Positions 1 through 42,681 of a DNA stretch of 42,681 bases are shown here, in pieces; within the stretch, counting starts at the first letter, position 1; each line of letters starts with the position of its first letter. The stretch comes from a virus, in the IMG/VR virus record IMGVR_UViG_3300006793_000075, positions 1-42,681 of that record; one strand, written 5' to 3'. The notes beneath the pieces are model-generated. The model saw nothing but the letters and a program-made list of their open reading frames with translations, searched no databases and was not told the DNA's origin. Made by a program: the position numbers and the translations under genes.

Positions 1-2
1 CA

Positions 3-545
3 CCTTCTCCGGGATTGTTTTGGGAAATTATTCCGCCAGTTATTCCTAAAACTGTACATGGCGATATAAAAATAGATACAAACATTGCAGGACCTATGCC
101 TGGTAATATTGATATACATGCTAAAGGAAAAGTAAATGCAACAAGTATTACAGGTTCTATAAATTTAAAAGCAGTTGCAGATAACATTAATATACAAACA
201 CCTCAAACTGTGTACATAGATGGAACAAGTGCAGTACACTTAAACTTACCTGGACCAGTTCAACCGCCAGCAGAGCCTATTGCATTAAGTGCGTTAGCAA
301 CTAACATACCGTTTCCTTTTGATACAAGTGCAAGTGGCGGAGCAAATGGTGCTGAATTTGGTGTTTACGAAAATCCAATTACTGATCCTAGTAAACCGTG
401 GAATGAAGCATACTATCAATCAGACAATACATTATATAGTATAATGAAGCGTATACCTATGCATGAACCGTGGCCAGGACATGAAGCAGGCGATGGTATA
501 GAAACTACAGCGTCTAATACAGATAGAGAAACCAGTGGTCAGTAA
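3..545 (+). CDS. Baseplate hub protein, gp5-like C-terminal end (5' partial)
   Basis: The reading frame is open to the left edge of the window, so only the last 181 codons are seen. The first in-frame start-like codon (TTG at 15) is probably internal. The middle part has short alternating hydrophobic/polar stretches with Gly turns (KIDTNIAGPMPGNIDIHAKG), as expected of a beta-helix or needle. The end carries the segment RIPMHEPWPGHE, which I recall near the C-terminus of baseplate hub/lysozyme (gp5) proteins of T4-like marine phages. The gene is followed directly by gp25 and gp6, the usual baseplate order. No lysozyme domain is visible, because it would lie upstream of the window. It could instead be another baseplate spike protein. 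Confidence 0.55.
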   Translation, partial: PSPGLFWEIIPPVIPKTVHGDIKIDTNIAGPMPGNIDIHAKGKVNATSITGSINLKAVADNINIQTPQTVYIDGTSAVHLNLPGPVQPPAEPIALSALATNIPFPFDTSASGGANGAEFGVYENPITDPSKPWNEAYYQSDNTLYSIMKRIPMHEPWPGHEAGDGIETTASNTDRETSGQ

Positions 546-562
546 AGTGGGTAAATAGCAGT

Positions 563-1000
563 ATGGCACAGTATAAAGAAATCAATGTAGACGGAAAAAC
601 AGACGTAGTTCAAACACAGCAAACTAGTCAAATTTACAAAGGCACGAGTACGGTTAGTGACGATAGTAAGAGTTTTTCATTATACGATATAAACTTAATC
701 AAACAGGATTTGTTGAATCACTTTAATATTAGAAAAGGTGAGAAGATCTATAATCCAAATTTTGGTAGTATTATATGGGATCTAATACACGAACCGTTAA
801 CAGAAGAAACAACTGAATTATTACAAAATGACGTTAAAGAAGTCCTTAGATCAGATCCAAGGGTTTTAGTTGAAAATATTTCAATTTTTGAACAGCAAAC
901 TGGTGTACAAATTGTTATTGAAATTAACTTTAAAGACTACAATCAATTAGAACAAATGGTATATACGTTTGATCGAAATAGTGGCTTATCGATGGCATAA
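563..1000 (+). CDS. gp25: Baseplate wedge subunit gp25
   Basis: This 145-aa protein belongs to the GPW/gp25 family, which forms part of the inner baseplate wedge and the sheath-like core of contractile injection machines. The first 40 residues are polar and probably flexible. The conserved body follows: residues 43-62 (DINLIKQDLLNHFNIRKGEK), then NPNFGSIIWDLIHEPLTEET, then the amphipathic helix LLQNDVKEVLRSDPRV. The length is close to that of T4 gp25 plus a short N-terminal extension. It lies between the gp5-like end and gp6, as in T4-like phages. The ATG is preceded by AGTGGGTAAATAGCAGT, a weak ribosome-binding site. Confidence 0.9.
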   Translation: MAQYKEINVDGKTDVVQTQQTSQIYKGTSTVSDDSKSFSLYDINLIKQDLLNHFNIRKGEKIYNPNFGSIIWDLIHEPLTEETTELLQNDVKEVLRSDPRVLVENISIFEQQTGVQIVIEINFKDYNQLEQMVYTFDRNSGLSMA

Positions 1001-1039
1001 AATAAAATACGCAGTTTATAATTTAAGGTAAATATTTGC

Positions 1040-4000
1040 ATGGCAAGTTATGATAGACAAAATTCACTTTTAGTAAACCAGGATTGGAGTAAGATCTATC
1101 GATCTTTCACTGATGCTGACTTTAGTTCTTACGATTTCCCTACTATACGTAGGACGATGATTAATTACTTACGTAAAAATTATCCAGAAGACTTTAACGA
1201 TTATATCGAATCAAGTGAATATCTTGCATTAATTGATGTAATTGCATTTTTAGGGCAAAGTTTATCTTACAGAGTTGACTTAAATGCTAGAGAAAACTTT
1301 ATTGAAACAGCACAGAAAAAAGAAAGTGTATTGCGTCTTGCAAGATTAGTAGGTTATAACAACAAACGTAACCAAAGTGCTACAGGACTATTAAAAATTA
1401 CAGGAATACAAACCACACAGAATTTAACTGACAGTAACGGAACACAGTTACGTAATAGATTTATTTTATGGAATGACGATTCAAATGTAAACTGGTTAGA
1501 GCAGATCAATACAATTATGAATAACAGTTTCCAAGGAACAACTGTATTTGGAAAACCAAATGCTAGTGATGCAGTTGGAGGAATTCAAACAGATCAATAC
1601 AAAGTTAATACAACCAATTCAGATATTCCAACATACAAATTTAGTAAAACTGTTGCAGGGTTACAAACATCATTTAATATTGTAAGTGCTAATTTAAATC
1701 AGGGTAATATAGTTGAAGAAACTCCATTGCCAGGAAACACTTTAGGATTATTATATAGAAATGATAAGAGAGGCAATAGTTCAGAAAACACGGGATTCTT
1801 TTTAAACTTTAAACAAGGCGAAACTTACACTTCACCGTTTTCAATTTCAGATCCTTCTAACAATGAAGTAATTAATTTAAACACACCTAACATTAATAAC
1901 GATGATGTTTGGTTATGGGAATTAGATCAATTTGGAAACTATATACAACAATGGACAAAACTTGATAGTGTTGTTGGAACAAACGCTGTTTATAATTCAG
2001 AAGCAAAAGATAATAGAAAAATTTATTCTGTAATTTCAAGAGACCAAGATAAAGTTAGTTTAAATTTTGCAGATGGAACATTTGGTGATTTACCTAATGG
2101 TTCATTTAGAGTTTACTACAGAGTTTCAAATGGTTTAACATATACAATTAGACCAGCAGACATGCAAAATATTATTGTTGATATTCCTTACACTTCAAAA
2201 AGTGGACAAAGAAATACACTAACAGTTCAATGTGCATTGCAGACTACAGTTACAAATGCTAGTGCTACAGAAAGTGTTTCTAGTATTAGAAACAATGCAC
2301 CTCAAACATATTACACACAAAATAGAATGATCACAGGTGAAGACTATAACACTTTACCTTTAACGTCTAATCCACAAGTTGTTAAATCAAAAGCAGTAAA
2401 CAGAGCAAGTAGTGGTATTTCAAGACAGTATGAAATTAAAGATCCAACTGGAAAATATTCCAGCACAAACATAATGGCTGATGATGGAATACTTTATAAA
2501 AATGATTACGAAATAGATTTTAATTTTACATTTAGTACAAGAAATGATGTATTAGGTATTTTAAGAAATAATATCGAACCTATTATTGCAGGTATAGGAA
2601 CTAAAAGTTTTTACTATGATAAATTTCCTAGAATACAAACAGCAGGTCTAAACATTGATTGGGTTAAGTCAACAGACACAAGTGTTGGGTCAACAGGATA
2701 TTTTAGAAACACAGTGAATAACGCACCTATTACAGTTGGGTCATTTACAGGAAACAACTTTAGGTTTATTGCAACTGATAGTATGATTAAATTTGTTCCA
2801 CCAAGTGGTAGATATTTTCTACCTAATGGAGCACTTACAACAACTAAAACAAAATTAACTAGTGATTATATCTGGGCCAAAGTTGCAAATGTTATTGGTG
2901 ACGGATCTAACGGCGGACTAGGTGCATTAGATAACGGAACAGGACCAATTGTAATTACAGAGAAAGTACCAGCACTAGCAATACCAAGTGAGATTGTACC
3001 TAATATAGTAACAGACTTACCAAGTGATATTGAAACAGAAATAGTTGACTTAGTATTTTCAAATAAAAACTTTGGACTACGTTATGATCAATCTACATTA
3101 ACATGGAAAATTATTGCTAATGCTAATGCTAATACATTAGATCCATTTAGTTTAGATAGAGAAGGTGATTTATCAGGAACTAAAGCAGACAAGAGTTGGT
3201 TTGTACTATTTGAAACCGACGGTGAAACATACACAGTTTCATACAGGGGATTAGATTATAGATTTGAAAGTCAAGACCTTGTACAATTTTATGTTGATAC
3301 TACAGGAAAAACATATGATCCTAAAACAGGATCAGTAATTAAAGATCAAATTAAAATTCTTAAAGTAAATGAAGATCCGATTGCTAGTTCAATCTTAACA
3401 AAAGATTATCCATGGGAAATTACTGGAGCAATTAGAAACACAGACGGATTTGAAGATACAAATAGAGTACAAGTAAACTTATACGACTCAGACGATGACG
3501 GAATGATTGATGATCCAGATAGTTTTATAAATGTAGTTGCACCAGAATCAACAGATGTTAGAGGATATCAAGACAAATTTGTATTCTTCCAAAATACTGT
3601 TGTTGGAAACTATACAGTTGCTAAAAAAGTAGATGCAAGTAATTTTATAATTTTTGATAAAGAAACAAGTATTCCAGCACTTGCAGATTATAGCGACGGA
3701 CAACTATTTTATTTTTATAGTTCTACAGAAAACGTTATTAAGTCTTATAGTGCAACTAGAGGAGTATTAGATTTAAACAATACGTATTTTGCAAAACCTG
3801 GAAGATCGGATATTAGATTCCAGTATATTCACAATGCAGATAATGATAGAAGATTAGATCCTAGTAAAACTAACTTAATAGACATCTATATGTTAACCGA
3901 AGCATATGACAGTGACTTTAGAACATGGATTGTAAATGGAGGGAATCGACCATTAGCACCGAGTTCAGAACAACTTAGAAGTCAATTTGAACCTGAATTA

Positions 4001-4582
4001 AATAAAATAAAATCAATAAGTGATACATTAATATTTCATTCAGTAAAATATAGACCATTATTTGGAACCACTGCTGATACAGATCTTCAAGCACAATTTA
4101 AAATTGTAAGAGGACCAAACAGCACTATTAGTGATAACCAATTGAAAAGCGGTGTAATCGAAGCAATTAATTCATTCTTTAATGTAACTAATTGGGATTT
4201 TGGAGATACATTTTACTTTTCAGAACTAGCAACATTTGTACATAATAATCTTGCACCTGACCTAGCAAATATGGTTATTGTACCTAGAAGTAACGGACAA
4301 AGTTTTGGATCGTTGTTTCAAATACAAAGTAAAGCAGATGAAATTTTTGTAAGCAGTGCTACTGTTGATAATATAGAAATTATCGATAGTGTAACAGCAA
4401 GTAATTTACAAGCATCAGGTAATGTTGTTAGCAGTGTTGAACAAGTAGGAACAGTTGCAGTTACATCAACAAACACAGTTACAACAACTAATACTGTTTC
4501 AACAGGTACAGCAAGTACAACAGGTACAGCAAGTACAACAAGTACTACCAACACCACTAGTAGCGGAGGTTCTAATTACTAA
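1040..4582 (+). CDS. gp6: Baseplate wedge subunit gp6
   Basis: This is the large baseplate wedge protein. In T4, gp6 dimers join wedges into a ring and trigger the hexagon-to-star change of the baseplate. The N-terminal part (residues about 15-115) shows the typical gp6 pattern: NYLRKNYPEDFNDYIESSEY, ALIDVIAFLGQSLSYRVDLN, ARENFIETAQKKESVLRLAR and VGYNNKRN. At 1180 aa it is much longer than T4 gp6 (about 660 aa) and matches the enlarged gp6 of marine T4-like phages. The centre is beta-rich and holds Asp-rich stretches such as LYDSDDDGMIDDPD, possibly calcium-binding. The last 50 residues are almost only Thr, Ser, Val, Gly and Asn. Its TAA overlaps the ATG of the next gene by one base. Confidence 0.9.
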   Translation: MASYDRQNSLLVNQDWSKIYRSFTDADFSSYDFPTIRRTMINYLRKNYPEDFNDYIESSEYLALIDVIAFLGQSLSYRVDLNARENFIETAQKKESVLRLARLVGYNNKRNQSATGLLKITGIQTTQNLTDSNGTQLRNRFILWNDDSNVNWLEQINTIMNNSFQGTTVFGKPNASDAVGGIQTDQYKVNTTNSDIPTYKFSKTVAGLQTSFNIVSANLNQGNIVEETPLPGNTLGLLYRNDKRGNSSENTGFFLNFKQGETYTSPFSISDPSNNEVINLNTPNINNDDVWLWELDQFGNYIQQWTKLDSVVGTNAVYNSEAKDNRKIYSVISRDQDKVSLNFADGTFGDLPNGSFRVYYRVSNGLTYTIRPADMQNIIVDIPYTSKSGQRNTLTVQCALQTTVTNASATESVSSIRNNAPQTYYTQNRMITGEDYNTLPLTSNPQVVKSKAVNRASSGISRQYEIKDPTGKYSSTNIMADDGILYKNDYEIDFNFTFSTRNDVLGILRNNIEPIIAGIGTKSFYYDKFPRIQTAGLNIDWVKSTDTSVGSTGYFRNTVNNAPITVGSFTGNNFRFIATDSMIKFVPPSGRYFLPNGALTTTKTKLTSDYIWAKVANVIGDGSNGGLGALDNGTGPIVITEKVPALAIPSEIVPNIVTDLPSDIETEIVDLVFSNKNFGLRYDQSTLTWKIIANANANTLDPFSLDREGDLSGTKADKSWFVLFETDGETYTVSYRGLDYRFESQDLVQFYVDTTGKTYDPKTGSVIKDQIKILKVNEDPIASSILTKDYPWEITGAIRNTDGFEDTNRVQVNLYDSDDDGMIDDPDSFINVVAPESTDVRGYQDKFVFFQNTVVGNYTVAKKVDASNFIIFDKETSIPALADYSDGQLFYFYSSTENVIKSYSATRGVLDLNNTYFAKPGRSDIRFQYIHNADNDRRLDPSKTNLIDIYMLTEAYDSDFRTWIVNGGNRPLAPSSEQLRSQFEPELNKIKSISDTLIFHSVKYRPLFGTTADTDLQAQFKIVRGPNSTISDNQLKSGVIEAINSFFNVTNWDFGDTFYFSELATFVHNNLAPDLANMVIVPRSNGQSFGSLFQIQSKADEIFVSSATVDNIEIIDSVTASNLQASGNVVSSVEQVGTVAVTSTNTVTTTNTVSTGTASTTGTASTTSTTNTTSSGGSNY
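4503..4538 (+). repeat. 18-bp tandem duplication in the gp6 tail
   Basis: CAGGTACAGCAAGTACAA occurs twice in a row (4503-4520 and 4521-4538), followed by a degenerate third piece (CAAGTACTA). It keeps frame (6 codons per unit) and encodes the Thr/Ser/Gly/Ala-rich end of gp6. It looks like recent slippage expansion. Confidence 0.85.
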
Positions 4583-7500
4583 TGGCATATAGTGACAACA
4601 ACAATGCTCCTGTTAACAAGGACAATAAAGATAAGTTTAGAAATAGTGCTGATTTACTTCCAATGTTTTTTAGAACGGAAGCAAATAAAAAGTTTCTTGG
4701 AGCAACATTTGACACACTTATTAGTAAAGGTCAATTAGAAAAAATTAACGGTTTTGTTGGAAGTAGATATTCTCCAACAGTAAAGCCAGAGGATAGATAC
4801 CTTACTGAACCAACATCTAATCGCAGACGTTATAACCTATTACCTAGTGTTGTAATTAGAGATGATTTTGATGATAGAACAGAATGGTTAGCAACGTATG
4901 ACGATTTATTAAATCAGTTAGATTTTTTTAACAGTGAAACAAAAAATCATAACAACTTATTTTCTAGCAAATATTATGCTTGGAACCCACATATTGACTT
5001 TGATAAAATTGCAAACTATAGACAGTACTATTGGTTGCCACAAGGTCCTAGTCCAGTTACAGTTACAGGATTAGCAGAAGGTAGCATAAGTGCATTTACT
5101 GTTACTAATGATAGTTCGGGTGCTTATGTGTTTACGCCAGATGGTAGTTCAAAGAACCCTGTAATTAAATTGTTTAGAGGGGCAACTTATAAGTTTGAAG
5201 TAAATGCACCAGGACATCCATTCAATATTAAACTTGCAAAAACTACAGGTAATACAGATTTATACACTGATGGAGTTACAGACAACGGTACCGACAATGG
5301 AACAGTTGTGTTTACTATTCCAAAAGGTGCACCAGACATACTTTACTATGCTTGTGCTAATCATCAATCAATGCAAGGTATTTTTGAAATTAAAGATGCA
5401 GTTGATGAGTTAAACATTGATATTCCTACAGAAGTTTTAGGTAAAACAGAGTATACAAGTTCTAATGGAGTTGTGTTTACTAACGGATTAAAAGTTAATT
5501 TTACAGGAAATGTATCACCGTCAAAATATAAAAACAAAAATTATTATGTTGAAGGTGTTGGAACAGGAATTACACTTACTCCGGTAACAGAGTTTGATAC
5601 ACCAGAAGGTTATAGTCAAAATTTTGATTATGAATTTGATGTAGACAGTTTCGATGACACTCCATATGATGACGGAGAAAGCACACCAACAACTCCAGAG
5701 TACGTTAGTATTAACAGAGCAAGTATTGATAAGAATCCTTGGTCAAGATATAACAGATGGTTTCATAAAGAAGTTATTGAAGCAACAGCCAAGTATAATA
5801 ATACTAATATTGTATTAGATGAAACTCAACGTGCTAAACGTCCTATTATTGAATTTAGACCTAACATGCAACTTTACAATTTTGCTACACAAGGTTTAGG
5901 CAACATCGATGTAATTGACACAGTTACAACAGATGCATTTAGTGAAGTTGAAGGACAAATAGGTTACTACGTTGATCAAATTGATTTAACAACAGGTATG
6001 CGTGTTACATTTACAGCAGATCCTGACATCACTGTAGCAGGAAAGATTTATGAAGTTTCGTTTGTAACACACGGCGGAAAGTCAAGATTGCGTTTAGAAG
6101 AAGTTGAAAGCGGTTTAACTAATACAGGTATTGTTGTTACTAACGGTGTAACTAACAAAGGTACTAGTTGGTACTTTAATGGAACAACATGGATTAAAGG
6201 ACAACAAAAAACTACAATTAACCAAGCACCAATGTTTGAATTATTTGATAATGACGGTGTTAGTTTTACCGATACAAAATACGGTGTACAAAATTTTGTT
6301 GGTAACAAACTATTAAGTTACAAACAAGGAACCGGTGCAAACGATGCTATTTTAGGATTTCCAATTTCATATCAAAATGTTAATAACATTGGTGATATTT
6401 GTTTTAACTTTGATTGGGATAATGATAGTTTTGTATATTCTACAACTGACGGAAATGTTTTACAAGACACAGCGGCCAGTGTTGTTAAAGTAAACAAAAG
6501 TTTAACTGAAAACACATTTGAATCAGGATGGAGTTTAGTTGATACTAAAACTAGACAAAAAGTTATACAACTTAATGATACAATCGCCGAAACAACATTA
6601 ATTGAAATTACAGCAATTACTAATCCAGGACTATACCTAACAGCAAAAGACATTGTTGTTGAGTATGCTGGAACTGTACTAAAACCTAATACAGGATTTA
6701 CTACAACAAAAAGTGATGACGGTAAAAAATTATATATAAATCCTGTAGAATTTATTCCATCAGACGAAAGAATTACTATAAAAATTACCACTGATGAAGT
6801 ACCTACACAGTTTGGATTTTACGAAGCGCCTATAAACTTAACTAACAACAGTGAAAATAATGATCTAACTACATTTACTTTAGGTAGTGTAACTGATCAT
6901 GTTAGAACTATTTTTAGTAATAATATTAATGTTACTGGTAAGTTTAACAACACATCAAATGCTAGAGATATTCCTAACTTATATAAATCAGGAACACGTT
7001 ATGTAAAACATCAAGGTAGTTTATTACCTGCAATTTTTGGACTAGTTGACAGCGAAACAAATGTAATTAAATCTATAAGAAAAAATGCACTTGATTACAA
7101 TGTATTCAAACAACAATTTTTAAATATGTTTGAAACAATTGAAGTTACAGGTGCTCCGAGAGATGATGTAGACAGTATATTATACAGTATGTCTGTAAAC
7201 CAAAACTCAAATAATTCTTACTTTTACAGTGATATGGCCGGCTACGGTAAATCTTTATCGTCCACAACATATGAAGTTAACACATTTGAACAACAAATTT
7301 TTGGAATACAAAGTAACTTTAATCTAACTGCTAATTCAAATAGAAGTGTATATGTTTACTTAAACGGTGAACATTTAATTAATGGTGTTGATTATAACTT
7401 TGATACTATTGATAACACAGTTAATCTTATTAAGAAAACAGCAATAGGTGATAGTGTAGTAATTTATGATTACAATACTATTGGTAGTATTATTCCTAGT

Positions 7501-10500
7501 ACTCCTACAAAGTTAGGATTATATCCAAAGTATACACCAGAAATTTATACAGATAAAACTTATATTACGCCTACTAAAATTATTCAAGGGCATGATGGAA
7601 GTAAAACTAAAGCGTTTGATGATTACCGAGATGAATTATTATTAGAATTAGAAAAAAGAATTTATAACAATATTAAAGTTGAATATAATAGAGATATATT
7701 TGACAACAATGAATTCAAACCGGGTGCATTTAGAAAAACAGATTTTACATTAGATGAATTTACTAGTGTATTAGATGATGATTTTAATTACTGGTCTAAC
7801 TTGTATTCAGTAAACTATCTAGATAATACAACATCAGTAGAAGGGGAAATATTTTCCTACAATCATAACTCAGGTTTAGACACAGTCAACGGTGAAACTT
7901 TACCAGGATCGTGGAGAGGGATTTATAAAAAGTTTTTTGATACAGATCGTCCGCATACTGCTCCATGGGAAATGCTTGGATATTCTGAAAAACCTAGTTG
8001 GTGGGAAGGCCGTTATGGAGCCGCTCCTTACACTTCAGGTAATGATATTCTTTGGAATGATTTAGAAAAAGGTTTTGATTTTAACAAACAAAAAGCAAAT
8101 CCAGTATACGCAAGAACAGGATTAAGCAAAATTATACCTGTAGACGAGTACGGAGATTTAAAATCACCTTTACAATCAAATTTAGTAAACAACTTTATTA
8201 CAACTAACATTGGACATGATTGGGTCTTTGGTGACATGGGTCCATCAGAGTATTCATGGAGATCAAGTAGTTGGTATCCGTATGTTGAACAAATTGCTTT
8301 AGCATTACTAAAACCTGCAAACTATCTCACAGCACAATATGATACTAGTCAAAATAAAGTTTCACCAAGCGGTAACATTATATACAATAGTACAGGAAAA
8401 ATTTTAGATTTTACAGATGTAAAAACACATACATTGTATTATAATAATGTAAGATATTTTGGATCAGGGTATCATGTATTTGTAGTTGACTATATGAAAC
8501 AAGCAAATCAAGATGTGCTTACAGGTTATGCTAGTAGACTTGCAAAAACAAGTATGAATCTAACATATAAAACAGGTGCGTTTGTTAATAAAGATAGACT
8601 TAGAGTTCTACTTGAAAGTGCGAATCCAAATTCTCCTGATAAAAGTATTTTCCTCCCAGATGAAAATTATGAAATTGCATTTAGAAAATCCAATCCAGTT
8701 TATACTGCTAGTATATCTGGTGTAGTTGTAGAAAAAGTTGATAAAGGATATATGGTCAGAGGTTATGACAAGTATAATCCTGTGTTTAACATTTACCCTG
8801 CAAGACTAGGACAAAATGACCAAGCAGTTAATATTGGCGGTACTGAAGCAAACTTTATTATATGGACAGAAGAAAAGTTTTATGGTGCACAACAAATTGT
8901 ACAATACGAAGGTTCGTATTACAGAGTAAAAGAAGATCATACTGCACAGCAACAATTTGATGTTAGCAAGTATGCTAAACTTGCTGAGTTACCAACAACA
9001 GGCGGAGCATCGGCTCAAATACCTACATTGTTTGAAGACAGGTTAGTTAGAGTACCATACCAAACAGTGTATACTAACAAGCAAGACGTTTACAACTTTT
9101 TACTAGGATACGGACAGTATCTTGAAAGTATTGGATTTAAGTTTGAATCTCGAATCAACGAACTTGGTGAAATATCAGATTTTAGATTTAGTGGAAAAGA
9201 ATTTTTATATTGGACTACACAAAATTTTGCAAAAGGAAGTGTTATTACACTAGCACCGTTTGCAAGAAATGTTTCTTTTGAATTTTCATCAGGACAAGTA
9301 GATAACGTTTTAGATACATTCTATGAATATTCTATATACAATGCTGGTGGAAATCCAATAAGTAGAAAAAGCATAAGCACAGTTAGAGATAGCGGAAGAT
9401 TTACATTAAAGCCAGTAGACACACAAGAAGGTATTTTTAACGTACAATTAAATCTTATACAAAAAGAACACGTTATTGTGTTTGACGATAAGAGTGTATT
9501 TGGTGATATAATATATGATCAAGAAGCAGGTTACCGACAAGAACGTATTAAGTTAATTGGATTTAAAACTACTGAATGGGATGGCGATTTATATTCACCA
9601 GGATTTGTTTATGATGAAGCAAAGATTTCTCCATGGGCTCAATACAGAGATTATAATCTTGGCGATGTTGTAAAATATAAAACAAAATTTTATACTGCAA
9701 AAAGTTTTATTGCAGGTGAAGAAAACTTTGTTTATAATAAATGGTCCTATTTAAATCAAGCACCAACAGCAGAGTTATTACCTAACTTAGATTTTAAAAT
9801 TAGTAGTTTCCAAGATTTCTATAACTTAGATACTGAAACATTTGATGAAGCATCGAGTAAGTTATCACAACACTTGGTAGGATACCAAAAAAGAATATAC
9901 TTAGATAATCTTATACAAGATAATACAGCACAGTATAAGTTTTATCAAGGATATATTAAAGAAAAAGGTACAACAAATGCTATTGATAAAATATCTCGAT
10001 TAAAGATTGACGATGTACAAACAGATATTTCAATAGACGAGGAATGGGCATTTAAAGTTGGTAGTTTAGGAAGCAACTCAACTGTTAAAGAAATTGAGTT
10101 TACACTAGACGAAAGTTTAAATTTAGAAAATCCACAAGCATATGATTTTGTAAGTTCTGTAACTTCAAATACCACACCAGGAAACAACATACAAATTACT
10201 GCAAATAACATTGCTGTAAAACCAGTTGACTATGATAACAATCCGTGGCCAATTACAACACTTGATACTACAGCAGGAATTACTAGTGATTATCTTAATC
10301 AACTGCCGGTTGCAGGATATCCTAGATTAGATGATATTCCAACTACTTCAGTAAACTATTCAGATCTAGTAGGTAGCAGTGTTATTAACCAACTTGATGA
10401 TAGTGATCTAATTTGGGTAGCAAAGGATAAAGATAAAGACTGGAATGTGTATCAGTTACAAACAATTCCAGCAAGAGTAATTCAAACAGATGATTTAAAA

Positions 10501-13500
10501 ACTCAATTCTTAGATAATGAAATTACACTAAACACAGACATTGCACACAACCTAGTTGTTAATCAAATTATTAGTATTAAAAGTTTTTCAGAAAGTGTTG
10601 ATAATGTTTATCTTGTAAAAAGAATTAACTCAACTACACAGTTTGTAGTTGAAGGAAGTGATACTAGTACTACATTAGATGATAGTACATCGGGAGAAAT
10701 TTTAGAATTTATTTCGAACAGAGTTAGTAACCCAGATGATATTAACAATATTAAAAATGTATCAAACATAGAAAATGATTCACTTATTTTTGTAGATAAT
10801 GATGGTACTAACAAATGGGCAGTATATAAAAAGACAAGAGCATTTACAGAAAACAAATGGGGATCTCCAAACCCTATCACTAAACAAAAGTTTGGTTATA
10901 ACATTGCTTCTGCAAATTCAGGTAGAACTATTGTTGTAGCGGCACCAAAGTTTGGCGATGAAGGTCAAATTTATATTTTAAACAGAGAATTTAATACAGG
11001 AATTCAAACACTACAAGTAACACAAGGATTTGCTATTTCAGATAACGCAAGTGATAATATTGTCAGTGATGCAGGCTTACCTGCACTTGGAACAAGTTTA
11101 GCATTAAGCAATGATGGAACAGTATTAGTAGCAGGTGCATCAGAAGCAAGTAATTTTAAGGCGGCTGATGATAGTACATATGCTAGTGGATTTAGAGTAA
11201 GCGTTGGAAATATTGATGTTGCTCCTAGTGTATTTGATAGAGAAGGTGTTGTAACATTACACACATACGATACTGCTGAAAACTTATTTAAAAGAAACTA
11301 TGTAATTGGTTGTAGTGAACCAGAAAGTGATTTGCATTTTGGTGCAAGTGTACTAGTATCAAATACAAAGTTGTTAGTTGGTGCTCCGGGTAAAACTAAC
11401 TTCCAAGGTAAAGTTTACATATATGATAAAACTACAAGACCAGACGGTAGTACATTAGATTGGGATTTAAGTGATCACCATATTTTATCAATTCCGAATA
11501 GTAGAGATGGAGATAAATTTGGTTCAACTATGACTGCTAATAAAGATCTTAGTATTGTTGCTATATCGGCTCCAGGATATGAAGAAGAAGGAGATGATAG
11601 TACAGCAAACAAAGGCGCAGTATTCATATACAGTTTAGATTCAAATAACGAATATCAATTAATTCAAACATTAAGTTCAGCAACATTTAATCAAATTGAT
11701 TCAGGTGATAGTTTTGGTTACTCATTGGATATGAGTGATAACGGAACTACACTTATAGTATCAGCACCATACGATGATCAAAATACTATTAACAGCGGAG
11801 CATTATATTACTTTAGTAAAGAAGTAACTGCTGATAGTACACAAGATATGTACACATACCAACAAACTATTTTTAGTCCTCTTAAACAAGTACAAGAACA
11901 GTTTGGGGCAAAAGTAAGTGTAAATGAAGACGGAACCGGATTTGCTGTGTGGAGTCAACATGGTCAGAATCGACTAACAACAACATTTGATAAATTTACA
12001 CTACTAGAAGATAGTTCACTAGGTGAAACTACAAGAGAAACTACATTTGATAGTCAGAGTTTAAACATAATTGATGAAAATTATGCAAGTGGTACAGTTT
12101 ACACTTATACAAAACTAAACACAAAGTTTGTTTATGGACAACAATTAAGTTCAGATACAACACAAGAATTTGATGAGTTTGGTCGAGGTCTTATATACAC
12201 AGGTAATTCATTGTTAGTCGGTGCGCCTAATAGTAAGACAGCAGATCTTACTGATGACATTGGTAGTTTATTTGTATATCAAAAAACTGGATCAAGTGGT
12301 TGGAATAAAATTAGAACACAGGATGATCCTACAGATCCGTATAGTGTTAAAAAATCTTTCACATTTAATACATTAAAAAATGATGTAAAAGACTTTTTAG
12401 AAACTATTGATCCTGTAAAAGGAAAAATTCCATATCTAGCAGAAAAAGAAATTTCATTTAAAGCAAACATTGACCCTGCTTCGTATACTAGAAGCGACAC
12501 TAACGTAACAGTTAAACCAACCACAGCATGGACAGAAGAACATGTTGGCCAACTATGGTGGGATTTAAGTACTGTAAGTTACATATGGTATGAGCAAGGT
12601 GATACAGAATATAGAAAAACAAACTGGGGACAACAATTTCCTGGAAGTTCAATTGATGTATATGAATGGGTTGAAACTGATCTTTTACCAAGTGAATGGT
12701 TAGAACTTTCAGTTACACAACAAGGACAATCAGCAGGAGTTAGCGGAACACCTAAATACAATGATGATACACTTGTACAGAAAAACATTTATAATTTTAC
12801 TAGTGGCGGATTCGAAACTAGATATTACTATTGGGTTAAAAATACTGTAGCAGTTCCTAATGTAAAAAACCGTGATTTACCGGCAGTTGAAGTTGCAAAT
12901 ATTATTAATGATCCTAAAACATACGGAATTAAAAGTATCCAACTTTTATCTAAAAATGCAATCAGTATTAGCAATGTAAAAACAACACTTGATGATAAAG
13001 ATGTTTTCTTAAGTGTGCAATACAGTAATGTAGATACTGATATTCCAGAACACAACGAATGGCAGTTAATCAGTGAAAGCCAAGATAAGAAAATTGAAAA
13101 TACTTTATTAGTTAAAAAACTTATTGACAGTGCAGTTGGATATGACAGTGAAGGAAATCCAGTTCCAGATCAAGCACTTCCGGTACAACGAAAATACGGA
13201 ATACAAGTTCGTCCTAGACAAAGCATGTTTGTTGATAGACTAGATGCACTTAAATCTATTATTACATTTACAAATGAAGTAATGAGTAATACTAGAGTTG
13301 TTGATACTAAAGATATTAATGCACTATCTGAAAAAGATCCTTTACCTGTATCAGGTAGCGGAAAATGGGATATACAAATTGACGACTATGACGAGTTATC
13401 ACAAGTAGGTACAGAGGATTTAGTAACAGCAACAGCAACAGCAAATATTGTTAACGGTAGAATAACTTCTGTAAACATAACCAATGCTGGTAAAGGATAT

Positions 13501-16500
13501 AAAAATGCTCCTGCAATTACTATTTCAGGCACAGGTACAGGTGCAAAATTACAATCTGTAATTGATGCTCAAGGTAAAATAACAGCAATCAATGTTAATA
13601 AAACAGGTAAAGATTACACAGTTGCTAATTTAGATATTAGACCATTTAGAGCATTGGTTACATTAGACTCAACAGCAAATAATAACTGGACAATATATCA
13701 ATGGCAAGCAAGTACTAAACTTTGGTCTAGAACAAATACACAAACATTTGACTTAACACGCTTTTGGAAATATACAGATTATGTAGTTGCAGGATTTGAT
13801 ATTGATTCAATTATTAATTACAAACTAAAAGCAACATACGAGTTAAACACTATTACACCAATAGTTGGAGAGTTAGTACAAGTTGACAACGCTGGAGACG
13901 GTAACAAGATTATTCTTAAAAGAGTAATTAGTAATGGTACTTTTGATGACTCATATGACTTAATGTATAAAGCAAACAGTACAATACAGTTTAACGAAAG
14001 TGTTTATAATTACGAATTATTAAACTTTGGTTTTGCAGGTCAAGAAAATTATGACGTAAACTTGTTTGACAGTGAGCCAATACAAGAAACACGTAGAGTT
14101 TTAGAAATTATTAGAGATAATATATTTGTAGACGACTTAAAAGATAATTGGAACAAATTATTCTTTATTGCAGTAAGATATGCATTTTCTGAGCAAACAT
14201 TTGTAGACTGGGCATTTAAAACTAGTTTCATAACTGTAGATAATAAACTTGGCGGATTTAGTAAGAAGTTAAATTACAAATTAAGTGACCCAGGATATAT
14301 TGAACAATACATTAATGAAGTAAAACCTTACAGAACTGTAATTAGAAACTTCTATAACAGTTATGACCAAGTAGAAAACACACCTGTAAGTAATACAGAT
14401 TTTGATTTACCAAGTTATTGGGACGAAGAAAACAAAATATTTGTTGCTCCTAAGATTACTGATGATAAAATTACTACTGAACCTTATGTTAATTGGTTTG
14501 ACAACTACAAATATAATATTGGTAATGTAAGTGTTACTGACGATGGTGAAGGTTATACTGAAGCACCTGTGGTTATTATTAGTGGCGGTAGATCTAACAA
14601 ACCTAAAATTATACAAACTAATGAATTTAGACCATTAGTAACTACTGATTACACTGACAGTAGATTTTATATTAAAACAACAAGTATTCCGGATCACGGA
14701 TTTTCTAGAAACCCAGGAACCTTTGCTGTAAAATCACAAGACTTTACATTTGAGATTACTAGAACTCCAGTTGAAGCAAATACAAAAGTTAAAACTCCTA
14801 TGGGAGCAATTGGTGTTGCAGTAAACGGTGTTGTATTCCATAATCCAAAAGCAAACTCAACTGAAATGAGAGCAGGTGTTGATTATACAATAAATGCTGT
14901 TCATGCAGGAAAACTTTTAAGTATAGATGACGGATCAGGACATCCGCAAGAAGATGGAGTTTACCATTATCATGCAGATCCTAGTTTAATGTATACAAAA
15001 GATACTACAGCACACAGTCCTTTATTAGGATATGCACTTGATGGCTATCCAATTTATGGACCATATGGGTGGAATACTAAATCAGGAAGAAGTAATCCAA
15101 GAGTAATGAAATCAAGTTATTCATTAAAAACAACTGTACGTTCAGATGGTAGCAACCATGACGGAACATATGTAGAAGACTATGAATACATTGCAGGGTC
15201 AGGAGACTTAGATGAACACAACGGTAGAACTTGTAACACGCCTGAGTATCCAAACGGAACATATGCATACTTTGTAACTGTAGATCCTACAGACACTAAC
15301 GTACAAGTATATCCATACATTGTTGGTCCTACATATTACGGTGCTCCTATACTACCTAATGGAGACAAAGTTTTACCAGGAGAAGCATTTGTAGATGCAA
15401 CAGCAGTAGCATATATATCACGTGGTATTGTTAGAGAAATTGTTCTTACTAATCCAGGCAGTGGATATGTTAGTGCTCCTCTTGTTACACTTGCTGGCGG
15501 CGGAGGCGAAAATTCTGTAACACGTACAGCAAAAGCATATGCAAGATTAGAAAACAAAAAAGTTAGAATAAATGCAATGAGTATGAAGTTTGATAGGATT
15601 GCAAACAGTCATTTAATTCAAAGTCAAACACAAACAGATACATTTACTGCAACTGAAGGACAGATTAAATTTAAATTAACATATATTCCAACACTTGATA
15701 AACGTCAAATTAATATTAATATTGCAAATGAAACTGTATATATTGAAAACTATGATGTAAGTATTGTTACTTTAAAAGATCAAACATATAAAAAACAAGA
15801 AGGATACATTATCTTTAGTGTTCCTCCAGGAAAAGGTAAATCTGTATCTATAACATACGAAAAGTCAATCGACTTAATGCAGGCAACTGATAGAATTAAT
15901 TACTACTACAATCCAACAGCAGGTATGCGTGGTAAAGAACCATCGCAGTTAATGACTGGTGTTGAATATGATGGTGTTAAAGTACAAGGATTAGAGTTTG
16001 ATATTAGCGTAGGCTTTGATGGTCTTCCATGGTTTAGTCATGGTTGGGATACATTCTCAGGAACAAACACTGACTTTGCTTTCCGTGCAGATGGTAGTAC
16101 ACAAACATTTACACTACCATATACACCAGAAGCAGGGCAAGAGATAAATGTTTACTTTGATAATGTAAGACAAGATCCAACAAATACTCCAACAATTACA
16201 GGAGACGGAAACACAACTGCATTTACATTAGACATAGGTGCTCCAGATGGTACTCTTGTTGTGTTTAGACAAAAAGAATCAGATGGTTCGTTAGTTCCAA
16301 CTGATGTTAATAACTTAGATACAATTTTACAAGGTGGTAACTTCCAGTATTCAACAGCAACAGGACAAAATCCTGAGGACATTGATATTGACGGTGATGG
16401 ATTTGTAACAGTTGACACATCACATGCACCAGAAGAAGTTGTTCCAGGACAAACATTTGATAGTTTAAGTATTAGTGTTTACAATTCACCAGCAGATGGT

Positions 16501-18528
16501 TCTCCGTTAATTGTTACAAACAGATATATTGGTAACAGTTTACTTAGAAGATATAGTTTTGATTTATATCCAGGAACAAATGATAGTTTATTTGTAACAG
16601 TTGATGGTGTATATCTAAAACAAACTACAGATTATACTATTGATTACGAAAATAAAGAAATTGTTTTTGTTGATGCTCCAGACATTGGGGAAGTTGTAGC
16701 AATACAAACTCTTAATGTTGGCGGCGCAAATATTTTAGAAAGAAAAACATTTACAGGTGACGGAAGTACAACAGAATTTGAACTTACAGCCAAGTACAGT
16801 GATGTAGGAAGTGTTTTTGCAACAGTTAACGGTGTAAGTAAAACATATGTATTGCGTGAATCAACAACAGGTAGTGCAATAGTTGATATTACTAATCCGC
16901 CAAGTGTGTCTAATACAGTAATTCAAATTACTGCTTTAAGTTCAACTGAAAAAACATACAGTGAAATTATAAAAGAAGCAATTATTGATGATGGAAGTTC
17001 TATGGCATATACTATGTCAAACATTCCAGGCAATATTGCTCCTTATCATAACATGGTAATTGCAGAAGTAAAAGATATTAGCAGTGGTGTTGTAACTAGA
17101 TTACTTCCACCAGACACTGTTTACTATGTAAGCAACGGAATAACACAAAATTATACAGTAAGTCAAAACCCAGAGTACCCTGTGTTTAGTTTAGCACTAG
17201 GAGAAATTGAAGTTTATCTAAACGGAAACAAACTAGTACCAATTAGAGACTTTAACTTTGATACGCAAACTAATCTTGTAACATTTAACCAGAATGTTTT
17301 AACTTCCGGTGATGTGATTGCAATTACTATCCTTAAAAATCACGAGTATGAAATTAATGTTACTGGTGATAGTGCAGGAGATACTGAAGCAAACTTGGTA
17401 ATATTAAAAAGTAGATCAGATTTACCAACAAATGCAGAGTTCCATGTAACAACATTTACTAATCATGATTCAAACTTAATTAGAAAAGAAGTGTTTACTG
17501 GTAACTTAGGCGGCACTTATAAATTAAGTCGTCCTGCAATTGATTCAAACTATGTATGGGTTGAAATTGATGGTACACCATTAGTTGCAGAACGTGATTA
17601 TAAGATTTTAGATAACAATATAACTGTTGAGATTGATAATAAATTTACTGTATTAGCAACATCAAAAGTTACAATAACAACATTTAGTGAAGAATTAAGT
17701 TACGACTCTGTTGGATACAAAGTGTTTAACGATATGTTAGATAGAACACACTTCAAACGTATTAGTGATAACGATAGTACTAAACTAGCCGCAGATTTAT
17801 TGATTAGTGATAAAGAAATTACACTAACCGATACAAGTTTCTTTGATACTCCTTCGATAGCAGATAAAACACCGGGTGTTGTATGGATTGATAGAGAAAG
17901 AATTGAATTTTATAAAATTACTGGTAATAAACTAGGACAAATTACAAGAGGTACATTAGGTACAGGTATTAAAGATACACACAAATTAGGTAGTTTAGTA
18001 TTTGACGCAGGACCAGAGCAAACAGTTCCGTATAAAGAAAATATTAATGTATATGAAAGTGTTATAAGTCCAAATTTACCAAATGGTAGAAAAGAGCATG
18101 TATTAGAAACTGTAAATATAACAGGTAGTGCAAACGCACATGATCAAATTGAAGTATATTTGAGTGGCAGAAAACTACAAAAACCAACAGTAAGTACAAA
18201 TCCTATCAAAATTCATGATGCAGAAATTGCATATGATAGTAATGAAACTAACAGTGCAGGTACATCAAGTGATGTAACGCAAATAGCAGAGTTTACTGTA
18301 GAACCAGTAGCAGACTCAACAGGTAAAAGTTATTATAAGTTAATATTAAGGGATGAGCCTCAAGATGGTGCTCAACTAAAAGTAACACAGAAGCAAGGGC
18401 GTGTATGGTACGAACAAGGCGTTAATTCAGCGTCTACAGGCACCACACTACAACGTGCAGAAACTGCTCAAGCCAGGTTCTTACTAGAAAGAACCAGTGG
18501 CTTACCTGTAATAAATATTAGGGAATAA
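4582..18528 (+). CDS. Giant mosaic virion protein (4648 aa), gp7 position
   Basis: A single uninterrupted frame of 4648 codons lies between gp6 and a wedge-type protein, where T4 has gp7 (1032 aa). The N-terminus (to about residue 155, ending near RQYYWLPQGP) resembles the conserved start of the post-gp6 structural proteins of marine T4-like phages. Residues about 169-272 form a cupredoxin-like domain (APGHPF ... YYACANHQSMQG). Residues about 2100-2575 carry at least five FG-GAP-type blades (FGASVLVSNTKLLVGAP, FGSTMTANKDLSIVAISAP, FGYSLDMSDNGTTLIVSAP). Residues about 3400-3590 form a YHYH domain (GVYHYHADPS, LGYALDGYPIYGPYG). GxGY..AP repeats start near 2967, 3320 and 3624, and GDGSTT-type beta modules follow from about 3830 to 4300. 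It is very probably a baseplate or tail-fibre-network protein. Sugar binding by the propeller or YHYH parts is possible but not shown. Confidence 0.8.
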   Translation: MAYSDNNNAPVNKDNKDKFRNSADLLPMFFRTEANKKFLGATFDTLISKGQLEKINGFVGSRYSPTVKPEDRYLTEPTSNRRRYNLLPSVVIRDDFDDRTEWLATYDDLLNQLDFFNSETKNHNNLFSSKYYAWNPHIDFDKIANYRQYYWLPQGPSPVTVTGLAEGSISAFTVTNDSSGAYVFTPDGSSKNPVIKLFRGATYKFEVNAPGHPFNIKLAKTTGNTDLYTDGVTDNGTDNGTVVFTIPKGAPDILYYACANHQSMQGIFEIKDAVDELNIDIPTEVLGKTEYTSSNGVVFTNGLKVNFTGNVSPSKYKNKNYYVEGVGTGITLTPVTEFDTPEGYSQNFDYEFDVDSFDDTPYDDGESTPTTPEYVSINRASIDKNPWSRYNRWFHKEVIEATAKYNNTNIVLDETQRAKRPIIEFRPNMQLYNFATQGLGNIDVIDTVTTDAFSEVEGQIGYYVDQIDLTTGMRVTFTADPDITVAGKIYEVSFVTHGGKSRLRLEEVESGLTNTGIVVTNGVTNKGTSWYFNGTTWIKGQQKTTINQAPMFELFDNDGVSFTDTKYGVQNFVGNKLLSYKQGTGANDAILGFPISYQNVNNIGDICFNFDWDNDSFVYSTTDGNVLQDTAASVVKVNKSLTENTFESGWSLVDTKTRQKVIQLNDTIAETTLIEITAITNPGLYLTAKDIVVEYAGTVLKPNTGFTTTKSDDGKKLYINPVEFIPSDERITIKITTDEVPTQFGFYEAPINLTNNSENNDLTTFTLGSVTDHVRTIFSNNINVTGKFNNTSNARDIPNLYKSGTRYVKHQGSLLPAIFGLVDSETNVIKSIRKNALDYNVFKQQFLNMFETIEVTGAPRDDVDSILYSMSVNQNSNNSYFYSDMAGYGKSLSSTTYEVNTFEQQIFGIQSNFNLTANSNRSVYVYLNGEHLINGVDYNFDTIDNTVNLIKKTAIGDSVVIYDYNTIGSIIPSTPTKLGLYPKYTPEIYTDKTYITPTKIIQGHDGSKTKAFDDYRDELLLELEKRIYNNIKVEYNRDIFDNNEFKPGAFRKTDFTLDEFTSVLDDDFNYWSNLYSVNYLDNTTSVEGEIFSYNHNSGLDTVNGETLPGSWRGIYKKFFDTDRPHTAPWEMLGYSEKPSWWEGRYGAAPYTSGNDILWNDLEKGFDFNKQKANPVYARTGLSKIIPVDEYGDLKSPLQSNLVNNFITTNIGHDWVFGDMGPSEYSWRSSSWYPYVEQIALALLKPANYLTAQYDTSQNKVSPSGNIIYNSTGKILDFTDVKTHTLYYNNVRYFGSGYHVFVVDYMKQANQDVLTGYASRLAKTSMNLTYKTGAFVNKDRLRVLLESANPNSPDKSIFLPDENYEIAFRKSNPVYTASISGVVVEKVDKGYMVRGYDKYNPVFNIYPARLGQNDQAVNIGGTEANFIIWTEEKFYGAQQIVQYEGSYYRVKEDHTAQQQFDVSKYAKLAELPTTGGASAQIPTLFEDRLVRVPYQTVYTNKQDVYNFLLGYGQYLESIGFKFESRINELGEISDFRFSGKEFLYWTTQNFAKGSVITLAPFARNVSFEFSSGQVDNVLDTFYEYSIYNAGGNPISRKSISTVRDSGRFTLKPVDTQEGIFNVQLNLIQKEHVIVFDDKSVFGDIIYDQEAGYRQERIKLIGFKTTEWDGDLYSPGFVYDEAKISPWAQYRDYNLGDVVKYKTKFYTAKSFIAGEENFVYNKWSYLNQAPTAELLPNLDFKISSFQDFYNLDTETFDEASSKLSQHLVGYQKRIYLDNLIQDNTAQYKFYQGYIKEKGTTNAIDKISRLKIDDVQTDISIDEEWAFKVGSLGSNSTVKEIEFTLDESLNLENPQAYDFVSSVTSNTTPGNNIQITANNIAVKPVDYDNNPWPITTLDTTAGITSDYLNQLPVAGYPRLDDIPTTSVNYSDLVGSSVINQLDDSDLIWVAKDKDKDWNVYQLQTIPARVIQTDDLKTQFLDNEITLNTDIAHNLVVNQIISIKSFSESVDNVYLVKRINSTTQFVVEGSDTSTTLDDSTSGEILEFISNRVSNPDDINNIKNVSNIENDSLIFVDNDGTNKWAVYKKTRAFTENKWGSPNPITKQKFGYNIASANSGRTIVVAAPKFGDEGQIYILNREFNTGIQTLQVTQGFAISDNASDNIVSDAGLPALGTSLALSNDGTVLVAGASEASNFKAADDSTYASGFRVSVGNIDVAPSVFDREGVVTLHTYDTAENLFKRNYVIGCSEPESDLHFGASVLVSNTKLLVGAPGKTNFQGKVYIYDKTTRPDGSTLDWDLSDHHILSIPNSRDGDKFGSTMTANKDLSIVAISAPGYEEEGDDSTANKGAVFIYSLDSNNEYQLIQTLSSATFNQIDSGDSFGYSLDMSDNGTTLIVSAPYDDQNTINSGALYYFSKEVTADSTQDMYTYQQTIFSPLKQVQEQFGAKVSVNEDGTGFAVWSQHGQNRLTTTFDKFTLLEDSSLGETTRETTFDSQSLNIIDENYASGTVYTYTKLNTKFVYGQQLSSDTTQEFDEFGRGLIYTGNSLLVGAPNSKTADLTDDIGSLFVYQKTGSSGWNKIRTQDDPTDPYSVKKSFTFNTLKNDVKDFLETIDPVKGKIPYLAEKEISFKANIDPASYTRSDTNVTVKPTTAWTEEHVGQLWWDLSTVSYIWYEQGDTEYRKTNWGQQFPGSSIDVYEWVETDLLPSEWLELSVTQQGQSAGVSGTPKYNDDTLVQKNIYNFTSGGFETRYYYWVKNTVAVPNVKNRDLPAVEVANIINDPKTYGIKSIQLLSKNAISISNVKTTLDDKDVFLSVQYSNVDTDIPEHNEWQLISESQDKKIENTLLVKKLIDSAVGYDSEGNPVPDQALPVQRKYGIQVRPRQSMFVDRLDALKSIITFTNEVMSNTRVVDTKDINALSEKDPLPVSGSGKWDIQIDDYDELSQVGTEDLVTATATANIVNGRITSVNITNAGKGYKNAPAITISGTGTGAKLQSVIDAQGKITAINVNKTGKDYTVANLDIRPFRALVTLDSTANNNWTIYQWQASTKLWSRTNTQTFDLTRFWKYTDYVVAGFDIDSIINYKLKATYELNTITPIVGELVQVDNAGDGNKIILKRVISNGTFDDSYDLMYKANSTIQFNESVYNYELLNFGFAGQENYDVNLFDSEPIQETRRVLEIIRDNIFVDDLKDNWNKLFFIAVRYAFSEQTFVDWAFKTSFITVDNKLGGFSKKLNYKLSDPGYIEQYINEVKPYRTVIRNFYNSYDQVENTPVSNTDFDLPSYWDEENKIFVAPKITDDKITTEPYVNWFDNYKYNIGNVSVTDDGEGYTEAPVVIISGGRSNKPKIIQTNEFRPLVTTDYTDSRFYIKTTSIPDHGFSRNPGTFAVKSQDFTFEITRTPVEANTKVKTPMGAIGVAVNGVVFHNPKANSTEMRAGVDYTINAVHAGKLLSIDDGSGHPQEDGVYHYHADPSLMYTKDTTAHSPLLGYALDGYPIYGPYGWNTKSGRSNPRVMKSSYSLKTTVRSDGSNHDGTYVEDYEYIAGSGDLDEHNGRTCNTPEYPNGTYAYFVTVDPTDTNVQVYPYIVGPTYYGAPILPNGDKVLPGEAFVDATAVAYISRGIVREIVLTNPGSGYVSAPLVTLAGGGGENSVTRTAKAYARLENKKVRINAMSMKFDRIANSHLIQSQTQTDTFTATEGQIKFKLTYIPTLDKRQININIANETVYIENYDVSIVTLKDQTYKKQEGYIIFSVPPGKGKSVSITYEKSIDLMQATDRINYYYNPTAGMRGKEPSQLMTGVEYDGVKVQGLEFDISVGFDGLPWFSHGWDTFSGTNTDFAFRADGSTQTFTLPYTPEAGQEINVYFDNVRQDPTNTPTITGDGNTTAFTLDIGAPDGTLVVFRQKESDGSLVPTDVNNLDTILQGGNFQYSTATGQNPEDIDIDGDGFVTVDTSHAPEEVVPGQTFDSLSISVYNSPADGSPLIVTNRYIGNSLLRRYSFDLYPGTNDSLFVTVDGVYLKQTTDYTIDYENKEIVFVDAPDIGEVVAIQTLNVGGANILERKTFTGDGSTTEFELTAKYSDVGSVFATVNGVSKTYVLRESTTGSAIVDITNPPSVSNTVIQITALSSTEKTYSEIIKEAIIDDGSSMAYTMSNIPGNIAPYHNMVIAEVKDISSGVVTRLLPPDTVYYVSNGITQNYTVSQNPEYPVFSLALGEIEVYLNGNKLVPIRDFNFDTQTNLVTFNQNVLTSGDVIAITILKNHEYEINVTGDSAGDTEANLVILKSRSDLPTNAEFHVTTFTNHDSNLIRKEVFTGNLGGTYKLSRPAIDSNYVWVEIDGTPLVAERDYKILDNNITVEIDNKFTVLATSKVTITTFSEELSYDSVGYKVFNDMLDRTHFKRISDNDSTKLAADLLISDKEITLTDTSFFDTPSIADKTPGVVWIDRERIEFYKITGNKLGQITRGTLGTGIKDTHKLGSLVFDAGPEQTVPYKENINVYESVISPNLPNGRKEHVLETVNITGSANAHDQIEVYLSGRKLQKPTVSTNPIKIHDAEIAYDSNETNSAGTSSDVTQIAEFTVEPVADSTGKSYYKLILRDEPQDGAQLKVTQKQGRVWYEQGVNSASTGTTLQRAETAQARFLLERTSGLPVINIRE

Positions 18529-18531
18529 CCA

Positions 18532-19182
18532 ATGTCAGACAAGGATAACAAAGTGAAGAAAACGTATCAAAAGCCAAATGAAAACCAGGGTGTGCTTATG
18601 GAAGGGCACATTAAAATCAGTGACCCTGAAACTAAGAAAATACTTGTGGATAAAAGGAACGCTATTCATTACGAAAATATGAGTATATCACTAGCAGAAT
18701 CGCTAGGTAACGAAGGACGTGGTAACATTGTTGAAATGGCTTTTGGCAATGGTGGAACTACAGTTGATCCTACAGGTATTATTACATATTTGACACCAAA
18801 CAATGTTGGTGTAAATGCAAGTTTATACAATCAAACATATTATAAAACTGTTGACGATAACAATGTTAACAATACAGATCCTAGTAGAAACTTTATTGAA
18901 ACTAGACACACATTAGGTGCAACTTATACTGACATTTTAATTAGTTGTTTACTTGATTACGGTGAGCCTAGTGGACAAGAAGCGTTTGATAACTCAACTG
19001 ACATGGACGGAAACTATGTGTTTGATGAATTAGGGTTAAAAGCGTTCACAACAAATGGTGCAAACGCAGGAAGATTGTTAACACATGTAGTATTTCATCC
19101 TGTACAAAAGTCACTAAACAGATTAATTCAAATTGATTATACAATTAGAATTCAAAGTTTGACTAACATAAGCGAGATTTAA
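18532..19182 (+). CDS. Conserved T4-like marine phage wedge/virion protein
   Basis: This is a 216-aa protein without signal peptide or membrane segment. After a charged 20-residue start it reads VLMEGHIKISDPETKKILVD, then KRNAIHYENMSISLAESLG, then VEMAFGNGGTTVDPTGIITY and VSCLLDYGEPSGQEAFDN-like text. I recall this pattern as a well-conserved virion protein of cyanophages and related phages. Its place, directly behind the gp7-position protein and before the fibre genes, is that of T4 gp8, a baseplate wedge subunit, but I see no direct sequence likeness to T4 gp8. It begins 4 bases after the giant gene's stop, so the two are probably co-translated. Function as a baseplate component is inferred from context. 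Confidence 0.65.
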   Translation: MSDKDNKVKKTYQKPNENQGVLMEGHIKISDPETKKILVDKRNAIHYENMSISLAESLGNEGRGNIVEMAFGNGGTTVDPTGIITYLTPNNVGVNASLYNQTYYKTVDDNNVNNTDPSRNFIETRHTLGATYTDILISCLLDYGEPSGQEAFDNSTDMDGNYVFDELGLKAFTTNGANAGRLLTHVVFHPVQKSLNRLIQIDYTIRIQSLTNISEI

Positions 19183-19186
19183 CGAA

Positions 19187-21208
19187 ATGGCATATAGTGT
19201 AAATTTTACAAATTCGATTAATAAGAATCCTATTGTCATTGATGACAATAGTCGTAACACTGTTGATACTTCGTTAACTTTTATAGGGCGTAACGAAGCA
19301 AGTTACGGACAAGCGATTGCAGAAAACTTTTTACATGTATTAGAAAACTTTGCAAACGTTACTCCACCAAATAATCCAATTGAAGGACAAGTTTGGTTTG
19401 ATAGTGCAACTAACAGATTAAAAATTAATGATTCAACAGCAGGTTCTGCAAACTGGAGACCAGCAGGAGGCGTACATGTTGAAGCAGTTGAACCAACAAA
19501 TCCACTAACAGGAGATGTTTGGGTTGATACAACAAACAATCAACTTTACATTTATACAGGTGCGGCATTCCAATTAGTTGGACCAAACTTTGCAGGCGGC
19601 CTTAAAGCAGGTGCTCAAGCAGAAGAAGTTGTTGATACACAAAATACTACTCATACAGTAATTAAAAACTATGTTGCAGATAAAGTTGTAACAATTATTT
19701 CAAAAGATCAATTTATTCCAAGACAAAAAATTGAAGGATTTGTAGAATTGTTTCCAGGTATTAATATTTCTTCTACAGATTTTGACAACAATGGAATATT
19801 ATTAAACAAATTACATGCAACAGCAACAAGGGCAGATGCATTAAATGTAACACAACCTGCTATTGAAACTGTAAATGCAAATAACTTTATAAGAAGTGAT
19901 ATTACAGATACAATGAACGGTCAGTTGTTTGTAAGAAACGACGGTGGTGTAACAGTTGGATCAAATCAAATTTTTAACTTAGAGATTGCAAGTAACAATG
20001 CTGTAATTAAAAATAACTCATTAGATGGTAACATTGACTTTAAAGTTTTTCCAGAAGCAGATAGAGATGTTGTTACTGTTATGCGTGTTGACGGAAGAAA
20101 CAAACGTATAGGTATTAATCAAGTTTCACCAACAGTAGCATTAGATGTAACTGGTAGTGGACACTTTACACAAAATTTACAATTATCAGCAACAGATACA
20201 TCAACATCAACATCAACCGGAGCACTTATTGTTGCAGGTGGTGCAGGTATTGCAGAAAACTTATTTGTTGGCGGTAATGCAAACTTCCAAGGACATATTC
20301 AAGTTGGCGAAACAGGTAGTGGTACAGTTGCTATTCAACCCACAGACAATGGAACACAAGCGTTTGATAAATCATTAGACATTGGTACTACAAACAATTC
20401 ATTTAGAAATGTTTATTCAGAAACATTTACAGGTAGACTAGTAGGTAGTGTTGTTGGTGATGTATTTGGTAACATTAATGGTACAGCAGATAGACTAGTT
20501 GCTTCAACAGTATTTAAAATTGGCGGACACGTTGCTGACTCTACAGGATTTAGTTTTGATGGTCAAACAGGTGGCGCAGAAAAAGTATTCAACGTAACAT
20601 TAACACAAGATGCTATTTCAGATCAAACAGCAGTTACAGACAACGAAAACGATGACGAATTATTAATTGTTAGATCAGGACAAGGACTTAAACGTACTAA
20701 AAGATCTAACTTTTTTGCAGGTGCTTCATTAGTACCAATTGGGGCAATTATGCCTTACGCAGGACCTATTACAACATTTGCAGATATTCCAAGTGGATAT
20801 TTGTTATGTGATGGATCAGAAGTTGCACAAGGTATATATCCAGACTTATTTGATGTAATTGCATTTACATACGGTGCTGGTGTTAACCCAAGTACATTTA
20901 AATTACCAGACTTACGTGGTAGATTTCCACTAGGTTTAGACAACATGGACAATGGAACTACAGTAAACGATGTTAGTGGTTCAGCAGTTGATGCAGGTGG
21001 TGGTACAGCAAACAGAGTTACAAATACTAGTGCAAGGTCACTAGGTGGTTCAGGAGGTGTTGAGCAAATCGATACAACTAACGTTGCATTTGGTAGTGGT
21101 ACACAATTCAGTGATACAACAGGAAGCGGACCATATCAGAATCAAAATGTAATGAATCCATATTTGGCGTTAAGTTACATTATTAGATCAGGGGAGCCAG
21201 CGGCGTAA
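19187..21208 (+). CDS. Tail-collar fibre protein, paralogue 1
   Basis: A 673-aa fibre-like protein. Residues about 1-130 form the module shared with the genes at 21208, 23061 and 26451 (FIGRNEASYGQAIAENFLHV, then GQVWFD, then GDVWVDTTNNQLYIY and a GP turn). The middle is a beta-rich shaft with FRNVYSETFTGRLVGSVVGD. Residues about 516-590 are a phage tail collar domain (PIGAIMPYAGP, IPSGYLLCDGS, FKLPDLRGRFPLG), the fold found in T4 gp12 short tail fibres. The shared module is probably the baseplate attachment end and the collar domain the distal end. It starts with ATG at 19187 just after the preceding gene (CGAAATGG), and its TAA overlaps the next ATG (TAATG). Confidence 0.8.
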   Translation: MAYSVNFTNSINKNPIVIDDNSRNTVDTSLTFIGRNEASYGQAIAENFLHVLENFANVTPPNNPIEGQVWFDSATNRLKINDSTAGSANWRPAGGVHVEAVEPTNPLTGDVWVDTTNNQLYIYTGAAFQLVGPNFAGGLKAGAQAEEVVDTQNTTHTVIKNYVADKVVTIISKDQFIPRQKIEGFVELFPGINISSTDFDNNGILLNKLHATATRADALNVTQPAIETVNANNFIRSDITDTMNGQLFVRNDGGVTVGSNQIFNLEIASNNAVIKNNSLDGNIDFKVFPEADRDVVTVMRVDGRNKRIGINQVSPTVALDVTGSGHFTQNLQLSATDTSTSTSTGALIVAGGAGIAENLFVGGNANFQGHIQVGETGSGTVAIQPTDNGTQAFDKSLDIGTTNNSFRNVYSETFTGRLVGSVVGDVFGNINGTADRLVASTVFKIGGHVADSTGFSFDGQTGGAEKVFNVTLTQDAISDQTAVTDNENDDELLIVRSGQGLKRTKRSNFFAGASLVPIGAIMPYAGPITTFADIPSGYLLCDGSEVAQGIYPDLFDVIAFTYGAGVNPSTFKLPDLRGRFPLGLDNMDNGTTVNDVSGSAVDAGGGTANRVTNTSARSLGGSGGVEQIDTTNVAFGSGTQFSDTTGSGPYQNQNVMNPYLALSYIIRSGEPAA

Positions 21209-23046
21209 TGAGTTATACAGTAAACAAAACAAACGGTTCAGTTTTAACTATTGTCGGTGACGGTACAGTTGATGCAACATCAACAGATATTACACTAGTT
21301 GGTAGAAAATACAGTGGGTACGGAGAAGTACTTAACGAAAATACAATTAAGTTATTAGAAAATTTTGCAAACAGAACAGCACCTAACTCACCGTTAGAAG
21401 GACAAGTTTGGTATGATACATTAGAAGGACGTTTAAAAGTTTATACTGGTAGCGTTTTTAAACCAACTGGTGGTCCTTTAGTTCAAGATACAGAACCAGC
21501 AGGATTAGTTATTGGTGATTTATGGATTAACAACGAAGCAAACCAACTTTACTTTTATGACGGAGTGGATCTAAGTTTAGCAGGTCCTATATATTCAAAT
21601 GCAGAAGGTAAGCATGGGTGGATTGTAGAAAACCTTGTTGACACAGGAAACAATGGGCGTTCAATTACAGGTTTATGGGTAAACGGAGAACGTATAGGTA
21701 TTTTAAGTAGATACCAATTTACACCACAAACAGCAATTAATGGATTTGCAAGTATTAATGTTGGTTTAAATTTTAGTACGGCAGTAACAGGATTAAAATT
21801 ACACGGTACAGCAACATCAGCAGATGCAGTTGCAGGTATTGCTCCTGGACAGTTTTTACGTTCAGATGAAAGTGATATTACAACAGGTACACTTGGTGTA
21901 CTTAATGATGGCGGACTTACATTAGGTTCTTCTAGTAACTTTACACAATTTATTAGTAGTACTGTAACAACATTTAAAAACAACCTACAAGATAGAGATT
22001 GGTTACTACAGGTTAACTCAAGTGTTACCGGTGGATTAACAAATGCAATTGATATTGATAGTTCTTCACTTACACTAAAATTATTTGAAGGTAGAGAAAC
22101 TAGTAACGTTGTAATGGGTGGTGATTTAACTATTGATGGAAATCTTATTGTAAGTGGAGACACAACAACAGTTAATGTTGCTACAATGAGGGTTGAAGAT
22201 AAAAACATTGAACTTGCATACGGCGGAACGCCAACTGATACACTAGCAAACGGTGGAGGTATTACTCTTAAAGGTACAACTGATCATACAATTAATTGGG
22301 CAAACAGCACAACAAATTGGACTACTAGTGATAACTTTGGTGTTGCATCAGGTAAGCATTTCCATGTAAATGATGTATTAGTATTAAGCAATGACACTTT
22401 AGGTGCAGGAGTTGTAAATTCAAGTTTAACAAATGTAGGAACACTTACAGAATTACAAGTTGATAGTTTAGAACTAAATGGTAACACAATTTCTACTATT
22501 ACAACAAACACAGATTTAAATATTGATGTACATGGTACAGGTAATGTTGTATTTGATAATGAAGAATCAACACCAGTTACACAAATTAAAGGTGTAGCAG
22601 ATCCAACAGTGGCACAAGATGTTGCTACTAAAAATTATGTTGATACAGAAATTACAAATCAAGATATCATTATAACTATGAACGTTACAGGAATGGCAAG
22701 TCAAAACACAGTTGAAATTCCAGCAGAATTAGCAAAACTAGCACCACCAGTAAATTACCAAGTTGGTACACAAGCAAGAATATTGTGTGAAACACTTTCA
22801 CTTGCAGGTACACCAACTACTATTACAACAAACACAGGAACAACTACAGGTTTAACAAACGAATTATTAGTTAATCAAGTAGCAGTAGACAAAGATGGAA
22901 GTGTAAGTAGTGCAAGTGTAGTACAGAGTCTGAGTTTTCCAAATGGTATAACACCAAGTGGTAACTCAATTGCAGTAGCAAGAACAACTAAAATATTCGA
23001 AATCCAAACAGGTCCATTAAGATGGGCGTATGTGAGTGATGTGTAA
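21208..23046 (+). CDS. Fibre-like virion protein, paralogue 2
   Basis: A 612-aa member of the four-gene fibre family. The N-terminal 130 residues match the shared module (TDITLVGRKYSGYGEVLNEN, LLENFANRTAPNSPLEGQVW, WINNEANQLYFYDG). The centre is a repetitive beta-rich shaft. The C-terminal part begins with KNYVDTEI and continues with a block, LAPPVNYQVGTQARIL, that has a clear counterpart in the next gene (LAPPENFKEGTTARIL). There is no collar domain, so it ends differently from paralogue 1. It starts by TAATG overlap, with GGGGAG upstream as ribosome-binding site. A role as a tail fibre or baseplate appendage follows from family and position. The receptor is unknown. Confidence 0.75.
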   Translation: MSYTVNKTNGSVLTIVGDGTVDATSTDITLVGRKYSGYGEVLNENTIKLLENFANRTAPNSPLEGQVWYDTLEGRLKVYTGSVFKPTGGPLVQDTEPAGLVIGDLWINNEANQLYFYDGVDLSLAGPIYSNAEGKHGWIVENLVDTGNNGRSITGLWVNGERIGILSRYQFTPQTAINGFASINVGLNFSTAVTGLKLHGTATSADAVAGIAPGQFLRSDESDITTGTLGVLNDGGLTLGSSSNFTQFISSTVTTFKNNLQDRDWLLQVNSSVTGGLTNAIDIDSSSLTLKLFEGRETSNVVMGGDLTIDGNLIVSGDTTTVNVATMRVEDKNIELAYGGTPTDTLANGGGITLKGTTDHTINWANSTTNWTTSDNFGVASGKHFHVNDVLVLSNDTLGAGVVNSSLTNVGTLTELQVDSLELNGNTISTITTNTDLNIDVHGTGNVVFDNEESTPVTQIKGVADPTVAQDVATKNYVDTEITNQDIIITMNVTGMASQNTVEIPAELAKLAPPVNYQVGTQARILCETLSLAGTPTTITTNTGTTTGLTNELLVNQVAVDKDGSVSSASVVQSLSFPNGITPSGNSIAVARTTKIFEIQTGPLRWAYVSDV

Positions 23047-23060
23047 GGAAATAAAGAGCG

Positions 23061-25454
23061 ATGCCATATCAAATAGATAAAACAGACGGAACAGTACTAG
23101 TAACATTAGCCGACGGAGTTGTAGACAATTCAACAGACTTACAACTTGTAGGTAGAAATGTTGCAGGCTACGGTGAGCAACAAAATGAAAACTTTGTTAA
23201 GTTATTAGAAAACTTTGCAAGAGCAGATACACCACCAAGTAAACCGCAGGTTGGCCAATTATGGTTTGATAAAAATGCAGACAAACTTCGTCCAAGTGTG
23301 TTTGATGGAGTACATTGGCGTAACCTTTCAATTACACAAGTTTCAGCAACAGAGCCACAAGGACAAAAAGAAGGTGACCTATGGTGGGATACTGTAAACA
23401 ATAAATTATATGTTTTTGTTGCAGACGGTAATCAACACGTATTAGTAGGTCCTGAAAGTATATTAGGCTTTGGTAAAACAAAGTGGGAAACAACTAAACT
23501 TACAGACACATCAGCAGGTGAACATCCAGTTAGTATTGGATATGTTGATGGTAGTGCATATATGGTAATGGCAGATACTGCATTTGAAATTGATCAAACA
23601 GTAACACCTTTAACTGGATTTACAAGAATAGGCGAAGGCCTAACTTCTAAAGGAACAAACATTGACGGAGTAACATCAGGAACTACAAGATTTTTTGGTA
23701 CAGCAGGTGATGCAGATAGACTAGGCGGACGTTTAGCAAGTACATGGGCAAATAGAAACGACAACGAAATTATTACAGGAACATATAGTTTTCAAAATGA
23801 TGGTGGTATTACAATAGGTGATACACTTGAATTAAGTTTAAAAGTTATTAATGCTAACGAACCAAGTATTTTTGCAGAGTTTGGAGACCAATTAAATTTA
23901 GGTGTTAACTATTCAGGTAGTGGATTTGATAAAACAACAATTTACTTAAAAGAAAAAAGTGTGTTACCTTATGCTAACAACGAAGTTAGTTTAGGATCTC
24001 CAAGTAGAAACTTTAGAAACGTATATGCAACAGACATTTATGCAAACTTTATTGGTACACTTGCAGGATCTATGGTTGGTACAACAACAGGTGCTAACAG
24101 AGGTCCACTACAAGATAGTTCAGGAGCGACAGTTATTGATCCAGATACAGGATTATCTTACACAATTAACGTTGGTAATTCACAAGCAACAAACGGGTTA
24201 ACAGTAGTAGATGTTGATGCAACTACAACAGCACCGATTGTACCAACTAGTGCAGGAACACTTAGAGGTAGATTTGAAGGTTCGTCTGCATTTGTTGATT
24301 ACGGAGTTTATACTAATCAAAATAATGTATTAGCAGGATCAAACACTTATAACGGTACATCAGTTTTTAACGGAAGTTCTACGCATACAGCATTAACTTC
24401 AACAAACGTAAACTTATCAGTTGGTAGAATTGGTAGAGGAGCAATTACAAGTCCTAATCCAGATCCAAACACTACTATTGGAGATTTATTAATTGATAGA
24501 GTAACTATTAACGAATCTAAAATACAAGATAGTGATATAAGAGCAGGAACAATTACAAACGGTACTGTAATTGACGGAGCCGACATTGGCCAAAATGCAC
24601 CAGCAATACAAGTTAAAGCACAAAAATTTGTTGATGCTGTTGGAGCAGAAGTAACACGTATTAGTGATGATGGACAATTTTTACAAAACAGTACAACTAA
24701 CCTTGTTACTGAACGTGCTATTAAAGAATATGTAGATACAACATTCCAGTCAACAGGACAAGACATACAGTTTTATCTTGATACTAAAGATATGACAACA
24801 TCAGATGTTGGAACACAACTTACAAGACTTGCACCACCTGAAAACTTCAAAGAAGGAACTACAGCAAGAATTTTAGGTAGTTATTATTATGGCGATTTAG
24901 GAACAGATAGTAGCGGACAACCTTTCTTTGTAAAGAAATATGGTACTACTGTTCAAAGAGGTATTGGTTATATTGGAGGACGAACTGTTACTAGAGCAAT
25001 TGGTGCAGTACAAGGATTAATTAATAAAAAATCTGCAACACAAGGTTATGAATTTCAATTAAGTGCAACAGGAAGCATTACAACTGATACTCAAACACAT
25101 AATCCAAATACAAATCAAGGTGACTTTACACAAAAATTAGGTAATGGTACTATTGACGGTTGGTATGTATTTCCAAATGCTCCATTAAACGGAGACCAAG
25201 CAGATGAATTTTCAACTGATGCAGTACAAGGTGCAAAAGTAGTTGTAGTAAGAAATGGTCTAGTAGAAACTTATAGTTCAAGTGACAGTATTTTACAACT
25301 AGTAGTTGGCAACGTTACGTTTACTAGAGCGGCGGCTAGTTACTGGAATGGTACAGTTAGCCTTGCAGGATATGCAGTGGCAGTACAAGGATATGCATTT
25401 GATAGAACTTCAAGAACAAGTTCTGCGGCATGGGTATATAGGGGTAATATTTAA
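23061..25454 (+). CDS. Fibre-like virion protein, paralogue 3
   Basis: A 797-aa fibre-family protein and the longest of the four. The shared N-terminal module is clear (LVGRNVAGYGEQQNENFVKL, PQVGQLWFD, EGDLWWDTVNNKLYVF). The shaft contains the frequent fibre motif SLGSPSRNFRNVYATDIYAN followed by Gly/Thr turns. The C-terminal block starts at AIKEYVDTTF and DIQFYLDTKDM, with LAPPENFKEGTTARIL as in paralogue 2, and then continues into a unique end that closes with SAAWVYRGNI. AAGGA lies about 12 bases before the ATG. Its stop overlaps the following oxygenase gene (TTTAATG), so the two are translationally coupled. Confidence 0.75.
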   Translation: MPYQIDKTDGTVLVTLADGVVDNSTDLQLVGRNVAGYGEQQNENFVKLLENFARADTPPSKPQVGQLWFDKNADKLRPSVFDGVHWRNLSITQVSATEPQGQKEGDLWWDTVNNKLYVFVADGNQHVLVGPESILGFGKTKWETTKLTDTSAGEHPVSIGYVDGSAYMVMADTAFEIDQTVTPLTGFTRIGEGLTSKGTNIDGVTSGTTRFFGTAGDADRLGGRLASTWANRNDNEIITGTYSFQNDGGITIGDTLELSLKVINANEPSIFAEFGDQLNLGVNYSGSGFDKTTIYLKEKSVLPYANNEVSLGSPSRNFRNVYATDIYANFIGTLAGSMVGTTTGANRGPLQDSSGATVIDPDTGLSYTINVGNSQATNGLTVVDVDATTTAPIVPTSAGTLRGRFEGSSAFVDYGVYTNQNNVLAGSNTYNGTSVFNGSSTHTALTSTNVNLSVGRIGRGAITSPNPDPNTTIGDLLIDRVTINESKIQDSDIRAGTITNGTVIDGADIGQNAPAIQVKAQKFVDAVGAEVTRISDDGQFLQNSTTNLVTERAIKEYVDTTFQSTGQDIQFYLDTKDMTTSDVGTQLTRLAPPENFKEGTTARILGSYYYGDLGTDSSGQPFFVKKYGTTVQRGIGYIGGRTVTRAIGAVQGLINKKSATQGYEFQLSATGSITTDTQTHNPNTNQGDFTQKLGNGTIDGWYVFPNAPLNGDQADEFSTDAVQGAKVVVVRNGLVETYSSSDSILQLVVGNVTFTRAAASYWNGTVSLAGYAVAVQGYAFDRTSRTSSAAWVYRGNI

Positions 25455-25942
25455 TGTATGAAGTTGTTGATAACTTTATAACAAATGTTGATGGAATTAT
25501 GGAACTGGTTAAACAACACGAAGCAGAAGGGCGTTTTACTAATAGAGGAATTGGTGGAACAGACACTCATGCAACTGTGTATGGTGAAAGTCATTTTTCT
25601 AGTCTATATGAAAAAAATATGGATGAGAAATTAGTTGAAACAGTTTGGGAAACTATACCTAAAGAACGCAAGTGGTGTTCACAGATTGTTGTAAACAAAT
25701 ATAAACCTGGTGATTGGTTAATTAGACATCAAGATAGTGCAGGTGGGTATTGGAAGTTTATGCTAGTGTTTTTAACACAAGGTAAGCCTCATTTTAAGTA
25801 TTGGGACAAAGATGAAAAAGAACATTTAGTCCAAGAAGTAAAAGGTGCAATGTTTAAAATGCCAATTGAAACTTGGCACGAAGTAACAAAAATAGAAAAT
25901 GACGAAGAACCCAAGTATAGTCTTTGTCTAATATGGGAATAA
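25454..25942 (+). CDS. 2OG-Fe(II) oxygenase-like protein in the fibre operon
   Basis: A 162-aa protein with the layout of the 2-oxoglutarate/Fe(II)-dependent dioxygenase superfamily. The HxD iron motif is seen at H92-Q-D94 (KPGDWLIRHQDS), the distal iron ligand at H142 (ETWHEV) and a candidate 2OG-binding Lys at 154 (EPKYSLCLIWE). Between them lie the usual core strands (WKFMLVFLTQ, GAMFKMP). Such enzymes hydroxylate protein side chains, nucleic acids or small molecules; the substrate cannot be read from sequence. It overlaps the fibre gene before it by one base and is followed by a possible fibre-assembly protein. This suggests, but does not prove, action on fibre or other virion proteins. 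Confidence 0.65.
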   Translation: MYEVVDNFITNVDGIMELVKQHEAEGRFTNRGIGGTDTHATVYGESHFSSLYEKNMDEKLVETVWETIPKERKWCSQIVVNKYKPGDWLIRHQDSAGGYWKFMLVFLTQGKPHFKYWDKDEKEHLVQEVKGAMFKMPIETWHEVTKIENDEEPKYSLCLIWE

Positions 25943-25946
25943 GGAT

Positions 25947-26423
25947 ATGGCAAAAGAAAAATTTAAATTAATGTTTAATGCCAAAAACGGAACACTCTTA
26001 GGACATCTTCCTAAGGGCATGGACACTTTTGGTTTAGATCCTGCAGAAGTAAAAATAAGGACTGTACAATATGATCCTGAACAAGAAGTCTTCATAGGAA
26101 CTTATGCAGATGGAAAAGTTATTAAGATAAGCGATGCAGATGACGGCAAAGCATTTATTGATGAAGAGGTATTAAATGCAGGAGTGCAAGATGACATTGC
26201 TGAAAAATACCCAATGCATAGACAACTTAATATTATTATTGATATGTTAGATAAGTGTGATTATCCTAATACTCCAGAATTTAAGGAAATGGTAGAATAT
26301 ATTAAAGATTTACGTGAAATGAATAAAACACGTAAAGAGCAATATAAATCTAGCGATGCATACTTTTTTGCAGATAAAGAACTTTCTAAACTTGATCGCA
26401 AGAAACGTATGGGCGAAGCATAA
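25947..26423 (+). CDS. Unknown, possible fibre-assembly or minor virion protein
   Basis: A 158-aa soluble, charged protein that I do not firmly recognise. The N-terminal half is beta-like (FKLMFNAKNGTLLGHLPKGM, VQYDPEQEVFIGTYADGK). The C-terminal half is helical and starts with EKYPMHRQLNIIIDMLDKCD, a pattern reminiscent of tail-fibre chaperone-type proteins and of a small family found near fibre genes in marine phages. The end is very basic and acidic by turns (LSKLDRKKRMGEA). It starts 4 bases after the oxygenase stop with AAGGA just upstream, and precedes the fourth fibre gene. The chaperone role is an inference from position and the C-terminal pattern only. Confidence 0.4.
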   Translation: MAKEKFKLMFNAKNGTLLGHLPKGMDTFGLDPAEVKIRTVQYDPEQEVFIGTYADGKVIKISDADDGKAFIDEEVLNAGVQDDIAEKYPMHRQLNIIIDMLDKCDYPNTPEFKEMVEYIKDLREMNKTRKEQYKSSDAYFFADKELSKLDRKKRMGEA

Positions 26424-26450
26424 GGTAAATACTGCAAGTAGAGGAAAAAC

Positions 26451-28199
26451 ATGCCATATATTATTAATACATACAACGGACAACAAATTGCAGTAGTACA
26501 AGACGGTACTGTAGATAGTACTACAGATATTAAACTTGTAGGTAAAAACTATGCTGGATTTGGTGAAATCATTAATGAGAACTTTGTACACTTATTGGAA
26601 AGTTTCTCAGGTGCTAATCAACCACCTAACCCTTTAGCAGGACAAGTTTGGTATGATAGTGCTAACCGTGTTATTAAGTTTTATGATGGTAATAGATTTA
26701 GAATTGCAGGCGGTGCTGAAATTGGACCAAACCAACCAGTAGGTTTAGCACGTGGAGACCTTTGGTGGGAAACAGATGGTGAACAACTATATGTTTACAA
26801 CGGTGAAGATTTTATTCTTGTTGGTCCTGTAAGTACAGGTGGTGAAGGTGTATCACAGGTTACTTCAAGAGTAGTAAAAGATGTTAGTGCAAACGACAGA
26901 ACAATATTAACTTATACAGTTAATGACGCAGTAATGGGTATTACTGCTAAAGACGAATTTATATTAGATAGTTCTAAAAATCCTATTGCTGGATTTAGTT
27001 CAATCAAAAAAGGTTTTAACCTAGCAAACGAATCTTCAGTTCCAGGTATACGTTATCACGGAACAGCAGTAAATGCAGATAACTTAGGCGGAATTCCAGC
27101 GGCACAATATGTACTTAATAGTGGACTACAAAGTTTTGCAGATCAAGTTAAATTTTTAGGTGATGAAGGACTAACTGTAGGTGCAGGCGAAGATTTAAAA
27201 TTACACATCACAAGTGGTGATGTTGGAAACCTTACTAACCAAGTAGGTAATGCAATACAGTTTCAAGTTAATACAGGAACAGGTGCGGCAGTAGTTGCAA
27301 AGTTTAATCAAAATCAATTTTTACCAGCAACAAATAATACAGGATCATTAGGATCAATTAGTACACGTTGGGCAAACGTCTATTGTGGAAATATTGATAT
27401 TGATTCAACAGGAGTATTAACTGGTGACGTAACAGGTAACTTAACAGGTAACAGTGCAGGTACACATACTGGAGATGTAGTAGGTAACGTTACTGCAAGT
27501 ACAGGAACAAGTTCATTTAATAACCTTACTGTAAACGGTACATTAACTGCAACAGTACAAGGTACATCAGATGTTGCTAACAAATTAGTAGTAGATGCAG
27601 GTACAGCAAGAGAAGCAAATACGTTGCTTGTAAATAATAGTATTGTTGCTAGAGATTCAAACGGTGATATTAACGTAAACATCTTAAACGGTACTGCAAC
27701 TAACTCACAGGGATTAAATGGTGCTAGTGCAAGTACTACTGCAACAGCAGGTACTATTGCACAAAGAGATGGTAATAAAGATTTAACAGCAAGAAAGTTC
27801 TTAGGAACTGCAACCGCGGCACAGTTTGCTGACTTGGCTGAAATATACAAATCAGATTTAGATTACGAACCAGGTATAGTTTTAATATTTGGTGGTGATG
27901 AAGAAGTTACAACAACTGACAAGTTCTGTGATCATAGAATAGCAGGTATTGTTAGTACTGAACCAGCACACTTAATGAATTCAAATGCTGAAGGTGTTGC
28001 AGTAGCACTTAGAGGTAGAGTTCCGTGTATGATGGAAGGTCCTACTAAAAAAGGTGACCTGGTTGTAACAAGTCCAAAAAACGGAATAGCAACTTGCTTA
28101 TCAGCAGATAGTGCTTTACCTAGTTCAATTTGTATCCTAGGAAGATGCTTAGAAAACAATAATGAGCAAGGTATTAGACTAGTAGAAGTTGTAGTTTAA
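26451..28199 (+). CDS. Fibre-like virion protein, paralogue 4, distinct C-terminal domain
   Basis: A 582-aa fibre-family protein. The shared N-terminal module is present (TDIKLVGKNYAGFGEIINEN, GQVWYD, RGDLWWETDGEQLYVY). The shaft has SLGSISTRWANVYCGNIDID followed by Gly/Asn/Thr repeats (LTGDVTGNLTGNSAG). Residues about 460-582 form a separate C-terminal domain: ADLAEIYKSDLDYEPGIVL, then RIAGIVSTEPAHLMNS, then KKGDLVVTSPKNGIATCL. This resembles the Peptidase_G2/IMC-type C-terminal domain of phage appendage proteins, which helps trimerisation and can cleave itself off. The likeness is partial and I cannot confirm catalytic residues. The start has a good ribosome-binding site (AGAGGA, 7 bases before ATG). 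It is the last plus-strand gene. Confidence 0.75.
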   Translation: MPYIINTYNGQQIAVVQDGTVDSTTDIKLVGKNYAGFGEIINENFVHLLESFSGANQPPNPLAGQVWYDSANRVIKFYDGNRFRIAGGAEIGPNQPVGLARGDLWWETDGEQLYVYNGEDFILVGPVSTGGEGVSQVTSRVVKDVSANDRTILTYTVNDAVMGITAKDEFILDSSKNPIAGFSSIKKGFNLANESSVPGIRYHGTAVNADNLGGIPAAQYVLNSGLQSFADQVKFLGDEGLTVGAGEDLKLHITSGDVGNLTNQVGNAIQFQVNTGTGAAVVAKFNQNQFLPATNNTGSLGSISTRWANVYCGNIDIDSTGVLTGDVTGNLTGNSAGTHTGDVVGNVTASTGTSSFNNLTVNGTLTATVQGTSDVANKLVVDAGTAREANTLLVNNSIVARDSNGDINVNILNGTATNSQGLNGASASTTATAGTIAQRDGNKDLTARKFLGTATAAQFADLAEIYKSDLDYEPGIVLIFGGDEEVTTTDKFCDHRIAGIVSTEPAHLMNSNAEGVAVALRGRVPCMMEGPTKKGDLVVTSPKNGIATCLSADSALPSSICILGRCLENNNEQGIRLVEVVV

Positions 28200-28300
28200 G
28201 GTATCTTAAACGCATTTTAAGCGTCATACAGCGGTGTTATATACTATATGCTACAATTATGTTGTTTGCTGTATAACGTTAAAATAAGACGGTTTAAATG
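28200..28300. other. Convergent intergenic junction
   Basis: This is the 101-base gap where the plus-strand virion module and the minus-strand module meet. It is AT-rich. It holds a weak hairpin with arms CTTAAA (28205-28210) and TTTAAG (28216-28221), and a 7-base inverted repeat ATACAGC/GCTGTAT (28226-28232 and 28268-28274) around a 35-base loop. There is no GC-rich stem with a T-run, so a classical Rho-independent terminator is not seen. A bidirectional stop for transcription is expected here from gene layout. Confidence 0.4.
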
Positions 28301-28960
28301 CTATAGTTCTTGTACTAACGGAAAGATTTTAGCAATAACTTTGGCACAAGCATGTGCAATATCCATATGTTCTTTTTGTGTGCCGTTAGCACCACGCAAC
28401 TCAATATAGTGAACCCAACTACGTAAACTACCATTCATATATAATGTAGTTTTTGTAATACCTTCGGGTAATACTTTACGTGCTTGTTCTTTTGCAATAC
28501 CTTTTTTGATTGCCCAATCGTATTCTTTTTTGGCTAGTACTGCAATACGTCTTTGTGCATGTTCCCAATCAAGTTGTAGTTTTGCATCATCAACATCAAT
28601 AGAATTTTGTCTGTTCTTTGGATCTTGTAATCGTGCTTCTGAGTATTCGAACATATCGCCTTGATCTTCAGGATTAGCATAACGCTGACTAAACTCTTGG
28701 AAAGCAAAACTTCTATGTCTTACAATTTGGTGTGCAATATCACGTGTAGTTTGAATTTCTAAACAAGCACTTACCATTTCTAAAGGTGACCAATGTGCAT
28801 GTTTAATTAAGTACTTGATAAGTTTTTCGTTAGTTTCTTTATTCATTTGATTGCTTGGGTTACTTACCCTAGCACAAAAGGCAATTAGATCTTGTACATT
28901 ATCTAAATCATTTTTAAAATCTTGTGTTGGTTGTGAATAACTTACTAGGTTAACTTTCAT
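28301..28960 (-). CDS. thyX: Flavin-dependent thymidylate synthase ThyX
   Basis: This enzyme makes dTMP from dUMP with methylene-tetrahydrofolate, FAD and NADPH, and so supplies thymidine for phage DNA synthesis. The ThyX signature is seen at residues 81-94 as RHRSFAFQEFSQRY (family RHRxxSxNExSxRY, here Ala and Gln at two variable positions). HAHWSPLE (residues 54-61) and RKVLPEGITKTTLYMNGSLR further on match conserved FAD/dUMP-binding parts. The length of 219 aa is normal for the family. It is the most distal gene of the minus-strand module. Its ATG lies directly at the end of the neighbour (stop ends at 28961), so it is probably translated by coupling. Confidence 0.95.
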   Translation of the reverse strand: MKVNLVSYSQPTQDFKNDLDNVQDLIAFCARVSNPSNQMNKETNEKLIKYLIKHAHWSPLEMVSACLEIQTTRDIAHQIVRHRSFAFQEFSQRYANPEDQGDMFEYSEARLQDPKNRQNSIDVDDAKLQLDWEHAQRRIAVLAKKEYDWAIKKGIAKEQARKVLPEGITKTTLYMNGSLRSWVHYIELRGANGTQKEHMDIAHACAKVIAKIFPLVQEL

Positions 28961-29347
28961 TTACTTCTTCTTTCCTTTTTTCTTTGCTTCAGCGTTTTTA
29001 CGTTTGATTGTTTTGTTTACTTTCTTAGTAAAAGCATTTCTTGCTTGGACGACTTGTCCTTGTAGATTAGTCATATCAACTCTAAAATCAATATGCTCAA
29101 CATTGTTACCATGTTCTCTAATTAGATTGTTTACTCTTAATGCGGCCTCTTGTAGATGTCCACTTTGAGCAAGGATATTAGGTACGTCGATTACTATCTT
29201 ATTACCTTTTTTTAGATTAAGTGTGAGTTCTCTTATATATTGAACAGGAAGGCTTTCGATTTTGATTTCATCGATAACGCCTTCCCATTCTGGATTGTTT
29301 GTCTCATCACCGTGGAGTATTATTCGTCCAGGGTTCTTTTCGTCCAT
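28961..29347 (-). CDS. Unknown, basic C-terminal tail
   Basis: A 128-aa protein that I recognise only as a type found in T4-like marine phages, with no known function. The first part is a beta-like segment (GRIILHGDETNNPEWEGVID, then YIRELTLNLKKGNKIVIDVP). The middle is helical (LQEAALRVNNLIREHGNNVE). The last 30 residues are strongly basic (KKVNKTIKRKNAEAKKKGKKK), which suggests binding to nucleic acid or ribosomes. It starts by TAATG overlap with the gene upstream and abuts thyX downstream. Confidence 0.55.
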   Translation of the reverse strand: MDEKNPGRIILHGDETNNPEWEGVIDEIKIESLPVQYIRELTLNLKKGNKIVIDVPNILAQSGHLQEAALRVNNLIREHGNNVEHIDFRVDMTNLQGQVVQARNAFTKKVNKTIKRKNAEAKKKGKKK

Positions 29348-29934
29348 TATGCACTAGTCTTAGTTTTTTTAGCAGTAGGCTTTGGAGCCAATTCTTCTGC
29401 TTTCTTACGAAGTTCTTGTACTTCTTTATATAGTGCATCAGCATCTGCTCTATATTTTTTAGCAAGATCTTCGTCAGTCATAATGCCTGCATCACCTGCA
29501 GGAATTTCATTTGCTACGGCAACTGTTTTACCAGGTTTTCCATCTTCACCGATTGCAAGTTCATCAATACCAACGCCTCTTTGATCAGCAATAATTTTAT
29601 TCAACTCATCTAGTTTAACCCATGAGTCTTTAGTTGTTGCTGGAGTCATTGTTACTTCACTTGTTGGAACTTTTTGTAAATGTCCTTTAGCATGTAATGA
29701 AGGTAACATAGTACTACCATCTGAAAACTTACGAACGTTTAAAATTGTCGCAAATTCAAATGCCTGTTGTGCTTCTTCTTTCATAACTAATGAATCAAGT
29801 TCATCATGATATGTTTGTTTTAATGCCGCGGTAGGAATCACTAAAGCGTTAGTTGGTTCACCCGGAAGTGTTCTCATTGCAACTAATACCTTTGTTCCGC
29901 TAGTACCTACTGTGCCTACGTGCTTAACTGTCAT
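29347..29934 (-). CDS. Unknown conserved phage protein with helical C-terminus
   Basis: A 195-aa protein. The N-terminal part (HVGTVGTSGTKVLVAMRTLP, then YHDELDSLVMKEEAQQAFEF, LPSLHAKGHLQKVPTSEVTM, TPATTKDSWVKLDELNKIIA) resembles a conserved hypothetical protein of cyanophages of about 150 aa whose role is unknown. The C-terminal 50 residues form a charged helix (LAKKYRADADALYKEVQELR) ending in a Lys/Pro/Thr tail, suggestive of a coiled coil. GGAG stands 6 bases before the ATG. The next gene downstream starts inside its stop codon. Confidence 0.6.
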   Translation of the reverse strand: MTVKHVGTVGTSGTKVLVAMRTLPGEPTNALVIPTAALKQTYHDELDSLVMKEEAQQAFEFATILNVRKFSDGSTMLPSLHAKGHLQKVPTSEVTMTPATTKDSWVKLDELNKIIADQRGVGIDELAIGEDGKPGKTVAVANEIPAGDAGIMTDEDLAKKYRADADALYKEVQELRKKAEELAPKPTAKKTKTSA

Positions 29935-29937
29935 AGT

Positions 29938-30258
29938 TTACTCCTTAGGAGCCTCTGCTACTGGAGCAGGAGCCGCTGTTTCTGGTTGAGCAGGTGCACT
30001 TGTTGGTGCTGGTGCTTCACCGTCTGCTGATTCTGTTTTAGGCGTAATTGCCGCTAAGAAAGTATCTAGTCTATTGTAAGTACGACCAACAACTTCCATT
30101 TCATTTGGCTTGTATGCACCACGTTGACTTGCAACGTCGATGATTGCCTTTAATGCTTGTAGATCTTGTACTGTAAGATCCGGTGCACCTTTTACTGGTG
30201 CTTCTGACTGAGGTGCTTCTGCTGTCGGCGCCTGAGTCGTTTTATTTTCGTCTGTCAT
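29938..30258 (-). CDS. Unknown, Ala/Pro-rich ends with short helical core
   Basis: A 106-aa protein. The first 25 and the last 30 residues are Ala, Pro, Glu and Thr only, hence likely disordered linkers. The central 45 residues form a compact segment (PDLTVQDLQALKAIIDVASQ, RGAYKPNEMEVVGRTYNRLD, TFLAAI). I do not recognise a function. Such an order-in-the-middle layout fits a small adaptor or scaffold protein. The start is well supported by AAGGAG 10 bases upstream. Confidence 0.55.
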   Translation of the reverse strand: MTDENKTTQAPTAEAPQSEAPVKGAPDLTVQDLQALKAIIDVASQRGAYKPNEMEVVGRTYNRLDTFLAAITPKTESADGEAPAPTSAPAQPETAAPAPVAEAPKE

Positions 30259-30287
30259 TTAAGTTAACTCCTTAATTAAGTTTGTTT

Positions 30288-30296
30288 GTTATAACA
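30288..30296 (-). promoter_or_regulatory. Possible extended -10 promoter
   Basis: On the minus strand the 45-base gap before the gene at 30258 contains TGTTATAAC, an extended -10 (TG-N-TATAAC). I see no matching -35 box. The gene start lies about 30 bases downstream. Confidence 0.3.
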
Positions 30297-30303
30297 CTAG
30301 TAA

Positions 30304-30612
30304 TTAGTATGTTGCTAGGCTCTCGGTATGCAAAACTGAGCAACCCAAACTAAACATAGTTGATTCAGAACCTTGTTCAAAACCAACCTTATATACAATT
30401 TCAACCTTGTTATCTACTAGTTCTGTATCACTAATGATACAAAATCTTCCGCTTAGATTGTTGTAAATCCATTGTCTACAAGCCTCTATATTTGATGTAA
30501 TGTCCCATGGGTTACCTTTTATTATTACAGTAGTCCATGCTTTTGGACAAAAGTTTATTTCACGTATTTCTAACACATTTAATGGATTAGGTTTGTCGTG
30601 TAAAAACCTCAT
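30304..30612 (-). CDS. Unknown 102-aa protein coupled to the vWA gene
   Basis: The ATG overlaps the TGA of the vWA/metallopeptidase gene (ATGA), so it is translated directly after it and may act with it. The protein is mixed alpha/beta (VLEIREINFCPKAWTTVIIK, ACRQWIYNNLSGRFCIISDT, KVEIVYKVGFEQGSESTMFS), contains three Cys and no recognisable motif. I do not recognise the family. Confidence 0.5.
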   Translation of the reverse strand: MRFLHDKPNPLNVLEIREINFCPKAWTTVIIKGNPWDITSNIEACRQWIYNNLSGRFCIISDTELVDNKVEIVYKVGFEQGSESTMFSLGCSVLHTESLATY

Positions 30613-31898
30613 GCCGCCATTTCTCTTTTATCATCGTAATGACAAGTAATACCATGCGGTGCTTCAATTGAAGTATCAGAGTGTATAACCCAAATTGTAT
30701 CACAATAGTTTTCGTCACCCCAGTTCCATGAGTAACCATCTGTGAATACAATTAGTTTTTTAGGTTGAATATCGTTCTCTTTCATATACACCCAATTAGC
30801 ATCAAAGTCTGTACCGCCACCACCGTGTAGTTCGTAATCTTCAATAGTTACACCTGAGTCTGGTGTAAAGTCTTGTTCGTTATACACTTCAGTATCAAAG
30901 CACCATACTTTAATTTTGTAATCATCATATTGATCACAAATGCCTTTAACTTCACTTAAGAAGTCTTGTGCTTCTGCATTAGCAATTGAACCTGACATAT
31001 CAAGTGCAATAGCAATATCAATTGTTTGATCAAAATCCATACCAGGAAGTATTGCACCTGTGTGCCATGCTTTACGTGATGGACGCATAAATGTATAGTT
31101 ACTCTTAATAACACTTTGAATCTGTTGATTAAGTAGTTCACGCCAGTTCATTTTAGGCTCTGTAAGATCTTTAATCAATCTTGCTACACCTTTAGGAACA
31201 TTGCCAACACCAGCCGCCTGTGCCGCTGATACCATTGCTTCTTTCATTTCGTCACGTATCTTTTTTAATTCTTCTTTTGAGTAAGAAGGTTGCTTACCTT
31301 TACCACTTTTACTCTTTTTAGTTTTACCTGCAGGACCTTGTCCTTTACCTTTTTCCCAATCAATATGTTCGTCAAGCAATCTACCTAATTGTTGTAGTTG
31401 TTCTTGATCATATTTTTTAAAAATGTCATCGTATACTTCTTCTGAAGCCCAACCATAATATTTTGCATCGTGAAATGGTTTTACTTGTGTAATTACTTCT
31501 CCAATATTATGACGAATCAAATCACCGTTAACACAATAGTCAGCGGCAATGTTATAAATTTGTGCATCACGGTCATCTCTACGTGTAAAGTGATCATAAA
31601 CACAGTGTAGGATTTCATGTCCAAACAAGAATTCAGTTTGCTTTTGATTAAGACTGTTTACAAAGTTTTCATTGTAATAAAAGTTTTTACCATCAGTGGC
31701 GGCAGTTGCACACCAGTCTGTTGCATCAATAATTTTAAGACGTGTTGCTAAATTACCAAAAAACGGCTGACGGATTAGCAATGCAATTCTTGCAGTTGTT
31801 AATCTTTCTTTTACTTTATTACTATCGACAGCAGGATCTTTATCATAGATCTTACCATCTAACATTGTTTGTTCTACTGCGGTTGTTTCTTGTGACAT
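30609..31898 (-). CDS. HExxH metallopeptidase-like / vWA-domain protein (DUF2201 type)
   Basis: A 429-aa protein of the DUF2201 type, with an N-terminal zinc-metallopeptidase-like domain and a C-terminal von Willebrand A domain. H94-E-I-L-H98 (GHEILHCVYDHFTRR) is the zinc motif, with D120 (NIAADYCVN) as probable third ligand. The linker from about 195 is Lys/Gly/Ser-rich. The vWA MIDAS is complete: D300-M-S-G-S304 (ALDMSGSIANAEA), then GGGGTDFDANW with the Thr, and VFTDGYSW with the Asp. Proteins of this kind usually work with a MoxR-type AAA+ ATPase, as one is encoded at 33270-34361. The target is unknown. A strong sigma70-like promoter lies just upstream, and AGGAG sits 6 bases before the ATG. 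Confidence 0.8.
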   Translation of the reverse strand: MSQETTAVEQTMLDGKIYDKDPAVDSNKVKERLTTARIALLIRQPFFGNLATRLKIIDATDWCATAATDGKNFYYNENFVNSLNQKQTEFLFGHEILHCVYDHFTRRDDRDAQIYNIAADYCVNGDLIRHNIGEVITQVKPFHDAKYYGWASEEVYDDIFKKYDQEQLQQLGRLLDEHIDWEKGKGQGPAGKTKKSKSGKGKQPSYSKEELKKIRDEMKEAMVSAAQAAGVGNVPKGVARLIKDLTEPKMNWRELLNQQIQSVIKSNYTFMRPSRKAWHTGAILPGMDFDQTIDIAIALDMSGSIANAEAQDFLSEVKGICDQYDDYKIKVWCFDTEVYNEQDFTPDSGVTIEDYELHGGGGTDFDANWVYMKENDIQPKKLIVFTDGYSWNWGDENYCDTIWVIHSDTSIEAPHGITCHYDDKREMAA

Positions 31899-31930
31899 AT
31901 TTTTGCTCCTAACTTTCTAACTATACTTAC

Positions 31931-31958
31931 ATTATAGCATCAACTAGGTATTTGTCAA
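31931..31958 (-). promoter_or_regulatory. Sigma70-like promoter before the vWA gene
   Basis: On the minus strand TTGACA (31958-31953) is followed after 16 bases by TATAAT (31936-31931), both perfect consensus, with TGC before the -10 box as an extended element. The expected start of transcription is near 31924, about 26 bases before the ATG of the vWA gene. Confidence 0.75.
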
Positions 31959-31959
31959 C

Positions 31960-32535
31960 CTAAAATTGTGCTAAAAAGTCTTGTTGCATCTTCTTTTTAG
32001 CGTCTTTGTATGACTTAGATTCTACTAGATCTTGTGGGTTATACTCACCCGGAACGAATACATATTGTACCATATGACTTGGCAGTTTGGATGTTTTTAA
32101 ACCATCACCTGCGTCAACTACAAAGTTAATTAGGTCTTGTTTGGCAATAACTGCCGCACTATCAGTATCGCATATTAGTAAAAAGTCTGCATATCCTGGT
32201 GGTAATGTTCTTCCAGCACTTGATCCTCTACTGTTCATTAATTGTAAATCGGACACGTTCTTTTTCTTTTGCTTCTTCTTACGAGTAAACAAACTACCTT
32301 CGGTATATTTCATTTCGATTGTTGATGCTTCAGGACCAATATGATCTACACCCTCTAGGTTAACATATACCATTTCATTATTGCTAAACAGTTCTAAAGA
32401 ACGTTCTAGTAAATCACTTTTATCAAAGCGAAGTTTACGTTCGTTGAGTTCATCACCAATAGTTTTAACTAGTGTGGTATACTTGTTCCAGTCGATGTTT
32501 TCTCTTAACCAAATTGCGAGATCTACTGTTTGCAT
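31960..32535 (-). CDS. Possible PD-(D/E)xK nuclease-fold protein
   Basis: A 191-aa protein without clear family. After a helical N-terminus (DLAIWLRENIDWNKYTTLVK) the order fits a restriction-endonuclease-like core: a strand with acid D64 (VYVNLEGVDHIG), then a strand carrying E74-M-K76 (ASTIEMKYTEG), a helix-like stretch with Gln (KNVSDLQLMNSRGSS), then a strand (YADFLLICDTDSAAVI). The run KKKQKKK follows the active-site strand and could bind DNA. D...ExK is a short pattern, so this call rests on order of elements rather than on a profile. It has its own promoter and lies in the MoxR-vWA block. The ATG follows AAGGA by about 8 bases. Confidence 0.4.
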   Translation of the reverse strand: MQTVDLAIWLRENIDWNKYTTLVKTIGDELNERKLRFDKSDLLERSLELFSNNEMVYVNLEGVDHIGPEASTIEMKYTEGSLFTRKKKQKKKNVSDLQLMNSRGSSAGRTLPPGYADFLLICDTDSAAVIAKQDLINFVVDAGDGLKTSKLPSHMVQYVFVPGEYNPQDLVESKSYKDAKKKMQQDFLAQF

Positions 32536-32567
32536 TTTTAAAATCCTTTTTACTTTATACTGTAATT

Positions 32568-32596
32568 ATTATACTTGATTTTATTTCAAAGGTCAA
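32568..32596 (-). promoter_or_regulatory. Sigma70-like promoter before the gene at 32535
   Basis: On the minus strand TTGACC (32596-32591), 17-base spacer, TATAAT (32573-32568). The leader before the ATG at 32535 would be about 26 bases, nearly the same as for the vWA gene. Confidence 0.7.
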
Positions 32597-32605
32597 CTGA
32601 ATTGG

Positions 32606-33205
32606 TTAAATTAACCCTTTGTTCAATTTTGGTAAGTCATTAGTAAAACTTAATCTACTAAGATATGCTTTTTCAAGATCTTTATGAACCTGCATATACA
32701 TTGTTTGTTCTTGTCCTAATACTTGATATGTAGTTTCTACCTTTTCACATTTTAAAGCATATAGACTAACTTTGCCTTGTGAAGCAGACTCTTTTAATAC
32801 ACCTCTAATACGACTGTCTGTATCATTAGAACTAGGGTGAGCCCAACCATGACTAATCAAACGTCCAAAACGACTTTGTGTACCTGCTTTCATAAAAGTT
32901 CTTGGACCTTGTATTGCAAGTGGTTGTCCTGATTCACCAAGTTTAACAACTGTATCATCTTCTACAATAACATAAACCCAACTGTTATGGTTACTAAACA
33001 ACAACTGTTCGTTGTAGTTAACTAGTTCCCAATTTGTATCTTCATAATAAGTTTGTTCTTTTACATCAGCAATATGCTGAAATCCTTCTTGAATAAAATT
33101 ACTAATATGTAGACTGTGCATACTGTTAATACTTACCACATTGTCTTTTAAGTCAATGTCGTCTGATTCAAATAGTGTGTGGAATAATTTTTTGGAATTG
33201 AGCAT
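32606..33205 (-). CDS. Putative GIY-YIG-like nuclease-domain protein
   Basis: A 199-aa protein. Residues 76-180 match the order of GIY-YIG-type (T5orf172/MUG113-like) domains: first strand SWVYVIVEDD (GIY position), second strand VVKLGES at 86-92 (YIG position, here KLG), then Arg at 112 and 115 (SRFGRLISHG) with H119, then TDSRIRGVLKE, a strand VSLYALKC, and a helix with E178 (LEKAYLSRL) where the metal-binding Glu would be. The first 70 residues are unlike anything I know. Such domains cut DNA in homing or restriction enzymes. Here the activity is unproven. The start is fixed by GGAGG 5 bases before the ATG. It follows the MoxR gene across a UUCG hairpin. Confidence 0.5.
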   Translation of the reverse strand: MLNSKKLFHTLFESDDIDLKDNVVSINSMHSLHISNFIQEGFQHIADVKEQTYYEDTNWELVNYNEQLLFSNHNSWVYVIVEDDTVVKLGESGQPLAIQGPRTFMKAGTQSRFGRLISHGWAHPSSNDTDSRIRGVLKESASQGKVSLYALKCEKVETTYQVLGQEQTMYMQVHKDLEKAYLSRLSFTNDLPKLNKGLI

Positions 33206-33238
33206 ACTAACCTCCTATGCTCTAGAGTGGAAATGAGC

Positions 33239-33260
33239 GAGGGGATCCGAAGACCCCCTC
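33239..33260 (-). terminator. C(UUCG)G hairpin after the MoxR gene
   Basis: On the minus strand GAGGGGGTC-TTCG-GATCCCCTC forms nine pairs (one G-U) closed by the very stable C(UUCG)G tetraloop, 10 bases after the MoxR stop. There is no T-run after it (GCTCATTTCC follows), so it may be a 3'-end stabilising or processing hairpin rather than a true Rho-independent terminator. T4 carries many UUCG hairpins between genes. Confidence 0.65.
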
Positions 33261-33269
33261 TATAGTTAG

Positions 33270-34361
33270 TTAGGATGCCATAGCGGCTTGAACATACTTG
33301 CCGTACTTATCGTGGAAACGGTCAAAGTTTTTCAAGTCTTTTGGCGAAAATGGCAGTTTGTAAGTAGCGATAGCAACTCGCGTACCCATTACAACTAATT
33401 CAGTTTCAAAATTATCCATCATAAAACCAAAAAAGTTATCTGCCATTTGTGTCCAACCCTTCTCCTTGCGTTTGAATGCCTCTTGAAGTTCATAACACAT
33501 ACTTACAGTTAGTGAATACATTGCCGAAATCTCTTTCGTCTCCATAGTCTTAACCTTGCCATTAAGTATGTCTGTTGGATTAGGCAGTTTCGCCGCAACC
33601 TTACGGTGTGCCGCAAATTTAACTGCCAAGCCTTCGCCGACTGAACCTGCTACCAAGTCTGTTAGTGTAGACTCTTGCAAGTTATCATCGAGAAGTTCGC
33701 TTACGAAACTCCAAGAACGTGGAGTTGCGAATGCTCTTGAACTTGACTTAGGATCAAAATCATAAAGATCTTGTTTTGCAAAAGTCAAGTAACCCACTAC
33801 GTCTGAGTGGATCTTATGTTCTGTAGCCCATGTCAACCAGTCTTCAAAGTCAACACGTAATTCTAAGTGTACAAACCTGTTAGCAAGTGGTGCCGGCATA
33901 CGATAAGTAACACCCTTATCAGTTTCACGGTTACCTGCCGCAACAATTACAACATTGTCTGGAAGTTTGTATGTACCAACTTTACGATTTAGAATAAGTT
34001 GATATGCCGCCGCCTGTACTGCCGGCGCCGCAGAGTTCATTTCATCTAAGAAAAGAACGATGCTTTTAAATTGTGATGCAAATTCTTCTGTTGGAAGTTC
34101 TGCTGGTGGTGCCCACGCCATTACATTGTCGTTTGCAGAGTAGTAAGGTATACCCTTAATATCTGTAGGCTCCCAAAGTGATAGTCTAATATCTATCAAA
34201 TGTGAATTATCTAATGACCCATTAATCTGTGCCATAATATCTGATTTACCAATGCCTGGAGGTCCCCACATAAAGATAGGACGCTTCAATTTCATTGCGT
34301 GTTGTACTGCTGATTTCGCTTCGTTTGGTGTAACTGTACGTGCTTCTGTTGTTTGTGCCAT
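33270..34361 (-). CDS. MoxR-type AAA+ ATPase
   Basis: A 363-aa AAA+ ATPase of the MoxR/CbbQ style. Walker A is G33-PPGIGKS40, Walker B is LFLDEMN at about 103-109, sensor 1 is N143 (VVIVAAGNRETD) and the arginine finger is probably R161 (APLANRF). MoxR-type ATPases act as chaperones or remodellers and usually pair with vWA proteins; the vWA/HExxH protein at 30609-31898 is the obvious partner. The downstream helical part (YSLTVSMCYELQEAFKRKEK) may hold the lid. It has its own sigma70-like promoter, and GGAGC stands 8 bases before the ATG. The substrate in infection is unknown. Confidence 0.85.
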   Translation of the reverse strand: MAQTTEARTVTPNEAKSAVQHAMKLKRPIFMWGPPGIGKSDIMAQINGSLDNSHLIDIRLSLWEPTDIKGIPYYSANDNVMAWAPPAELPTEEFASQFKSIVLFLDEMNSAAPAVQAAAYQLILNRKVGTYKLPDNVVIVAAGNRETDKGVTYRMPAPLANRFVHLELRVDFEDWLTWATEHKIHSDVVGYLTFAKQDLYDFDPKSSSRAFATPRSWSFVSELLDDNLQESTLTDLVAGSVGEGLAVKFAAHRKVAAKLPNPTDILNGKVKTMETKEISAMYSLTVSMCYELQEAFKRKEKGWTQMADNFFGFMMDNFETELVVMGTRVAIATYKLPFSPKDLKNFDRFHDKYGKYVQAAMAS

Positions 34362-34396
34362 TTTGCTATGCTCCTTTTGTTTCTAACTATAATACT

Positions 34397-34424
34397 ATAA
34401 TACACTCAACTAGCAAAAAGTCAA
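34397..34424 (-). promoter_or_regulatory. Sigma70-like promoter before the MoxR ATPase
   Basis: On the minus strand TTGACT (34424-34419), 16-base spacer, TATTAT (34402-34397), each one mismatch from consensus. The leader would be about 29 bases. An AT palindrome (TTTTTT/AAAAAA arms, 34438-34453) lies between it and the preceding gene and might end upstream transcripts. Confidence 0.6.
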
Positions 34425-34470
34425 CCGGTTATTCCACTTTTTTATTAAAAAAACTGTCCAAAATGAATGA

Positions 34471-34860
34471 TTAGTCGTCTAGTTCTTGTGCCATAGCACG
34501 AGCAAGGCCGTATTGCTTGATATCTCCAGCAAACATCATAAGTTGTAACCCCATTTTTTCGCTGAATACGTATATTCTTTTCTTTGTAACGTAATACGGG
34601 CAATCAATAAAGTTATCTAAGTATAAGAATACTTGTGGAGTAAACTTTATTTCGTTAGGAAATTTTATTTCATATGTGGTTAAATCTGCATGATCGACAG
34701 CATAATCAAAACCGTCTTTAGTTAATCGTAATCCACTGTCACCTTTCATACGTGTGTTCTGCCACCAAAGCATATAGTTCTTCTTAATCTCAGAATCAAG
34801 TATATTTTCTTGTCCTGCGGAGATCATAAAAGTTTTAGTGTATGCTTCTTTAATATCCAT
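34471..34860 (-). CDS. Unknown 129-aa conserved-type phage protein
   Basis: A soluble protein with LWWQNTRMKGDSGLRLTKDG, YEIKFPNEIKFTPQVFLYLD and FIDCPYYVTKKRIYVFSEKM, a pattern I recall from hypothetical proteins of T4-like cyanophages. Function is unknown. The aromatic-rich strands resemble a small nucleic-acid-binding fold, but no motif proves this. It starts by TAATG overlap with the gene upstream and is the last gene before the MoxR promoter. Confidence 0.55.
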   Translation of the reverse strand: MDIKEAYTKTFMISAGQENILDSEIKKNYMLWWQNTRMKGDSGLRLTKDGFDYAVDHADLTTYEIKFPNEIKFTPQVFLYLDNFIDCPYYVTKKRIYVFSEKMGLQLMMFAGDIKQYGLARAMAQELDD

Positions 34861-35144
34861 TATGCGATTTTATCGCCTTTAGTTAACTTGTAAACTTCAA
34901 ACTCTGTGGTTTTAAATGTAGAGTTTAGTTTCTTAGCCAAATTAAGTGCATGTCCTGGATTTGCAAAAGAAGTCTTTTTATACTTAGGTCCTGGAGTAGG
35001 CGAAATTGAATTTGAACTTTTAAGATTAAAGGGTTTGCCCTGATAGAAGATTGCCCATGTTGCTTCTGCATGTAGGACTTCTTCTCTACGGTATGTGTTC
35101 TTGTCAGTAAATTCCAACAAAATTTTAGGTTTAGGTCTACTCAT
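34860..35144 (-). CDS. Unknown 94-aa protein
   Basis: The frame can be opened three codons earlier at a TTG (35153), but the ATG at 35144 has AAGGA 9 bases upstream and is the better start. The protein reads EVLHAEATWAIFYQGKPFNL, then YKKTSFANPGHALNLAKKLN, then a short beta end. The element KTSF.NPGHA.NLA..LN is known to me from small T4-like cyanophage proteins of unknown role. The first 12 residues are basic (MSRPKPKILLEF). Confidence 0.55.
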   Translation of the reverse strand: MSRPKPKILLEFTDKNTYRREEVLHAEATWAIFYQGKPFNLKSSNSISPTPGPKYKKTSFANPGHALNLAKKLNSTFKTTEFEVYKLTKGDKIA

Positions 35145-35189
35145 TATACGCAATTCCTTTTAGTTAACTACGTATATATTTATCGTTTT

Positions 35190-35417
35190 TTAGAAGTTTC
35201 CGCCGTCCATTTTTATATCTACACTTACGTCTTGTGGTTGTTGTAGACGTTTATCCTGTAGTTCTACAAGCCTTGTCATTAATATTGCTATACTATCTGA
35301 CAAGTCTTTATATTCTTTAGAATCTAGTTTAAGTTCACGTTGTTGAGTCTTAGTTGCAATCTTTGCCTTCTGCAAAAAGTTTTCTATTGGAATAGTATTA
35401 ACTGGATTTCGAGACAT
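35190..35417 (-). CDS. Unknown small helical protein (75 aa)
   Basis: A 75-aa, mostly helical, charged protein (LQKAKIATKTQQRELKLDSK, then EYKDLSDSIAILMTRLVELQ). Its heptad-like spacing of Leu/Ile suggests a short coiled coil. It overlaps the end of the upstream gene by 20 bases, with AGGT before the ATG, so it is made by re-initiation. I do not recognise it. Confidence 0.5.
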   Translation of the reverse strand: MSRNPVNTIPIENFLQKAKIATKTQQRELKLDSKEYKDLSDSIAILMTRLVELQDKRLQQPQDVSVDIKMDGGNF

Positions 35418-35886
35418 TTGATAATACCTGACGCATTTCTAATTCTGTTGTAAATGGTCCTTTGTAATCATAACGTTGTAGTGTTATAAGTTTAGGACAA
35501 AAACTTTTTACCCAACCTTTAGCAAATCTAATTGTATAGTAACCTGCACAATATAAACTTTTAGATTTTCTACTTTTACTATAAAGAGGTAGATTGTTTT
35601 GTACATCTAACAACGGGTTCCATGCTTGTGTGCTTGTAGGAAATCCATGTACTTCCATTACCTTACTATCTTTAGTTTTCTTTGTAGCAGTATATTCAAA
35701 AAAGTCTTTTCCAAATGCATCGTATACTTTGTCTACAGTTTCAAAATACATTTTATCTTTGCGTGTAACAAGAATATAACCTTCTTTGTTCTTTTGTAGT
35801 GTTCCTACTTTTTGTCCATAGTTTTGTACTATCCAAAACTTATTAGGTACTAACTGTTTTGCTTCAAGTTCTTTTTCTTTTGTCAT
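35398..35886 (-). CDS. Unknown 162-aa basic protein
   Basis: The start is placed at 35886, where GGAGG lies 5 bases upstream, rather than at the ATG seven codons earlier inside the exonuclease gene. The protein is rich in Lys and aromatic residues (FWIVQNYGQKVGTLQKNKEG, KMYFETVDKVYDAFGKDFFE, LYCAGYYTIRFAKGWVKSFC, PKLITLQRYDYKGPFTTELE). The last part looks like a small beta domain. Function is unknown. Coupling to the exonuclease gene and its basic charge hint at work on DNA or RNA. Confidence 0.55.
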   Translation of the reverse strand: MTKEKELEAKQLVPNKFWIVQNYGQKVGTLQKNKEGYILVTRKDKMYFETVDKVYDAFGKDFFEYTATKKTKDSKVMEVHGFPTSTQAWNPLLDVQNNLPLYSKSRKSKSLYCAGYYTIRFAKGWVKSFCPKLITLQRYDYKGPFTTELEMRQVLSNVSKSS

Positions 35887-35887
35887 A

Positions 35888-36868
35888 TTAACCTCCGTAT
35901 CTTGCATTTAATGGTTTAGCAAATGTTTCTGCTTGTTCTGTAATTTTGTTAAGTTCATAACTATTCGCAAACTTAATTAAACGAATACCAACTTGACTAA
36001 CTTCTTTAGGCTCTACATCTTCAATACTTTTGTTAATAATACTTCTAATGTCGTCTGGTTGTGCTGATAAGTCACATAATGTAACATTGCGTGTATAGTC
36101 ATCTAGTACACGATGTTCTTCACCTAAGTGATCAGTCCAACGTTGTAGCATCATATTATTCCAATTAAACCCTTTAGTTGTTCTATCTTCAAATGCTTCT
36201 AACAAGCCTACTTTATTCTTAGTGCCTTTTTTACGAACACCTGGATACGCACTAAACACATTGTCACTAGTATCGCCACGCATACACTTTTCAAATAATA
36301 ACCATTGCGGATCAGGTGCACCTTTAGATTGTTTAGTTTTCTTATCTATAACTTCTTTGCCTTTTTCATCAAAGTAGCCTTCGTGTGTTATTGTTACTTT
36401 TTGTACACCATTGTATTGTTTTACATTAGGTGCAATAAGTTGTGCAAAGTCACCATCAGTACTAATAATAACATGATCATCGTTAGGGTGTGATTGTATC
36501 CAACCAGCAATTAAGTCATCTGCTTCTAGTTGCTTGTGTTGTAATACAGTACAATTTGTTTTATTAGTTAAGAAGTCTTTAAAGTCATCGAATGTTTCCC
36601 AAAATATTTTTTCTTCTTCTTGTTGTGAAACTGTAAGAGCATCACGAGCAACTTGTCTATTACGTTTGTAAGGTTCGTAATAATCTTTACGCCAACTACG
36701 TCCTTCTAAACAAAAAACAACATGACTACCATTAAAGTCTTGCCATGCTTTACGTATGCTTTGTAATGTTGTGTGTAAAGCCATGCCAATCTTAACATCA
36801 GCATCACCTCTTACGGCGTGCCTAGCACGGAAAAAAGTGTTTGCAGTATCTACTAAAATATATGTCAT
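35888..36868 (-). CDS. rnh: 5'-3' exonuclease / T4 RNase H-like (FEN family)
   Basis: A 326-aa member of the PIN-like FEN/5'-nuclease family. T4 RNase H removes RNA primers from lagging-strand fragments, and this is the likely role here. Metal-binding acids are seen in order: D7 (YILVDTANTFF), the RSWRKDYYEPYKRNRQ arch-type basic segment, EADDLIAGW, STDGDFAQL and MRGDTSDNVFSAYPGV. The helix-hairpin-helix-like part follows (GVRKKGTKNKVGLLEAFEDR). The length is close to that of T4 RNase H (305 aa). AGGAGA lies 7 bases before the ATG. The gene stop is part of the ribosome-binding site of the next gene. Confidence 0.85.
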   Translation of the reverse strand: MTYILVDTANTFFRARHAVRGDADVKIGMALHTTLQSIRKAWQDFNGSHVVFCLEGRSWRKDYYEPYKRNRQVARDALTVSQQEEEKIFWETFDDFKDFLTNKTNCTVLQHKQLEADDLIAGWIQSHPNDDHVIISTDGDFAQLIAPNVKQYNGVQKVTITHEGYFDEKGKEVIDKKTKQSKGAPDPQWLLFEKCMRGDTSDNVFSAYPGVRKKGTKNKVGLLEAFEDRTTKGFNWNNMMLQRWTDHLGEEHRVLDDYTRNVTLCDLSAQPDDIRSIINKSIEDVEPKEVSQVGIRLIKFANSYELNKITEQAETFAKPLNARYGG

Positions 36869-36881
36869 GTGTTCTCCTAAC

Positions 36882-37055
36882 TTAAATTATACCATTTATC
36901 CAATTTTCAGCACAGTCTTCTGCATATCTTTTACTGTGTCCTACTATTGGGCGTTCTTCTACTAATTCATCACCTACATACATTTTAACTATGTAATGTG
37001 TTTCTTCAACTATCTCTGCTTTGCGATCTTCTTTTTTAAACTTTACATTACCCAT
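36882..37055 (-). CDS. Small unknown protein (57 aa)
   Basis: A short open frame fills the gap between the exonuclease and the oxygenase. It has an ATG at 37055 with AAGGA 8 bases upstream and a TAA at 36882-36884, two bases before the ribosome-binding site of the exonuclease gene. The product starts MGNVKFKKEDRKAEIVEETH and ends YAEDCAENWINGII. It contains a strand pair (HYIVKMYVGDELVEERPIVG) and a helix, as in small ferredoxin-like folds. Codon use matches the neighbours. I do not recognise the family. Confidence 0.6.
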   Translation of the reverse strand: MGNVKFKKEDRKAEIVEETHYIVKMYVGDELVEERPIVGHSKRYAEDCAENWINGII

Positions 37056-37064
37056 ATCATTTCC

Positions 37065-37679
37065 TTATACAATATTAAAACTAACTGCAATTCTATCACG
37101 TTCATGTCTTTGTTGTGCAACACTATGTTTTAAATAGCCAGGAAAGATGTTTAACATATTTGTACTAGGCTTAAAACTAACTTGTGTTGTATTAAAGTCA
37201 TTGTATTCGTTTATTACATTACTAGCCCAATGATTGTCTGATATCGCAGGACTAAAAAAGTTTAATGAAGCATCATCTTCGTGTGCTTCTACATAATACA
37301 CACCACTCCAAATACTAGGAGTATGTGTGTGCGTTTCGTGGTAACTGCCTTTTCTATTAATAGCAAACCACATGTCTTTAATAGTGAATTTATGTTCTTT
37401 TGTAAAACCCATAAAGTCGTTAAGGTTTCTAATATTGTCAGATAAAAAATTTACAAAAGGTTTCATTTCATCATATTCTATTAATTGTTTGTCTAATACT
37501 TTATTATAACTGGTATAGTAGTGATCTGTCAAGTTAAAAGATGTATTATCCATAGGAAATTTCTTTTCAATTTGATAAAACAGATGTTTCATATCCAAAT
37601 TGAACTTGTTTCCTTCGTTCCAAACTTTACGTGCTAGAACATTAGGAAACAAACCTACAATTTCCCCTTGTTGGTCCAT
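37065..37679 (-). CDS. 2OG-Fe(II) oxygenase (2OG-FeII_Oxy_5 type)
   Basis: A 204-aa protein of the type widespread in marine T4-like phages. The core reads NRKGSYHETHTHTPSIWSGV (iron-binding His cluster at 114-119), YYVEAHEDDASLNFFSPAIS, then IFPGYLKHSVAQQ with the distal His 185 and ERDRIAVSFNIV with Arg 194/196 for 2-oxoglutarate. The usual second iron acid is not obvious, so the ligand set may be three His or His-x-His. Substrate unknown. The ATG overlaps the stop of the gene upstream (TTAATGG). It is unrelated in detail to the oxygenase at 25454, so the window holds two different ones. Confidence 0.75.
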   Translation of the reverse strand: MDQQGEIVGLFPNVLARKVWNEGNKFNLDMKHLFYQIEKKFPMDNTSFNLTDHYYTSYNKVLDKQLIEYDEMKPFVNFLSDNIRNLNDFMGFTKEHKFTIKDMWFAINRKGSYHETHTHTPSIWSGVYYVEAHEDDASLNFFSPAISDNHWASNVINEYNDFNTTQVSFKPSTNMLNIFPGYLKHSVAQQRHERDRIAVSFNIV

Positions 37680-38050
37680 TAACTAATCTCTGACTTATCG
37701 TCGCTAATCTTCTTTGTATTAATATATCCTGCACCCATCGGTTTGTCTTCACTAGCAACGCCATCACTTTGTGCTACATTACCACAAAGTTCTTTAAACC
37801 ATGCATCTACAATTTCTTCTTCTGTTGAACCGTTGTATCCGTTTATTCTTAGTTCTTTAATAAAGTATTCATTCCAGTCAAGTTCAAAGAACCCGTTACG
37901 TGGATTGTTATCCTTCATTTCAACATTAAGAACAGTTACGTATGCTTCTTTCTTTTTTGTTGCTTCTGCTTTAGCATCGGTACTTTTTTCTTTAGATACT
38001 GTAGCAGGGATCTTGTTCTTATTAAACATATTTTTTAGTTTATCTAACAT
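37679..38050 (-). CDS. Unknown 123-aa conserved-type phage protein
   Basis: The first 45 residues are Lys/Ala-rich and probably unstructured. The conserved-looking body is GFFELDWNEYFIKELRINGY followed by GSTEEEIVDAWFKELCGNVA, a pattern I recall from cyanophage hypothetical proteins. The end (GAGYINTKKISDDKSEIS) is polar. AAGGAG lies 6 bases before the ATG. Function is unknown. Confidence 0.6.
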   Translation of the reverse strand: MLDKLKNMFNKNKIPATVSKEKSTDAKAEATKKKEAYVTVLNVEMKDNNPRNGFFELDWNEYFIKELRINGYNGSTEEEIVDAWFKELCGNVAQSDGVASEDKPMGAGYINTKKISDDKSEIS

Positions 38051-38066
38051 TCTATCTCCTTATTCA

Positions 38067-38387
38067 TTACATGTGTCTCCTTATTTTATCTAGTTTATCT
38101 TCCGGCTTTTCAGGTTTTTCACTTATACCGTCTATGTCCTCATACTTAATATTACTATCAGGAGCAATAGTTTGTGTGACAACATCTTTGTTTTCTTTAT
38201 TAAGTTTATCTTTTAAAAAAACAAATGTCTCTATTATAGAGTAAACTACAAAAAAAGTAATAGTTAACACTAGTAAAATAAATGTATGCAGAAGTTTAGA
38301 CAATCCAATGAATAAATCTGTTTTACTCCATTCGACTGTTTTGTCTTCTGCGTTAAACCAAATAATTTTTAATCTGTCTTTAATCAT
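38067..38387 (-). CDS. Small membrane protein with one transmembrane helix
   Basis: A 106-aa protein with one strong hydrophobic helix at about residues 33-57 (LLHTFILLVLTITFFVVYSI). A basic N-terminal part (MIKDRLKIIWFNAEDKTVEW) precedes it and a charged C-terminal tail follows (KDKLNKENKDVV ... EKPEDKLDKIRRHM). No signal-peptidase site is seen. Its start overlaps the queE stop (ATGA), so it is co-translated with queE. It could be an inner-membrane protein that alters the host envelope. A spanin role is possible but the tail lacks a clear long coiled coil. Confidence 0.55.
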   Translation of the reverse strand: MIKDRLKIIWFNAEDKTVEWSKTDLFIGLSKLLHTFILLVLTITFFVVYSIIETFVFLKDKLNKENKDVVTQTIAPDSNIKYEDIDGISEKPEKPEDKLDKIRRHM

Positions 38388-39280
38388 GTTCCTATAGCAT
38401 TGCCGAACAAGTATACATGTACTCTTGCCGCCACGTTATAACCTCTTTTAAATGCCTTTTCTGCTACCTTACCTGCACCAGAAGTTTGTTCTTCTTCCCT
38501 TGCACCTGTAGGCATAATCCATACTGGCCAATCAACACCTGCATCTCTAAACTTTGCAACTGCTTCTTCCATTTCGTTCCATTCTCTATCTTTATCACCT
38601 ACAACAAATTTAAGTTGTCCTTTACTACTTACCTTTGCATATTCTGCAACTATTTCAGGCTTAATTGCTTTCTCAGTCTTTTCACCTGATACTGTAAATA
38701 ATTTAGGACTACAACTAAAAAATATTTCTGTATCAATACTGTTTGCCCATTCAATAAATTCAGGACGTAATTTTTGTGTACCATTTGTTTCAAATGTCAT
38801 GCTACCGGGCAAATTGTCTTGTCTTTTTAATTCGTTATATATTCCTACTACTGCTTGTTGTCCTGTTATCATTAAAGGTTCACCACCTGTAAAACACAGA
38901 TGTTGCCGAGCGTTACTTACAGGATGTAAAAACTTTCCTTCTGGGTTACTATCATTCTTTATACAATCTACAATTTTATTAGCAAGTGTACTAGGTGTTT
39001 CATACCCCATTAGTTTCTTAAACTTCTTTGCCCAAGTGTAACTACTATCACAACCTTTTTCCCACACAGGGAGATCTTCAACACGTTTGACACTGTCTAC
39101 ATCAAAGTCTTCAAACGGTAATTCATATGTATTAGGATTAGTAGGATCTAATTGTCCAAATCCGTTACATTGTAAATTACACAAAAAGAATCTTATCCAA
39201 GCAGTAGGAACACCTGTATAATGTCCTTCTCCTTGAATACTATAGAATATTTCAGAGTAATAATACTTTTTCTCAGTCAT
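38384..39280 (-). CDS. queE: QueE-like radical SAM enzyme (7-carboxy-7-deazaguanine synthase)
   Basis: A radical SAM enzyme of the QueE type, which forms 7-carboxy-7-deazaguanine for queuosine or for 7-deazaguanine DNA modification. Seen: YSEIFYSIQGEGHYTGVPTA, then C34-N-L-Q-C38, then after a long insertion GC77DSSYTW, and FTGGEPLM (GGEP at 129-132), FETNGTQ and IMPTGAREEE. In usual QueE proteins the third Cys follows within three residues of the second; here 38 residues intervene. The start is set at 39280 (GAGG nine bases upstream), giving 298 aa. Longer frame starts lie at or upstream of the promoter. No other queuosine-pathway gene is in the window. Confidence 0.8.
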   Translation of the reverse strand: MTEKKYYYSEIFYSIQGEGHYTGVPTAWIRFFLCNLQCNGFGQLDPTNPNTYELPFEDFDVDSVKRVEDLPVWEKGCDSSYTWAKKFKKLMGYETPSTLANKIVDCIKNDSNPEGKFLHPVSNARQHLCFTGGEPLMITGQQAVVGIYNELKRQDNLPGSMTFETNGTQKLRPEFIEWANSIDTEIFFSCSPKLFTVSGEKTEKAIKPEIVAEYAKVSSKGQLKFVVGDKDREWNEMEEAVAKFRDAGVDWPVWIMPTGAREEEQTSGAGKVAEKAFKRGYNVAARVHVYLFGNAIGT

Positions 39281-39301
39281 TTGTTTAACCTCTTTCATAT
39301 A

Positions 39302-39330
39302 ATTATAGTGTGTATTTAGGTTTTTGTCAA
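39302..39330 (-). promoter_or_regulatory. Sigma70-like promoter before queE
   Basis: On the minus strand TTGACA (39330-39325), 17-base spacer, TATAAT (39307-39302): a perfect consensus. The -35 box contains the TGA stop of the HIT gene. Transcription would start near 39295, leaving a leader of about 15 bases before the queE ATG. Confidence 0.8.
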
Positions 39331-39746
39331 CCGTTAATAACATCTTCTATATCTATTTGACTATTATCTTTTTTGGAATACTTCTGTTTTTCCGGAATAA
39401 CACCACGAATTCCGCCTGCTGGATCAATCATATCTCCATCTCTACGAAAAATTAAATGTACATGTGGATACATGCAAGTTTGTCCTGCACTCTTACCCAT
39501 ATTAATGCCTACATTATACCCTGTAATGTTGTTGTTACTTGATTTAATATTATCATTGCCCATTGAATTAGCAAACTTAAAACATTTTAAAATTGCTTCT
39601 TCTGTGTTTACTTTGGGTACTACTAGTGTATGTCCTTCAGTAACAGGATAGATATCATTGTAGACAACAAACTCACGTGTGTCAATTTCAACGTTAGTCC
39701 AAGGTGCTCTACCTTCTGCTTGTGCGTTTTCTAAAGTATCAGTCAT
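39327..39746 (-). CDS. HIT-family nucleotide-binding protein
   Basis: A 139-aa protein of the histidine-triad superfamily (nucleotidyl hydrolases or transferases). It has FVVYNDIYPVTEGHTLVVPK near the N-terminus, GYNVGINMGKSAGQT, then the triad region YPHVHLIFRRDGD followed by PAGGIRGVIP. Aligned with the bacterial form HxHxHLIPR, the first His is Tyr and the other two, including the nucleophile, are kept. The start is at 39746 (AGGAG 5 bases upstream, TAATG overlap) rather than six codons earlier. The substrate is unknown. Neighbouring nucleotide genes (phosphoribosyltransferase, ThyX) suggest nucleotide salvage. Confidence 0.8.
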   Translation of the reverse strand: MTDTLENAQAEGRAPWTNVEIDTREFVVYNDIYPVTEGHTLVVPKVNTEEAILKCFKFANSMGNDNIKSSNNNITGYNVGINMGKSAGQTCMYPHVHLIFRRDGDMIDPAGGIRGVIPEKQKYSKKDNSQIDIEDVING

Positions 39747-40483
39747 TAAAACTCCTGTGTCCATACTGCGGCAGTATATCCTTTGCCGTTAGTATCACCG
39801 CCATAGTTGTCTAGTTCTTCGCCGTCATAGTAAACTCCTGATACAGTATCTTCACCGTTAGGCAGTTCATATGATTGTATTCTTAATTTTGTAGGATCAA
39901 AGTCACCTATAGTCTCTACTATTCCTTCAAAAAATGTGCCCTTCTCGATTGATAGCATTTGGACGATGTGTGTTCCTTTTTCTGGGTACGAATCGTCTTG
40001 GGGTTCCATAATTTCAATTTCATAATTAGTGTCTTCACTAATTTTATTAGTCCATTCATTTAAATCTTCTCCCTCGATAACCTCTCTAATATGTTGTGCA
40101 GAATAATCAGAACTGCTAACTTCGTCTACAGTAAGGTAAGCACTGTCTACTGAAACATTGTTAATATGTTCAAATTCAGTTGGCATTTCAAACCAACTAC
40201 TACGCCACGAGTTTCCATCTGAGCCTTCACTCATTAAAAAGTCTGCACTTGGCGGAACTTCGTCAATATTATCAAAATCAAATTCACCTTCTTCAGCATT
40301 AAGTGCATAATTACACAAATCACTATCACCGTGTTCTTCTACAATAGGCTTCCAAAAATCATACTGTTCTTGAGTTAATGTTCCATACACATGTTCGCCA
40401 CCGTATCCGTTAAGCATGATACGATAAAATCTAGGACCTTTAATAGTTTCTAGTGTGTGTTCTTTTTCTTGTAGTGTTGCCAA
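39746..40483 (-). CDS. Unknown acidic 245-aa protein with TTG start
   Basis: A very acidic protein (stretches such as NAEEGEFDFDNIDEVPPSAD and IEIMEPQDDSYPEKGTHIVQ). The first codon is TTG with AGGA 9 bases upstream, and the first ATG is only codon 23, inside well-formed coding text (RFYRIMLNGYGGEHVYGTLT), so TTG is the likely start. The C-terminal part (SGVYYDGEELDNYGGDTNGK) is Gly/Asp/Tyr-rich. I do not recognise a domain. Strong acidity without membrane segment is seen in DNA-mimic inhibitors, but nothing here proves that role. Confidence 0.55.
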   Translation of the reverse strand: MATLQEKEHTLETIKGPRFYRIMLNGYGGEHVYGTLTQEQYDFWKPIVEEHGDSDLCNYALNAEEGEFDFDNIDEVPPSADFLMSEGSDGNSWRSSWFEMPTEFEHINNVSVDSAYLTVDEVSSSDYSAQHIREVIEGEDLNEWTNKISEDTNYEIEIMEPQDDSYPEKGTHIVQMLSIEKGTFFEGIVETIGDFDPTKLRIQSYELPNGEDTVSGVYYDGEELDNYGGDTNGKGYTAAVWTQEF

Positions 40484-40487
40484 CGTT

Positions 40488-40688
40488 TTATTCCTCGCTG
40501 ATCTTAAACATAGGATCTACTGTCATACTATCGTGCCAGTCTGTTTGATCCAAGTTAAATTTACGTGATGTTGTTTCTTTACGCAACATTCCATCTTTAA
40601 TACGATATGTAATTAATTCTTGTTTAATTACTCCTGTAGGTTCAGTTTGAAATGCACTTACAAGTGGTCCGTCAAATTTCTCATTCAT
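40488..40688 (-). CDS. Unknown small protein (66 aa)
   Basis: A 66-aa protein that starts by TAATG overlap with the clpP stop. It reads as a short beta-rich domain (VIKQELITYRIKDGMLRKET) with an acidic end (MTVDPMFKISEE). The coupling keeps it at the level of ClpP, which might point to an adaptor, but there is no sequence evidence for that. Confidence 0.5.
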   Translation of the reverse strand: MNEKFDGPLVSAFQTEPTGVIKQELITYRIKDGMLRKETTSRKFNLDQTDWHDSMTVDPMFKISEE

Positions 40689-41245
40689 TAGTATAACTCC
40701 TCTATTTTATCACATATTTTTAATTTCTTGGCTTCAGTAGCACTTAACCAAACGTCTTGTGGCGGAAGTAAAATTTCTTTAATTTTAGCCTCTGTCATAC
40801 CAAGACATTTTTTGTAATGATCTATCATACGTTGTGTGCTTAATTCAAATTCTTTTACACGAGCATATAACTCATGTTCTTTTCCTTTACTACCCCAACT
40901 GTATTGATGTGAAAGGATTGCAGTATTAGGAGTAAGAATACGTTTACCTTTTTTCCCTGCAATAAAAATTAAGAATCCACAACTTGCAATAAGTCCTAGT
41001 CCTACTGTTTTAATAGGAATATTACTTGCTTTCATAGTATCAATTAATGCAAAAGCGGCATGAACATCACCACCTGGTGAATTTATAATAATTGTTAATT
41101 GTGGTAATGGATTATCGCTTAGGTTATGATTCATTATCCACTTAATTGCTTCTCGACAAGTTGCATGATTAATTTGATCCATTAAAACATAGATACCGTT
41201 TGATTCAATATTTTGTGGTTGTGCTGGTTGTTTTTCTTTAGCCAT
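40688..41245 (-). CDS. clpP: ClpP-like serine protease
   Basis: A 185-aa ClpP-family peptidase. Seen in order: IIINSPGGDVHAAFALIDTM (oxyanion-side Gly loop), the nucleophile Ser in GLIASCGFLI, the His in AILSHQYSW and the Asp in PPQDVWLSATEAKKLKICDK. All three catalytic residues are thus present. The start is at 41245 (AGGAG 8 bases upstream, overlap with the stop before it) and not at the ATG 13 codons earlier. There is no ClpX/ClpA gene in the window, so it would need the host ATPase, act alone, or mix with host ClpP. ClpP-like genes are known in marine phages, and in others as prohead proteases. The position far from head genes argues for the first. Confidence 0.9.
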   Translation of the reverse strand: MAKEKQPAQPQNIESNGIYVLMDQINHATCREAIKWIMNHNLSDNPLPQLTIIINSPGGDVHAAFALIDTMKASNIPIKTVGLGLIASCGFLIFIAGKKGKRILTPNTAILSHQYSWGSKGKEHELYARVKEFELSTQRMIDHYKKCLGMTEAKIKEILLPPQDVWLSATEAKKLKICDKIEELY

Positions 41246-41811
41246 TAGTATTCTCCTACGTTTTCCCAAGGATATACTAACCAAACATCCTCTTCTGCTT
41301 TGTTAACTTCATGACAGTAATAAGATACTTGATCAAACTCACTTGCTAAATTTTCTGTAAGTGTAGCAAACTTAACGTTGTCTCCCCAAATTTGGTTCCA
41401 TAAAGGACTGTCTGGTAAACAACAATTTTGCCAATCATTTTTAATCCAATTAAATGTTGCACCTGTATCATTAATATCATCTACAATAAGAATTTTTCTT
41501 TCTTGTTCGGGGTTATTTTTAAATTGTCCCATTTCAGCATTGTACGAACCTTCGTCGTCATAGCCATATGCATCACTAGCCATCCAAGTCATGCTATCGC
41601 CAGTCTTTCCTGATTCGCCATCACGTAAACTTACTTTAAATGATTCGCAACGTATGCCTGTCATGTTACTAATAATAGTAGCAGGTACGTTACCGCCTCT
41701 TGTAATTCCTACAATGTAATCAGGTTTCCAATTTTCTTTGTACATTTGGTTTACAATGCTAACACACATTTTTTCTATGTCTGACCAACTGTAATAATGT
41801 TTTTTAATCAT
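41245..41811 (-). CDS. Phosphoribosyltransferase (Gpt/Hpt-like)
   Basis: A 188-aa type I phosphoribosyltransferase. It has DYIVGITRGGNVPATIISNM near the N-terminus, the PRPP-binding motif in ILIVDDINDTGAT, and VWLVYPWE near the end, as in purine (xanthine/hypoxanthine-guanine) phosphoribosyltransferases. It would salvage bases to nucleotides with PRPP. The insertion between the two (LRDGESGKTGDSMTWMASDA) is unusual in size. Its stop overlaps the clpP start. Confidence 0.75.
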   Translation of the reverse strand: MIKKHYYSWSDIEKMCVSIVNQMYKENWKPDYIVGITRGGNVPATIISNMTGIRCESFKVSLRDGESGKTGDSMTWMASDAYGYDDEGSYNAEMGQFKNNPEQERKILIVDDINDTGATFNWIKNDWQNCCLPDSPLWNQIWGDNVKFATLTENLASEFDQVSYYCHEVNKAEEDVWLVYPWENVGEY

Positions 41812-41813
41812 GT

Positions 41814-41966
41814 TTAATCCTTGTTTATAATATCAGGAGTAATAGTGTCTACTGTGTTAACTACTGTTTTCCCTGCGTAAATTGCCGTTGATGTTGCTAC
41901 ATCGACTACTGCTACAGTTGTAGAACAACCCGAACATAGTAAAATAATAGCAAATAATTTATGCAT
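41814..41966 (-). CDS. Small lipoprotein (50 aa)
   Basis: A short frame in the gap before the phosphoribosyltransferase. It has an ATG at 41966 that overlaps the end of the upstream gene (ATGCATAA), and a TAA at 41814-41816. The product begins MHKLFAIILLCSGCSTTVAV: a basic start, a hydrophobic core and a lipobox-like LCSGC, so Cys14 would be lipidated by the host. The mature part of 37 residues is Thr/Val/Ala-rich (VATSTAIYAGKTVVNTVDTI). It resembles small outer-membrane lipoproteins. A role as an outer-membrane spanin or in superinfection exclusion is possible but not shown. Its ribosome-binding site is weak, so coupling is likely. Confidence 0.65.
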   Translation of the reverse strand: MHKLFAIILLCSGCSTTVAVVDVATSTAIYAGKTVVNTVDTITPDIINKD

Positions 41967-42240
41967 TAGGATTGATACCTGCCACATCAGTTACATTTGC
42001 CCATCTAAAACTACGCCAACCTTTAGCATTAATATCCCATACTATTTGTGTTTCTTCACTAATAGAACGGACTTTCTTTTGACTAGCAGTATCATCTTTA
42101 GTTGCCGGGGGAATAACACCTTCTTCAAGTGTACATGTCATTACTCTTTTGTCACCGTTTATTTTTGTAAATGTTACAATAACTTCACCTTGTTTAAGTT
42201 TTGTTATTGTTGACTCTTTTAATTCTTCATATGTTTCCAT
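41959..42240 (-). CDS. DUF2693/WYL_2-like small protein
   Basis: A 93-aa protein that resembles the small DUF2693 (WYL_2) domain seen in many phages: LKQGEVIVTFTKINGDKRVM, then TCTLEEGVIPP, then a variable charged part, then IVWDINAKGWRSFRWANV. The role is unknown. The fold suggests a small SH3-like barrel. The start at 42240 is preferred to the ATG five codons earlier because GAGG sits 5 bases before it and the upstream stop directly precedes it. Confidence 0.65.
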   Translation of the reverse strand: METYEELKESTITKLKQGEVIVTFTKINGDKRVMTCTLEEGVIPPATKDDTASQKKVRSISEETQIVWDINAKGWRSFRWANVTDVAGINPNA

Positions 42241-42241
42241 G

Positions 42242-42681
42242 TTAACCTCGTTCATTTAAATATTCCTCATTATGAACCCATCTGTATCCAGTATGTTTTA
42301 CCCAACGCATAAAGCCCCATTCTTTTTGTTTCTTTCCCATAAAGAATATGCTTGTGCATGGTAGTTCGTTTCCGTCTTTGTCTTTAGCAAGTTCTAACCA
42401 ATGTAAGTCACTTGCCTTTCTAAATCTAATATGTCCAGGACCACGCCAATGTGCAGTTGCACCACATACGTGTCCTTCTTTTGCAAATACTGGAACATAC
42501 TCCCAATACCCGCCTTTTAAAATAATAGCACCCCAACTCCATGGATGATCATGTAACACAGGTTCATCACTTACAAGAACTTTATGAAGTGTAATATTAA
42601 ATGGAAAGTTTTTTCTTTCTTTTAAAAATAGATAATATCTAATCAAATAAGGTACTTTTCCTGAGCGATCAGTAATCACTC
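42242..42681 (-). CDS. Cupin-like phage protein (5' end at window edge)
   Basis: A protein of at least 145 codons. The first start-like codon is a GTG at 42679, but the frame runs off the window, so the true start may lie outside. The pattern LHDHPWSWGAIILKGGYWEY (H43-x-H45 and Glu60) followed by a later His in the second half (RGPGHIRFRKASDLHWLEL) fits a cupin with a metal site. The C-terminus is aromatic-rich (FMRWVKHTGYRWVHNEEYLN). Such proteins are frequent in marine T4-like phages and have no assigned reaction. Confidence 0.6.
   Translation of the reverse strand, partial: VITDRSGKVPYLIRYYLFLKERKNFPFNITLHKVLVSDEPVLHDHPWSWGAIILKGGYWEYVPVFAKEGHVCGATAHWRGPGHIRFRKASDLHWLELAKDKDGNELPCTSIFFMGKKQKEWGFMRWVKHTGYRWVHNEEYLNERG

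Follow-up and report, generated by a model that had tools for sequence, protein, structure and literature searches.

Phage genes for 2OG-Fe(II) oxygenases are numerous, and in the available portions of three reports they are explained by DNA repair or by 2OG/nitrogen signalling (PMC3037559, PMC2984593, PMC9146016); the portion available of a fourth describes a phage 2OG oxygenase annotation confirmed by structure alone (PMC12774648). A literature search over titles and abstract openings found no report of hydroxylated phage fibres, and the search for PHIKZ137 found no paper. The closest described systems are the gp136-gp137-gp138 genes of phage phiKZ (PHROG 13209, 2297 and 14616, respectively) and their counterparts in 201phi2-1, Noxifer and Otagovirus Astolliot, in which a homologous enzyme and its partner lie beside paralogous virion or tail-fibre genes. 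The phiKZ-type counterparts are annotated as 'DNA endonuclease' or hypothetical, and the homologous enzyme often carries the former label in GenBank, in phiKZ-like phages included.

Here, we analyzed a stretch of viral DNA 42,681 nucleotides in length (IMG/VR record IMGVR_UViG_3300006793_000075), hereafter termed the window. Its plus strand carries a 162-residue open reading frame with an ATG start (25454–25942), exactly as placed by an earlier sequence-only reading; the product is a 2OG-Fe(II) oxygenase-fold protein related to PHROG 2297, which we call OX. The gene upstream (23061–25454, plus strand) encodes a tail fibre of 797 residues, the candidate substrate. That OX begins inside the fibre stop codon was confirmed: the fibre TAA occupies 25452–25454 and the OX ATG 25454–25456, the last base of the stop being the first base of the start (TAATG), and an AGGGG sequence is located ∼9 nt upstream of the ATG. 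TAATG is retained in 18 of the 21 window-type relatives in the set from the enzyme scans, which argues that the overlap is not due to chance; the exceptions are L020 (overlap of 11 nt), L007 (gap of 2 nt) and L065 (short gap). L085 and L086, added afterwards by way of the partner gene, have 9 nt between fibre and OX. With synonymous sites near saturation, the dN/dS of OX against four relatives is 0.06–0.15, and it is below that of the fibre in every one of the four pairs.

As the earlier reading also held, OX is sited among structural genes and outside the metabolic module. It is flanked on both sides by paralogous fibre-type genes, all on the plus strand: one with a collar domain (19187–21208), one of 612 residues (21208–23046) and the 797-residue fibre gene on the upstream side, and a fourth (26451–28199) forming the downstream flank of the cassette described below. 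Upstream of the cassette are baseplate-wedge genes and giant genes for virion structure; the metabolic block, from thyX onward, is on the opposite strand and starts at 28301.

OX is followed by a partner gene (25947–26423, plus strand, 158 residues), a relative of phiKZ gp136 (PHROG 13209) and a proposed assembly factor. The homology of the partner was established independently of that of OX: by tblastn it matched Psa21 (E 2e-6), with a weaker match to PHIKZ136 (E 7e-3), and its profile link to the phiKZ gp136 family has a probability of 99.3 (E 5e-20). The structure model of the partner has a low pTM of 0.42, and the structure comparison gave a single strong match, to B3FJ83 (E 1.6e-7), the relative of the partner in 201phi2-1. 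Gene C (PHROG 14616), part of the cassette in most other lineages, is absent from the window. In each of the 64 further regions studied, a relative of OX is found together with a relative of the partner; with the window counted twice, both are present in 66/66 regions, adjacent in 62 and with gene C between them in four. These regions include phiKZ (gp137/gp136), 201phi2-1, Noxifer and the T4-like Otagovirus; the cassette is shared by unrelated phage lineages, and the association of OX with fibre and partner is conserved. The order fibre-OX-partner-fibre was observed in 19/19 loci.

The sequence-only reading had named, as an outcome that would count against it, the gene lying equally often away from fibres. 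Instead, in the regions read, the cassette lies beside tail or virion-structural genes, and the fibre-side place of the enzyme is kept across unrelated lineages; a distinct 2OG family, taken from related phages as a control, is located in metabolic or replication regions, away from fibres, at 3/3 loci. The claimed coupling of the enzyme to the fibre gene stands as far as the overlap is concerned; however, the unit was incomplete, OX being half of a conserved two- or three-gene cassette. Its suggestion that the enzyme may hydroxylate virion proteins, the fibre in particular, is supported in part. Our preferred reading, to which we give a probability of about one half, is that OX is a protein hydroxylase, active with Fe(II) and 2-oxoglutarate, that belongs to a tail-fibre maturation cassette and hydroxylates the fibre as it is assembled. 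The cassette would consist of the enzyme and the PHROG 13209 partner, plus a triad-less paralogue of the enzyme in most other lineages.

The main rival substrate is the partner protein, which is as likely a contact of OX as the fibre is. An active OX might hydroxylate the partner, or form an obligate complex with it, and the partner would then handle the fibre, which would be affected indirectly. The constant pairing in all 66 regions fits this idea, as does the recombinant L005, in which OX and partner were acquired jointly from another lineage as one block with breakpoints near both gene borders; the fibre beside this foreign pair is mostly window-like, showing that OX and partner are not tied to a single fibre allele. 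The two genes are linked more closely with one another than with the fibre, and the first gene after the upstream gene is the partner, not OX, in 43/66 regions. However, OX is the gene nearest the fibre in the 23 window-type regions, in most of which its start overlaps the fibre stop. Moreover, just six columns are invariant among 36 partner sequences (F10, N11, G51, E73, I84 and M115), and therefore no classic target residue (Pro, Lys, Asp) is strictly kept save Asn11. On balance we consider this explanation unlikely.

The claim that the gene encodes a 2OG-Fe(II) oxygenase is supported by fold, catalytic residues and remote homology, but not by profile matches of the window protein itself. 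The Pfam search gave no 2OG model (best hit CDC73_C, E 0.23), NCBIfam gave no match, and the best E value of the PDB sequence search was only 0.56. By tblastn, no phage record matched at 1e-5; with the E limit raised to 10, a weak match to Otagovirus Astolliot was obtained (E 4e-5). The PHROG 2297 profile aligned with residues 15–151, most of the length of the protein (E 0.0016), and matched the relative L065 with an E value of 1.6e-8; the OX profile and that of the phiKZ gp137 family were linked with a probability of 95.7 (E 9e-9). Five of six members of the gp137 family match PF13640, the best with an E value of 2.1e-5, just below the curated cutoff (25.8 bits for phiKZ gp137, cutoff 27). 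As to a cellular origin, two short-pattern scans of a genome collection with the two family alignments gave no relative, an absence that is weak evidence.

The AlphaFold2 (AF2) model of OX, with a pLDDT of 92.2 and a pTM of 0.88, shows the double-stranded beta-helix fold, and all 999 aligned PDB chains reach a Z of at least 5. The best Foldseek match is the Pseudomonas putida P4H-EF-Tu complex, an EF-Tu prolyl hydroxylase (E 9.9e-8); PHD2 (3oui) superimposes with a Z of 16.8 and an rmsd of 2.3 over 145 aligned residues. P4H and PHD2 are the top structural matches, with SnoN and AlkB within ∼2.5 Z. As modelled, OX looks like a 2OG-Fe(II) oxygenase whose nearest folds appear to be those of protein prolyl hydroxylases. 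The predicted iron-binding triad, H92-x-D94 (25727–25735; H92 at 25727–25729, D94 at 25733–25735) and the third metal ligand H142 (25877–25879), all on the plus strand, is unchanged in 66/66 aligned sequences, 55 of them distinct. The expected 2OG-carboxylate ligand K154 (25913–25915, plus strand) aligns with a basic residue in all 66 (43 Arg, 23 Lys). Both the fold and the triad indicate an oxygenase, and the name 'DNA endonuclease' is probably wrong for this family.

Could the fold serve a structural or chaperone-like role, without catalysis? Gene C, a remote paralogue of OX (hhalign probability 86.7), aligns without the HxD pair, so the fold may serve here without chemistry. For OX itself this is improbable: all three triad residues persist, together with the basic residue, across lineages with ∼22% profile identity, and OX evolves more slowly than its fibre.

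We also consider it improbable that the target of OX is nucleic acid or the 2OG pool, as in AlkB-like repair or nitrogen signalling, with its fibre-side place a matter of inherited gene order. AlkB structures (Z 14.3) are not far behind the prolyl hydroxylases, an RuvC-like gene is located a few genes off in Noxifer and Viktualia, and DNA repair and 2OG/NtcA modulation have been proposed for cyanophage 2OG genes (PMC3037559, PMC2984593, PMC9146016). However, the window OX has no adjoining repair gene, and the fibre-side place is constant over several unrelated lineages with varied gene orders, inside blocks of virion genes. Hydroxylation of a host protein such as EF-Tu by a merely late-expressed OX, suggested by the top Foldseek match, is highly improbable, because it leaves the partner gene, the fibre overlap and the fibre-side placement unexplained.

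Returning to the fibre as substrate, we compared the fibre tips. The 797-residue fibre contains a conserved tip core (24729–24911, plus strand) with the motif LTRLAP at residues 587–592 (24819–24836, plus strand). LxxLAP is the motif read by HIF prolyl hydroxylases in animals. The 612-residue paralogue, which OX does not adjoin, has the same core with LAKLAP. A scan with the tip core found 20 contigs, with OX downstream in 20/20; no OX-less relative of the tip was among them, and conservation of LxxLAP for structure can therefore not be separated from conservation as a target. When phage records were searched with the tip core by tblastn, there was no match. L..[LI]AP is present in 19/19 fibres of the 797-residue type, and MxxLAP replaces LxxLAP in 2/16 of the 612-residue paralogues. 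This conservation is at most suggestive of proline hydroxylation; the motif was noticed after the PHD2 fold match and is thus post hoc. LxxLAP as a general target beyond the window type was rejected, since even the loose pattern [LMI]..[LMI][AS]P occurs in just 2/33 upstream fibres of other lineages.

A single tip domain in all lineages is partly supported and is not claimed for the window. The hhalign probabilities between tip profiles are 89.9 (marineB-Otago), 83.6 (marineB-L61) and 71.3 (phiKZ-marineB); the best pair between the window type and another lineage, marineA(window)-marineB, reaches only 14.2, the tips being weakly alike. MarineB-fib612 scores 74.5, over a connector stretch, and marineA-fib612 96.5, as expected of paralogues. 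Most other cross-lineage pairs are below 4, and pairs with two control fibre sets are at most 3.4. A bolder proposal is that the cassette hydroxylates receptor-binding tips in unrelated lineages and that the window OX is a prolyl hydroxylase reading LxxLAP in the tip cores of the 797- and 612-residue fibres, convergent with HIF prolyl hydroxylases, maturation being O2- and 2-oxoglutarate-dependent; we regard it as doubtful.

Under the fibre-maturation reading, OX would be translated by re-initiation at the fibre stop and would therefore appear at the place and time of fibre synthesis. A catalytically active OX would hydroxylate a fibre side chain, presumably proline and most likely towards the C-terminal tip, no later than the folding and assembly of the fibre, with the partner acting as an assembly factor. 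OX would not remain in the virion, to judge from the record of one phage: in 201phi2-1, fibre-type gp216-220 and gp224 are 'identified as virion protein by mass spectrometry', whereas the cassette proteins gp221-223 lack this mark, as does the non-cassette gp225.

The marine phage cassette, and the same pair beside fibres in unrelated phages, hint at chemical modification of host-recognition fibres by some phages. Here one 2OG oxygenase family has a fixed and informative fibre-side context in several lineages, laboratory-growable phiKZ among them. If fibres are modified, host recognition would hinge on a post-translational step that is missed by DNA-based fibre transplantation, and the 'DNA endonuclease' label would need correction in many records.

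The tail-fibre assembly proteins T4 gp38 and lambda/Mu Tfa are encoded by small genes close to the fibre gene. Like them, the partner is small, fibre-adjacent and apparently not in the virion; its assignment to known chaperones of the Tfa/gp38 type found no support, with no match to a Tfa family in Pfam (36 members), no PDB sequence support and no convincing PDB fold match. The cyanophage 2OG-Fe(II) oxygenases (PF13759 type and others) are likewise phage enzymes, from marine myoviruses, but they belong to another family, with control loci beside psbA/psbD/glutaredoxin or replication genes. P. putida prolyl 4-hydroxylase (4iw3/4j25) and PHD2 share the predicted fold and triad with OX at ∼11–18% identity, whereas OX is shorter and fibre-linked. 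The PBCV-1 viral collagen prolyl hydroxylase (5c5t, E 7.4e-7) is a virus-encoded 2OG protein hydroxylase of similar fold, from an algal virus. Compared to the phiKZ-type order, fibre-partner-enzyme-C, the window has fibre-enzyme-partner and does without C.

The 2OG-Fe(II) oxygenase-fold enzyme is encoded by a 162-residue ORF (25454–25942, + strand) with an ATG start. As the sequence-only reading had claimed, this ORF begins in the stop codon of the 797-residue fibre gene (23061–25454); ORF and stop/ATG sequence establish this gene structure, with the last base of the fibre TAA serving as the A of the enzyme ATG. One purine-rich AGGGG is located ∼9 nt 5′ of the enzyme start, within the fibre codons. 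The enzyme stop is followed, after 4 nt, by the start of the 158-residue partner gene (25947–26423, + strand), which has AAGGA immediately 5′ of its ATG. The + strand block that holds the enzyme gene also encodes baseplate, giant virion-structural and paralogous fibre proteins, and from 28301 on the − strand carries a block with thyX, exonuclease and other genes; the placement among structural genes and outside the metabolic module was thus confirmed. Within the window, positions 4582–18528 form one 4,648-residue ORF matching the virion structural family PHROG 10938 and PHROG 2576. The C-terminus of the 582-residue fibre (27760–28190; gene 26451–28199) is a ∼140-residue module common to Pseudomonas jumbo phages and partly common to Campylobacter phages. 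In the stretch 28301–29347, thyX directly abuts a 128-residue gene; in relatives (8807–10558 in viral contig L001), the surroundings of thyX include a second 2OG oxygenase (PF13759) and a deaminase-like gene. The stretches 30609–31898 and 33270–34361 hold a protein with HEILH and DMSGS motifs, for which PHROG 1314 gives the name ‘HNH endonuclease’, and a nearby ATPase (PHROG 1297). We take the two motifs to be metallopeptidase/VWA-like, and perhaps the two proteins form a MoxR/VWA-type pair.

Among sequence profiles, the enzyme gave no useful match beyond PHROG 2297 (‘DNA endonuclease’, E 0.0016). Its AlphaFold2 model, built with 14 relatives as input, has a pLDDT of 92.2 and a pTM of 0.88. 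In the PDB, Foldseek ranks the complex of P. putida prolyl-4-hydroxylase with EF-Tu first (E 9.9e-8, TM 0.71); in VIA-align the top ranks are PHD2 (3oui; Z 16.8, 145 residues aligned at rmsd 2.3) and P4H (4j25; Z 15.8). Since AlkB (3khb) also reaches Z 14.3, the substrate class is not fixed by the fold alone. His92, Asp94, His142 and one basic residue at 154 are invariant in 66/66 aligned sequences (55 distinct, the window being counted twice), and Asn81, Tyr83, Gly86, Leu107 and Gly131 are likewise kept in all 66. By this pattern, His92, Asp94 and His142 are putative metal ligands and residue 154 is the putative 2OG ligand.

By tblastn, the enzyme weakly matched Pseudomonas phage Astolliot (E 4e-5). 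Starting from this match, we found relatives of phiKZ gp137 in 72 phage records, every one a Pseudomonas phage, and inspected 7 of the regions. When the window-type and phiKZ gp137-type halves of the enzyme family were compared as profiles, the probability was 95.7 (E 9e-9). The partner, which lies 3′ of the enzyme in the window, matches the gene on the 5′ side of the enzyme in 54 records of phiKZ-like phages; its best match is in Psa21 (E 2e-6), phiKZ gp136 itself has an E of 7e-3, and the profiles of the two types match with a probability of 99.3 (E 5e-20). The enzyme and partner homologies are separate, and their convergence on one gene pair is our strongest result. Many records name the gp137 family ‘DNA endonuclease’ after PHROG 2297 (e.g. 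NC_004629.1 PHIKZ137, NC_010821.1, NC_041994.1); contrary to this label, the predicted fold and the triad point to a 2OG oxygenase, and the Churi record already annotates its relative as ‘2OG-Fe II oxygenase’.

Viral contigs were scanned for patterns from the window protein and from family alignments, which identified 21 window-type relatives of the enzyme (48–83% identical); the partner gene and the fibre tip led to three more, L085, L086 and L107, the last of them cut. The set includes near-identical contigs (L001/L002, L021/L022/L024), so independent loci are fewer. In an earlier set, the order 797-type fibre, enzyme, 158-residue gene, 582-type fibre was found at 19/19 loci, with identities to the window of 68–83% for the enzyme and 42–92% for the fibre. 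The exact TAATG overlap is present in 18 of the 21; L020 has an 11-nt overlap, L007 a 2-nt gap and L065 a short gap. Measured against four relatives, dN/dS is 0.06–0.15 for the enzyme versus 0.18–0.21 for the fibre; synonymous sites are close to saturation.

Scanning with the phiKZ-type alignment brought in 36 further viral-contig loci. Enzyme and partner are both present in 66/66 regions; these comprise 57 loci from viral contigs, 7 regions from isolates and the window twice, with Noxifer and 201phi2-1 each represented by an isolate and a contig and with several contigs nearly duplicating one another. Because the enzyme was used to collect these regions, its own presence in them is given in advance, but that of the partner is not. 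The order is enzyme-partner in 23, partner-enzyme-C in 39 and partner-C-enzyme in 4. Gene C (PHROG 14616; 6408–6884 in L009, 9453–9941 in L011, and in 41 other regions) was not found in window-type regions. It is distantly paralogous to the enzyme (probability 86.7), its alignment lacks the iron-binding HxD pair, and it is perhaps a pseudo-oxygenase within the same cassette. The reverse scan with the partner alignment gave 22 loci, 21 of them with the enzyme; in the remaining one (L084), the contig end falls inside the partner gene. The fibre-tip core, used as the query, matched 20 contigs, 19 of them previously in the set, and the enzyme lies downstream in 20/20, cut by the contig end in L107.

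Synteny in other phages, which the sequence-only reading had proposed to compare, thereby establishes a conserved association. For the gene upstream of the cassette, compared with PHROGs in 48 regions, the named families matched most often are those of virion structural, tail, tail-fibre and collar-fibre proteins. As a control, we used the second 2OG gene (PF13759, E 1.6e-15 in L001), which lies near thyX on the opposite strand in relatives such as L001 and L003 and has 119 phage records. In a small sample of 3 control loci, none was beside fibres: two had psbA/psbD/glutaredoxin and one had a helicase-loader gene and carbamoyltransferase. The refuting condition of the sequence-only reading, a gene equally often away from fibres, did not show itself: the cassette enzyme lies beside tail or virion-structural genes in the regions compared, whereas the control is elsewhere in 3/3. 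In the 201phi2-1 record, gp216–220 and gp224 are tagged ‘identified as virion protein by mass spectrometry’; the tag is absent from the cassette (gp221–223) and likewise from non-cassette gp225. This single record’s annotation fits enzymes or assembly factors that leave the particle.

In most of the fibre stretch compared, the locus L005 has 91–100% identity to the window, with 59–87% in a fibre patch at ∼24,804–25,103, and 96–100% in the next fibre gene. From ∼25,450 to ∼26,400, it is 96–100% identical to L006 and 63–89% to the window. In L005 coordinates (∼1894–2870), this is a clean replacement of two genes, enzyme and partner, in mostly window-like surroundings. The mosaic is possibly an assembly chimera. 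The switch of identity with breakpoints near the gene borders argues that enzyme and partner moved as a unit, and L005 shows that the pair can adjoin another fibre allele, which weakens strict enzyme–fibre specificity and favours the enzyme–partner link.

HIF prolyl hydroxylases read a motif like L-x-x-[L/I]-A-P, which is present in the tip core of 19/19 window-type fibres (L587–P592 in the window) and in 14/16 paralogues of the fib612 type (21208–23046 in the window), the other 2 having MxxLAP; it is absent from other window + strand ORFs longer than 250 residues. As a site common to other lineages, it was ruled out (loose matches in 2/33). We chose this motif post hoc as a candidate hydroxylation site. 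Ala32 and Pro33 of the tip core are invariant in 11 aligned cores together with the neighbouring G-T-x-A-R-I, so the conservation may equally well be purely structural. For hydroxylation, we propose that re-initiation at TAATG would place enzyme synthesis next to the nascent fibre, and that the enzyme would hydroxylate the fibre, or the partner, prior to assembly. The partner may be an assembly factor, as suggested by its position beside fibres and by its apparently being missing from virions; no fold match to it was recognised beyond its own family. We infer all of the enzyme’s chemistry. Taken together, the interpretation as a fibre-linked enzyme is partly supported: its genomic context is strengthened by the conserved cassette, and modification of virion proteins stays a proposal.

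In the text available of PMC10052503, no hydroxylation is described for SPN3US virion proteomics. The name ‘PHIKZ137’ has no mention in the literature searched, in which subscription journals are largely outside coverage, and no earlier description of the fibre-linked cassette was found there; a prior account may possibly exist elsewhere. As far as the accessible portions of the sources go, cyanophage 2OG genes have been attributed to DNA repair or 2OG/nitrogen signalling (PMC3037559, PMC2984593, PMC9146016), and Phold has found EGLN3-like phage proteins to be widespread, with no mention of a fibre link in that portion (PMC12774648). The enzyme described here is a fibre-linked branch of the known 2OG oxygenase superfamily.
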